Source: Niabella sp.
Lineage (GTDB): Bacteria; Bacteroidota; Bacteroidia; Chitinophagales; Chitinophagaceae
Direction of reading: 5' to 3'
DNA length: 50,293 nucleotides
NCBI GenBank assembly: GCA_017744795.1
Contig: JAGIAQ010000013.1
Coordinates: 1-50,293, forward strand
The notes below the pieces were generated by a model. That model saw only the letters and a list, made by a program, of their open reading frames with translations, had not been told where the DNA came from and did no database searches. Both the position numbers and the translations under genes were made by a program. This document shows, piece by piece, positions 1-50,293 of this stretch. Numbering within the stretch: position 1 is the first letter of the stretch; every line of letters starts with the position of its first letter.

Positions 1-112
1 CTTCAGCAGCATTTATGTAATTTTTAACGATCGCGCATCTTCAAAATAATCTGCAGTTGTTAAACCAAATTGCAGAATATTTTGTAATTTTTAAAGATAA
101 AAGGTGCGAACC

Positions 113-2485
113 ATGCGCTTCTTAAAATACATCCTGCTTTCTGGAATTGGAATAATCGCAATGCAGCTCCACAGCCAGGAGTTTGTAAATAACCTGGACA
201 ACTGGGGTAAAAAAAATGCGATTCAAAAGACCTATTTGCAATTAGATCGATCCGCTTACTTTGCGGGGCAAACCGTTTGGTTTAAGGCCTATTTTATGGC
301 AGACTTTCTGCCCTCTGCAGCCAACTCAACTTTATTTGTAGAGCTGCTGGATAATAAGTCGCAACCGTTGATAAAGAAAGTACTGCCGGTCTTCGGCGCC
401 TTGTCCTATGGCCAGATCGACCTGCCCAACACACTTGCCACCGGATCATACCAGCTACGGGCGTATACCCCGCTAATGTTGAATTTCGACAAAAACTATC
501 TTTTTTCCCGGCGCATCGAAGTGTTTGGAAACAATAAGCTAAAACCGGTTACAACACCAGCAACATCCGTCACCATCCGGTTTTATCCCGAAGGAGGCAA
601 CCTTGTTGCCGGTTTTAAAAACAATATTGCTTTCAAAGCAACGGATCAGCAAGGCCTGCCCGCAACCGTTTCCGGTAGGATCGTGGATCAGCAGAACAAG
701 ACGGTATCCTCCTTTTCAACACAGCACGACGGCATGGGGCAATTTGCTTTTTTACCCGCTACAGGCAGCCAATACCGGGCATTGCTTGATAATGGGCAAA
801 CCGCTGCGTTGCCGGAAGTAGCTGCCGAAGGAGTTGCACTAATAATAAAAAATGCCGGACAGGGCAAAATATTTTCCATTAATTACAGCGGCAGCAAGCA
901 GGTGCCCGCTTATATAGTGGGACAAATGCAGCACCAGGTGCTTATAAAACAGGCACTGCCTGTAAAACCCGGCGGTAGCGTAATCAATGGGGTGTTGCAA
1001 ACCGGCGCGTTGCCCTCTGGTGTATTGCAACTCACCCTTTTTAATAAGGACGGCCTGCCGTTAGCCGAACGGCTTACCTTTATAAATAACAAGGAATATC
1101 TTTTAACAAGCACCTTCAAAGCCGACACGCTGCAAACCGGCGCAAGAAAGAAAAATCATTTCAGTATTGCATTTGCCGATAGCGTTACCGGAAATTTTTC
1201 AGTTGCGGTTACCGATGCCGACTATGAGCCCGCAACGTACCGTCCGGGAAATATCTATTCCGCCTTCCTGCTCACCAGTGATATTCCGGGATATGTTCAC
1301 CAGCCTGCGTATTATTTTTCAGACAGTCCGAATGTTGCTGAAGATGTGGAATTAGTAATGCTTACCAACGGCTGGCGCCGGTTCTTGTGGAAAGACGCAG
1401 TAGCAAATCAATTGCCGCTTCCCGCACATAAAGACCCGGGATTCATCAGCCTTTCCGGTAGAGTAAATCTGGCCGGGTCGCGCAAATCCTTTGCAGACAA
1501 GGATCTGCTGGTTTGGGTGGCAACAGATTCCGATCGCCGGTTACAAACAATAAAAACAGACGCCGCTGGTCATTTTAAAATGGACTCCCTGATCTTTTTT
1601 AATAAAGCCAGGATCCTGTTTAGCGATATTCATGGGAAAAAGAGCAAGCAGCTCACTATAAAACTTAATTCGGACTCTCTTATAAGGTCCTTTTCCATTC
1701 CGCCATTGCTGCTACCCTATGAGCCCTTCACCAATATCAGCATCGCCAACAAAATGAATAATGCATGGTTCGACTATACGCGCGGCGAAGGCGTAACGTT
1801 GGACAGTGTAACAGTACTGGGTACGCGCAACCGGATGCGGCAACTGGAAGATATTTATATGAGCGGATTATTTACCGGGGGCATTGACGCCAAAACAATT
1901 GACCTGACCAGGGAGTTTATACCCAACCTGAATATTTTCGATTATCTCCAGGGACGCATTGCTGGACTTACCATAATGAGGGGCGGACAATTTGGCGATT
2001 ATCAATTGTACTACCGCCAGGGAGGGGTAAGGCGGCCTATGCAATTATACCTGGATGAAATGCCCACGGACCCGGGCATGATTGCATCGCTAAATCCTAA
2101 TGATATTGCATTGGTGAAACTGTTTCCCAGCTTTGTTGGGGCGCCGGGAGGCGGTGCCAATGGCGTGCTTGCGGTATACACCAAACGGGGCAATGATCTG
2201 AATGACGCTATGGAGTCGGCTGCATCCGTGGTCGACTATGAAGGTTACAGTATCCTGAAAGAATTTTATGCGCCCGATTATTCAACCGGCGCAGAAAATC
2301 AATACACCGATTACCGCCTCACCCTGGATTGGAAACCGGAGCTATTTCTTTCGGGCAAAAACCCGGTATTGCCTATATCTTTCTACAACAACGACCGCAC
2401 AAAAAGATTTAAAATAGTTGCCGAGGGCATTACGAGCACCGGGAAATTATTGATGATAGAGCGATATGTAGAACCGGAAAAATAA
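113..2485 (+). CDS. Secreted protein with MG2-like and TonB plug-like domains, no barrel
   Basis: A 790-aa exported protein of unproven function. I start it at ATG 113; an in-frame GTG at 104 is possible, but the ATG gives a clean signal peptide (basic start, hydrophobic residues about 4-18, then HSQE). Residues about 35-130 (KTYLQLDRSAYFAGQTVWF...) look like the macroglobulin MG2-type strand domain found in large Bacteroidota surface proteins. The segment about 565-710 (DSVTVLGTRNR, then YLQGRIAGLTIMRGG, then a Gly-rich GVLAVYTKRG) resembles the plug domain of TonB-dependent receptors. There is no 22-strand barrel after it, so it cannot be a transporter itself. Domain calls come from reading the sequence. 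It stands alone, ended by a strong hairpin. Confidence 0.75.
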   Translation: MRFLKYILLSGIGIIAMQLHSQEFVNNLDNWGKKNAIQKTYLQLDRSAYFAGQTVWFKAYFMADFLPSAANSTLFVELLDNKSQPLIKKVLPVFGALSYGQIDLPNTLATGSYQLRAYTPLMLNFDKNYLFSRRIEVFGNNKLKPVTTPATSVTIRFYPEGGNLVAGFKNNIAFKATDQQGLPATVSGRIVDQQNKTVSSFSTQHDGMGQFAFLPATGSQYRALLDNGQTAALPEVAAEGVALIIKNAGQGKIFSINYSGSKQVPAYIVGQMQHQVLIKQALPVKPGGSVINGVLQTGALPSGVLQLTLFNKDGLPLAERLTFINNKEYLLTSTFKADTLQTGARKKNHFSIAFADSVTGNFSVAVTDADYEPATYRPGNIYSAFLLTSDIPGYVHQPAYYFSDSPNVAEDVELVMLTNGWRRFLWKDAVANQLPLPAHKDPGFISLSGRVNLAGSRKSFADKDLLVWVATDSDRRLQTIKTDAAGHFKMDSLIFFNKARILFSDIHGKKSKQLTIKLNSDSLIRSFSIPPLLLPYEPFTNISIANKMNNAWFDYTRGEGVTLDSVTVLGTRNRMRQLEDIYMSGLFTGGIDAKTIDLTREFIPNLNIFDYLQGRIAGLTIMRGGQFGDYQLYYRQGGVRRPMQLYLDEMPTDPGMIASLNPNDIALVKLFPSFVGAPGGGANGVLAVYTKRGNDLNDAMESAASVVDYEGYSILKEFYAPDYSTGAENQYTDYRLTLDWKPELFLSGKNPVLPISFYNNDRTKRFKIVAEGITSTGKLLMIERYVEPEK

Positions 2486-2508
2486 AAGAGGAGCGATCGC
2501 TCCTCTTT
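2485..2508. terminator. 24-bp perfect palindrome, likely terminator of the plug-domain gene
   Basis: A perfect palindrome of two 12-base arms (AAAGAGGAGCGA and its complement) starts at the last base of the stop codon and ends in TTT followed by ATTA. It would fold into a stable hairpin in either strand. It probably ends the upstream gene and may also block minus-strand transcription coming from the peptidase gene at 2563. Confidence 0.7.
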
Positions 2509-2562
2509 ATTAATGATGTAAGTTATTTCCTCACCGATTGGTGCGGCTCATTTTTTCAAATA

Positions 2563-3762
2563 CTATAAAGCTATTTTGGAAGCAACGGATTTGGGCACTG
2601 CTTTTTTATTTACCATTAACCCGGTGGTTTTATATTGCACATAAGCTTTGGATACATACAAATAACCTTTATAATCATTACTTGCACCCCATGAATTTTT
2701 CACCAGGTAATACTCCTTGCCGTTCTGATCCTTTGCGAGCCCTACGATGTGCATTCCGTGATCATCTGTTGTCAACAGGTCTTCCAAAGCTTCCTGGCGC
2801 ATTTCGGGCGTAATTACCGGCTCGGGCTTCGGACCGTTAAACAGTGCTTTTTTTTGCTCAAGGGTTACTCCCTTTTTATATTGCTCCGGATGTTCAGGAA
2901 CAAAAGCCACACCGTTTGGCCAGCTAAAATAAGGCTCCGAAACATCGGCGCCCCACGCAACAGTATAACCCTTCTTTAATGCATTGTCAATAATTTCAGT
3001 GAACGAGGTCGCAGGAATATTCCAATCCCACTGAAAGGCCCAATTGTCCGGCACCATCATCATCGCTTTTTGCCAGTAAGGCGTATTCGTCTGGGAAATA
3101 AATTCAATATAGTCATCCGGATTTAATCCTACCACTTCCTTTGCAAAACTTTTGGGAGTGTACTGCTTGCCATTATAGGTAAACATGGGAGGAACAGCGC
3201 CCAGGTAGGCGTCCAGCGTGTCTGCAAATTGTTTTTTCCAGGAGAGGTCCAGTGCGCCGTTAGGATTCCTGATAATAGAATCCAGCATTCCCTTGAGGCT
3301 TTTTTGCATTGCCCCGAAATTATTCTTTGTAGCTCCGTTGATCAGCCCGGTATAATTTGCCTCCGGCAGAATACCATATTTGGCATACATATTAATAACA
3401 TCGTGCGGCTCGCCTCCATCGCCCCAGCTAACGGCGCCATTCATACGTACAAAATTTTCAGCCTTGTCCATATAAGAGCATCGGGCTGTATAGATCTTTG
3501 CCAGGGGCAGCGGCTTTTTGCCGGCTTTGATCATTTCTGATTCCAGGAAAGAATTAGCAGAATAGCTCCAGCAGGTCCCGGAAGAGCCCTGGTTTTCGAT
3601 GGGTGTGCTGGCCAGGTCAATGATCCGGGTGAAGGTAAAACCCGCTTTCCCCTCTGTTTTATTGGAACTGATCTTTTTTATGAGATCATCCTGTGCATGT
3701 AAAACACCACAGTTAGCAAAAGCAACCGCCAGAGCCGTTGCAAGAAAATAGTTTTTAATCAT
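2563..3762 (-). CDS. Secreted C1-family cysteine peptidase (bleomycin hydrolase/aminopeptidase C-like)
   Basis: A 399-aa papain-fold peptidase. The ATG at 3762 is chosen over the upstream in-frame start at 3813 because it is followed directly by a signal peptide (MIKNYFLATALAVAFANCGVL, cut near HAQ). The catalytic Cys lies in QGSSGTCWSYS about residue 65. The catalytic His is in DDHGMHIVGL and the Asn in VKNSWGASN near the C-terminus, in the order expected for peptidase family C1. A long insert between Cys and His and the region around NGAVSWGDGGEPHDV match the C1B (bleomycin hydrolase) branch, whose cytosolic members are aminopeptidases. The leader here suggests periplasmic or surface action. 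It is followed downstream only by the palindrome at 2485, and is monocistronic as far as can be seen. Confidence 0.85.
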   Translation of the reverse strand: MIKNYFLATALAVAFANCGVLHAQDDLIKKISSNKTEGKAGFTFTRIIDLASTPIENQGSSGTCWSYSANSFLESEMIKAGKKPLPLAKIYTARCSYMDKAENFVRMNGAVSWGDGGEPHDVINMYAKYGILPEANYTGLINGATKNNFGAMQKSLKGMLDSIIRNPNGALDLSWKKQFADTLDAYLGAVPPMFTYNGKQYTPKSFAKEVVGLNPDDYIEFISQTNTPYWQKAMMMVPDNWAFQWDWNIPATSFTEIIDNALKKGYTVAWGADVSEPYFSWPNGVAFVPEHPEQYKKGVTLEQKKALFNGPKPEPVITPEMRQEALEDLLTTDDHGMHIVGLAKDQNGKEYYLVKNSWGASNDYKGYLYVSKAYVQYKTTGLMVNKKAVPKSVASKIAL

Positions 3763-4037
3763 TTTGATATTAATTTTAACAAAGCAATACTGCAAACTGC
3801 AAAGAAAAGACACTAACGTTAATTAGCGCCATTTTTTTGATGAACGGTTAACCTGGGAATGTAGAATAAGAAATGTAAAAGGGGCCTTATTCCAGTAACA
3901 TTCAGTGTTCCTTCTTTTTATTTTTTAATTGGCGAAAGAAGTATCTGAATGTACAGCGCCTGAATAGTCGTTATACCGCAAATCTTTCGGGGTTTATCCC
4001 AACGCAGCGTTAAGCCTTACGCGTTCCGCATTAAGCC
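3763..4037. other. Intergenic gap with a 13-bp tandem repeat
   Basis: About 275 bp between the ABC-F stop and the peptidase start; it must hold the peptidase promoter, which I cannot place. Next to the ABC-F stop codon the minus-strand 13-mer GCGTAAGGCTTAA occurs twice with a 21-base period, the first copy containing the stop codon. No terminator with a T-run is evident. Confidence 0.5.
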
Positions 4038-5720
<1,683 letters not shown>

Positions 5721-5867
5721 TTAAAATCCAGGCAGAATAAGATTTTTATCCAATGGCAGCCGGGAAGGCGGGGAGACAAGAAGGTGGTATTTTTCAATCA
5801 CTAACGCCGCTGTTAGCGCCATCATTGGTGTTGAGGGAGGCTGATACAAGGGAAAAACAACGCCGCT

Positions 5868-5990
5868 GTTGGTGTTGAGCGGGGGATCCCGATAAGCAAG
5901 AACACCAACAGGTCTGCGGGAAGCCGGATTGGCTTGTTTGTGCTTTACCATCGCACATGGCCAATGCGCAACACCATCAAGGGCCCAAAA
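5868..5990. repeat. Dispersed intergenic repeat, copy 1
   Basis: Begins GTTGGTGTTGAG and ends GCGCAACACCATCAAGGGC. It aligns along its full length with 6313-6435, including the shared block GATTGGCTTGTT and the block GTGCTTTACCATCGC. Inside it GTTGGTGTT and AACACCAAC form an inverted pair. A truncated third copy starts at about 5825 (TTGGTGTTGAGGGAGG). Confidence 0.75.
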
Positions 5991-6000
5991 CAATTGTGAC

Positions 6001-6106
6001 CCGAGGAATCGGCTCCGTAGGATGCCGCGTAAACACGGGGCACCTAAGGAGCCCAAAACCCATGTCATTCAACAGTGCTATAAACAGATTGCTCCTGACG
6101 GAGCAC
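6001..6106. repeat. REP-like unit matching those at the transposase 43 kb away
   Basis: Contains GGCTCC...GGAGCC, then TGCTATAAACA, three bases of spacer and the hairpin TGCTCCTGACGGAGCA. The reverse complement of 49844-49872 has the same order (TGCTATAAACA, three bases, TGCTCCTGACGGAGCA). It is therefore a dispersed copy of the unit flanking the Y1 transposase at 49237-49698. Confidence 0.75.
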
Positions 6107-6125
6107 GCAAATGCATGCGCCCCTG

Positions 6126-6143
6126 ATTGCCCGGATGGGCAAT
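6126..6143. repeat. Hairpin ATTGCCC-GGAT-GGGCAAT
   Basis: Perfect 7-bp stem with a 4-base loop, next to the REP-like unit. No T-run follows, so a terminator role is not supported. Confidence 0.6.
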
Positions 6144-6174
6144 TTGGTCGGTAGCTAATAAATTAAACGAGGTG

Positions 6175-6195
6175 TTGCGGCCTGTAGGGCCGCAA
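6175..6195. repeat. Hairpin TTGCGGCC-TGTAG-GGCCGCAA
   Basis: Perfect 8-bp GC-rich stem with a 5-base loop; it belongs to the same cluster of palindromic units. Confidence 0.6.
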
Positions 6196-6228
6196 TCCCT
6201 CTCTCCCTATCTGTATTCTACCAACCGG

Positions 6229-6245
6229 CCGCCCCCATGGGGCGG
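6229..6245. repeat. Hairpin CCGCCCC-CAT-GGGGCGG
   Basis: Perfect 7-bp GC stem with a 3-base loop, third of the hairpin cluster between the two long repeat copies. Confidence 0.6.
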
Positions 6246-6312
6246 ATGATCGGTGAAGCTGTCTCAAAAGTAATTCCCCCCGCAAGAATGAATCTGCGCA
6301 AGTCTGCGCCGT

Positions 6313-6435
6313 CGTTGGTGTTGAGGGGGGACAGGTGCAGGGGAAAAACACCAACGGCATGGCGGGAAGGATGGATTGGCTTGTTGGTGCTTTACCATCG
6401 CGCGCCGCCAATGCGCAACACCCCAACAAGGGCAA
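6313..6435. repeat. Dispersed intergenic repeat, copy 2
   Basis: Partner of 5868-5990. It keeps the GTTGGTGTTGAGGGG start, the inverted AACACCAAC, the GATTGGCTTGTT block, the TGCTTTACCATCGC block and the CCAATGCGCAACACC block. The differences are scattered, as in old, diverged copies. Confidence 0.75.
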
Positions 6436-6571
6436 ACACCAGCAGGTTATTCGGAACGCCCCCTATCCTGCTGTCCACGGGCTGCCGGATAGCAGCGGCA
6501 CCGGAGCACAGCGGAGGTACAGCGGATAGCCGGGACCGCTGCCGGGCACTGCACTGCAGCTGACAGCCCAT

Positions 6572-6608
6572 AAAAAAAGGTCCCGCCTCTTTTGAAGCAG
6601 GACCTTTC
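6572..6608 (-). terminator. Rho-independent terminator of groEL
   Basis: Read on the minus strand, a 14-bp stem (AAAGGTCCTGCTTC paired with GAGGCGGGACCTTT, with G-T pairs) closes an AAAA loop and runs into seven T. It lies about 50 bases after the groEL stop. Confidence 0.9.
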
Positions 6609-6655
6609 TTATTGAACGGTCAACATTAACTATTGACCATTGACTATTCACCGTA

Positions 6656-8399
<1,744 letters not shown>

Positions 8400-8405
<6 letters not shown>

Positions 8406-8681
8406 GATCGCGAGGATATCGCTTTCTCTCATAATTAACAGGTCTTCTCCACCGATCTGGATATCGGTTCCTGCATATTTACCATATAAAACGGTATCGC
8501 CGGGTTTTACGGTTACCGGTTCATCTTTTTTACCAGGGCCTGCTGCTATAACAGTACCGCGTTGTGGTTTTTCTTTAGCGGTATCAGGAATAATAATTCC
8601 GCCGGCAGTTTTTTCTTCTGCTGCTGCTGGTTTCACAATTACCCGGTCGTGTAAAGGGGTAACAGTCGATTTTTTAGACAT
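8400..8681 (-). CDS. groES: Co-chaperonin GroES (Hsp10)
   Basis: A 93-aa heptameric lid for GroEL. It shows the family landmarks in order: [10 protein letters not shown] near the N-terminus, the mobile loop [23 protein letters not shown] (about 22-44), [14 protein letters not shown], and the C-terminal [13 protein letters not shown]. It is the first gene of the minus-strand groES-groEL unit. The 237 bp up to nusB, which is divergent, holds both promoters. GroES is usually needed in similar molar amounts to GroEL. Confidence 0.97.
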
Positions 8682-8918
8682 AGTCGTATTGTTTTTAAAT
8701 TTTTTAATTTAAAGTGCCAAAATGTATTTTAATATGGCCGGCTAATGTAGCATAAATAATATGCCACGGAGCGACTGTGTGAAAATTTTTCAGTTTTAAC
8801 GCTCATTTTTAGTAAAACGGGCCCGCGGCCTGTCAAAATAGCATTTAGCATTGTTTTTTATATAGTACGCGGGAAAACAGCTATCTTCGCCCCCGCAAAA
8901 AAACAGTTCATTCAATCA

Positions 8919-9848
8919 ATGATTAGCAGAAGAAACATACGGGTAAAGGTAATGCAAACCTTATATGCCTGGAGTGCGGAGTCCGCGGAGAATAGCAAGA
9001 TCCCATCCCCATCAAAAGTTTTAGACCAGCATTTTAACCAAACCCGGAGCTTATTCGTTTACCAAATCTACTTCCTGACCCAGATTGCGCGCTACGCAGA
9101 AAAAGACGCGCACAAAAAAGCAAGTAAATATATCCCTTCAGCTACCGACCTGAATGTAAATACCAAACTGGCCGGCAGCAACCTGCTTTGGCAAATGCTG
9201 GAAGATAAACTACTGGAAGAACAATTTAAAAAAGATAAGCCGGAGCTGCAGCTTGACGAAGAGCTTGTAAAGAAAATATACAACCAACTCGTAAAAACAG
9301 CTGAATATCATCATTATATATCAATAAATCAGCAAAGCAAACAGGAAGACCGGAAAATCTTCGAATTTATCCTGAATGATTATATGCTGGGAAATGAGGA
9401 TTTTATCGCCCATATTGAAGAACTGTTTTCCAACTGGAATGATGATGGAGATATGGTGGCGCAGCTGCTTCAGGGTTATATTTATAAACCCGGCACAGTA
9501 AAGTTCAACGAAATTATCAGCACGGATAAACTGCATTTTGCACAGCAACTGCTGGCCACTGTAATTGATAAGAATGAGTATCTGCTGGAATTGATTACAC
9601 CCAAGCTTAAAAACTGGGACCCCGAGCGGATCGCATTGCTGGATATGGTGATCATGAAAATGGGCGTGGCTGAGTTCCTGTATTTTGAAACCATTCCGCC
9701 AAAGGTTACCATTAATGAATACATCGATCTGGCGAAGGAATACAGCACGGCGCAAAGCGGGCATTTTGTAAACGGCATCCTGGATAATATTCATAAAGAA
9801 CTGGTACAACAGGGCCGCCTTAAGAAAACAGATTATAAAAAGGCCTGA
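8919..9848 (+). CDS. nusB: Transcription antitermination factor NusB (long Bacteroidota form)
   Basis: A 309-aa protein, about twice the E. coli length but normal for Bacteroidota. The start MISRRNIRVKVMQTLYAW is typical. The C-terminal half (about 180-300) is the all-helical NusB fold, with KNWDPERIALLDMVIMKMGVAEFLYF and PPKVTINEYIDLAKEYSTAQSGHFVNGILD. In other bacteria NusB binds NusE (S10) and boxA RNA to keep RNA polymerase reading through rRNA operons. It is the first gene of a plus-strand group with the DUF1573 lipoprotein gene (32-bp gap) and yajC. A weak -7-like TATCTTCG lies at 8882. Confidence 0.93.
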   Translation: MISRRNIRVKVMQTLYAWSAESAENSKIPSPSKVLDQHFNQTRSLFVYQIYFLTQIARYAEKDAHKKASKYIPSATDLNVNTKLAGSNLLWQMLEDKLLEEQFKKDKPELQLDEELVKKIYNQLVKTAEYHHYISINQQSKQEDRKIFEFILNDYMLGNEDFIAHIEELFSNWNDDGDMVAQLLQGYIYKPGTVKFNEIISTDKLHFAQQLLATVIDKNEYLLELITPKLKNWDPERIALLDMVIMKMGVAEFLYFETIPPKVTINEYIDLAKEYSTAQSGHFVNGILDNIHKELVQQGRLKKTDYKKA

Positions 9849-9880
9849 TCCTGTAATTTTGCTCTTCCAAATAAACAAGC

Positions 9881-10327
9881 ATGAAAAAAATACTGTTCAG
9901 TTTCGCTCTTGCCGGCCTGTTTGTTGCCTGCAACTCTACCTCAGGCAAGCCGGACGATAAAGCCGCCGCCGCCCAAAAAGAAAATGCGTTAAAAGATTCT
10001 GCAAACTTCACCACTGTGATTTGGACAGATTCAACGTTTAAGGACCTTGGTAATATTAAAAAAGGCCAGGTTGTCGAAATCCCCTTTACCGTAAAGAATA
10101 CGGGAGATAAACCGCTGGTTATCGCCTCTGTTCAGCCCGGATGCGGCTGCACGCTGGCAGAAAAACCGGAAGCCCCCATTTTACCCGGAAAAGAAGGCAA
10201 AATAGTAGCGAAGTTTAATAGCGAAGGCCAGAGCGAAGGGTCACACACCAAAAACATGGTGGTTCATGCCAATACAAAGCCCTTTACTGAAACTGTTTTA
10301 AATTTCAAGGTAAATATAGTTAATTAA
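9881..10327 (+). CDS. DUF1573 domain lipoprotein
   Basis: A 148-aa lipoprotein. The signal peptide ends in the lipobox LFVAC (Cys17), followed by a Ser/Thr/Lys/Ala-rich linker to about residue 45. The rest is one immunoglobulin-like DUF1573 domain: FKDLGNIKKGQVVEIPFTV, KNTGDKPLVIASVQPGCGCT, and EGSHTKNMVVHANTKP. This matches the ASH/MSP-type beta-sandwich, including the conserved CGC. The function of the family is unknown; it is very common in Bacteroidota, often next to nusB and yajC as here. It probably sits in the outer membrane facing the periplasm. Confidence 0.9.
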   Translation: MKKILFSFALAGLFVACNSTSGKPDDKAAAAQKENALKDSANFTTVIWTDSTFKDLGNIKKGQVVEIPFTVKNTGDKPLVIASVQPGCGCTLAEKPEAPILPGKEGKIVAKFNSEGQSEGSHTKNMVVHANTKPFTETVLNFKVNIVN

Positions 10328-10347
10328 TTAAAGTACAAACAATTAGA

Positions 10348-10686
10348 ATGACACAAGCAATCCTGCAAGCACAAGCGACACCCGGACCTTTCGGCTCCAT
10401 GACCACTATGGTTTTTATGATCGGAATGATCGTGGTGTTTTGGCTGTTCTTTATTCGCCCGCAAGCAAAAAGAGCGAAAAATCAGAAAAAATTTATCGAC
10501 GACCTGCAAAAAGGCGATAAGATTGTAACCATCGCTGGTATTCATGGTAAGATCAGCCAGGTGAACGAAGACGGCACGCTGAACATTGAAGTAAGCCCCG
10601 GCAACTATATCAAGATCGAAAAATCGGCGATCAGCATGGACTGGACGACCCAGCTGAATAAAGGAACGGCTACTCCGGCGAAATAA
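10348..10686 (+). CDS. yajC: Preprotein translocase subunit YajC
   Basis: A 112-aa single-pass inner-membrane protein that joins SecD/SecF and stimulates Sec export. The N-terminal helix (about 17-38, MTTMVFMIGMIVVFWLFFI) is followed by RPQAKRAKNQKKFIDDLQKGDKIVTIAGIHGKI, the YajC signature. The acidic/polar tail is cytosolic. It lies 20 bp after the DUF1573 gene, so it is very likely cotranscribed with it and nusB. A hairpin with a T-run 65 bp downstream ends this unit. Confidence 0.95.
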   Translation: MTQAILQAQATPGPFGSMTTMVFMIGMIVVFWLFFIRPQAKRAKNQKKFIDDLQKGDKIVTIAGIHGKISQVNEDGTLNIEVSPGNYIKIEKSAISMDWTTQLNKGTATPAK

Positions 10687-10751
10687 AGAGATGTGAATGG
10701 TGAATGATGAGACGTGAAACGTCAGACCTGAAACCTGTAACGAATAACAAT

Positions 10752-10790
10752 AAACACGACAAGGATCTATCTTTGTCGTGTTTTTATTTT
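10752..10790 (+). terminator. Hairpin terminator between yajC and coaE
   Basis: AAACACGACAA (10752-10762) pairs perfectly with TTGTCGTGTTT (10773-10783) across a 10-base loop, and TTATTTT follows. It ends only 7 bases before the coaE start codon, leaving no room for a coaE promoter after it. Confidence 0.85.
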
Positions 10791-10797
10791 AATACAA

Positions 10798-11391
10798 ATG
10801 CTGAAAGTAGGTATAACCGGCGGTATTGGCAGTGGTAAAACATTGGTAGCCTCCCTTTTTAAAACACTGGGCATTCCCGTATATGATGCAGATGCCGCCG
10901 CCAGGCAGCTGATGAATGCAGATCCCGGAATTCGTGACCAGATAATCGAATCTTTTGGCGAAGCGGCCTATGTTTCCGGGCAGCTGGACCGGTCTTATAT
11001 TGCTGCGCAGATCTTTGGTAATGATACCAAACGGCAATTGCTCAACAGCATTGTACATCCCGCCACCATCCGCGACAGCGCTAACTGGTTTCAAAAGCAG
11101 CAAACCCCTTATGCCATTAAAGAAGCCGCCATCCTGTTTGAAAGCGGCAGTGATAAATTTGTGGATTATGTGATCGGCGTAACGGCTGCCGAAGCGCTGC
11201 GTATTCAACGCACTATGGAACGCAGTCATTTATCTGAAGTCCAGGTGCGGGCGCGCATGAGCAAGCAAATGAATGAAGCGGAAAAAATGGCGCTTTGTGA
11301 TTTTGTTATTGACAATAATGGGACGATCTCGCTGGTTGAACAGGCGCTAACCGTTCATGCGCTTTTGCTTGAGCGCGCCAATGGGAAATGA
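10798..11391 (+). CDS. coaE: Dephospho-CoA kinase
   Basis: A 197-aa cytosolic enzyme that phosphorylates the ribose 3'-OH of dephospho-CoA with ATP, the last step of coenzyme A synthesis. The P-loop is GITGGIGSGKTLVASLF (residues 5-21). Next comes YDADAAARQLM, where the Asp is the usual catalytic base. LNSIVHPATIRD and EAAILFESGSDKFVDYVIGV (about 113-132) are the other conserved blocks, and the lid region contains RMSKQMNEAEKMALCDFVIDNNG. Length is normal. The start codon sits directly behind a terminator-like hairpin, so transcription must begin upstream of the hairpin or read through it. Confidence 0.96.
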   Translation: MLKVGITGGIGSGKTLVASLFKTLGIPVYDADAAARQLMNADPGIRDQIIESFGEAAYVSGQLDRSYIAAQIFGNDTKRQLLNSIVHPATIRDSANWFQKQQTPYAIKEAAILFESGSDKFVDYVIGVTAAEALRIQRTMERSHLSEVQVRARMSKQMNEAEKMALCDFVIDNNGTISLVEQALTVHALLLERANGK

Positions 11392-11450
11392 GAAATTAGG
11401 AAGTGTCAGGCAGCAGCGAAACCATTTAAACGCTTCATTTTATAATATTT

Positions 11451-11544
11451 CCCGCAGATCACCGCCGAGCTTTTTCGCAGATAATCGCAGAAAGTAGATC
11501 TGTGAAAATCTGTGCCGTACTTTCATCTGCGAAAATCAGCGGGA
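11451..11544. repeat. Intergenic CGCAGAT-type repeat
   Basis: The stretch is built from variants of CCGCAGATCA, TTTCGCAGATAATCGCAGA, CTGTGAAAATCTGTG and TCTGCGAAAATCAGCGGG. The ends are roughly inverted copies. The same kind of sequence recurs at 41233-41304. It occupies most of the 282-bp gap after coaE. Confidence 0.55.
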
Positions 11545-11673
11545 GCCTAATGCCCGTCTTGCTATTAAACTAAGAATCCCCGATCAGGGCCCTGGTCCCG
11601 GAGCGCCAATGATGACTTCCGCCTTCCTCACTTTAAAATTTGATATTCTTCATTCCTTATTTTAAATTGCCCT

Positions 11674-12792
11674 ATGGATACTTCGCTTATTGACCAGCTG
11701 AACGACAAGCCTTCAAGGAAAAAATTATTATACCCTGTTAACGCGGAACTATCCGCTTATTTAAAGCACCAGGGGCGCGAAGTGAAGCTTCCGGTATCGC
11801 ATAAAGACCTGCTCAATTTTACCTGGTCGATCCCTATTAAAGACAACGACGGCAATTATACCCATTGGGAAAAAGCCATTTACGACAAGCGGGAATGGGA
11901 CTTTTTAAAAGAGGGACTGGTGAAGATCTATGCCATCCTTAAAACCGAAGGCGATATGACCTTTGCCGATCAGCTGGACGTGGCACGGATCGATTTCTGC
12001 AATTTTGGCAATTCATTGCCTTTTCGCATCCGCATCATTAATAAGTTCAACGCCAACTTTGATCATTATTATATGAAGATCACCGATGCTTCGCGCATCT
12101 ACGGACTGGAAATGGAACATATCCTCTCCCCCAACCGGATCACTTTTTATACCGATGGCGGCACCCTGGTGGAAGAACATATCCCGGGACTTCCCGGTGA
12201 TGTTTTCGTGGACAACTATTTAGATCTGCCCGAAACCAACAAAACCCGTTTTGCAAAAGAGTTTGTAAAATTCAATGAACGTTGCTTTGTACGCCTGCTG
12301 GGCGATATGCGCAGTTACAATTTCGTGATCGTAAGTACACCGGATATCGAGGGATACCAGTACCGCATCCGGGCCATCGACTTTGATCAACAGAGTTATG
12401 AAGGGCGCAAAAGTCTTTATATGCCCCAATTCTTTAAAGAGAATAACAGGCTGGTACAAACGGTATTAACGCATCTAAATAAAGAATCTATTGAGCAATA
12501 TAAGGCGGAAGAGCGCTCCGCGATGGCCTTCCGGGTGGCTGCAGGCCGTTTTCGTTTAATGGAATTGCTGAACATTATGTCGCGCGACACGATTTCTCCT
12601 CCAGCTAAACAAAAACAATTAGCCGAACAGTTGAATCAACATTTTCATACAGCTGCTTTTAACCGCTGTAATTCCATGGGACAGATATTGAAGCTGCACC
12701 TAAAATATATGCTGCGGGAGAATTTGAAACTGATCCAGGAAAAAACCCGATCCCTGAAAAAACCCGTCTTTGGCCCGGTGAAGCGGAGTTAG
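11674..12792 (+). CDS. Uncharacterised protein with kinase-like motifs
   Basis: A 372-aa soluble protein without a signal peptide or membrane helix; I do not recognise a named family. Motifs in order resemble the protein-kinase/aminoglycoside-phosphotransferase fold. A beta-strand Lys is in YYMKITDAS (K135), followed by Glu (E146/E148) in RIYGLEMEH. A hinge-like LVEEHIPG lies at about 165-172. A catalytic-loop-like LLGDMRSYNFVIV has D211 and N216 spaced as in HGDxxxxN, though His is Leu. A metal-site-like IRAIDFDQQ has D236 and D238. The C-terminal third is helical and basic. The fold assignment is inference. No neighbours suggest a pathway; it is monocistronic, with a repeat-filled gap before it and 396 bp of A/T-rich DNA after it. 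Confidence 0.75.
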   Translation: MDTSLIDQLNDKPSRKKLLYPVNAELSAYLKHQGREVKLPVSHKDLLNFTWSIPIKDNDGNYTHWEKAIYDKREWDFLKEGLVKIYAILKTEGDMTFADQLDVARIDFCNFGNSLPFRIRIINKFNANFDHYYMKITDASRIYGLEMEHILSPNRITFYTDGGTLVEEHIPGLPGDVFVDNYLDLPETNKTRFAKEFVKFNERCFVRLLGDMRSYNFVIVSTPDIEGYQYRIRAIDFDQQSYEGRKSLYMPQFFKENNRLVQTVLTHLNKESIEQYKAEERSAMAFRVAAGRFRLMELLNIMSRDTISPPAKQKQLAEQLNQHFHTAAFNRCNSMGQILKLHLKYMLRENLKLIQEKTRSLKKPVFGPVKRS

Positions 12793-13188
12793 CTGTTATT
12801 GTTGCCAATCAATAACCGGGAAGGCGTAAAGACTAAAGACCAGGAAGAGAAGCGAATGTTAAATTTAATTTTACATACACGCGGCAAATAATTTATATTA
12901 ATACATTTAATACATTGTATATAATTTTTCTATTCAGCTCTTAGTTGTCTTTGCTCCCCTTTAATTTACCGTTTTACCGGCCTCAAAAATCCCTTGCCGA
13001 GGCAAGAAGATATTCTCATCCACCATAACATTGGCTTATATCGGGTTCTGATTTATAAAAATTCATATTTCTTTGATTCAATTTAAACAACTTCAATATA
13101 TTCTCCAAAATAGCCAATAATTTATCAGGAATAGTTAACTTAGCGCCTCGCAAATCAAACAATAAGTTATTTTAAAAAATTTTATCAA
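12793..13188. other. A/T-rich intergenic region ahead of fructose-bisphosphate aldolase
   Basis: Holds no ORF with recognisable protein. It must contain the aldolase promoter; TAACTTAG near 13136 is a poor match to the -7 consensus and no -33 TTTG is at the right distance. A short CTTGCCGAGGCAAG hairpin near 12993 has no T-run. Confidence 0.5.
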
Positions 13189-14259
13189 ATGAGTAAATAC
13201 AGAGCCGGGGTTCTGTTTGGCAAAGAGCTGGAAGACCTCTATAACGACGCAAAAGAGAATCAATTTGCATTACCTGCAGTAAACGTAGTCGGAACCGATA
13301 GCGTAAATGCTGTTTTGGAAACCGCTGCTAAGGTAAATTCTCCCGTTATGATCCAGTTCAGCAACGGCGGAGCGCAATTCTTTGCAGGTAAAGGAATGCC
13401 CAATGACAAATTGCAGGCAAATATTTCAGGAGCCATCAGCGGCGCCCTGCACGTACACAATGTAGCAAAATACTACGGCGTGCCAGTTGTACTGCATACG
13501 GACCATGCGGCAAAAAAATGGCTCCCCTGGATCAGCGCGCTGATCGATGCCGGCGAACAATACTATAAAGAAAAAGGACAGCCTCTATACAGCTCACACA
13601 TGCTGGATCTGAGTGAAGAGCCGATCCACGAGAATATTGAAACTTCAGTTGAATTCTTTAAGCGCATGGCGCCCCTGGGCATGAGCATTGAAATTGAACT
13701 GGGCGTTACCGGTGGTGAAGAAGATGGCGTTGATAATACCGATGTTGACAACTCCAAATTATACACCCAGCCGGAAGACGTGGCACAGGCATACGAAGCA
13801 CTGAGCAAAGTAGGTAACCTGTTTACCGTTGCCGCTGCATTTGGTAATGTGCACGGTGTTTACAAACCCGGCAACGTGGTGCTGACACCAACCATCCTGG
13901 ATAACAGCCAGAAATTCATTCAGCAGAAATTTGGTACCGCTTCCGATAAACCGGTTTACTTCGTATTCCACGGGGGCAGCGGTTCCGAGAAAGCTAAAAT
14001 TACTGAAGCGATCGGTTACGGCGCTATCAAAATGAACCTGGATACTGATATGCAGTGGGCATTTGCTGAAGGCGTATTCGATTATTATAAAAAGAACGAA
14101 GCCTACCTGCAGGGCCAGCTGGGCAATCCTGAAGGGGCTGACAAACCTAACAAAAAGTACTACGACCCGCGCGTATGGCTGCGCAAAGGTGAAGATACTT
14201 TTGTAAAACGTTTGGAAGAAGCCTTTGTTGACCTGAACTGTATCGGCAAAAACGCGTAA
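13189..14259 (+). CDS. fbaA: Class II fructose-bisphosphate aldolase
   Basis: A 356-aa zinc-dependent aldolase interconverting fructose 1,6-bisphosphate with glyceraldehyde 3-phosphate and dihydroxyacetone phosphate in glycolysis and gluconeogenesis. The length and sequence fit class IIA (E. coli FbaA type). It contains VLHTDHAAKKWLPW (about 100-113, zinc His and catalytic Asp), SIEIELGVTGGEEDGVDN, and GNVHGVYKPGNV (zinc His). It also has the phosphate-binding HGGSGS (about 261-266) and IKMNLDTDMQWAF. It is monocistronic, closed by a strong terminator 27 bp after the stop. Codon use looks like that of a highly expressed gene. Confidence 0.97.
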   Translation: MSKYRAGVLFGKELEDLYNDAKENQFALPAVNVVGTDSVNAVLETAAKVNSPVMIQFSNGGAQFFAGKGMPNDKLQANISGAISGALHVHNVAKYYGVPVVLHTDHAAKKWLPWISALIDAGEQYYKEKGQPLYSSHMLDLSEEPIHENIETSVEFFKRMAPLGMSIEIELGVTGGEEDGVDNTDVDNSKLYTQPEDVAQAYEALSKVGNLFTVAAAFGNVHGVYKPGNVVLTPTILDNSQKFIQQKFGTASDKPVYFVFHGGSGSEKAKITEAIGYGAIKMNLDTDMQWAFAEGVFDYYKKNEAYLQGQLGNPEGADKPNKKYYDPRVWLRKGEDTFVKRLEEAFVDLNCIGKNA

Positions 14260-14285
14260 GCAATTAAACGCTTTTAAGATAACAG

Positions 14286-14319
14286 ACCGTCCCGGAATAA
14301 TACCGGGGCGGTTTTTTTA
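14286..14319 (+). terminator. Rho-independent terminator of aldolase gene
   Basis: ACCGTCCCGG pairs with CCGGGGCGGT (10 bp, one G-T) across AATAATA and is followed by seven T. Confidence 0.93.
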
Positions 14320-14438
14320 TGGCTGCCTCTAACCTATTGTCTCTTAACGGTTGGTAATGACACCATGCCGGATATATAAGTTTAAAGCCGCCACAAATAC
14401 ACGAATAAATTATCTAGCGCTCCTATTTCAAAAACAGA

Positions 14439-14473
14439 CACGAATCGAAATGCGCCGACGGCGCATATTCGTG
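14439..14473. repeat. REP-like hairpin, CACGAAT...ATTCGTG around ATGCGCC-GAC-GGCGCAT
   Basis: The inner perfect 7-bp stem (14450-14456 with 14460-14466) is enclosed by a second 7-bp stem, separated by a 4-base bulge. It sits in a stretch rich in CGAAT/ATTCG words, typical of dispersed palindromes. No T-run is present. Confidence 0.6.
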
Positions 14474-14594
14474 AATTCGTGGCATTCGACATACAATATA
14501 AATAAGCATTAAAAACTTGTTATTAAATAATTATTCGGAAATACGGCTTTCAATATTCATCTTTACCCTCTCACCGTCTTTCCGGCCTGTGCAT

Positions 14595-14602
14595 TATTTT
14601 TG
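14595..14602 (+). promoter_or_regulatory. Candidate -7 box for the LLM oxidoreductase gene
   Basis: TATTTTTG is a perfect match to the Bacteroidota -7 element TAnnTTTG, 45 bases before the ATG. No TTTG is found at -33, so the call is tentative. Confidence 0.4.
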
Positions 14603-14647
14603 AAACGCCTTTTTTATTACATTTATATACGAAGCAAAAAAAGAGGT

Positions 14648-15670
14648 ATGAAGAAAATAGGATTTTTATCGTTTGGCCATTGGGCGAATCATCCTGCTTA
14701 CCGCACGCGGACGGCAGGTGATACATTGTTACAGTCGATCGATCTTGCGGTTGCTGCGGAAGCTATTGGCCTGGATGGAGCCTATTTTCGGGTGCACCAT
14801 TTTGCCGCGCAACTGTCATCGCCTTTTCCTTTACTTGCTGCCATTGGCGCCAAAACAAGTAAAATGGAGATTGGAACAGGGGTTATTGATATGCGTTATG
14901 AAAACCCGTTGTATATGGTGGAAGATGCCGGGGCCGCCGATTTAATTTCCGAAGGACGGTTGCAGCTGGGCATCAGCCGTGGGTCACCGGAACAGGTAAT
15001 TGACGGATGGCGCTATTTCGGATATGAACCTGCCAAAGGGGAAACCGATGCGGATATGGGGCGTCGTAAAGCGCTGGAGTTCCTCGATAAGCTCAAAGGC
15101 GTAGGGTTTGCCCGACCCAATCCCTACCCCATGTTTCCGAACCCGCCGGGCCTGCTGCGGCTGGAGCCCCATTCAGAGGGGCTTCGGGAGCGGATCTGGT
15201 GGGGCGCTGCGTCCAACGCCACGGCAGTTTGGGCGGCCGAAAACGGGATGAACCTGCAAAGCTCTACTTTGAAGTATGACGAAAGCGGCAAACCCTTTCA
15301 TGTACAGCAGGCGGAGCAGATCCGGCTGTATAAAGAAGCCTGGAAAAAAGCCGGCCACCAGCGGGAGCCGAGGGTGTCCGTGAGCCGCTCTATTTTCGCA
15401 TTGGTTACCGACCAGGACCGTCTTTTCTTTGGGCAGGAGGCCGATCGGGTTGATAAAATTGGAATGATTGAAGCGGACAAGCGTGCCATTTTTGGAAGAA
15501 GCTATGCCGCGGAACCCGATCAGTTAATAAAGGAACTGGCTGAAGACGAGGCGATCCGGGAAGCGGACACCCTCCTTTTAACGATACCCAACACGTTGGG
15601 TGTCGAGTATAACGTGCATATACTGTCTTCCATTTTAGAGCATATTGCACCTGACCTGGGCTGGCGTTAG
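14648..15670 (+). CDS. LLM-class flavin-dependent oxidoreductase (luciferase-like)
   Basis: A 340-aa protein of the bacterial-luciferase-like monooxygenase superfamily, a TIM barrel that binds FMN or F420. I use ATG 14648, preceded by AAGAGG and giving MKKIGFLSFGHW; the in-frame start at 14600 adds an unlikely hydrophobic stretch and would overlap the predicted promoter. Family features: AAEAIGLDGAYFRVHHFAAQ (about 37-56), MEIGTGVIDMRYENPLYMVEDAGAADLISEGRLQLGISRGSPEQ (about 80-122), and a late IRWWGAASN-like strand. The substrate cannot be told. It stands alone; the next gene is convergent. Confidence 0.88.
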   Translation: MKKIGFLSFGHWANHPAYRTRTAGDTLLQSIDLAVAAEAIGLDGAYFRVHHFAAQLSSPFPLLAAIGAKTSKMEIGTGVIDMRYENPLYMVEDAGAADLISEGRLQLGISRGSPEQVIDGWRYFGYEPAKGETDADMGRRKALEFLDKLKGVGFARPNPYPMFPNPPGLLRLEPHSEGLRERIWWGAASNATAVWAAENGMNLQSSTLKYDESGKPFHVQQAEQIRLYKEAWKKAGHQREPRVSVSRSIFALVTDQDRLFFGQEADRVDKIGMIEADKRAIFGRSYAAEPDQLIKELAEDEAIREADTLLLTIPNTLGVEYNVHILSSILEHIAPDLGWR

Positions 15671-15734
15671 GGTTTGGTAAACCCGCTACCTTCCGTAAGC
15701 GAAATGCACTTCCGGAAATGTGTGAAAAAGCACG

Positions 15735-17666
15735 TTAAACATTAGCCACTGCCTCCTGCCCGTACATTTGATCCTTGTACTTCAGGGAGGGAGATGGAAT
15801 GAATTTACCAATACCCAGTGCATCCCATTTTTCATCCACGCTTTTTATTGTGTCGTCGTCGGCAACAATAATATTGGGCCAGTCGCGCTGGAAATGATCA
15901 AAAGCCTTTGTTTTAATCGTGCCATCCAGTCCCAGGCAAAAATAATCTTCTTTGGAGGTTGCAGACAGCAAATGATCTCTTGAAGGATCCAGATTATTAC
16001 AAAAACGCCACAGGGCCAGCGGCAGGTCATTGGCGTTTACCGTATGTTCTACGTATAAGATCATCTTGATCCGTTCCATACCCGGCAATTGCGCAATGGC
16101 TTCATGCAAGGCCTTCACATGCCCCTTGCGCTCCTTCTGTACGGAAATAATCAGTACAGGTATATCCGCCTTTACTAATTGGTCATTCACCTGGTGCACT
16201 TCGGAAAATCGTTGCCGGATTGCCGCAACCGGGCTTGTGCCATCGTTTGGCAATTCGTATAAATAGCCCTCCCGTTTTTCCTCCTCAAACTTCAGGGTTC
16301 CGTCGATGCACATTTTTCCGCCGAAGCCCAGCTTGCTGCAACTATGGTCCAGCACATCCATTGGCCCCTGGCTAAAATATACGTCTGTTGCGGGGTTCAG
16401 GTTTTTAAACACTTCCCTTGCCGCTGCTTTATAATCCGTTAACGGGATCTTTTTTCCTTCCTGTGTTTGGGAGGTCAGCACCAGTATTTTGTTGAACATC
16501 ATTTGCCCCGCGCCCCACATGGCATTCATTACTTTTTGCCCCTGGCCGGCATAGTCTTTTTGAATCCTCGTATTTACCAGATTATGAAAAACACCTTCTA
16601 CCGGCATTTCCATATCCTCGATCTCCGGCACCAGCGTCATTTTTATCGGGGCCAGGAAAATACGTTCCGTTGCTTTACCCAGCCAGGCATCTTCCTGCGG
16701 CGGAATGCCCACGATCGTTGCCGGGTACACCGGGTCTTTTTTATGGGTGATGGCAGTGATATGAAATTTAGGATACCAGTCGGGCAGAGAATAATACCCG
16801 GTATGATCCCCGAAGGGACCTTCCCAAAGCAGTTCATCGTTAGGATCTACATAGCCTTCGATAACGAAATCGGCGTCGGCCGGCACTTCGATATCGGGCT
16901 GTGTGATACATTTTACCAGTTCCACTTTCTTTTTGCGAAGAAAACCGGCGAGCATGTATTCATCCACATTTTCCGGCAACGGCGCGGTTGCGGAATAAGC
17001 GTAGGCAGGATCGCCGCCCAGGGCCACCGCCACCGGCATCCTTTTATTCAGCTTTTTATATTCATTAAAATGCTTCGCTGATACTTTATGTTTGTGCCAG
17101 TGCATGGCCGTTAACTGCGGACCGAACACCTGCATCCGGTACATGCCCACATTGCGAATATTCGTGTTAGGGTCTTTTGTATTGATGATAGGCAGGGTTA
17201 CAAACGGACCACCATCCTGCGGCCAGCAGGTGATCACGGGTAATTTAGTGATGTCAGGCGCATCGGTTATGACCACCTCCTGGCAGGCGCCCCGGCCCTT
17301 TTTTACTTTTGGCATCCAGGATGCAAATGCACTCAATTTGGGCAGCAATTTCAGCTTATCGAGAATGCCTTCTTTTGGGGCCGATAATAATTTAAAAAGA
17401 TCTTCTATATCCCGCGCCACATCATCCAGCTGTTGTACACCCAGCGCCAGGCACATGCGTTTTTCGCTACCATATGCATTCATTAAAACCGGAAAATCAT
17501 AGCCCGTATTTTCGAAAAGAATGGCTTTTCCGCCGCCGGGTTCTTTACTCATCCGGTCAGTGATCTCCGCAATTTCCAGCTTGGGATTTACATATGTTTT
17601 TACCCGCACCAGTTCACCCGCGTCCTCTATCGCCTGTATAAATTCCTGTTGATTCTTATATGCCAT
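15735..17666 (-). CDS. UbiD-family decarboxylase (menaquinone biosynthesis type)
   Basis: A 643-aa prenylated-FMN-dependent decarboxylase. Members of this length in Bacteroidota are annotated as menaquinone biosynthesis decarboxylases; E. coli UbiD is about 500 aa, and the extra sequence is mostly within and after the core. Landmarks: an N-terminal LVRVKTYVNPKLEIAEITDR, NIRNVGMYRMQVFG (prFMN-contacting region), LLWEGPFGDHTGYYSLPDWYP (about 270-290, the UbiD signature), and TIVGIPPQEDAWLGKATE. The actual substrate is not shown by the sequence; respiratory quinone synthesis is the likely role, since Bacteroidota use menaquinone. Its upstream region holds repeat-like sequence rather than a clear promoter. 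Confidence 0.9.
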   Translation of the reverse strand: MAYKNQQEFIQAIEDAGELVRVKTYVNPKLEIAEITDRMSKEPGGGKAILFENTGYDFPVLMNAYGSEKRMCLALGVQQLDDVARDIEDLFKLLSAPKEGILDKLKLLPKLSAFASWMPKVKKGRGACQEVVITDAPDITKLPVITCWPQDGGPFVTLPIINTKDPNTNIRNVGMYRMQVFGPQLTAMHWHKHKVSAKHFNEYKKLNKRMPVAVALGGDPAYAYSATAPLPENVDEYMLAGFLRKKKVELVKCITQPDIEVPADADFVIEGYVDPNDELLWEGPFGDHTGYYSLPDWYPKFHITAITHKKDPVYPATIVGIPPQEDAWLGKATERIFLAPIKMTLVPEIEDMEMPVEGVFHNLVNTRIQKDYAGQGQKVMNAMWGAGQMMFNKILVLTSQTQEGKKIPLTDYKAAAREVFKNLNPATDVYFSQGPMDVLDHSCSKLGFGGKMCIDGTLKFEEEKREGYLYELPNDGTSPVAAIRQRFSEVHQVNDQLVKADIPVLIISVQKERKGHVKALHEAIAQLPGMERIKMILYVEHTVNANDLPLALWRFCNNLDPSRDHLLSATSKEDYFCLGLDGTIKTKAFDHFQRDWPNIIVADDDTIKSVDEKWDALGIGKFIPSPSLKYKDQMYGQEAVANV

Positions 17667-17709
17667 CTTTTGTCTGTCGTTTGTCGTTTATCATTTGTTG
17701 CTCAATGCT

Positions 17710-17742
17710 GAATGCATAATGCTTGATGCCTGTTTCAGGTTT
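17710..17742. repeat. 33-bp direct repeat, copy 1
   Basis: GAATGCATAATGCTTGATGC then CTGTTTCAGGTTT; it matches 18260-18292 with three mismatches. The pair brackets the small secreted-protein gene. Confidence 0.7.
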
Positions 17743-17802
17743 CCAGTTTCTGGTTACCCCGTCAATAGCATTATTATCTAACATCAATGCAAAATTGCTA
17801 TT

Positions 17803-18171
17803 TTAAAATTTTCCGTAGAATTTGGTGATATCAAAATATATTTTTTCTTCAGTTCCGGCCACCGTTTTAATGGTTAATATATCATATTGTTTTTTCCCTT
17901 TACGGGTTGTTGCCTGTTGTACCACTTTTGCCCCAAGGATATGGGCCTTCACCCATTTATACTCCTCAGCCACGCCTTCCGTTTCGCTACTTTTATTAAT
18001 GAAAATAGCATTTTCGAAAGAGCTGCCGTCTTTTTCCCCTTTGCCCAATGGGATCGCTATAACCCGTGAGGAATCACCAGATGCGGCAGTCAGGCTATCG
18101 GCTTGCCTGTTCTGGGCTTGGGAATATGTTGCCATTAAAACAAATACAGCTATACAAAAAGCACTTCTCAT
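17803..18171 (-). CDS. Small secreted protein of unknown function
   Basis: A 122-aa protein with a signal peptide (MRSAFCIAVFVLMATYSQAQ, cut after about residue 20). The mature part starts with a Ser/Asp-rich stretch and then a compact domain (KDGSSFENAIFINKSSETEG, EEYKWVKAHILGAKVVQQAT, KKQYDILTIKTVAGTEEKIYFDITKFYGKF). I do not recognise it. The last part looks like alternating beta-strands. It is likely periplasmic. Nothing in the neighbours, a quinone-type decarboxylase upstream of its 3' side and a dipeptide epimerase, gives a function. It is flanked by two near-identical 33-bp repeats. Confidence 0.7.
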   Translation of the reverse strand: MRSAFCIAVFVLMATYSQAQNRQADSLTAASGDSSRVIAIPLGKGEKDGSSFENAIFINKSSETEGVAEEYKWVKAHILGAKVVQQATTRKGKKQYDILTIKTVAGTEEKIYFDITKFYGKF

Positions 18172-18259
18172 AAAATACTGATTTAAAAATAATTAATTAG
18201 TAATGTGATGCATCACTCCTTAATTTTACATACTTAAAAACATTTTTTATTTCACAGAT

Positions 18260-18292
18260 GAACGCATAATGCTTAATGCCTGTTTCAGGTTG
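18260..18292. repeat. 33-bp direct repeat, copy 2
   Basis: Partner of 17710-17742 (three mismatches), 550 bp away and in the same orientation. Confidence 0.7.
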
Positions 18293-18361
18293 CTGGTTTT
18301 AGGTTCCTGCAACTCCTACTCGCTACTTCCTATCCACTATTAACTATTCACCATTGCCCAT

Positions 18362-19390
18362 TCACTTCTTCTCAAACAATCCAGTGTACGTAATACCCAG
18401 CCCCGGTGCATTACTATAAATTAATTTTCCATAGTCGAATCCCAGTCCTGTTGCCACATCTTCCGTTTGCAATAAAGGTCCATCCACATCCAGGTGGTCT
18501 ACAAACGGCGCCAACTGCGCAATAGCAGCGGAGCCCACGGTACTTTCATTCATACAACCCACCATAATTTTCAGTCCCAGCTCCTGCGCCTTATCGATCA
18601 TCCGCAATGCCGGCGTAATGCCGCTGCATTTGGTTAGCTTGATATTGATGCCATGAAAACAACCGGCACATTTTTCCACATCGGATTCAAATACACAGGC
18701 CTCATCGGCGTACAGGGGTAATACGGATTCTTTATACAGCACCTGCATTCCTTCCCAGTTATCCTTCGCCAATGGTTGTTCCACGTACTCCACCCCTAAT
18801 GCCTTTAATTGAGGGATGAGTTGCAGGGCCGTTTCCAGCTCCCACCCCGCATTGGCATCTACCCGCAAAGGAGCGTCTGTTGCTGCTCTTAAGGCTTTTA
18901 CTATGGCAATATCATCCGCCGTACCCACTTTCACCTTGTAAACCGGCCAGGGAAATTCTTTTAATTTAGCTACCATTTTATCAACGGTGTCGATGCCGAT
19001 GGTAAAATCATCTAACGGGTTTTTTGTTATATCTCCGTTCCACATCTTATACAGGGGCTTATTGTTCAGTTTACCCCAGATATCCCAGGCGGCCATGTCC
19101 AGCGCGCACACCAGGAACGGGTTGTTCGGAAGCAAATGATGCAGGAAGTGCCAGTAGCGTTCGGGTTCTGTAAATGCAAATTTTTCCAGCATTGGCCGTT
19201 TGATCTCCAGATCGCGAATCATGTCCTCCACCGTTATATTATAATAGGTTATGGCGGGAGCCTCTCCATACCCCTTAATGCCAAAATGCTCCAGTTCTAC
19301 AATTAACGTAGGCTGATGTGTTTTTGTACCTTTTGAGATAGTAAAAGGATGCCTGAATTTCAGGCGGAACGAGTAATAATTAAACTGCAC
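18362..19390 (-). CDS. Dipeptide epimerase (enolase superfamily, L-Ala-D/L-Glu type)
   Basis: A 342-aa enzyme of the muconate-lactonizing subgroup of the enolase superfamily. Relatives epimerise L-Ala-D-Glu from recycled peptidoglycan to L-Ala-L-Glu. Catalytic landmarks are complete: the KxK acid/base (VYKVKVGT), metal ligands Asp (LRVDANAGW), Glu (EYVEQPL) and Asp (YADEAC), the second base Lys (INIKLTKCSGI), and the C-terminal DxD (DHLDVDGP) typical of the Ala-Glu epimerases. The reading frame is open to a GTG at 19456, but the extra N-terminal 22 residues are not family-like and lie in repeat-like DNA. I prefer GTG 19390, giving MQFNYYSFRLKFRHPFTISKGTK. Start confidence is moderate. Confidence 0.85.
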   Translation of the reverse strand: MQFNYYSFRLKFRHPFTISKGTKTHQPTLIVELEHFGIKGYGEAPAITYYNITVEDMIRDLEIKRPMLEKFAFTEPERYWHFLHHLLPNNPFLVCALDMAAWDIWGKLNNKPLYKMWNGDITKNPLDDFTIGIDTVDKMVAKLKEFPWPVYKVKVGTADDIAIVKALRAATDAPLRVDANAGWELETALQLIPQLKALGVEYVEQPLAKDNWEGMQVLYKESVLPLYADEACVFESDVEKCAGCFHGINIKLTKCSGITPALRMIDKAQELGLKIMVGCMNESTVGSAAIAQLAPFVDHLDVDGPLLQTEDVATGLGFDYGKLIYSNAPGLGITYTGLFEKK

Positions 19391-19616
19391 TCCGGTAAGA
19401 TTTTGGCAAATGTAAGCCAAAGAGGCTGAATGGGAGAGCCGCTGTTTTTTTGCCACTAAAACACTGAAAAACGCAGAAAAGGTTTTCTATTTTGGCCCGA
19501 ATAATCCTGGAACCCTATTTTAATCAGATAGCCCGGATCTGCCTGGCCGGAAACAACACTTTATTTTAATATCCGTATAAAATTTTGTAAATTACAACGG
19601 CTAAAAATGGTTAAAC

Positions 19617-20459
19617 ATGAGAAGAGTATTAGTTGTTACTGACTTTTCGGAAGTAGCTGATCATGCGGTTGACTACGCGTGCAACCTGGCCAATAAACTG
19701 AATATTGAGCATCTTTTCCTGCTGAATACTTACGAAATTATTCCGGTGTATGATTCAGGCGAAGCGGGTTCGCTTGCGCTGTCCATGCAGGAGGCGGATG
19801 AGCTGGAAAATTCCCGCATCGAATCTTTTAAATTATTGAAGCAACGCATCGGACGCCAGCTCCATAATACCACTACGCTGGTGCCACTGATTATTAATGA
19901 CGCCCTGCCCAATGCCGTAAACCAGGTTTGCAAAGAGGAAGGTATTGACATGGTGATCATTGGGGTTAAGCCGCAGGACAACCTGGAGGCGTTGTTTTTA
20001 GGGAGCACCATTCAGAAAGCGGTAGATCAGATCAATTACCCTGTATTACTGCTGCCGAAATGCGTTTCGATAGCAGTGCCGCAAAATGTTATCCTTGCGG
20101 CTCCTTTCCGCGAGCCGCTGACACAATCCATCCAAATTAAACTGCACAAATTCCTGCACCGTTTTAACGGCAAGGTAACGGCCATTCATCGTTGTTTAAA
20201 AGGGCAGCTGAACGAGAAGGAATCCCGGATTGCGACCGAATTACAAATACAGCTGCAAAACTATCATTGCCAGGTGCATATTATCAAGGAAGTGGAAGAT
20301 CTGCCCACTGCCATTGCCGATTATGCTGGCTCCACGGTGCCGGCACTGGTGATCTCCATTCATAAAATGCGGGGATTCATTGCAGGGCTTTTTCATAAAA
20401 GCGTTACCAAGAGCCTGGCATGGCGCTGCAACCTGCCTTTGCTGGTGCTACATATGTAA
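19617..20459 (+). CDS. Universal stress protein with two USP domains
   Basis: A 280-aa cytosolic protein with two tandem UspA-like domains. Domain 1 is clear: RRVLVVTDFSEVADHAVDYACNLANKL (2-28), DMVIIGVKPQ (about 110-119) and LFLGSTIQKAVDQINYPVLLLPK (about 127-149). Its nucleotide-loop is only partly conserved, since GxxG is replaced by GVKPQD. Domain 2 (about 155-280) keeps the fold (VILAAPFREPLTQSIQIKLHKFL, GLFHKSVTKSLAWRCNLPLLVLHM) without the ATP motif. Such proteins help survival under starvation or oxidative stress in other bacteria; the exact role here is not known. It is monocistronic. Confidence 0.9.
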   Translation: MRRVLVVTDFSEVADHAVDYACNLANKLNIEHLFLLNTYEIIPVYDSGEAGSLALSMQEADELENSRIESFKLLKQRIGRQLHNTTTLVPLIINDALPNAVNQVCKEEGIDMVIIGVKPQDNLEALFLGSTIQKAVDQINYPVLLLPKCVSIAVPQNVILAAPFREPLTQSIQIKLHKFLHRFNGKVTAIHRCLKGQLNEKESRIATELQIQLQNYHCQVHIIKEVEDLPTAIADYAGSTVPALVISIHKMRGFIAGLFHKSVTKSLAWRCNLPLLVLHM

Positions 20460-20518
20460 ACGGAATCCTGTTACAGGTTTGATGATCTCCATCCAACTAC
20501 CGGAACACATTCGCTTTT

Positions 20519-20899
20519 TCAATGCCGGCCAATGATACCTTTCAGTATTTCCTGTGTTATTGGTTTGGGAATATATTTAATGATCTCCGGATACTGGCCT
20601 GCCTTTTGAACATCTTCATTTGCTATTGATGAGGTGATGATGTAAATTTTCGTATGTGCCGTGGCGGCTGCCGGCAGCGTACGGAACGCATCCATAAATG
20701 CCCACCCATCCATTTCGGGCATTTCAATATCCAGCATAATAATATCAGGAAATGCAACAGGCTCCCACCCTTCCAGCACGTCCATTGCTTTTCTTCCATC
20801 GTTAAAAAAACGTGCCGAAACGGTTTCACTCATCTCGTTGAACATTCGCTGTACAATCAACTTATATACCGGATCATCATCTATAACAAACACTTTCAT
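20519..20899 (-). CDS. Single-domain response regulator
   Basis: A 126-aa receiver domain with no output domain. The acidic pocket is IDDDP (7-9), the phosphorylated Asp is D57 in PDIIMLDIEMPEMDG, the switch Thr/Ser is in YIITSS (about 97), and the conserved Lys is in KYIPKP (about 112). It follows the PAS histidine kinase gene by 5 bp on the same strand, so it is almost certainly its partner or a phosphate shuttle. Output must be by protein-protein contact. Confidence 0.94.
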   Translation of the reverse strand: MKVFVIDDDPVYKLIVQRMFNEMSETVSARFFNDGRKAMDVLEGWEPVAFPDIIMLDIEMPEMDGWAFMDAFRTLPAAATAHTKIYIITSSIANEDVQKAGQYPEIIKYIPKPITQEILKGIIGRH

Positions 20900-20904
20900 T
20901 TGCC

Positions 20905-22842
20905 TTATTTAAAAAAAATTTTAAAACAGCTTCCTACGCCTGGTTTGCTTTCCACGGTTACACTTCCTCCCATTGCTTCCGCCTGGTTTTTCACAATATA
21001 CAACCCAATTCCCCTGGATTTTTCATCTACCGAAAAATTTTTAAATAAACTGAACAGTCGTTTCCCGTTTTTTTTAAGATCGATACCTACCCCATTATCT
21101 GTAATGGCCAATAGTTTTTCATTACCGGCATTATAAAAATCCAGACTAATTTCAGGAACCCGATCGGGATGACTGTACTTAATAGCGTTAGCAATAATGT
21201 TTTGCAAAACACTTTCCAGGTAGGCCCGGTTATACTGTACCATCACGGAAGGGGCTACATTATTTATAAAACGAACATTTTTGAGTGCGATCCGATCGGA
21301 CAATACATAGTAACATCTATCGATATAATCGCGCAAGTTTAACGCTTCTTTTGGTATTGCGGCTGAAGACTGAATGCTTGCTACCTCGTTTAACCCCTCC
21401 ATAGTATTATGCAGCAATTTTGCCACTTCACCCAATAAACGGGTAAGGCCTTCCTTTTCTCCTGCGTCTTTAGCCTGCTTGATGAGCTCACATAGTGAAA
21501 GGATATTGCTTGAATGCGAACGCAGATTATGGGAAACGATATAAGAAAAATTGAGCAGCCGTTTGTTCTGCTCCGAGAGGTCCTCCATCGACTGGTTCAA
21601 CTCATTCTTTGATTTCTTGAGCGCCGTTATATCAATGACAATACCCAGTATTAACCGGATGGCTTCATCCTCCTTAATAAAGCTGACGTTGACCTGCAGC
21701 CATTTCTCTTCGCCGCTTTTGGTTTTAATGGGATATTCGAGTGTGCCGGGGATCCCCTTTTTTATTTTCGCACGGAATCGGCTCATTTGTTTTTGCTCTG
21801 TATAAAAATCAAAATTGAATTTATACAGATCCTTCCCTACAAACTGGTCACTTGGGTAACCCGTAATATCCTGCACGCTTTTACTAATAAAATTGAGCTT
21901 AAATGTTTCGGGGTCAGCCGTCCAAACGATCCCGTCGATCGTGTCTACAATTGTTTCCAGCCGGGCCGAAGCCTGTTCCAGTGCCTTTTGTATTTTCCGG
22001 CTTTCCGTTATATCAATACTGGCCAGAATAACCCGTTTATATTTATGTTTGCCTTTACCGGGCGTTACATTCCATTTTAGCTGCAAATAGATCTTTTCCC
22101 CCGTAACTGTGGTTCCCGTAACTTCAAACGCATCCGCATCTGCATTGGAACAAATGGCCGCGAGAAAACTTTTCGCCGCCTCCACACTTTCTTCCGTAAA
22201 GATGAGCTCATTTGTTCGCTCCAAAAAATACGTCTTATCTGCTACTTTATATTGGTCCAGCACCGTTTGGTTCACATCAACAATCTTTACAAGAGAAGAA
22301 CATTTCTGTATAACATCGGGATGTTGTTCCAGGAAGGTTTGGGCTTCGGCACGGGTAAGGCCGATCAGGTTCAGCGACTCGAGGTAAGCGGCCACTGCTG
22401 AAAAGTCTTCTTCCCATAATCCCACCGGTGACGAATCAAAAAGGTGACGAAAATGCTTTTCGGATTCTTTCCATTTTATATTGGAATAGCTCGACTCTGT
22501 AATGTCTTCCAGTGTCAGGAGGGATAACTGTTTGCTGAGGGGGGCCAGTTGGGCTTTCAGGTATATTACGTCCCCCGTCTGGCGCTGAAAATGGTAATAT
22601 CTTGCAAAAAGATCGTCTTCCCTGTTCAGTACTTTCTGAAAGGCTTCAAAATCTGCTTCCAAAACAGATTGAGGAACAATGCTGGCTACGTCTTTTCCCG
22701 ACAACAGAAAACGGCTTTCCCTATTAGTGATGGCACAAAAAGCCTTGTTCACCTCAATAAAAAAACCGGTGGCGTTATCAATAACAGCGATCCCGTCGCG
22801 GCTATTTTCAACTATCACTTTATATAAATCGGCAGCTTTCAA
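20905..22842 (-). CDS. PAS-domain sensor histidine kinase
   Basis: A 645-aa kinase without membrane helices, so cytosolic sensing is likely. Three PAS-type domains precede the kinase: about 5-118 (YKVIVENSRDGIAVIDNATG), about 128-282 and about 290-408 (IVDTIDGIVWTADPETFKLNFISKSVQDITGY, a typical PAS/PAC). A short coiled helix (410-430) leads to the dimerisation helix with phospho-His H438 (FSYIVSHNLRSHSSNI). The HATPase domain has the N-box NIIANAIKYS (about 548), DNGVGID (582-588) and SRGIGLYIV (609-617). It is followed by its response regulator after 5 bp. The signal is unknown. Confidence 0.94.
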   Translation of the reverse strand: MKAADLYKVIVENSRDGIAVIDNATGFFIEVNKAFCAITNRESRFLLSGKDVASIVPQSVLEADFEAFQKVLNREDDLFARYYHFQRQTGDVIYLKAQLAPLSKQLSLLTLEDITESSYSNIKWKESEKHFRHLFDSSPVGLWEEDFSAVAAYLESLNLIGLTRAEAQTFLEQHPDVIQKCSSLVKIVDVNQTVLDQYKVADKTYFLERTNELIFTEESVEAAKSFLAAICSNADADAFEVTGTTVTGEKIYLQLKWNVTPGKGKHKYKRVILASIDITESRKIQKALEQASARLETIVDTIDGIVWTADPETFKLNFISKSVQDITGYPSDQFVGKDLYKFNFDFYTEQKQMSRFRAKIKKGIPGTLEYPIKTKSGEEKWLQVNVSFIKEDEAIRLILGIVIDITALKKSKNELNQSMEDLSEQNKRLLNFSYIVSHNLRSHSSNILSLCELIKQAKDAGEKEGLTRLLGEVAKLLHNTMEGLNEVASIQSSAAIPKEALNLRDYIDRCYYVLSDRIALKNVRFINNVAPSVMVQYNRAYLESVLQNIIANAIKYSHPDRVPEISLDFYNAGNEKLLAITDNGVGIDLKKNGKRLFSLFKNFSVDEKSRGIGLYIVKNQAEAMGGSVTVESKPGVGSCFKIFFK

Positions 22843-22977
22843 AAAACGCTTAATTATATTGTTATTTAAAGCTATCGGGCTCCAAACAGCTTCAGTTTTG
22901 ACATTTCAGGCCACAATATTAATTAATCCGGTCCAAAAAGCATGTTTTTAGAGCAAATCGTTTGTTTTCAACAGCAT

Positions 22978-23103
22978 TTACGGTTTAGGGCCGGCGTCCT
23001 TATCCGGGAGCCAGTCCAGTTCTTTGAGATATTTTTCGGAAAGCTGCCGGCTATTTAAATCGCATGAAGCAACGGCATATTTATGCGCGGCTACAACCTG
23101 CAT
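22978..23103 (-). CDS. Possible small ORF or gene remnant, 41 aa
   Basis: ATG at 23103 opens a 41-aa frame (MQVVAAHKYAVASCDLNSRQ, then LSEKYLKELDWLPDKDAGPKP) ending in TAA. The frame remains open upstream without an ATG (...KKIRSKSLRKTDIKCRLV). The composition is protein-like, and the residues would suit a soluble helical peptide. There is no clear ribosome-binding site and no family I recognise. It may be the tail of a decayed gene. Confidence 0.2.
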   Translation of the reverse strand: MQVVAAHKYAVASCDLNSRQLSEKYLKELDWLPDKDAGPKP

Positions 23104-23221
23104 TACCAATCTACATTTAATGTCGTTTCCTTAAGCTTTTGGAACGGATCTTTTTCAAAATTTGATTGCTAATATTGTTTTTTCATTTTTATTGATGCCT
23201 TCATTCTGTTTTGTTTCTTCT

Positions 23222-23440
23222 CTTACTTTTTTCCCGATCAATCGGGAATAAAAAAGTAAGCAAAAAATCTTTTTCCGCCGGAAGGTGAATTCCGCCCCCT
23301 GTTTCGCGGCCGGGCCGGGGCGGAACCGGTCAACTCTGCGCTACAGGCCTGGTTATGACGCCTTCCTGCTGTTCTGTTTTTGAAAAGGCACCTGGCGGCG
23401 TCAAAACCGTCGTTCCGCTTGATTTGCCCTTTCACTGCCC
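23222..23440. repeat. Dispersed intergenic repeat type (CCCGATCAATCGGG / AAAAAAGTAAGCAAAAA)
   Basis: Starts with the palindrome TTCCCGATCAATCGGGAA in a T/A-rich frame, then AAAAAAGTAAGCAAAAAATC and a GC-rich stretch that reads as the spurious minus-strand peptide ...NSPSGGKRFFAYFFIPD. From memory, similar sequences recur between genes in many Bacteroidota genomes. I see only one copy here. Confidence 0.4.
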
Positions 23441-23721
23441 GGCGTAAATCCTTCTAAGTAACGTCCGTTCCAGAAAGTTCGATTGTCCTTTTATCGGGAT
23501 GTATTTTTTAAGAAAGTAATACTGAATTATCAATATGAAATATGCAAAGACTGTCCGTTCAGATGCCTTCTTTCCCGATTAAAAAACATCAAAAAAGAAC
23601 GAACACTGCATATCACCAAAACAATGCCCTTCTACATTCCTTATTCAATATTTCTTATTCTGCATTCTCCCGAATCCGCCGCTTAAGGAAACGGTATTGA
23701 ATCTACATTATACCAGGTTTA

Positions 23722-26202
23722 TTATCTTTTTCTGCTTATCCGCAGCACAGTAAAAGAATAAGGCGACAGGGTTATTGTTTGAATATCGCTCAAAGATAAC
23801 CCGGTTGTTTGTTCCGGCTTCAGCTCACCGGCATCGGGCCTGCCTGCCAGCACTGTTTTTATGACGCTTGCAGGGGTTGTTTTGAGTGCAGGAATATCCA
23901 ACGAAGTGCTAACCGCTACCGGCAACAGGCTCACGAGTTTAATGATCACATCCCCGGTTGCCGCGTCCCGAACCACGGAGGAAGCAATCCTGTTTTTCAC
24001 CTTCGGGTCCCTATCGGAACAAACGATGTTGCCGGGAATATATTCATCGCCTGCATTCTGTCCGAAAAGCTGTTGTACATAATAATCCACGGTGGGCTTT
24101 ATTGCTGTATTATTAAAATAGATCAGATCAGGCCGCCATTGGGTATGTCCTTCTTTGGCTAACAAGGGAGCGTAGGACGACATATGCACCACATCGCCAT
24201 TACGTTCCAATGCCGTAAGATGTACGGCTTCCGCCAATGCCGTTTCCAGATTGCTTGGCCGGCCCGGCAAATGTGCTGCATATTCGCCTACATATACTTT
24301 CGGTTTGGTGCGATCATAGTTGTCGTAAAAGTCCTGGTTATAAATAAACCAGCCCGGAGGAACATAATAATGCTCATCCACCACCGGCACTTTTAACTGC
24401 GTAGCAAACTTCCAGCCTTCGGTATAATCCGATCCTTCAAAGAAGGGGCCTACCGTTCCGATCACGGTAATTTCGGGATATTTCTTTTTTACGGCTTTGT
24501 AGATCATGGTAAAGCGCTCTTTAAACACATCCGAGATCAGGTCTTCATTGCCGATACCGATATACGTTAAGTTGAATGGCTTCGGATGACCTGCAGCCGC
24601 CCGCAGTTTACCCCATTTTGTAGTTGGCGCTCCGTTGGCCCATTCCACCAGGTCTAGTATTTCCTGAATATAATCATTCATGCCAGACAAGGGAATACCA
24701 CACTGCTGGCCGCCCAGCGGATGGCCGTGCTGTCCTGAATTCTGGCAGGGCACGCCTGCTGCAACCACGGGCAGCGGCGCCGCACCAATGTCTTCACAAA
24801 ACCGGAAATACTCATAATATCCTAACCCCATACTTTGGTGGTAGCCCCAAAGATTACGTTGCGGTTTGCGCGACTCCAACGGGCCGATGGTATTTTTCCA
24901 GTGATAAATATTTTCTATTCCATCGCCGTGCGCCACGCATCCACCGGGGAAACGGATAAAACGCGGATGCAGCGCAGCGATCGTCTGCGCCAGATCGGCA
25001 CGCATACCGTTTGTTCTTCCTTTAAAGGTTTGCTGTGGAAAAAGCGAGATCATATCCAGCGCAATAGTTCCATTGATCATTGGAACAATCTCCAGCCGGG
25101 CACCGGACACCGATTCACCGGCCGTTATGACTGCCGTTAATTTTTGCCATGTACCGGTAACGCCGTTCATAACTGCCGTCCCGTAAATTTTCCCTTTCGT
25201 ATCGGTAAGCTGCACCCTCATCGTTCCTTTGCCATCGCTCAGCATCCGTGCAAATAAAGACAGATTATATTTTGCGCCGGCTTTCAGTGCAATACCATCG
25301 AAGCCTTCATTGATCAGGGCTGCACCGGGCTTGCTACTAATGAGTACAGCGTAATGTTTATTATTCGGATGAATAGGCGCAAGGCTGTCTATTGTAAAAG
25401 TCATATCGTCTCCCGAAATACTCCAGGCTGTTTTGCTGTTCCAGCCGGGATCTTTTCCTTCCTTATCCGCGGGGTCATATTCAAAGTCCCTGTTCTGGAT
25501 CAATTCGGCATAGAGTCCGCCATCTGCGGCATAATTAATATCTTCAAAGAACGCACCGAACAGCATATTGCTGATCTTTTTGGCTTTGGTAAAATCAGGA
25601 CGAATGGCAATACTGACCGGTTTTAAGGCTGCAAACCGGACCGGGTCCTCTTTGGTATTTTCCGCCCATAGCTGGTCACGGTATTTTGAAAACGCTACCT
25701 GTTTGATTAATCCGTTGATAAGCGACCAGGGCAGCTTTACCAGACTGCCGGTTTCGGGTTTTTCATCGATGGTTGCCCGTTGCCAGTTGCTGCGTTGCGT
25801 TTTCAGTTCCGATGCACTGACATACACCAGGTCCTTTTCGTTCACGTAATACGACTGCGGTTTCCAATGCAGCAGATCTTCAGAAATGGTGTACGCTACG
25901 GCTCCATCCCTATTATTAAGGTTCCATATGCAATGCCATTGCTTGTCTCTATCAAAAAAAAGAACGGGATTGATCATACGCTTTTCACTTCCCCAGCGGC
26001 CATAGTCCGATTTTAAAAAGCCATAGTCCTGCCCTATTGCCTGCCAGTGGGTTTTATCCCGGCTCCAGGCAAAATGCAGTCCGCTTCTGCCCTCATTTGC
26101 TTTTGTTGCATAGGCGAAAAGATAGGCTGAATCAACCCCGGCGGCTTTTATATTAAAACAAACAGCAAGAGCAGCAACTACCAGCAACCCGTATTTTTTC
26201 AT
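23722..26202 (-). CDS. GH51 alpha-L-arabinofuranosidase with N-terminal half-propeller
   Basis: An 826-aa exported enzyme, signal peptide 1-20. Residues about 24-150 (DSAYLFAYATKANEGRSGLHFAWSRD, ..WHCIWNLNNRDGAVAYTISEDLLHWKPQ) resemble two to three blades of a GH43-type propeller, without its catalytic set. From about 200 the GH51 part begins (SNMLFGAFFEDINYAADGGLYAELIQNRDFEY). A carbohydrate-binding-like beta-sandwich insert follows (about 260-385), then the barrel with PRFIRFPGGCV. The acid/base Glu is in IGIGNEDL and the nucleophile Glu in PKVYVGEYAAH. GH51 enzymes release terminal L-arabinofuranose with retention. It is the last gene of the susC operon, 5 bp after the double GH43. Confidence 0.9.
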   Translation of the reverse strand: MKKYGLLVVAALAVCFNIKAAGVDSAYLFAYATKANEGRSGLHFAWSRDKTHWQAIGQDYGFLKSDYGRWGSEKRMINPVLFFDRDKQWHCIWNLNNRDGAVAYTISEDLLHWKPQSYYVNEKDLVYVSASELKTQRSNWQRATIDEKPETGSLVKLPWSLINGLIKQVAFSKYRDQLWAENTKEDPVRFAALKPVSIAIRPDFTKAKKISNMLFGAFFEDINYAADGGLYAELIQNRDFEYDPADKEGKDPGWNSKTAWSISGDDMTFTIDSLAPIHPNNKHYAVLISSKPGAALINEGFDGIALKAGAKYNLSLFARMLSDGKGTMRVQLTDTKGKIYGTAVMNGVTGTWQKLTAVITAGESVSGARLEIVPMINGTIALDMISLFPQQTFKGRTNGMRADLAQTIAALHPRFIRFPGGCVAHGDGIENIYHWKNTIGPLESRKPQRNLWGYHQSMGLGYYEYFRFCEDIGAAPLPVVAAGVPCQNSGQHGHPLGGQQCGIPLSGMNDYIQEILDLVEWANGAPTTKWGKLRAAAGHPKPFNLTYIGIGNEDLISDVFKERFTMIYKAVKKKYPEITVIGTVGPFFEGSDYTEGWKFATQLKVPVVDEHYYVPPGWFIYNQDFYDNYDRTKPKVYVGEYAAHLPGRPSNLETALAEAVHLTALERNGDVVHMSSYAPLLAKEGHTQWRPDLIYFNNTAIKPTVDYYVQQLFGQNAGDEYIPGNIVCSDRDPKVKNRIASSVVRDAATGDVIIKLVSLLPVAVSTSLDIPALKTTPASVIKTVLAGRPDAGELKPEQTTGLSLSDIQTITLSPYSFTVLRISRKR

Positions 26203-26207
26203 CTTAA

Positions 26208-28352
26208 CTATTTTAATTGAACCGGGGTGATACCGGCATGTGTAGGTTTTACTTTGCGAATGCTTCCATCCGCGTTAAACTCTAATTTATCGATACAAAC
26301 TTCCCGGTTATAACCCGCTGCGTTCCCCATTTTAATGCCATTAGGATAAGTAAACCGGTGGTATACGATGTACCATTCATCCTTACCCGGGATCTGAAGC
26401 ACTGAATTGTGCCCTGTTCCATAAATGCCCAGGGCCGGTTCTTTTTCAACAACAATATTTTCTTCGGGTACTGTTATTTTGCCCAGCGGCGTTGCTGCCG
26501 TGCCGTAACGCACGCGGTAGTCCGGACTACGGGTATCATTTTCACTCCACATAAAATAATAACGTCCCTTCCTGTAAAATACATAAGTGCCTTCGCGAAA
26601 CGTTTTATCGGGCGTTATTACCGTTGTAGTGCCGGGTTTCAGTGAAGTCATATCGTCATTTAGTTCAGCTCCCGCCATATAATTATTCCCCCAATATAAA
26701 TAGCTTTTACCGGTTTGCGGGTCGGTGAATACTGCAGGGTCAATTTCCTGCCCGTTTTTTATTCCTTCCGGCTTCGTATCGATCAGGGGTTTTCCTGAAT
26801 CTGTGAAAGGCCCGGCTGGCTCGTCTGCAACAGCCACTCCTATTTTTTGTGCCGCACAGAAATAATAAAAATATTTGTATCGCCCGTTTATTTTCTTTTC
26901 GCTGATTGCAGGAGCCCAGGCGTTGCGATGGGCCCATTGTACCTGGGCAGGCAAATTGAGGATCACCCCTTCATCCTTCCAGTGCACAAGATCGGGCGAA
27001 GAAAATGTTTTAAAATAAGTACCCGACCAACCATCAAACCCATCACTGGTGGGATAGATATAAAACCGGTTTGTTTTTTTTGAGTAGAGTATCTCCGGAT
27101 CCGCGTAATAACCGTTAAGGACAGGATTATGATCCTGCAATACTGCAACAGCAAAGGTTTCGGGCCTATGACCGCTTACTGTTACGGTATAAGGAACCGG
27201 TCCTTTGGAAAAGTCATTTCGTGCCCGTGCAATAGTAACCCCTGGAAATTTAATAAACTGCGGATCGAAATTTTTCAATGCCGTGCCCGGTACTACCGGC
27301 AGGTACAGTTTTTTCGCCGCAGTGTCTAAAACAATATTGTTCTTTTTTATTTGGGTCGATTGCGCTGAAGTAATCACCGATTCAGCGTTGTACCACTGGC
27401 GCACCAGGCGTGCTGCCTCGTCTTTTGTAACCGGCATTACGGTTCCGTGCCGTGGATGAAAATTCATCGACACTTCATTATCGACTACTTTAAAGTTTTT
27501 AAGATCGGATGTTTTGGTAAACTGGTAGCGGCCCTTGGTATACACATCATACATTAAAATATAACCGCTTCCGTCGTTGAGGGCGAAAGTGCCCGATCCT
27601 TCAACCGGATCTTTGGTTTGCTGCACATAGGTATCGCGCAGCTGGTAGCCTTCTGTGAGTTTATCTGAAACGGCGATCTTTATACCATTGCCATTTCCTT
27701 CTGTTTTAAAAAAAAGATAGTATCTACCGTTTTTGAAAACAAGGTCGCCGTCAATACAGGCAGTGCCATTCGGATTAAAAAAAAGCTGCTTCGGTTCGGT
27801 TTCCAGTCCGGTAAAATCCTTGTTGGCATAAGAATAATAGATCACGTCCGGGTCATTACCGGCCCTCATCGACCAATAGATCATATATTTTTTTGCAACG
27901 GGATCATAAATTGTTTGGGGCGCCCAAACCCGGTTCACGGCTGCAAATTTTTTAAACCGTTCCGGGATATTTACAATGGCCGATGTCCAGTGGATCAGGT
28001 CCTCTGACCGCAGCAATACCATTCCCCGGTTGGAGTTCCAGCCATTGGCCGATACCATATCGGTGGCTACCATATAGAAGGTTTTACCATCCGCCCCACG
28101 CAGGATATGGGGGTCCCTCACGCCGCCGGTGGAGCTGATCTGCTCAGAAGCGATAACAGGTGCATTATTATTTAATGCCCTGAAATGATATCCATCATTG
28201 CCTAGTGCGAAACGGATGGCTTCTTCACTTTTTTGATTCCCCGTAAAATATACAAAGAGATAGGCACTGCAGGACGATTTATTGGCACGCGTTTGCCCCG
28301 TCAATGTAAAACCGATGCATACAAATACTGCAAAAAAGATACTTCGCTTCAT
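26208..28352 (-). CDS. Double GH43 glycoside hydrolase
   Basis: A 714-aa exported protein with two complete five-bladed propellers. The start at 28352 (MKRSIFFAVFVCIGFTLTGQ) gives the signal peptide; the longer frame from 28430 runs back into the upstream gene. Module 1 (about 28-330) has the GH43 triad: Asp in GGVRDPHIL, Asp in ACIDGDLVF, Glu in PVEGSGTF. Module 2 (about 425-714) also has it: Asp in NGYYADPEI, Asp in QEIDPAVFTD, Glu in FREGTYVF. GH43 inverting enzymes are mostly arabinofuranosidases, xylosidases or exo-galactanases; two unlike modules suggest two linkages cut by one protein. Gap to the upstream GH43 is 14 bp. Confidence 0.9.
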   Translation of the reverse strand: MKRSIFFAVFVCIGFTLTGQTRANKSSCSAYLFVYFTGNQKSEEAIRFALGNDGYHFRALNNNAPVIASEQISSTGGVRDPHILRGADGKTFYMVATDMVSANGWNSNRGMVLLRSEDLIHWTSAIVNIPERFKKFAAVNRVWAPQTIYDPVAKKYMIYWSMRAGNDPDVIYYSYANKDFTGLETEPKQLFFNPNGTACIDGDLVFKNGRYYLFFKTEGNGNGIKIAVSDKLTEGYQLRDTYVQQTKDPVEGSGTFALNDGSGYILMYDVYTKGRYQFTKTSDLKNFKVVDNEVSMNFHPRHGTVMPVTKDEAARLVRQWYNAESVITSAQSTQIKKNNIVLDTAAKKLYLPVVPGTALKNFDPQFIKFPGVTIARARNDFSKGPVPYTVTVSGHRPETFAVAVLQDHNPVLNGYYADPEILYSKKTNRFYIYPTSDGFDGWSGTYFKTFSSPDLVHWKDEGVILNLPAQVQWAHRNAWAPAISEKKINGRYKYFYYFCAAQKIGVAVADEPAGPFTDSGKPLIDTKPEGIKNGQEIDPAVFTDPQTGKSYLYWGNNYMAGAELNDDMTSLKPGTTTVITPDKTFREGTYVFYRKGRYYFMWSENDTRSPDYRVRYGTAATPLGKITVPEENIVVEKEPALGIYGTGHNSVLQIPGKDEWYIVYHRFTYPNGIKMGNAAGYNREVCIDKLEFNADGSIRKVKPTHAGITPVQLK

Positions 28353-28366
28353 TCTGAATTTTTTGC

Positions 28367-29413
28367 TCAATATTTCATATTTAATTTCCAGAAGTCCGCC
28401 AGTCGCCGGGCTTCTTTTTTTGTTAACCAAATAACAGCACCATGTTTTGGAGCGCTGAAATTGGTTGCCTTCATCACCCCTTCATTAAAATGGCCCAGAT
28501 CTTTAAACCTTTTAAAATCGGTTGTTTCGCTGAAACCAAAATTATTAGGTTGGATACCGTAAATATCATACATCAATACCCATTTATTTTCGCCAATGCG
28601 TTTCCAAACATTTGGTGCCTCGCAGGCTTTGGGCTCAGGATCATACCACCGGTCATCATATTGATAGCCGGTGTTAATACTGCCGGACACTGCCTGCTTT
28701 ATGCCCGGCACACCATCGTGCGAAACATAAAATAAATGATACCCGCTCCCAACTTTCGTTATATCTCCATCTATAGCACTTTTGTTGATCTTTGGATATT
28801 GAAACAGCAATTGCGGCTCGGTTTCTAAAGTAGTGAAATCTTTATTAACGTACGCATAAACCATTTGATTGGTACCATTGCCAAAGCGGGTTGTAAAATA
28901 GATCATGATCTTATTTTTGACCTCATCAAAGATCAGTTCGGGTGCCCAGGCACAGCCCATATTTTCCCAGCCTTTAAAGAGCTTATCCACCCGTACTACC
29001 GTGTGCGACCAATGGATCAAATCCCGGGATTTCATTAAGACCAGTCCCCGGTTATTGCCCCAGCCAAATTCTTTGCCATCGCGCTCCCATTCCGTTTCAC
29101 GCAACCCTTTTTGCCTGGCAAAAATATGAAGGTCTGTAGCGGCCATATAAAACCAGCCGTCATTGCCCCGCATAAGATACGGATCCCGCACGCCGTGCTG
29201 CCCGGCGATAGAGTCGCCGCTGACAATGGGCTGCCCGCTGTTTATATCTGTAAACGAATAGCCATCCCTGCTGAGTGCAAAATACAAACTGTGTGTTTCA
29301 TCTTTAAAATAAACCATCAGGTAGGCCGCCATGTCCTTTTCCCGGGCGTTATCCTGCCCGAAGGATCCCGTCGTAAAGCATACCAACAGCAATAATATAT
29401 ACAGCCTTTTCAT
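28367..29413 (-). CDS. GH43-type glycoside hydrolase
   Basis: A 348-aa exported single propeller, signal peptide 1-19 (MKRLYILLLLVCFTTGSFG). Catalytic candidates are in the usual order: Asp in HGVRDPYLMRG (about 75), Asp in KSAIDGDITKV (about 215) and Glu in PKACEAPNVW (about 265). It resembles module 1 of the next gene (AAYLMVYFKDETHSLYFALSRDGYSF versus SAYLFVYFTGNQKSEEAIRFALGNDG), so the two probably arose by duplication. The likely substrate is arabinose or galactose side chains; the exact linkage cannot be read. It is in the susC operon, 27 bp after a putative glycan-binding lipoprotein. Confidence 0.85.
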   Translation of the reverse strand: MKRLYILLLLVCFTTGSFGQDNAREKDMAAYLMVYFKDETHSLYFALSRDGYSFTDINSGQPIVSGDSIAGQHGVRDPYLMRGNDGWFYMAATDLHIFARQKGLRETEWERDGKEFGWGNNRGLVLMKSRDLIHWSHTVVRVDKLFKGWENMGCAWAPELIFDEVKNKIMIYFTTRFGNGTNQMVYAYVNKDFTTLETEPQLLFQYPKINKSAIDGDITKVGSGYHLFYVSHDGVPGIKQAVSGSINTGYQYDDRWYDPEPKACEAPNVWKRIGENKWVLMYDIYGIQPNNFGFSETTDFKRFKDLGHFNEGVMKATNFSAPKHGAVIWLTKKEARRLADFWKLNMKY

Positions 29414-29440
29414 GATCCGGTTTCTTTGACCGCACGGGTC

Positions 29441-30706
29441 TTAATTCTTGATCAAATTCATATACCTTATTTCAAAATAGCTTCCTGGATTACCGCTGCC
29501 GATGATATTTCCCAGCACACCTATTGACACTACCTGCGGAGTGGTAATAGTAAAATTAAAGCTTTTTGTTTCCGTTACGTTGGGAGAAGTTGCACCTACT
29601 GTTGCTCCATTAAACAACGCCGCGTAGCCTAAAGCATCCGAGAGGTTGCTTGCCGAGGGAATACCGGCTGCGCCCGCCGCTGCAACAACATACACCGAAG
29701 AATTTGCTTGTATTTCTGAATAATATTGAAACGAAACGGTATAGTTCCCGGCAGGAAGCGGAGCGGCTGTTACCTGATATATTTTACCATCTGTTACCGG
29801 CGTGTTATTCCAGGTTTCCCAGGTAATAACTCCTGCAGACTGCCAGGAAGCATGTTGATAACCGCCGTAAGTGCTGCTTCCGCTGCCTTTATTCTTTGCC
29901 CCTGCATTGGTAACCCAGGGCGCATTGAGCGTCCCAAACCGGCCATCGCTTCCCAATGTTCCTTTAAAATCCGGTCCCACATTCGTAAGATACAGGCTGG
30001 TGACATCCGCCTTCACACTGTGCATTTCAAAAGGAGCATAAAATGTATCGATCGCCGTTGGGTTGGGCAGGTAAGCCGTTTTATAGCTGAAGGAGCTGCC
30101 CAGGTTGAAGTTGGGCAACGAAGTGGTTTGTTTTGTCAGTTGGGAAACAATGATCGTATCATGTTGTACATTATTTTTATCAGGGTATTTAATTTCCATA
30201 TTCTGAATGCCCATGCTTGCATTCACATCGGCCCAGGTTATCAATGCGGATCCATCCTTTTGCATGGAAGCATCGGCGATGCCCCTGTTTACAAGGGAGC
30301 TCTGGTAGAGGTCGCCGTACACGTTGCCGGACACATATACCGGCACCGAAACATTTCCGAGCTTATCATAAGTCCGGATCTCAAAACTCTGGGTGCCTTC
30401 AGTAAGACTGGGAATAATTACCCGGGCCGTGTCTACACGGGCTGTTCTGGTAACAGGAACTTCTACAGAATCCTGCCGGCCGTTCCAGAATACACGATAC
30501 TTCACAATATTCGGATCGGAAGTAAACAATCCGGTAACAGCCACCTTGTTTCTTCCGGATAGTATGTTTACTGAGTCCATTCTTCCTGCATAGATAATGG
30601 CGCCGTTCTTCATATATTGATCCCTGAAAGCATCCATCCGGGAACAGGAAACAATCAGGACCAGAAACAGAGCCAGCACTATTGTTATATTTTTATTTAT
30701 GTCCAT
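29441..30706 (-). CDS. DUF4998-type lipoprotein, putative surface glycan-binding protein
   Basis: A 421-aa lipoprotein. ATG 30706 (MDINKNITIVLALFLVLIVSCS) gives a lipobox ending at Cys21; the frame start at 30751 would overlap the upstream gene. Residues about 22-230 are two beta-rich repeats (AVTGLFTSDPNIVKYRVFWNGRQDSVEVPV..., ALITWADVNASMGIQNMEIKY) of the DUF4998 kind. The C-terminal 170 residues (WVTNAGAKNKGSGSSTYGGYQHASWQSAGVITWETWNNTP, ending YFEIRYMNLIKN) form a jelly-roll-like DUF5013 domain. These domain names are from recognition. Position after susD and the DUF4959 protein suggests a cell-surface binding role for the same glycan. Confidence 0.8.
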   Translation of the reverse strand: MDINKNITIVLALFLVLIVSCSRMDAFRDQYMKNGAIIYAGRMDSVNILSGRNKVAVTGLFTSDPNIVKYRVFWNGRQDSVEVPVTRTARVDTARVIIPSLTEGTQSFEIRTYDKLGNVSVPVYVSGNVYGDLYQSSLVNRGIADASMQKDGSALITWADVNASMGIQNMEIKYPDKNNVQHDTIIVSQLTKQTTSLPNFNLGSSFSYKTAYLPNPTAIDTFYAPFEMHSVKADVTSLYLTNVGPDFKGTLGSDGRFGTLNAPWVTNAGAKNKGSGSSTYGGYQHASWQSAGVITWETWNNTPVTDGKIYQVTAAPLPAGNYTVSFQYYSEIQANSSVYVVAAAGAAGIPSASNLSDALGYAALFNGATVGATSPNVTETKSFNFTITTPQVVSIGVLGNIIGSGNPGSYFEIRYMNLIKN

Positions 30707-30738
30707 TTTGTTAGTGTGTTTTGTTTTGGAAAATGAAA

Positions 30739-31968
30739 TTAATTGCCCCATACGGTAAATTCGGAAATCGTGATAAAGTAGCTCCCCTGCCAGTTAGATA
30801 GCTGCCGGATCCTTAAATAGCGATAAGCAGGTACGCCCGCCGGGAAATCGAACTGCCAGCCATTGTACGCCAATGTCTGATCTGCAGTCGTTTCCGTTTG
30901 ATAAGGAGACCCCGAGGGCTTAATAACATGAAAGGTTCCCATACGGTTCCATGATGGCCCGGGAGTGTTACTAACATCTACCGGGTCGTTGAGATCCGGG
31001 TTATTAGAGCCCCACACTTCAAAATCTTTCGGATTGCCTCTTACGTAATAATTATTCCCTATTTCAAGATAAGGGTTCACCTGGAAGCGGCTGAAATTAT
31101 GCGTAGCGCCCAGATCGATGGTTACCATCTGCGGCGTAACAGCGCTTTCTACTGTAAAATACGTCTTGGGCCAGGTTGGGTGATAGTTACCATCCCACAT
31201 ATAATAGGGCCAGGTATACCCGCCATTGTTCAGTACCGTTGCGTCATGAGGTAACACATAAGTGCTCCATTTCGACTTGTCGAGCATTTGCTCAAACCAA
31301 GGGGTAAGATTAACAAATAAAGTATCCGAATAGTGCATCCACCGGTCTCTTACAGCAAAGGCGTACTTGCGGGCAACGGAAGGCTGGTTCCGGATCACGG
31401 CTGCAATAAGTGTATCCTTGCTATACACATTATTCATACCTACCGTTTGTACCCATTTTCCATTGCCTGCTGTATCCACCAAGGGTATAATGGCCAGATT
31501 ATCTGTTACCGGGTTGGCCGCGTTCACCGTAAAGCCGCCGAAAGTAGCCGCAACCTGCAGGCTTCTGCGGGCCAGGATATATCCCGGCGTTAAAGGATTT
31601 ACAGTTACCTCAACAGGGGCCGAGGCTTTTTCGCTTGAATTAACGGCATATAATTTTACCGTATGTGCCAGTGTGTCGCCAAAACCGTCCAATGTTATGG
31701 TGTTGGTATAACGTGAAGCTACCGCCTGATCGGTAACGCCCGAAGCAATGTCATATACTGCTTTTACATACGATAAATCAGTATTGGCAGGAAGGGTGTA
31801 CGTGAGCTTTGCCTTGCCATTCAGGTTTTGAATAGTAACGTTGGTAACGGGCGCCGGTGCATTTGCGTCTATTATTATCGGTGTATTCAACGAATCCCTT
31901 TTACACGCTGCCAGCAGCCCCGTAAAGAATAAAGCGCAGGCATATAACCTAAACTTTGATGTGTACAT
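30739..31968 (-). CDS. DUF4959/DUF5000-type lipoprotein, putative surface glycan-binding protein
   Basis: A 409-aa lipoprotein with lipobox FTGLLAAC (Cys22). An N-terminal fibronectin-like DUF4959 domain (about 40-130, APVTNVTIQNLNGKAKLTYTLP) is followed by a second beta domain (DUF5126-like). A C-terminal F5/8-type-C-like DUF5000 domain (about 255-409) contains YMWDGNYHPTWPKTYFTVES, VTIDLGATHNFSRFQV and FEVWGSNNPDLNDP. Such proteins sit next to SusD and bind glycans at the surface. It starts 32 bp after susD, within the same operon. No enzymatic residues were seen. Confidence 0.85.
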   Translation of the reverse strand: MYTSKFRLYACALFFTGLLAACKRDSLNTPIIIDANAPAPVTNVTIQNLNGKAKLTYTLPANTDLSYVKAVYDIASGVTDQAVASRYTNTITLDGFGDTLAHTVKLYAVNSSEKASAPVEVTVNPLTPGYILARRSLQVAATFGGFTVNAANPVTDNLAIIPLVDTAGNGKWVQTVGMNNVYSKDTLIAAVIRNQPSVARKYAFAVRDRWMHYSDTLFVNLTPWFEQMLDKSKWSTYVLPHDATVLNNGGYTWPYYMWDGNYHPTWPKTYFTVESAVTPQMVTIDLGATHNFSRFQVNPYLEIGNNYYVRGNPKDFEVWGSNNPDLNDPVDVSNTPGPSWNRMGTFHVIKPSGSPYQTETTADQTLAYNGWQFDFPAGVPAYRYLRIRQLSNWQGSYFITISEFTVWGN

Positions 31969-32000
31969 ATAATTTCTTTTTAAATCAGTAATTGAATTGT

Positions 32001-33980
32001 TTACCAGCCCGAGTTCTGCACCAGATTGGGATTATTAAGCAGATCCGCATCTTTGATCGGCCATAAATAATCACGGGGCGCTACAAATTTTCTGGAATAA
32101 AAAGTAAGCTCCCTGTAAAAGAGGTCGGCTGTTTTTGCGGTCCGGTCCCAGCCGGTCACATTGCCCGAAAGCTCCTGTGGGGCCGTTTTCCAGCGCAACA
32201 GATCCCAGTAGCGTTGTCCTTCGAAACAGAGCTCCACTGCACGCTCCCGCTGAATGATGGCGCGCATGCCCGCCTGCGTCGTGTATTTTGACGGATTGTT
32301 ACTATAATTATTCCAGCTGTCCTGCACAGTTCCCAATCCCGCCCTTGCTCTTATCCTGTTTACATAATCATACTCTTCCTGTGTAGGCGTTCCATTAGCT
32401 TCATTCAATGCTTCAGCATATAAAAGATACAGATCTGCCAGCCGTATCAGGGGATAAGGGTAAGGCGTGTACACACGGGTATTCCAGTCAAAATGCCAGT
32501 TAAGGATCTTTTTCATATACATCGTTGTAATAGGGATCGGCGAGTTTTGTCCAAACTCCCCTGCCCGGCAAAAAAGATAAAAAGTATTCTCGTCGGAATG
32601 GGTAGCACTATTGGCCATATACCAGATACACCGGTCGAAACCGATATTGGCATAATAACGCGGCTCCCTGTCGAAGTTGAGTCGTGCGGTGGCTTCCCCT
32701 TCTTTAACATTGAACCGCTCCGCATGTGTGGCGATGCGCAGCGCGGTATAGTTAGTAAAATCCAGTGTTTTGTCTTCATTGATGGGCACGCCGTTTTTGG
32801 AATAAAACATTTTTGCCATTTTCAAAGTGGGCCCCATCAGCGCGTTACCGTAAGTGATCCCTCCTTTCTGAATATAGGCCCGGTCATAAGCCGCTCCACC
32901 TATCGCCTGAAAGAAACTGTTAAAGCCCATGCTCGAATGCGTAAGGCCCCACACCAATTCTGAATTCCAGGGCTCACTCATAGCATTCCGGATACTCATC
33001 TGGGTAGTGGTGGTATCAGTAAGCGTAGTACCCGCCAATCCGGGGAAGGTGTATAGCTGTATGCCCTGCGCCGTACAGGCATCTATTGCTGCTTTACAGG
33101 CTGCGGCAGCTCTTTGCCATTTTGCTGCGCTATAGGCAGTATTAAACAAGGCGGTTCCGTCGTGATTCTTCAATCCGGCAAAATCAGTATTACCATTATA
33201 TAAAGGACTGGCGGCATATACCAGCAGTTTAGCTTTCAGGCTTAACGCGATCGGTTGCGTGATGCGACCCAGTTCCGATGCCGTATTGGCAATAATAACG
33301 GGCAGGTTCGTCAGCGAAGAATCCAGCAGGTTGGCGATATAATTTACGACACTATCTACCGGCTGTCTCGATACCTGGGTTTGAGCCAACGGAGCGCTAA
33401 TGGGAATATTTTTATCTGTGATCGGAATAGGCCCATATGCGCGGAACAGAATAAAATGATAATAGGCTTTTAAGAATTTTGCTTCAGCGATCCACCGGTT
33501 GCGGGTATCAATATCAAGATCAGGAACTTTACTTTGATCACTGATATTTTCCAGGAATACATTACAATCTCTTATAGCCCTGAACATCCCGTTACCGTTG
33601 CTATTGAGCGCTCCGTCCCTCGTTCCGCCCATATAGTTACAGATAGGATCGGAAGTGTTCTGTCCGCCCCTGGGCAATTGTAAAATATTGGATGTGCGGA
33701 TGTGTATTTCGTTGTCTTCGATCCAGTCTTCATCACTGGCCGTAATCCCCGGGTTATACGTGGGGTCTTCTTCATACGGCAGGTAAGAATAACAGGTAAA
33801 TAAATATTTCTCCGCTTCTGTTTTTGAGGCGAAAGCATTGTCGATCGTTGCAACGTTGTCTGGTATAACATTTAAAAAAGATTTCTTACAGGAAACCAGG
33901 CTTATACCCGCACAAACAACTAACAGCAACGAAAGAGACCTGTTCGTATTTTTTCTGTTTTTATTAAAATGATAGTTCAT
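32001..33980 (-). CDS. SusD-family outer-membrane glycan-binding lipoprotein
   Basis: A 659-aa SusD/RagB-type protein, the hinged lid over the SusC channel that captures oligosaccharides. ATG 33980 (MNYHFNKNRKNTNRSLSLLL) gives a lipobox ending SLVSC at about residue 32; the frame from 34124 lies mostly inside susC. The family pattern is present: KKSFLNVIPDNVATIDNAFASKTEAEKYLFTCY at the N-terminus, then WIAEAKFLKAYYHFILFRAYGPIPI (TPR helix). The C-terminal part has YPLIRLADLYLLYAEALNEANG, RERAVELCFEGQRYWDLLRWK, and ends NPNLVQNSGW. It starts 19 bp after the susC stop, which guarantees cotranscription. Confidence 0.95.
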   Translation of the reverse strand: MNYHFNKNRKNTNRSLSLLLVVCAGISLVSCKKSFLNVIPDNVATIDNAFASKTEAEKYLFTCYSYLPYEEDPTYNPGITASDEDWIEDNEIHIRTSNILQLPRGGQNTSDPICNYMGGTRDGALNSNGNGMFRAIRDCNVFLENISDQSKVPDLDIDTRNRWIAEAKFLKAYYHFILFRAYGPIPITDKNIPISAPLAQTQVSRQPVDSVVNYIANLLDSSLTNLPVIIANTASELGRITQPIALSLKAKLLVYAASPLYNGNTDFAGLKNHDGTALFNTAYSAAKWQRAAAACKAAIDACTAQGIQLYTFPGLAGTTLTDTTTTQMSIRNAMSEPWNSELVWGLTHSSMGFNSFFQAIGGAAYDRAYIQKGGITYGNALMGPTLKMAKMFYSKNGVPINEDKTLDFTNYTALRIATHAERFNVKEGEATARLNFDREPRYYANIGFDRCIWYMANSATHSDENTFYLFCRAGEFGQNSPIPITTMYMKKILNWHFDWNTRVYTPYPYPLIRLADLYLLYAEALNEANGTPTQEEYDYVNRIRARAGLGTVQDSWNNYSNNPSKYTTQAGMRAIIQRERAVELCFEGQRYWDLLRWKTAPQELSGNVTGWDRTAKTADLFYRELTFYSRKFVAPRDYLWPIKDADLLNNPNLVQNSGW

Positions 33981-33999
33981 TCCTAAAATTTTTATTTTT

Positions 34000-36900
34000 T
34001 TAAAGTCCAAGCAATACGCCAATGTTATACACCTTCTGAATAGGATACCCCAGGCCGGAAGACACCATTTCCGGATCCCAGAGTTTAAAGGCGCTGAACG
34101 TAAGGAGGTTCGTTCCGTTAACATAGATCCGGGCAGAAGCCAGGTGCGACCGTCTCAGCAAGGCGCCCGAAAGATTATAGCCGATCTCGGCAGACTTCAG
34201 GCGAAGGAATGCCCCATTGCGCAACCACCAGGAAGAAGCATAGTTATTATTGTACGTTGGGGCGCTTCCTACAGCATCACTGTTAATATTGAGGCGCGGC
34301 CAGAAGGCATAGGCGTTCCGGTTGTCTTCGGACCAATGGTCCTTTGCTATAATGTCCAGCAAGCCATGCTGATTATAAAAGGGTGAAATTTTTATCGGGT
34401 CGATCATAAACGAAACCCTGCCGGTTCCCTGAAAAAAGGCGCTGATGTCGAAGCTCTTGTAGCCAACCGAGAATCCACCACCATACTGAATTTCAGGAAC
34501 GGAAGGATAGCCCATAGGAACATAATCGCTTGTGGTTATTTTACCGTCGCCATTGATATCCCGGTATTTGATATCGCCCGCCAGCACATTCCCAAACTGC
34601 GTGGGCGAGTTGTTTACTTCCGTTTGATCAATAAACAATTTCTCGGCCACAAGACCGTATATCTGTGCCATAGAATGCCCAACATGACTAAGGTTGGCAT
34701 TATTAGCCGCATAGGCAGGCTCCTCGTTTACCAGCACTTTACTGCGCGCGTACGTGAAAGTACCTCTCGCCTGAATCCACAGCGAGTTGTTCAGTGTTTT
34801 CAGATAATCCAACGCCACATCAATTCCGCTGCTTCCCGCTTTTCCCACGTTGGCTGCGGGGGTGGCCTGCAATCCCATTGAAACAGGAATGGTGTACCGG
34901 TACATCAAAATATTAGTCCGGTACTGGTGATACGCATCTACGGTCAGTTTCAGATCATGCAGCAATGTAAGATCCATACCAATGTTGGTTTGTTGCGATT
35001 GCTCCCAGGTGATGTCCGTGTTCGCGTAGCGGGAGGTAGATACAGTATTCCGGCTATAATTGAAGTTGGTACCAAAGCCACCGGCAGCAGCACCATTCAA
35101 CGATACATTTGATAAATAAAAGAACCGATCGTTGGCATCACCGATCTGGTCATTACCCACCAAACCATAGGTAAACCTGAATTTCAGGCTGTTTACAACG
35201 TTTAGCAACGGCTGAAAGAATTTTTCATTAGAAACCACCCACCCTCCACCAACGGAAGGAAAGAAACCAAAACGGTGGTTTTGCGCAAAGCGTTCCGTAC
35301 CATTATAACCAAAATCAAATTCAGCCAGGTAGCGGCTGTCATATCCGTAGGTAAACCTGCCGGAGACCCCTTCGTTTCTGGAAGGTAATGATAACTGCAG
35401 GCTGGTTGCATTACCGGTAAGATAGTTCCTCAGGATCCCCACCAGCATACCGCCCACCGCGTGTTTCGCGTTAAAAGTACGGTTATAGTTGAGTGATGCC
35501 TGGCCATAGAAAGTAGTATTCAGGTTTTTATCGCCAGGCGCATAGGTAAGATATTCTGTAGGTACCGGAAAGGGATTACCGTTGCTGCCGTCGTTGATCA
35601 GGCTGATGCTTTGCAGTTTACCATCTACAATATTAGGACTATAGTAATAAGGGCTTACGGCTCTGGTAACCGAAAAATTTGCATAGCGGGTGGTATAGGC
35701 CATTGCGTTGGCCGAGAGCCCCTGGGTAATAAAATCGAAGTTCTGTTTTAAGTTTAGCTGGGCGCTCATGGTACTTGTATTAGAGCCCTGATACCCCGAC
35801 AAAGAAATGGCATAGGGGTTGGTATAAAGCGCGCTGGATCCCGGTACTACCGCATTCCCGAATAAAGGATGTTTGGCATAAGGCATATAGCTCGCCGGGT
35901 AAATCGCAGGAAACGAAACGGGGTTACCATACAGTGCGTAATTGTAAACGGTTGCCCCGCCGGAAAGATCGTGCCCGGCCTCATCTTTTCCGGCAATGGG
36001 CCCATTGTAATCATCAAACTGTCCCTTCAGGCTGATCAATGCTTCTGTGGTTTTGGTAAGGGTAAGCGTTACGTTGGAAAGAACGGAGTAGGATTGCAAC
36101 TTAATGTTATTATTGAACCCGTTCAATGAATTATTTTTGATATTACCGTTATCAAGGTTGTAGCTTAACCCTACATAATATTTTGCCTTATCTCCACCCC
36201 CGCTGATATTCACATTTGCTCTTTGGTTGGTAGCGGTATTTTTGATCAATTGCTGGATCCAGTTATTACTGGGATATAACAGCGGATCATCGCCGGCTGC
36301 TGTATGATCTATTTTTGTTTGCGGGTACAAGATAGCGCCCAAAGGATTTCTGGTAAGCACCGCTTCGTTGGCCAGCTTCATGTAAGAAACATTATCGGCC
36401 AGGCCGATGCTCTTGGTATTTTTAGACGCTGAATTTTCCAGCCGTACATTAAACTTCAGTTTACCGATCTGTCCTGTCTTTGTAGAAACCAGCACCACGC
36501 CGTTAGCGCCCCGGGCGCCATACACAGCAGTAGCAGTGGCATCTTTCAATACCGAAAAGCCGGCGATATTATCCGGCTGCAGCCGGGCAAGGTCTGTTGT
36601 GCTTGATTCAATATTATCTATCAATATCAATGGATCCACTTTCCCGGATCCAAAAGTCCCGATGCCTCTTACAAAGAAAGAAGCATTATCCTTTCCGGGC
36701 TCACCCGTTGTTTGAAAGGAGATCATACCCGGTATCTTTCCGGCCAGCATGGTGGTAAGGTTGCTGGTGGGGCCCTTTAATTCTTTGGGATTAATAGTGG
36801 TTACGGAGCTTACAACTGTTGTCTTCTTCTGGGTACCATACCCCACCACTACGACTTCATCCATGGCCTTGTTTTCTCTTAACAAAACAACTTTCACAAA

Positions 36901-37209
36901 AATGCCCTTATCGTTGTCCGCTTTGTAACGGGCTATTGCCACCTGAATCGCCTTATAGCCTACCGCGCTGACTTCGAGCAATTCATTTTTGGGTACCGAT
37001 AACTGAAAATTTCCGGATGAATCCGCATTGATCACCTGCCCTGTACCCAACGCACGTATCGTGGCATTTATGAGGCCGGTTCCTACACTGTCTGTTACAG
37101 CTCCCTTTACGACCACATTTTGCTGCGCAAAAGCAGCAGCGCAGCAACTAACTGCAACCAATAATAGCAAAACCTTCTTTTCGTATTTTTTCAGCAGTCT
37201 TCTTTTCAT
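34000..37209 (-). CDS. SusC-family TonB-dependent glycan transporter
   Basis: A 1069-aa outer-membrane channel. ATG 37209 (MKRRLLKKYEKKVLLLLVAV) is preferred; a TTG three codons upstream is also in frame. After the signal peptide (to about AFA) come a carboxypeptidase-regulatory-like domain (about 32-115, VVVKGAVTDSVGTGLINATI) and the SusC plug with DEVVVVGYGTQKK (about 120-132), SFFVRGIGTFGSGKVDPLILID and a VYGARGANGVVLVSTK motif. The long 22-strand barrel follows, to the C-terminal KVYNIGVLLGL. With SusD it imports oligosaccharides released outside the cell, powered by TonB. It is first in an eight-module operon with a leader of about 370 nt and paired operators upstream. Confidence 0.96.
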   Translation of the reverse strand: MKRRLLKKYEKKVLLLLVAVSCCAAAFAQQNVVVKGAVTDSVGTGLINATIRALGTGQVINADSSGNFQLSVPKNELLEVSAVGYKAIQVAIARYKADNDKGIFVKVVLLRENKAMDEVVVVGYGTQKKTTVVSSVTTINPKELKGPTSNLTTMLAGKIPGMISFQTTGEPGKDNASFFVRGIGTFGSGKVDPLILIDNIESSTTDLARLQPDNIAGFSVLKDATATAVYGARGANGVVLVSTKTGQIGKLKFNVRLENSASKNTKSIGLADNVSYMKLANEAVLTRNPLGAILYPQTKIDHTAAGDDPLLYPSNNWIQQLIKNTATNQRANVNISGGGDKAKYYVGLSYNLDNGNIKNNSLNGFNNNIKLQSYSVLSNVTLTLTKTTEALISLKGQFDDYNGPIAGKDEAGHDLSGGATVYNYALYGNPVSFPAIYPASYMPYAKHPLFGNAVVPGSSALYTNPYAISLSGYQGSNTSTMSAQLNLKQNFDFITQGLSANAMAYTTRYANFSVTRAVSPYYYSPNIVDGKLQSISLINDGSNGNPFPVPTEYLTYAPGDKNLNTTFYGQASLNYNRTFNAKHAVGGMLVGILRNYLTGNATSLQLSLPSRNEGVSGRFTYGYDSRYLAEFDFGYNGTERFAQNHRFGFFPSVGGGWVVSNEKFFQPLLNVVNSLKFRFTYGLVGNDQIGDANDRFFYLSNVSLNGAAAGGFGTNFNYSRNTVSTSRYANTDITWEQSQQTNIGMDLTLLHDLKLTVDAYHQYRTNILMYRYTIPVSMGLQATPAANVGKAGSSGIDVALDYLKTLNNSLWIQARGTFTYARSKVLVNEEPAYAANNANLSHVGHSMAQIYGLVAEKLFIDQTEVNNSPTQFGNVLAGDIKYRDINGDGKITTSDYVPMGYPSVPEIQYGGGFSVGYKSFDISAFFQGTGRVSFMIDPIKISPFYNQHGLLDIIAKDHWSEDNRNAYAFWPRLNINSDAVGSAPTYNNNYASSWWLRNGAFLRLKSAEIGYNLSGALLRRSHLASARIYVNGTNLLTFSAFKLWDPEMVSSGLGYPIQKVYNIGVLLGL

Positions 37210-37247
37210 TTTGTACAATTAATATTCGTTTTAAATCATTTGGTAAA

Positions 37248-37289
37248 TTTTTGACAATATGCTCCAGGGCCTCTTATAATTGTCAAAAA
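37248..37289. repeat. 11-bp inverted repeat in the susC leader
   Basis: TTTTTGACAAT (37248-37258) and ATTGTCAAAAA (37279-37289) are perfect inverted copies 20 bases apart. In the susC transcript they would form a stem-loop 40-80 nt before the start codon. One arm is also half of the operator-like site at 37276-37298. Confidence 0.7.
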
Positions 37290-37298
37290 GACACTTAT
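37276..37298. promoter_or_regulatory. Operator-like palindrome, susC leader site
   Basis: ATAATTGT-CAAAAAG-ACACTTAT has the same 8-7-8 geometry as the sites at 37606, 39729, 41168 and 46038, with a mismatch in the right arm. Confidence 0.45.
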
Positions 37299-37573
37299 AA
37301 AAAGAGGCAAAAAAAACCAAGGCATCAACCCTGAAAACATGAATCGCACCTATCGCTAAGGCGCTTTGGCAAAACCTGGCATCAGGTAAAGCCGTGGCAA
37401 TTCGGGTAATGACATTTGCAAGATTTTACTATTGTTAGTTTAAATAAAACAGCATCGCTAAGATCCATTCAAGCAAGCATCCTTAATTCTTTATCCAGCG
37501 ATCCCCTTTCCTTCAATAACAGCACCTGTTCTTCAACGTAAAGCATCCGTTCCATCAAGCAGCAACACTTTGC

Positions 37574-37585
37574 GCAAACGTTTGC
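37574..37585. promoter_or_regulatory. LacI-family-type operator on the predicted susC start site
   Basis: GCAAACGTTTGC is a perfect 12-bp palindrome with a central CG, the form bound by LacI/GalR-family regulators. It begins one base downstream of the predicted -7 box (37587-37594), so a bound protein would cover +1. Which regulator binds cannot be told. Confidence 0.6.
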
Positions 37586-37586
37586 A

Positions 37587-37617
37587 CGAATATATAAAAA
37601 ATATTTTAATTGTCAAA
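37587..37617 (-). promoter_or_regulatory. Predicted susC operon promoter
   Basis: On the minus strand TTTG (37617-37614), a 19-base spacer and TATATTCG (37594-37587) fit the Bacteroidota -33/-7 pattern with one mismatch in the -7 box. Transcription would start near 37580, leaving a leader of about 370 nt. Confidence 0.6.
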
Positions 37618-37628
37618 TCAACATTTAT
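37606..37628. promoter_or_regulatory. Operator-like palindrome overlapping the susC -33 box
   Basis: TTAATTGT-CAAATCA-ACATTTAT, one base short of the perfect palindrome at 39729. It covers the predicted -33 element (37614-37617). Confidence 0.6.
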
Positions 37629-37688
37629 TTTTTTGAAAATTTTTTTTTGATGGCCCGCACCTGAAATTTCAATATTGGCGAAACCTCC

Positions 37689-39668
37689 CTATCTATTGTT
37701 CAGAGCATACGGAATTCTTAACACCGTAAACGAATACGGAGCCAATTGCAACGCCGGTTCTTTACCCTGCAGTTCCAGCAGCTCCTCTTCCGGGTAAATG
37801 GCGCGCGGCGTTTTTAGTGAATTCGTTTTGTAAAGATCACGACTTTGCAGCCGGGTAAGCTTACCGGTGAACCGCTGTTTCTTTAATCCTGCCAGCGAAA
37901 GCGTAACCGTTTGAGCCTTTGGCAATGCGTTGACTACTTTGATAACAAGCTCTTTGGTGTGTTCATCCAATACCGCCGATGCATACAAGCTATCCTGGCC
38001 AGCGACGGATTTTTGATCCATTGTAAGCGGGATCACTTTTGTTCCTTTATTTAATGAATATAGTTTTTGCACGTAATAATCCGGCGTGCCAAAAATATCC
38101 AGGTTGTTTACCCAGATCAGGTCAGGCGCCCATTGCCAGCCGTCCACATGCGCAAACAACGGTGCGTAGGAAGCCATGCCCACCACATCGGCATTGCGCT
38201 CCAGTCCTGTAAGGAAGGCCGCTTCAGACAAGGCTGCCAGCCAGTTATTCTTTTTTTCAGCAGTTACATTGGGGTGAGAAGCATATTCCCCGGCGAACAC
38301 TTTTGTTTGAGTGCGTGGATACCGATCGTAACGTGTTGCATTGCTGAAAAACCATTGCGGCGGACGGTAATAATGCTCGTCAATAAAGTCCACTTTCAGT
38401 TTTCGCAGGCTGTCGTTCAAATATTCAAACCGCTTGCCGTCCGGATCGGTTCCGGAACTGGCCACAATTTTAAAATCCGGATAATGCGCTTTGATTGCTT
38501 TTTGAAATAAGCGCAGGCGGGCTAAATATTGCGGGCCCCAGTTCTCGTTGCCCACGCCCATCATCTTTAAATGAAAGGGCTTTGGATGCCCCATATCCGC
38601 CCGTATTTTCCCCCATTTTGAAGTAGCTGGCCCATTGGCAAATTCGATAAGATCCAACGCATCCTGAATATAGGGATCCAACTGGTCTACCGGCACCAGT
38701 TCTGCAGAATTGAACTGACAAGCCATTCCACAATTCAATATGGGCAGCGGCTCTGCACCGATATCTTCGGCCAGTTGAAAATATTCAAAAAAACCCAAGC
38801 CGAATGTTTGAAAATAATCCGGCGCCGCACGTTGCGGAAATTCGAAATTCCAGCGATTGATAATTAATTGCCGTTCTTCCACCGGTCCGATTGTTTTTTT
38901 CCATTGGTAGCGTTGCGACAGGTCAAACCCTTCCACAATACAGCCCCCCGGGAAACGGATAAAACCCGGTTTCATATCTGCCAGCATTTGTACCATATCC
39001 GCGCGCATTCCGCCTTTCCGGCCTTTCCAGGTATCAGAAGGAAACAGCGAGATCATATCAAGATCGATGCTGCCATCGCCTTCAAAAGAAATGCGCAGCC
39101 GGCCTTTTTCTTCGGTTGCTGTTGCTACAAAACTGGCTTCTTGTTTTCTCCATTCAGTGCCACTAACAGATGGCGTTACGGTAGCAGCGCCAATTACTTT
39201 ATTTTCCGGATCCAATAGTTCAGCATGAATCTTAATTCCCGGAACTGTCGTAGCATATAAAAAAGAAAAGTCATAACGCAATCCTTTTTTGATGCCCATT
39301 CCCCTGAAACCTTCATTGGTCAGTGAAAGATCTTCTTTACTATTATGATCCAGGGTAACCCGCAGGAACCGCGGGTTGGCCGTATTCTTTTCTTTACGAT
39401 TCAACACTAATACCGCACCCTCCCGGAAGTTGCGCTGCTCCACTTTCCACCCCATCAACGGTTTAAAAAACTCAAAGGAACGATTCTTGACAAGTTCCGC
39501 ATAGATACCTCCATCGGCGCCCATATTGATGTCCTCGAAAAAAACACCATACATCGAGGGGGAAACCGCGGCTCCTGGCCGGTTTACATCTACTACAAAA
39601 GTTTTATTTTGCGCAACAGCCCCCAGCGACAAAAAGAGAACAATAAAAAAAGTGATTTTTTGTTTCAT
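37689..39668 (-). CDS. GH51 alpha-L-arabinofuranosidase
   Basis: A 659-aa exported enzyme, signal peptide 1-19. It lacks the half-propeller of the other GH51 in the locus and starts directly with VDVNRPGAAVSPSMYGVFFEDINMGADGGIYAELVKNRSFEF. A carbohydrate-binding-like insert (about 80-215) precedes the barrel with GFIRFPGGCIVEG. The acid/base Glu is in GVGNENWGPQ and the nucleophile Glu in TKVFAGEYASHP. It removes alpha-L-arabinofuranosyl residues, probably in the periplasm. It forms its own unit: the promoter and operator lie at 39729-39786, and the gene ends 472 bp before susC's leader region. The two GH51 proteins are clearly related but not recent copies. Confidence 0.93.
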   Translation of the reverse strand: MKQKITFFIVLFLSLGAVAQNKTFVVDVNRPGAAVSPSMYGVFFEDINMGADGGIYAELVKNRSFEFFKPLMGWKVEQRNFREGAVLVLNRKEKNTANPRFLRVTLDHNSKEDLSLTNEGFRGMGIKKGLRYDFSFLYATTVPGIKIHAELLDPENKVIGAATVTPSVSGTEWRKQEASFVATATEEKGRLRISFEGDGSIDLDMISLFPSDTWKGRKGGMRADMVQMLADMKPGFIRFPGGCIVEGFDLSQRYQWKKTIGPVEERQLIINRWNFEFPQRAAPDYFQTFGLGFFEYFQLAEDIGAEPLPILNCGMACQFNSAELVPVDQLDPYIQDALDLIEFANGPATSKWGKIRADMGHPKPFHLKMMGVGNENWGPQYLARLRLFQKAIKAHYPDFKIVASSGTDPDGKRFEYLNDSLRKLKVDFIDEHYYRPPQWFFSNATRYDRYPRTQTKVFAGEYASHPNVTAEKKNNWLAALSEAAFLTGLERNADVVGMASYAPLFAHVDGWQWAPDLIWVNNLDIFGTPDYYVQKLYSLNKGTKVIPLTMDQKSVAGQDSLYASAVLDEHTKELVIKVVNALPKAQTVTLSLAGLKKQRFTGKLTRLQSRDLYKTNSLKTPRAIYPEEELLELQGKEPALQLAPYSFTVLRIPYALNNR

Positions 39669-39728
39669 ATACCCGTTAAAAGCAACCCGTTTTCAATTTC
39701 GTTTCCACACAACAATCAAGAGAATAAA

Positions 39729-39751
39729 TTAATTGTCATTAATACAATTAA
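39729..39751. promoter_or_regulatory. Operator-like palindrome, GH51 promoter
   Basis: TTAATTGT-CATTAAT-ACAATTAA, the one perfect copy: two 8-base inverted arms with a 7-base spacer. It starts four bases downstream of the -7 box, so the predicted start site (about 39749) is inside it. Confidence 0.75.
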
Positions 39752-39755
39752 TAAC

Positions 39756-39786
39756 CAAACTTATTGCATCCTTTATAAATTTCCAA
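39756..39786 (-). promoter_or_regulatory. Predicted promoter of the GH51 gene
   Basis: On the minus strand TTG (39786-39784), 20 bases, then TAAGTTTG (39763-39756), a perfect TAnnTTTG. This is the best promoter match in the window. It lies just beyond the stop codon of the upstream GH27 gene. Confidence 0.7.
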
Positions 39787-39798
39787 AAAAATATTCAT

Positions 39799-41133
39799 TT
39801 ATTTGATTATATAAAGTCCGGACGCGTGCGGGCACAAGCTGACAGAAAAATTCCCCCGGGCTTTCCCTGCCGGCTGTCCCGTCCACATATCTCTGATGTC
39901 TGCTCCCATTTTTACCCCCAGATCCGGCAGGTTTACTGAAATCGTTGCCGGAACCGTTTGATCCGACAGATTGAACAATGCCAGGTAATGCTCGCCTGTC
40001 CGGAGATTACGCGCTGTTACAGCTACTTGTCCATCCCGGGAAAACAACTGCCGTGTATCTGTACTTTCCCTGTGCATTTTTAATACGGCTTTATTGGTCA
40101 GCAAACTCAAGGTGAAAGGATCCATACTGGGCAGATCGCCTCCAAACATCAACGGGGAGCGAAAAATGGTAAAGAAGCTCATTAAAGAATACTGCTCATC
40201 TTTCGTGAGCCGGGTTTGCCGGTCGGCGCCGCGTTCGCCACGGATGGAAATTCTTCCTAAAGGAATCATATCACAGTCGGGCCAGCCGCCGGGTTTTATA
40301 TAGGGATACCATTGCGCGGCAACTTTTATCAGGTGCGTAATATGCGGCCATGTGTCCCACACATCATCCACCATACGCCACATATTCGCATGCGCCTGTA
40401 CGTGTGCGGCTTTATCAATGGGCGTTTCACCGGGGGAAGTGCTTAAAACAATCGGTCGCCCCGTACGGTCAATAGCCTTCCGGATCAGTTCAATTTCGTC
40501 CTGGTGATACGGACGGGAAAGATCATCCACCTTGATGAAATCCACGCCCCAGGAGGCATACAGCTCCATTAATGAATTATAGTATTCCTGCGCACCGGGC
40601 CGGTTAGCCACTACGGTATAGTTATCTTTCAACCACTGGCATTGCCCTGTGGCAGTATAGATCTGGTCCGCGGTCACAGCGGTGCCTTTCACCGGCATTT
40701 TTTTGGCAACCGCTTCTTTGGGTATGCCGCGCATGATGTGGATACCAAATTTGAGTCCCTTTGCATGGATATAATCTGCCAGCACTTTAAATCCTTTTCC
40801 ATCAATCGCAGAGGGAAACCGGTTGACAGCGGGCAAATACCTTCCATACTGATCCAGAACATAACGCGGATTGGTTTGATTATATCCCCCGGCCTTATCG
40901 TTCTCCACATACCACCGGATGTCAACAATAACATATTGCCATCCGTAGGATTTCAGATGGGCCTCCATATAATCGGCATTGGCTTTTACTTCCGGTTCGG
41001 TTACGGTAGGTCCATAGCAATCCCAGCTGTTCCACCCCATGGGTGGCGTTAAAGCCCAGTTTTTGAAAGACTGCGCACGAAGCTGGTGCGACAAACAAAA
41101 CAATACAACAATCAGTTTATACATTCTGCACAT
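39799..41133 (-). CDS. GH27 alpha-galactosidase / beta-L-arabinopyranosidase
   Basis: A 444-aa exported retaining glycosidase, signal peptide to about residue 21 (ATG at 41133 or 41124). The GH27 start LTPPMGWNSWDCYG (29-42) is clear. The nucleophile is Asp in GVDFIKVDDLSRP (D203 or D204), and the acid/base is in the MVDDVWDTW region (about 256). A C-terminal beta-sandwich begins about residue 360. Family members remove terminal alpha-D-galactose or the similarly shaped beta-L-arabinopyranose; both occur on arabinogalactan side chains, and the sequence does not decide between them. It has its own operator and -7 box upstream and ends 130 bp before the next gene. Confidence 0.92.
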   Translation of the reverse strand: MCRMYKLIVVLFCLSHQLRAQSFKNWALTPPMGWNSWDCYGPTVTEPEVKANADYMEAHLKSYGWQYVIVDIRWYVENDKAGGYNQTNPRYVLDQYGRYLPAVNRFPSAIDGKGFKVLADYIHAKGLKFGIHIMRGIPKEAVAKKMPVKGTAVTADQIYTATGQCQWLKDNYTVVANRPGAQEYYNSLMELYASWGVDFIKVDDLSRPYHQDEIELIRKAIDRTGRPIVLSTSPGETPIDKAAHVQAHANMWRMVDDVWDTWPHITHLIKVAAQWYPYIKPGGWPDCDMIPLGRISIRGERGADRQTRLTKDEQYSLMSFFTIFRSPLMFGGDLPSMDPFTLSLLTNKAVLKMHRESTDTRQLFSRDGQVAVTARNLRTGEHYLALFNLSDQTVPATISVNLPDLGVKMGADIRDMWTGQPAGKARGNFSVSLCPHASGLYIIK

Positions 41134-41167
41134 CGTTGGCGATTAAGTTGAGGAACAAAACAATACT

Positions 41168-41190
41168 TTAATTGTATTTTATACAATTAT
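41168..41190. promoter_or_regulatory. Operator-like palindrome, GH27 promoter
   Basis: TTAATTGT-ATTTTAT-ACAATTAT, near-perfect. It begins four bases downstream of the -7 box, the same spacing as at the GH51 promoter. Confidence 0.7.
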
Positions 41191-41194
41191 TAAT

Positions 41195-41202
41195 CGAATA
41201 TA
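41195..41202 (-). promoter_or_regulatory. Candidate -7 box of the GH27 gene
   Basis: TATATTCG, identical to the susC -7 box. The nearest TTTG upstream is only 15 bases away, so the -33 element is uncertain. Confidence 0.5.
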
Positions 41203-41232
41203 CGCATTTTCCAGAAACAAAGTTATACGGGC

Positions 41233-41304
41233 TTCCCGCAGATTTTAGGCAGATTTAATACACCGCTGATATCCGCAGATTGATTTTCTGCGACAATCTG
41301 CGCA
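41233..41304. repeat. Intergenic CGCAGAT-type repeat
   Basis: Variants of CCCGCAGATTTTAGGCAGAT and CCGCAGATTGATTTTCTGCG, of the same kind as 11451-11544. It fills the gap between the DUF2264 gene's 3' end and the GH27 promoter. Confidence 0.55.
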
Positions 41305-41373
41305 AAAAAAATCGGCTTCCGAATTATCGGAATGCTGGAAATGCAAATGCATCTGAAAGTCTAAACAGCTCCA

Positions 41374-42609
41374 TTATTTTAAATCCATTGCATGATCGCC
41401 GTGAAAATCCTGCCCGTTCCAGATGGCTTTTGAAGACCAGGGTTTCGGCGCATCTTTCCAGAACGGAGCACTGGCCGGCAGGCCCAGCGGAAGAAATACC
41501 TCGGTACACAGATACAGGCTGCCCTGGTTGTTATAGGTGTCGGCCAGTCCGTATTGGTTGCCGTTCAGCCCGATCACCATCCAGCCATTTTTATCATAAG
41601 TGCCGGCCGGGGCCAGTGTTTTTTGAATAACGGCAAAAAGTGCTTCCCGTACCTGCGCCGGAGCCATAGAGCCGGGCAGTTGTTCTTTATAAGCCATATT
41701 GGCCAGGTGATGAAAGACACCGGAGCGGTACACAATGGAACGCCCGTAAGCCGGAAAACTGCCGTCGGCATTGATCGAGCGCTCCTGGATCTCAGTATAA
41801 CGGTTATTTATTTTTACCAGCTGTTCTTGCTCGGCTTTGTAACGCCCGGTTTTTTCATTGGCGATCGTAATGATCTCCTTAAGGTAGGGCTGGATCACGT
41901 AGCTGTTATAGTAGTCATTATGAAAATGATCGCCATCACTGAATAAGCCATCGCCCACATACCACTGGTACATAAACGTACGCACACCGTATTCGATGGT
42001 CATGGGATTATAGTCGTATCCATATTTCAGAAAGAACGCTTCGATCATTCCGGAAAACAGGATCCAGTTATTGTAACCTGGAACCGTACCGCGTGTTTGC
42101 CTGAGACAGCTCACCACATTTTTTTTTGTCGACTCATCCAGATGCTGCCAGATCCAGGGCGCTCTTATTAATCCCAACGCAAAGAAAGACGCATCCACAA
42201 GGGGCTGACCACCTTTCCATAATACATAATCCGCCCGCGTACTGTCCGTTGCATTTTTAATAGCGGCCAGCACCCATTGACGATACTGATCGCGCAGCTG
42301 CACTTCTTCTTTTGTTCCGCCCTCCCCGTTCAGCCAGGGCGCTATACCACTCAGCGCCCGTCCGAAAGCCTCCAGGTACTGCGCTTTGATCCGTTCTTTC
42401 GGATTGTCGCTGATGGGCGATATATCTTTGGGCATATTGCTGCGCAAGGTATTGCGGGCAAGGTTTTCAAATACAGGACGCGCGATCTTATCCAAGCGGG
42501 ATAACCACTGTGCCCGCCCGTTATCGCTGCTTTGTGACTGACTGTAGGAATAATTTAGAACCGATACAAAAACAAGTACCCAGACAATTCTTTTTACTAT
42601 GATATCCAT
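41374..42609 (-). CDS. DUF2264-family protein, probable glycoside hydrolase
   Basis: A 411-aa exported protein. ATG 42609 (MDIIVKRIVWVLVFVSVLNY) gives the signal peptide. The mature part is an alpha/alpha-barrel-like DUF2264 domain: YLEAFGRALSGIAPWLNG, VLWKGGQPLVDASFFALGLIRAP, YNNWILFSGMIEAFFLKYGYDY, DGLFSDGDHFHNDYYNSYVIQP and INADGSFPAYGRSIVYRSG. Proteins of this family are found in loci for pectin and arabinogalactan. From memory some relatives are beta-glucuronidases (GH154), which would fit the glucuronic acid caps of arabinogalactan; this needs checking. It is last in the GH2-GH16-DUF2264 group, 77 bp after the GH16 gene. Confidence 0.8.
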   Translation of the reverse strand: MDIIVKRIVWVLVFVSVLNYSYSQSQSSDNGRAQWLSRLDKIARPVFENLARNTLRSNMPKDISPISDNPKERIKAQYLEAFGRALSGIAPWLNGEGGTKEEVQLRDQYRQWVLAAIKNATDSTRADYVLWKGGQPLVDASFFALGLIRAPWIWQHLDESTKKNVVSCLRQTRGTVPGYNNWILFSGMIEAFFLKYGYDYNPMTIEYGVRTFMYQWYVGDGLFSDGDHFHNDYYNSYVIQPYLKEIITIANEKTGRYKAEQEQLVKINNRYTEIQERSINADGSFPAYGRSIVYRSGVFHHLANMAYKEQLPGSMAPAQVREALFAVIQKTLAPAGTYDKNGWMVIGLNGNQYGLADTYNNQGSLYLCTEVFLPLGLPASAPFWKDAPKPWSSKAIWNGQDFHGDHAMDLK

Positions 42610-42665
42610 TTTTTTCTTATGCTTATTTAATGACAAACGAGGGGATTCCACGCAGCTACCGGTAT

Positions 42666-42679
42666 TTAACCGCGGTTAA
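42666..42679. promoter_or_regulatory. 14-bp perfect palindrome TTAACCGCGGTTAA
   Basis: Lies between the GH16 stop codon (42687) and the DUF2264 start (42609). It has a central CG like LacI-type operators, but also could be a weak hairpin. No -7 box was placed next to it. Confidence 0.4.
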
Positions 42680-42686
42680 GATAAGC

Positions 42687-43514
42687 TTATTTTTTTTGAT
42701 ATACCCTTACATAATCGATCCGATAACGTCCCGGGAACCGGGTCATCGAAGGATCGCCGCCATTGTCGCCGCCAACAGCAAGATTCAATAAAATATAGTG
42801 CGGCTGTTTAAACGGGTTAAATCCGTCAGCATTATTTAAAGCATCCAGTGGCACCTCGTTCAGCAATACATCATCCACATATAATTTTATGGCGGTTTCA
42901 TCCCAATCCATGCGCCAGATATGAAAGCGCCTTCCCCAGTTTTTATCTGCAAAAGAAGCCAGCGGTTTCCTTACCGAAAACCATTTTGCCTTATAGCGTT
43001 CAGCAGTGCCGCAGGCAATATTGGCCAGCAGCATTCCCCTGTAATATTCCATAATATCAATTTCTCCATCAGAAGGCCATTCCTTTTTTATCCCGAGTGT
43101 CCAAAACGCAGGCCACAAGCCGACTGCCGTTGGAATTTTTGCCCGCATTATAAACCGTCCGTATTTCCAGCTTTGTGTATTGCGCGTATTAATGCTGGAT
43201 GAAGTGTACTCTATAGTGCTTCTTTTCTTGCGCCAATCAGCGCTCCCCGCCTGATACAGGGGGTTGGGCCGCTGCTCCCTCCGGGCTTCTATAATAAGAC
43301 AGCCTTTGTGGCACCAGGCATTTTGCTGCTGATACCATTGTAATTCATTGTTCCTTTCAAACCCCTTTTCAAAATGCCAGACGGTGGTGTCCGGCCTACC
43401 GTTTTTATTAAACTCATCGGCCCAAACCAATGTATAGCCGCCAGCCGACTGGCCATGTACGGCACCATGAAACAGACTGATGATCCCGATCAAAAAACAC
43501 AAAGAATTTCGCAT
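42687..43514 (-). CDS. GH16-family glycoside hydrolase
   Basis: A 275-aa exported beta-jelly-roll enzyme, signal peptide 1-21. The GH16 catalytic motif is EIDIMEY (about 150-156, nucleophile Glu, assisting Asp, acid/base Glu). Other landmarks are the N-terminal YTLVWADEFNKNGRPDTTVW and the strand GLWPAFWTLG. GH16 covers endo-beta-1,3-glucanases (laminarinase type) and, in some subfamilies, endo-beta-1,3-galactanases. The latter would suit an arabinogalactan backbone, but the sequence alone does not settle it. The start codon is 3 bp after the GH2 stop, indicating cotranscription with GH2. Confidence 0.93.
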   Translation of the reverse strand: MRNSLCFLIGIISLFHGAVHGQSAGGYTLVWADEFNKNGRPDTTVWHFEKGFERNNELQWYQQQNAWCHKGCLIIEARREQRPNPLYQAGSADWRKKRSTIEYTSSSINTRNTQSWKYGRFIMRAKIPTAVGLWPAFWTLGIKKEWPSDGEIDIMEYYRGMLLANIACGTAERYKAKWFSVRKPLASFADKNWGRRFHIWRMDWDETAIKLYVDDVLLNEVPLDALNNADGFNPFKQPHYILLNLAVGGDNGGDPSMTRFPGRYRIDYVRVYQKK

Positions 43515-43517
43515 TGT

Positions 43518-46001
43518 TTATTTATAAGAAATTACAAAACTTTTAATCCCCTGGGCCGAAAAGGAAACCCGAATGGGGCCCGCCTTTCCATTCCTCTTTA
43601 TATAGGCCATCAGCCGGCCCTGGAAGGTCTTTTGCTTATTATCAGTGTAATCACCCATATCCCGGTTGTCGCCGGCTTCCAGACCCAATAGCTCCGCCGG
43701 GCCGGACACCGTACAAGTCAATTCTTTATCATCCGTTTTTACCGGATTGCCTTGTTTGTCCACGAGCTGCACCGCTACCTGGTATACTCTTTCTGACTGA
43801 TCCATTACAGGGATTTTTTCAAGGAGTTGAACCGCATAGGGTTTACCTGAGGTATGGATCTGTTTTGACGCAATCATTGTTTCCGCGGCATTTAGTCCTT
43901 CAACAGTCAACGTTCCGGGCTCAAAAGGTATGTCCCAGAAAATGATCCCGGTACGGGTATCCGGTGCTTTTGTTGCGCCAGCAACTTTGCCATTCAGCAG
44001 CAATCGTGCTTTTGCAGCATTGGTATAACACACCACGCGGATGCGCTGCCCGGGGGTATAATTCCATAAAGGCCAGGCATCCATTGACGGAGCCTTTTCT
44101 TCAGCACCACGGCTGGACTCATTTAAAACATCCTGCCCCGGGCCACCGCCCGCTTTTCCTGATATGGGGTAAGTGCCCAGGTAAGCCACTGGCTGGGCGC
44201 CCCATAAGGCCTGCCGGTAATAGCCCCGGGGTTTTATAAATCCGGCAAAATCCAACAATCCTGAGTAGAAGCCCCGGGAAGGCCACCGGCCGGATTCGCC
44301 CAGATAGTCGATACCGGTCCATAAAAACTGACCAAAAATATGTTCATTGTTTACCACCGCTTTCCAGGCATCGAGATCGTTCCTGTTTTCGCTGCCAAAG
44401 ATCACGCGGTTGGGATATTTTTTATGATCGCTTATATAACGGCTTTCGGTATAATTGTACCCCGCAATATCCAGTGCTGCGGGATACTCCGTCTCGTTCG
44501 ACATTGCCACACCTGCAAGTCCTGCTGTTACGGGTCTTGAACGATCGTATTGCCGCACTACCGCCGCCAGTTTCTTTGCTATAAATCCCAGGCGATTGGC
44601 ATCGGGTGCATCTTTTTTATAGCCGCCAAATATTTTTTGAGTAAAACCGTTTTCGGCAACCCCGTTCAATATCGGATGCGAATAAGGATCATTCGGATAA
44701 TCCACTTCATTACCAATGCTCCAGGCAAAAACGGACATATGATTCCGGTCGCGCTGCACCATGTCTGCCAGGTCCCGTTCACCCCAGGCTTCAAAAAAAT
44801 CATTATTACCTTCAAAACCTGGTGTGCCCACATTCCATCCCTCAATCCACTTGCGCTTGGCGAATTCCCATTCATCAAAGGCTTCGTTCATTACCAATAT
44901 GCCCAGCTCATCGCATAGGTCGTACAATGCTGGCGCCTGCGGGCTATGACTGGTGCGGATGGCATTGCAGCCAATTTGTTTCAATTGCAGCAACCGGCGG
45001 CGCCATACATCCTTGTAAAAAGCGGCTCCCAGCACGCCCGCATCATGGTGCAGACATACCCCTTTTACCTTCATCCATTCTCCATTTAACGCAAATCCTT
45101 TGTTCGCATCAAAGGTAAACACACGAAAACCGGTTTTAGTAAGGGTTGCATCCAACTGCTTCCCCTTTTGTACAAGAATAGTTTTTAAACGGTATTGAAC
45201 GGGAGTGCTCAAACTCCACCGCTGCGGATTTTTCAGCGTCAGTTGAATGTTGATCTTATTTTCTCCAGCCCCGGGAACCGTCAGCGGTCTGCTATCCCTT
45301 GCAACGATTTTACCTCCCGGTTCGATCAGTTCGTTCAGAACAGTAATACCTGCAGCATTTGCAGCCGTGTTTGTCACTGCAACTTCAACGTTCAATATCC
45401 CAGTATGATCCTGCAACCGGGGGTAAGCATAAACGCCCCATTGTTTTATATGAACCGGATCCGCATACACCAGCCATACATTCCTGTAGATACCGGATCC
45501 GGTGTACCAGCGGGAGTCCGCCGCGCGACTATGATCTACCCGTACCAGTACCTCGTTCTCTTTATTAAATACAACAAAAGGCGTTATATCATACAGGAAC
45601 GAAACATATCCATTAGGGCGTTTGCCCAGGGAATGTCCGTTTACAAATACCTCGCTCCGGTTGTACACTCCTTCAAAATATAAATACACTTTTTTATCCT
45701 GGCGGGGAATATATAATTGCTTCCTATACCAACCAATTCCCCCCGGAAGATAGCCCATACAACTTGCGTTATTTTTATTTAACGGCTGTTTAATACTCCA
45801 ATCATGCGGCAGGGTCACCTGCTGCCAGGATGCGTCTTTGGGCGGAATAAGGGCAGTAGTATCTTTGCTATACAAAGCAAAGCTCCAGCCTGCATTTAAT
45901 GAAGTAGCAGCACCAAAACCAGGTTGCGCCTTTAGCATAACCGGTTGCAGGGATAGCACCAATATCCATATCAGCAGGGAGCGTCGAACAGTCAATTTCA
46001 C
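43518..46001 (-). CDS. GH2 beta-galactosidase-type enzyme
   Basis: An 827-aa exported GH2 protein. The layout is sugar-binding sandwich (about 30-190, WQQVTLPHDWSIKQP, YLPGGIGWYRKQ), immunoglobulin-like domain (about 190-300), TIM barrel (about 300-600) and C-terminal DUF4982-like domains. The barrel opens with GVCLHHDAGVLGAAFY and has NAIRTSHSPQAPALYDLCDELG. Acid/base Glu is in MSVFAWSIGNEVD (about 438) and the nucleophile Glu in RVIFGSENRNDL (about 541). Most relatives are beta-galactosidases; beta-glucuronidase or xylosidase activity cannot be excluded. It is first in the GH2-GH16-DUF2264 group, with an operator 37 bp before its start. Confidence 0.93.
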   Translation of the reverse strand: MKLTVRRSLLIWILVLSLQPVMLKAQPGFGAATSLNAGWSFALYSKDTTALIPPKDASWQQVTLPHDWSIKQPLNKNNASCMGYLPGGIGWYRKQLYIPRQDKKVYLYFEGVYNRSEVFVNGHSLGKRPNGYVSFLYDITPFVVFNKENEVLVRVDHSRAADSRWYTGSGIYRNVWLVYADPVHIKQWGVYAYPRLQDHTGILNVEVAVTNTAANAAGITVLNELIEPGGKIVARDSRPLTVPGAGENKINIQLTLKNPQRWSLSTPVQYRLKTILVQKGKQLDATLTKTGFRVFTFDANKGFALNGEWMKVKGVCLHHDAGVLGAAFYKDVWRRRLLQLKQIGCNAIRTSHSPQAPALYDLCDELGILVMNEAFDEWEFAKRKWIEGWNVGTPGFEGNNDFFEAWGERDLADMVQRDRNHMSVFAWSIGNEVDYPNDPYSHPILNGVAENGFTQKIFGGYKKDAPDANRLGFIAKKLAAVVRQYDRSRPVTAGLAGVAMSNETEYPAALDIAGYNYTESRYISDHKKYPNRVIFGSENRNDLDAWKAVVNNEHIFGQFLWTGIDYLGESGRWPSRGFYSGLLDFAGFIKPRGYYRQALWGAQPVAYLGTYPISGKAGGGPGQDVLNESSRGAEEKAPSMDAWPLWNYTPGQRIRVVCYTNAAKARLLLNGKVAGATKAPDTRTGIIFWDIPFEPGTLTVEGLNAAETMIASKQIHTSGKPYAVQLLEKIPVMDQSERVYQVAVQLVDKQGNPVKTDDKELTCTVSGPAELLGLEAGDNRDMGDYTDNKQKTFQGRLMAYIKRNGKAGPIRVSFSAQGIKSFVISYK

Positions 46002-46037
46002 TTTTATTGTTGTTAGTTGAAAAAAATGACAAGCCTA

Positions 46038-46060
46038 TTAATTGTCTAAATTACAATTAT
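46038..46060. promoter_or_regulatory. Operator-like palindrome ahead of the GH2 gene
   Basis: TTAATTGT-CTAAATT-ACAATTAT. At the expected -7 position (46065-46072) the minus strand reads AGTATATG, a weak match, so the promoter is uncertain although the operator is near-perfect. Confidence 0.65.
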
Positions 46061-46084
46061 TTTTCATATACTATTGTTTATTTT

Positions 46085-47803
46085 TCACCACGTAAACCGG
46101 AGGAGGGCCACGCCCTGGCGGGGAAGCTGAAAAGCAACGGTGGCCAGCCCTCCGGCAGTCTTAACCGGCTGTTGCGGGCGCAATTGCTGTAGCTGACCAG
46201 ATCGTTTCAATTCCGCGACCTGTGCCGCCGAAGGTTGCTGTGGCGCTCCCATTTTTTTCCACACTTCATACGAATTACTGTGCGCGTCGTCAACCTGGTA
46301 TTGTTCCACCCGCACGCCTTTTGCAGGCAATCCTTTTACCTGAACGGTTACCGTTGCCGCAGGTGTGTGGATGTCATCATCATGATAATTCCATACCAAT
46401 ACTGTTGCTTCATGTGCTGTACCACAAGCGATCGCACTGATATCCGTATACTGCTTTCTGAAGCTGGAATCGACAGCCGTTCTTAAGTCATAGCCATGAT
46501 CTGAAACAGCCCGGACACGCATTCCCTTCATCATCCCAAACATCCGGAACACATTTAACACCGGCTTGTCAACCCCATTTGTGGCCAGGTCCCTGAATCC
46601 CCAAAACCAGGGCTGGTCCTCAAATTCAAATGCCCAGGAAACGGCTCCTTTGAAATGAATCTTATATTGATCTGCCAACTGGTATTCCCGGGCAAAGGAA
46701 GCCGCAGTGTAACTGGAATACATAGTTCCGTTCCGGTACGCATTTTCCGGATTGGTGTGCATGCCGCAGGCTGCGCAGCCTTCCGGGTCCGACTCTCCTA
46801 TAATAACCGGCAGCTCTTTTAACTGCGGATAAGAAGCAACAAATTTGAACCCGGCTTCAATATCTCTTAACTGGGTGCCCATATTCATACGAACATGCCC
46901 GTCCACCAACCTCGGCGCGCCCTTCGCGTGAAATAAAATTGCATCTATCGGCGTGCCTGTTTTTCCGGTGGCATAATTGATTTCGTAAAGGCAATGCTTC
47001 ACAAAGGCCTGCAGCCATTTTTGTGCATTAGCACTGGCCGTACCGGCAATATCTATTCCTCCTATTTTGGCTTCAGGCAGGGCCCGCTTTACTGCGGCAA
47101 CGGAATAGTCATACAATTTAAAATACTCTTCCATAGATCCTTTCCAGTAACCATTGGGTTCGTTCCAGACTTCCCAATACCAGGAGGCTACTTCTTTTGC
47201 ACCATACCGGGCAACACAATGTTTAACCCACTCGTACACCAATTGCCCCCATTTATTATAATCCTTTGGCGGATAAGCCCAGCCGGTCATGATGTTCCCA
47301 TAGGGATCTCCGGGCTGCCAGTGATGCCGGTAAGGTTCAGGGTGTGTAGACAATGCCTCGGGCATAAAGCCGATTTGTGCAAGCGGCTTCATCCCTCTTT
47401 TTATATAAGTATCAAAAATACTGTCAATAATGGTCCAGTTATAAACGGGGTTACCCTTTGCGTCTTCGGTGTAGGCATTAGTCGACCCCCATTTTAATGC
47501 AGCAGTTCCATCACCGGTTACCAGCAAACTATGACACCGCACATAAACCGGCACAGGCGACAACGCGGCCAATTCAGAAAGCAATTGCTTCCCGTCTTTC
47601 ATATAAGTATAATTGGGTTCATCATAGCCAAACCAGGCCCATACCGGCCACATCGGTCCAATACTTTGTTTCAGATCTACGTTGATCGAAGCCTGATCAG
47701 GGCTCGCTGCCGGCTGCGCTTCTGACCGAACAGATCCCATCGCGCAGCAAAAAAAAGAAAGACCAAAAAATAATTTCGCGTGCAGGCGCCATCGTTTGTT
47801 CAT
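46085..47803 (-). CDS. GH39-like clan A glycoside hydrolase
   Basis: A 572-aa exported TIM-barrel enzyme, signal peptide to about residue 30. The acid/base Glu is in SWYWEVWNEPNGYW (about 210) and the nucleophile Glu in PVIIGESDPEG (about 341), the clan A pattern. Overall it is nearest to GH39, with a C-terminal beta domain (EATVLVWNYHDDD..., RVEQYQVDDAHSNSYEVWKKMG). GH39 includes beta-xylosidases and arabinose-releasing enzymes, one of which acts on gum arabic arabinogalactan in bifidobacteria (from memory). A role on the same glycan is plausible but inferred. It is separated from GH2 by 83 bp that hold an operator, so each is its own unit. Confidence 0.82.
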   Translation of the reverse strand: MNKRWRLHAKLFFGLSFFCCAMGSVRSEAQPAASPDQASINVDLKQSIGPMWPVWAWFGYDEPNYTYMKDGKQLLSELAALSPVPVYVRCHSLLVTGDGTAALKWGSTNAYTEDAKGNPVYNWTIIDSIFDTYIKRGMKPLAQIGFMPEALSTHPEPYRHHWQPGDPYGNIMTGWAYPPKDYNKWGQLVYEWVKHCVARYGAKEVASWYWEVWNEPNGYWKGSMEEYFKLYDYSVAAVKRALPEAKIGGIDIAGTASANAQKWLQAFVKHCLYEINYATGKTGTPIDAILFHAKGAPRLVDGHVRMNMGTQLRDIEAGFKFVASYPQLKELPVIIGESDPEGCAACGMHTNPENAYRNGTMYSSYTAASFAREYQLADQYKIHFKGAVSWAFEFEDQPWFWGFRDLATNGVDKPVLNVFRMFGMMKGMRVRAVSDHGYDLRTAVDSSFRKQYTDISAIACGTAHEATVLVWNYHDDDIHTPAATVTVQVKGLPAKGVRVEQYQVDDAHSNSYEVWKKMGAPQQPSAAQVAELKRSGQLQQLRPQQPVKTAGGLATVAFQLPRQGVALLRFTW

Positions 47804-47862
47804 AACGGTGATATTCTATTGACCTGCCAATATACTTCATTAAATGCAGATGTCCGGGTGTT

Positions 47863-47885
47863 TATATTGTCTAAATTGCCCAGCC
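47863..47885. promoter_or_regulatory. Possible half operator ahead of the GH39 gene
   Basis: TATATTGT-CTAAATT shares the spacer of the site at 46038 exactly, but the right arm (GCCCAGCC) is lost. Only a half-site is supported. A weak -7-like TATATTGG lies at 47834-47827. Confidence 0.3.
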
Positions 47886-47927
47886 AGAAAGTCCATTTTA
47901 CACCGGAGCCCCGATTGCAACTATTGG

Positions 47928-47935
47928 TAATTTTG
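47928..47935 (+). promoter_or_regulatory. Candidate -7 box of the SRPBCC gene
   Basis: TAATTTTG, a perfect TAnnTTTG. Transcription would start near 47942, which favours the ATG at 47968 over the one at 47947. No -33 TTTG is at the right distance. Confidence 0.4.
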
Positions 47936-47967
47936 AAAATGCATTTATGATAAACAAAAATACTATT

Positions 47968-48894
47968 ATGAAAAAAGAAGATTTTACAACAACGATTTTG
48001 GTGAATTCCGCACCACAACAGGTTTTCGAAGCCATTAACAATGTACGGGGCTGGTGGTCTGAAAATATTGAAGGCGTCACAGACAAGCTCAACAGCGAAT
48101 TTTTATATCATTACCAGGATGTGCACCGGGCAAAAATAAAAATCACAGAGCTGGTGCCGGACAAAAAAATAGTGTGGCATGTGCTGGATAACTATTTTAA
48201 ATTCACAACTGATAAAACGGAATGGAAAAACACGCATATACAGTTTGAAATTTTTGAAAAAGAGGGTAAAACCGGGGTCACGTTTATACACATCGGATTG
48301 GTGCCCGAATACGAGTGTTTTAAAGTATGCCACGATGCCTGGACGCATTATATACAGGATAGTTTAAAGGAGCTCATTGAAACCGGCAAAGGCCGGCCAA
48401 CGCCAAAAGAAGCGGCTGCAGAACCCGTTCTTTCCTCTTCGCTAAATGATCTCAATACAGCAACTACCAAAAGTATTTGCCACCGGCTGCTCATTGAAGC
48501 GCCCGCCGAAATCGTGTACGAAGCGCTTACAACAGAAAAAGGCCTTGCCGGCTGGTGGACGCCCGAAACGAAAGCAAACCCTGTAACAGGAAGCATAGCG
48601 CGATTTGCTTTTGGGCCCGATTATTTTAAAGAAATGAGAATAACAGAGCTGAAGCCTTACAGCAAAGTGCAGTGGGTTTGTTTAAAAGCCTTTGAAGATT
48701 GGGTGGGCACTACGCTTACTTTTGAATTAGAGCCGCATAAAAAAGGGACCGTGCTCTTTTTTCATCACGATGGATGGAAGGCCTATACGCCCGAATTTGC
48801 ATCCTGCACCCATGACTGGGGTCTTTTTTTCCGAAGCCTGAAATTTCTTTGCGAAACCGGCAAGGGATTTCCTTATCCTGATTTTAATAAATAG
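47968..48894 (+). CDS. Tandem SRPBCC (AHSA1-type) domain protein
   Basis: A 308-aa cytosolic protein made of two START-like SRPBCC domains, probably binding small hydrophobic ligands. Domain 1 (about 1-145) contains FTTTILVNSAPQQVFEAINNVRGWWSENIEG and ends DAWTHYIQDSLKELIETGKGRP. Domain 2 (about 165-308) contains RLLIEAPAEIVYEALTTEKGLAGWWTPET, MRITELKPYSKVQWVC and the matching end WGLFFRSLKFLCETGKGFPYPDF. The repeated ends (ETGKGRP/ETGKGFP) show an internal duplication. No function is known for this arrangement. It is divergent from the polysaccharide locus and looks unrelated to it. I use ATG 47968; ATG 47947 is also in frame. Confidence 0.85.
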   Translation: MKKEDFTTTILVNSAPQQVFEAINNVRGWWSENIEGVTDKLNSEFLYHYQDVHRAKIKITELVPDKKIVWHVLDNYFKFTTDKTEWKNTHIQFEIFEKEGKTGVTFIHIGLVPEYECFKVCHDAWTHYIQDSLKELIETGKGRPTPKEAAAEPVLSSSLNDLNTATTKSICHRLLIEAPAEIVYEALTTEKGLAGWWTPETKANPVTGSIARFAFGPDYFKEMRITELKPYSKVQWVCLKAFEDWVGTTLTFELEPHKKGTVLFFHHDGWKAYTPEFASCTHDWGLFFRSLKFLCETGKGFPYPDFNK

Positions 48895-48953
48895 GTTTGT
48901 TATTTCCCTTTGCAGCAAATACTAACCGAATATAATCGGGGTCAATCTGCAAT

Positions 48954-49067
48954 AATTACGCGGCGCCTACAGAGCCGCCCCCCTAATATATCATTGTTTC
49001 TATAAACACGCAGCGCCTGACGGCGCTCAATTCTAAAAGCCGTAGCAAATGCCTCCTCTCTGAAAAC
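48954..49067. repeat. REP-like unit A, left of the transposase
   Basis: Order: a GGCGCC/GAGCC-type imperfect hairpin, about 25 bases, TTTCTATAAACACG, then AGCGCCTGACGGCGCT (6-bp stem, TGAC loop), ending TGAAAAC. It aligns along its whole length with 49707-49817 (unit A'), and is an inverted relative of the unit at 49165. Confidence 0.8.
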
Positions 49068-49164
49068 AAACGTGCGGGAACTAACGAGTCATCGATTACG
49101 TCTTCCAAAAAAACAGGCGCAACTTCCGGGCACCTTTGGCATATATTCATTAGGGTGAATAGCT

Positions 49165-49242
49165 TTCCTCCGTCAGGAGCACCGTGTTTATAGCAAGATT
49201 GAAGATGGATGTTCGGGCTCCATAAGAGCCGCGTGTTTATTC
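49165..49242. repeat. REP-like unit B, overlapping the transposase 3' end
   Basis: CTCCGTCAGGAGC hairpin, ACCGTGTTTATAGCAAGATT, GAAGATGGATGTTC, then GGGCTCCATAAGAGCC and GCGTGTTTATTC. It is nearly identical to 49841-49919. Its last bases provide the transposase stop codon (TTA at 49237-49239). Confidence 0.85.
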
Positions 49243-49698
49243 AACCCAGTCAAAAAGGTAACGTTCATCGAATGGAATGACGAATTTTTCCAAAAACTCA
49301 AGATACTCTTCTCTGAATGTTTTCCTTTGATGATGTTGTTCCTGGTTCAATACATATTTGCAAACAACATCGATTTGAGAGTGCCCGTAGGAGAATACGC
49401 CGTATCCTTTTTGCCAGTTAAAGCAGTCCTGAATCCATTTCTTTTCCTGAATGAAGTCATTGCTTTGCACTTTAATTTCCTTTACAAAATCAGATATCAG
49501 CACGGAAGGCTTGAACCCCACAAACAAATGAATATGATCCGGCATACAATGAACAGCGAGCATCTTCGCGTTTCTGGCTTGTACAAGTGCCGTTATATAT
49601 TTATGCAACTCTTCTTTATGTTGCCGGGGGATCAGATTACGTCTTCCCTGTACGGCAAATACAAACTGTAGATAGATTTGGGAAAAGGTGTTAGCCAT
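49237..49698 (-). CDS. Y1 tyrosine transposase (REP-associated / IS200-like TnpA)
   Basis: A 153-aa HUH-type transposase that nicks single-stranded DNA at hairpins. ATG 49698 (MANTFSQIYLQFVFAVQGRR) is the family start; the frame continues upstream to 49935, but that stretch is translated REP sequence. The HUH motif is HCMPDHIHLFVGF (His-Ile-His near residue 61), and the catalytic Tyr is in CKYVLNQEQHH (about 121). The C-terminus EKFVIPFDERYLFDWVE is typical of the Bacteroidota branch. There is no tnpB. It is bracketed on both sides by paired inverted REP-like units (A-B and A'-B'), the arrangement known for REP-associated transposases, where the enzyme probably spreads the repeats. Confidence 0.93.
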   Translation of the reverse strand: MANTFSQIYLQFVFAVQGRRNLIPRQHKEELHKYITALVQARNAKMLAVHCMPDHIHLFVGFKPSVLISDFVKEIKVQSNDFIQEKKWIQDCFNWQKGYGVFSYGHSQIDVVCKYVLNQEQHHQRKTFREEYLEFLEKFVIPFDERYLFDWVE

Positions 49699-49706
49699 AT
49701 CTATAG

Positions 49707-49817
49707 AATTTACGCGGCTCCTCCGGAGCCGGAATACTAATGTAACACTTTTTCTATAAACACGTGGCGCCTGACGGCGCTCAACCCTAAACGCAGCCAT
49801 TACTATTGCCTGAAAAC
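49707..49817. repeat. REP-like unit A', right of the transposase
   Basis: GGCTCC-TCC-GGAGCC hairpin, about 20 bases, TTTCTATAAACACG, then GGCGCCTGACGGCGCT, ending TGAAAAC. It is a direct repeat of unit A and lies just upstream of the transposase start codon. Confidence 0.85.
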
Positions 49818-49840
49818 GGGCAGGCATCAATAGATCTTCA

Positions 49841-49919
49841 ATTGCTCCGTCAGGAGCACCGTGTTTATAGCAAGATTGAAGATGGATGTTCCGGCTCCAT
49901 GGGAGCCGCGTGTTTATTC
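49841..49919. repeat. REP-like unit B'
   Basis: GCTCC-GTCA-GGAGC hairpin, the same 34-base linker as unit B (ACCGTGTTTATAGCAAGATT then GAAGATGGATGTTC), and a GGCTCC-ATG-GGAGCC hairpin. It is a direct repeat of unit B and an inverted relative of unit A'. Confidence 0.85.
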
Positions 49920-49982
49920 TATCCGAGCTGACCAATAAAACCCAAAGAACATTCGTATCTCAGTTCTAAACCGGCCGCCTCC

Positions 49983-50017
49983 AAAAGAAAACATCCAGCG
50001 GGTTTTCGCTGGATGTT
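49983..50017 (-). terminator. Rho-independent terminator of the gene at the window end
   Basis: On the minus strand ACATCCAGCG pairs perfectly with CGCTGGATGT across AAAACC and is followed by TTTCTTTT. It lies about 25 bases after the stop of the partial gene at 50040. Confidence 0.88.
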
Positions 50018-50039
50018 GAACAATAAAAATAAAATAGTA

Positions 50040-50293
50040 TTATTTTTTCAACGCCTCTTTTCCGGCTTCATATCCTGCTTTAGCGGCATTGGTCACCTTG
50101 GCTGCACCGTCTTTTACGGCGTTAATCCCCTCGGAGGCTTTTTCTTTCGCTTTGTTGCCCAATGCAGCCGATCCTTCTTTCACCTTATGCGCGGCATCTT
50201 TAAGATCCGCTTTTATGGAATCGCCCAGGCTCCGGAGCGAGCTGTCGGCCCCCTTAACTGTAGCTGTAACGCTATCCGAAGCCGCCTTTACGG
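50040..50293 (-). CDS. Lys/Ala-rich helical protein, C-terminal part only
   Basis: The gene enters from beyond the window; only the last 83 or so codons are present, ending ...GYEAGKEALKK then TAA. The visible part is one long amphipathic helix with repeats of the kind AAHKVKEGSAALGNKAKEK and NAVKDGAAKVTNAAKAG, like apolipoprotein/LEA-type or other coiled stress proteins. It is rich in Lys, Ala, Asp and Ser, with no Cys or Trp. Export cannot be judged without the N-terminus. A clear terminator follows. Function is unknown. Confidence 0.7.
   Translation of the reverse strand, partial: VKAASDSVTATVKGADSSLRSLGDSIKADLKDAAHKVKEGSAALGNKAKEKASEGINAVKDGAAKVTNAAKAGYEAGKEALKK

Follow-up and report, generated by a model that had tools for sequence, protein, structure and literature searches.

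Introduction

The closest described system is that of BtAraR (BT0354) from Bacteroides thetaiotaomicron, whose structures are available as PDB entries 5bs6, 5dd4, 5ddg and 5deq (PMC4666351). That paper describes a crystallised oligonucleotide, GCAAAAGTGTTACTTTTACACCCATGC, which contains GTGT-N7-ACAC, and presents the DNA-intercalating Arg180 as absolutely conserved and as the most striking structural feature of the protein (PMC4666351). A second Bacteroides regulator of the NrtR type, the xylose-related BtXylR (BT0791), belongs to the same family as a protein that adjoins a susC gene in the genome studied here (C163); that C163 is the XylR counterpart is a guess, which likens the two by family only. 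AraR from B. subtilis, of the GntR/LacI type, is also an arabinose-responsive repressor with palindromic operators; its protein family is described as unrelated to the NrtR-type AraR (PMC4666351). The searchable literature yielded no earlier description of AraR in the family of environmental Bacteroidota considered here, for which we propose, from sequence, a master switch for the use of arabinose and arabinose polymers.

Results

The window, a 50,293-nucleotide stretch of DNA from Niabella sp., contains a polysaccharide locus whose genes, all on the minus strand and assigned by Pfam, encode a susD-like protein (32001..34124, start codon as listed), a susC-like TonB-dependent receptor (34000..37218, where the true start codon may be further in), a GH51-type alpha-L-arabinofuranosidase with ASD1_dom and Alpha-L-AF_C domains (37689..39668), a GH27-type (Melibiase_2) enzyme (39799..41133), a DUF2264 protein (41374..42651), and GH16 (42687..43514), GH2 (43518..46001) and GH39 (46085..47803) proteins. 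The five palindromes that a first-pass annotation had reported in this locus were found at the coordinates it gave and with the identical 8-7-8 geometry, following the consensus TTAATTGT-N7-ACAATTAA with 0 to 3 arm mismatches, and its description of one perfect site among slightly degenerate ones was likewise borne out. Each stands ahead of a unit, and none is assigned a strand: two predicted AraR-type sites lie upstream of susC (37276..37298, with 3 arm mismatches, and 37606..37628, with 2), the perfect palindrome lies upstream of GH51 (39729..39751), and sites with a single mismatch lie upstream of GH27 (41168..41190) and of the GH2-GH16-DUF2264 genes (46038..46060). The site at 37276, 58 bases ahead of the listed start of the susC open reading frame, has one half that reads GTGT, as in Bacteroides. 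In the relative G008, the GH51 and GH27 sites are also present, with arms identical to those of our genome and with 4 of the 14 spacer bases differing. GH39 is without a convincing operator of its own; the half-site suggested for it (47863) was rejected, being merely ATTGTC with the second arm absent.

Could such palindromes arise by chance in A/T-rich DNA? A scan of the window with up to 3 mismatches returned 6 matches against 0.65 expected, a count that none of 100 shuffles reached. The additional match, at 10324 with 3 mismatches, has no TGT on one side and is attributed to chance. The possibility, raised in the first-pass annotation, that the motif is no more frequent genome-wide than at random positions holds for its loose form and fails for the strict one, because only the exact 21-mer core separates from the reversed control: TAATTGT-N7-ACAATTA occurs 7 times in the genome and its reversed form 0 times, whereas the loose 23-mer (up to 3 mismatches) gives 67 matches against 64 for the backwards pattern and the loose 21-mer (up to 2 mismatches) 57 against 49. 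The own-genome counts at 2 to 3 mismatches thus equal the control, and chance may account for isolated sites of this quality. For the strong sites, a chance origin is contradicted by the exact-core counts, by the specificity of the spacer, which is 7 bases long in 57 of 64 genus matches (7/8 in our genome) when lengths of 1 to 16 are allowed, and by conservation at orthologous promoters, the araB site being exact in 14 of the 15 genus genomes in which the araB start was read. We therefore regard chance as an extremely improbable explanation of these sites. Weak sites within coding sequence (C45 and C6) were excluded, and the exact core, when sought in viral contigs, matched at least 120 stretches but offered no useful context there.

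The genes behind the sites of our genome are araB (of an araBDA-symporter unit), GH51, a second GH51, GH127, GH27, GH2, susC and a DUF5703/AraC pair. Among the members expected of a regulon for arabinose catabolism and arabinan degradation, the araBDA-symporter unit, both GH51 genes, GH127 and susC have sites; the occurrence of the same palindrome ahead of araB, the second GH51 and GH127 supports the earlier proposal of a single regulator. The DUF5703/AraC pair, an alcohol dehydrogenase and a TetR gene have sites and no obvious arabinose role, and no arabinose context was seen in the neighbourhoods of the sites on C51, C176, C190, C78 and C177; the reading of larger stretches did not take in C111, C193 or C233, the last of which departs from the 21-mer by one base. 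One site (C221) falls within the signal-peptide codons of a susC, and a leuC-like gene stands beside a site in four relatives.

Some of these neighbours could themselves encode the binder. Sugar sensing is common among AraC proteins, and the intergenic region between the AraC gene and the divergent DUF5703 gene (C164) carries a site both in our genome and in 7 of the 36 non-araB genus sites, as might be expected if this AraC-family protein, or another regulator with a shared regulon, bound the palindrome. Yet G015, a genome scored as 100% complete, has three exact sites while its best match to the C164 AraC is merely 39% identical, the palindrome in many other genera adjoins araR and not a C164-type AraC gene, and the usual AraC site is not an exact inverted repeat; we consider this explanation improbable. 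A TetR protein is suggested by the exact site on C194, upstream of and adjoining the TetR gene, but in relatives no homologue of this TetR adjoins any of the 36 non-araB sites. The other candidate, C163, shares the winged-helix family and matches BtAraR with an E value of 4e-42, but aligned to BtAraR it is without Arg34 and the GGF of the arabinose pocket, and the five family genomes with a paralogue-level match only (G017, G020, G028, G032 and G035) have no exact site. That either of these two proteins is the binder thus seems to us highly improbable.

The first-pass annotation had placed the regulator elsewhere in the genome, as a probable arabinose sensor with AraR as a candidate, and an AraR orthologue with most of its pocket is indeed encoded on another contig (G000:C41:44-745, minus strand). 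This NrtR-family protein combines a Nudix-like sensor domain with a winged helix, with PF00293, PF21906 and PF19368 above the cut-off, including NrtR_WHD and AraR_C, and its best solved relative is BtAraR (45% identity, E 1.2e-60). Nine of the ten arabinose-contacting residues given in PMC4666351 are identical (Y5, R34, F36, G47, G48, F49, R86, F129 and H131), and the tenth, V92 of BtAraR, is T. Its Nudix box is degenerate (GGFIAKDESADEAAARILESLTGL compared to GX5EX7REUXEEXGU), with three of the consensus glutamates replaced. Of the six base-contacting residues, which are reported to be invariant among AraR orthologues, K179, N181 and K204 are kept, whereas R180G, K184R and R205K are changed, which makes the C41 protein an orthologue with an altered DNA face. 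Comparison with published AraR motifs had been advised; the one Bacteroides operator compared, that of BtAraR, has an equal N7 spacer and the TGT/ACA core (PMC4666351). We conclude that the window palindromes are very probably operators of the AraR encoded on C41, a prediction made from sequence.

Across the wider family, the palindrome and araR go together. Of 147 genomes, 65 have AraR and 82 do not; the exact palindrome is present in 22 of the former and 4 of the latter (p 5e-6), the remaining 43 AraR-bearing genomes being without an exact copy. In many relatives the palindrome adjoins araR: of 80 named araR loci, 31 of the 58 with Lys179 have a site in the interval -300..+1000 around the gene, compared to 0 of the 22 without Lys179 (p 3.5e-6), and an inverted-motif control gave 0 of 80. 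Our own araR promoter has a single good half-site only, and no site was found at the araR promoters of the genus members G002 and G009.

The position of the sites bears on the sign of regulation. A promoter consensus that we take to apply here underlies the -7-like boxes called at GH51 (TAAGTTTG, 39756..39763, minus strand) and GH27 (TATATTCG, 41195..41202, minus strand), each four bases ahead of the operator; the earlier statement that the site starts four bases after the box is correct for these two genes and does not hold for the susC site at 37606. Nor can an operator at the start site be generalized, as the araB, GH127 and susC 37606 sites are all upstream of their nearest -7-like box, with 22 to 25 bases from the centre of the site to the start of the box; for the site at 37606 this box is TATATTCG on the minus strand, on the susC side. 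The box scan of site sequences found no -7-like box around the site at 37276. An activator could also sit at this upstream distance, so that AraR would be the correct protein with a different sign, or the sites could be promoter elements. At GH51, GH27 and their orthologues, however, the site comes immediately after the box, an arrangement seen in 11 of 50 sequences, with the box starting at -21 to -26, and one that fits blocking, and BtAraR is released from DNA on L-arabinose binding (PMC4666351). We consider activator sites or promoter elements unlikely.

Discussion

The Niabella system shares with BtAraR the protein family, the domain order, a predicted inverted TGT-N7-ACA operator and a putative regulon of arabinose catabolism, GH51 and susCD. 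It differs in its operator, mostly TTGT instead of GTGT (with one Bacteroides operator compared), in the DNA-contact set noted above, in a putative regulon that adds GH27, GH127, DUF5703/AraC and an alcohol dehydrogenase, and in the location of araR, which in this draft assembly is apart from the ara operon, on a 10-kb contig with the gene 44 bases from its end. In the relatives G031, G022, G019 and G007, araR lies no more than about 3.5 kb from araB.

Starting from what the sequence shows (the sites, their spacing, neighbours and conservation, and the orthologue with its pocket), we infer binding, repression and an arabinose effect by analogy with BtAraR. A sugar-free AraR dimer would occupy two ATTGT half-sites, one monomer on each, with the 7-base spacer between them, and, bound over or beside the promoter, would repress; imported L-arabinose would enter the Nudix pocket and shift the winged helices, freeing the DNA. 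Release would then jointly switch on susCD for outer-membrane uptake, the GH51, GH27, GH127 and GH2-GH16 enzymes for arabinose release, and araBDA with the symporter for arabinose import and catabolism. AraR probably represses its own gene as well.

The AraR family itself is already known; what is new here is an AraR with G180 and a predicted operator that is mostly TTGT. Residue 180 is glycine in all 16 AraRs found in the genus, and base 7 of most half-sites is T and not G. Across the family, the TTGT palindrome occurs in 9 of 10 G180 genomes compared to 12 of 47 R180 genomes, an association resting on 3 to 4 independent lineages: the tree offers only 3 independent pairs (4 with all branches), too few for an independent-pair test to be feasible. 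As a strict rule, R180G does not account for TTGT, since Chitinophaga-type R180 AraRs and genome G022 also go with TTGT half-sites, and R180G is only a candidate cause of the TTGT operator. We tentatively speculate, without favoring it, that R180G and the G-to-T change at the adjoining base pair (position 7) of each half-site could form a matched switch of one residue and one base that allows a second mode of reading, without intercalation, and that Mucilaginibacter and Puia-type lineages, in going on to lose Lys179, could have shifted to an entirely different operator. Whole lineages that are without Arg180 and yet keep the same spacing and regulon provide a natural test of the role of the intercalating arginine. 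In the group without Lys179, a de novo operator search returned TTTACA-N2-TGTAAA, which is found at 0 of 58 Lys179 loci and precedes araR at 5 of 13 Asp179 loci.

RESULTS

The five palindromes of 8-7-8 geometry that the first-pass annotation had read before the polysaccharide genes, TTAATTGT-N7-ACAATTAA, are present at 37276 and 37606 (both before susC), 39729 (GH51), 41168 (GH27), and 46038 (GH2), with 3, 2, 0, 1, and 1 arm mismatches, respectively. With up to 3 mismatches, the window holds 6 matches compared to a shuffle mean of 0.65, and 6 was never reached in 100 shuffles; the sixth match (10324), which lacks the TGT core, is probably a chance occurrence. The gene identities proposed for the locus fit Pfam (SusC- and SusD-like, GH51, GH27 as Melibiase_2, DUF2264, GH16, GH2, and GH39), and each of these genes is read from the minus strand. 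The expectation that a genome scan would set the motif apart from chance held for the exact 21-base core (TAATTGT-N7-ACAATTA; 7 copies versus 0 for the control, the pattern read backwards) but failed under loose matching, where the 23-mer with up to 3 mismatches gave 67 versus 64 hits and the core with up to 2 mismatches gave 57 versus 49. The exact core is thus informative, and the loose own-genome scan is not. Across the genus, the exact core occurs 57 times in 15 of 17 genomes (control, 1). When spacers of 1 to 16 bases were allowed, precisely seven bases separated the arms in 57 of 64 genus matches (one of these is entered with a one-base spacer but sits inside a seven-base site), and the remaining seven matches had spacers of 5, 10, 11, 12, 14, or 15; the reversed control gave 7 matches in total.

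Allowing at most 1 mismatch on the core, we find 14 places in the Niabella genome. They lie (i) before araB, at the head of an araB-araD-araA-symporter cluster on contig C22, whose araD was assigned from its position between araB and araA; (ii) before GH51, GH27, GH2, and (two sites) susC in the window; (iii) before a second GH51-type gene (C77:5004) and GH127 (C133); (iv) before a DUF5703 gene whose divergent neighbor is of AraC type (C164; L138:9991-10013); (v) before a zinc-type alcohol dehydrogenase (C214), a TetR gene (C194), and a LacI/myo-inositol oxygenase pair (C77:21502); (vi) as an exact core within the signal-peptide codons of another susC-type gene (C221; L140:2370-2392); and (vii) on C233. 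Most of these neighbors belong to arabinose or polysaccharide metabolism, with some exceptions.

Among the 15 genus genomes whose araB start was read, 14 carry an exact site no more than 70 bases upstream of the araB match (G003, with a partial match, was excluded), and the araB site of G007 is a GTGT/ACAA version. A further 36 exact sites in 14 genus genomes neighbor the second GH51 (10), DUF5703/AraC (7), a leuC-like gene (4), GH51 (3, one merely 37% identical), alcohol dehydrogenase (3), GH16 (2), SusC (2), and GH27, GH127, GH43, a LacI gene, and a family-less protein (1 each). In the nearest relative by AraR (G008, 96%), whose version of the locus (L390) includes the GH51/GH27/GH39 part, the GH51 and GH27 sites have arms identical to those of the window and spacers differing at 4 of 14 bases. 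This 18-kb locus has no DNA match to window 28270-37706 (the susCD stretch) or 43566-46229 (GH2) and no copies of the sites found there; locus modules seem to come and go together with their sites. The palindrome common to the DUF5703 gene and its divergent AraC-type gene is conserved in eight genomes (the present one and genus loci L374, L380, L381, L388, L394, L397, and L398), and the substrate of DUF5703 may be a glycan that contains arabinose. At the leuC-like (aconitase family) gene of four genus genomes, the exact palindrome lies 162 to 165 bases upstream (L387, L392, L402, and L406), and in L402 the divergent gene encodes a thioredoxin-domain protein.

The regulator had been predicted to lie elsewhere, with AraR as one candidate, and an AraR-type gene that clears the AraR_C and NrtR_WHD cut-offs is indeed found on contig C41. 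The best solved relative of its product is AraR of Bacteroides thetaiotaomicron (BtAraR; E = 1.2e-60, 45% identity), and 9 of 10 arabinose-contacting residues, as set out in the accessible text of PMC4666351, are identical (V92 is T). Judged by sequence, it is the better AraR of the two NrtR-type genes in the genome; the other (C163; L152:1456-2145), which stands ahead of a susC-type gene, encodes a protein with an incomplete arabinose pocket, possibly a regulator for xylose or another sugar. The closest AraR from a named genome, among the best 80 of 594 loci, is that of Niabella hibiscisoli (69%).

In a family sample of 147 genomes, 65 have an AraR match (E of 1e-55 or better), and 22 of these contain the exact palindrome; among the 82 that have no such match, 4 do (Fisher p = 5e-6, for non-independent genomes). 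Around araR itself (best 80 of 594 loci, named genomes), a TGT-N7-ACA site with at least 5 of 6 flanking TAA letters between -300 and +1000 of the gene is found at 31 of the 58 loci whose AraR has Lys179 and at none of the other 22 (p = 3.5e-6, genomes again non-independent); the inverted control is found at 0 of 80. Thirteen of the 15 genus araR upstream regions read contain an AATTGT half, with AAA in place of ACA as the second half in 9 and TGT-N7-ACA in 4, and those of G002 and G009 have no AATTGT half. This pattern suggests AraR autoregulation, with a weaker signal than at araB. In the same 80 of 594 loci, TTTACA-N2-TGTAAA stands 28 to 32 bases before araR at 5 of 13 Asp179 loci (L247, L248, L252, L270, and L277) and 0 of 58 Lys179 loci, and may serve as operator for an AraR that reads DNA differently.

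DISCUSSION

The crystallized BtAraR operator, GCAAAAGTGTTACTTTTACACCCATGC, is GTGT-N7-ACAC according to the accessible text of PMC4666351, whereas the sites described here read TTGT-N7-ACAA in an identical frame. In our literature search, with most subscription journals outside its scope, PMC4666351 and PMC3878776 alone treat this AraR in their accessible parts, the former listing it for Bacteroides and Prevotella, and the same search returned nothing on AraR in Chitinophaga or on Niabella with arabinose and polysaccharide utilization; the AraR regulon in this family and its altered operator therefore look unreported.

The operator difference has a possible counterpart in the protein. Arg180 of BtAraR slides between operator base pairs 8 and 9 (PMC4666351, accessible text); glycine occupies this position in all 16 genus AraRs found, versus arginine in 13 of 14 AraR-type rows of other genera in the same comparison (exception, G023). 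Among R180 genomes, the araB-proximal site reads GTGT on both sides in G031, G025, G019, and G030, ATGT/GTGT in G018 and G024, TTGT/ATGT in G029, and TTGT on both sides in G022; no araB-proximal site was found in G034 or at one of two loci each in G018 and G023. At near-araR sites (best 80 of 594 loci), base 7, which distinguishes TTGT from GTGT, is T in 8, A in 2, and G in 0 for K179/G180 and T in 33, A in 18, G in 14, and C in 3 for K179/R180. The exact TTGT palindrome is present in 9 of 10 G180 genomes versus 12 of 47 R180 genomes (p = 2.5e-4, kinship ignored); of the 8 genomes that have neither K179/G180 nor K179/R180, 1 contains it. On the tree, position 180 changed at least 4 times, and the 3 well-supported independent pairs give on average 1.0 in the same direction, 0.0 in the opposite, and 2.0 undecided; with so few pairs, shared ancestry could explain the G180-TTGT link. 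An AraR that lacks this arginine could still bind its operator, since BtAraR R180K still binds, though less well (PMC4666351, accessible text).

By analogy with the BtAraR model, in which a sugar-free dimer would hold DNA and L-arabinose would release it, we infer repression and an arabinose effect here. Promoter boxes were called with what we take to be the -7 consensus. The earlier claim that the site follows such a box by four bases is correct for GH51 and GH27 (TAAGTTTG and TATATTCG) but not for susC 37606, whose box is on the opposite side. The operator lies past the box at GH51, GH27, and their orthologues, a TAnnTTTG or TATATTCG box starting 21 to 26 bases before the operator center in 11 of 50 sequences; it precedes the box at araB (a weak TATTTTTA at +25 in 8), GH127, and susC 37606. 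Both arrangements could be compatible with blocking polymerase, and the operator-first arrangement could also suit an activator. Before susC, a LacI-type palindrome, GCAAACGTTTGC (37574-37585), lies directly next to the minus-strand -7-like box (37587-37594), and it is possible that a second regulator acts on this promoter through it.
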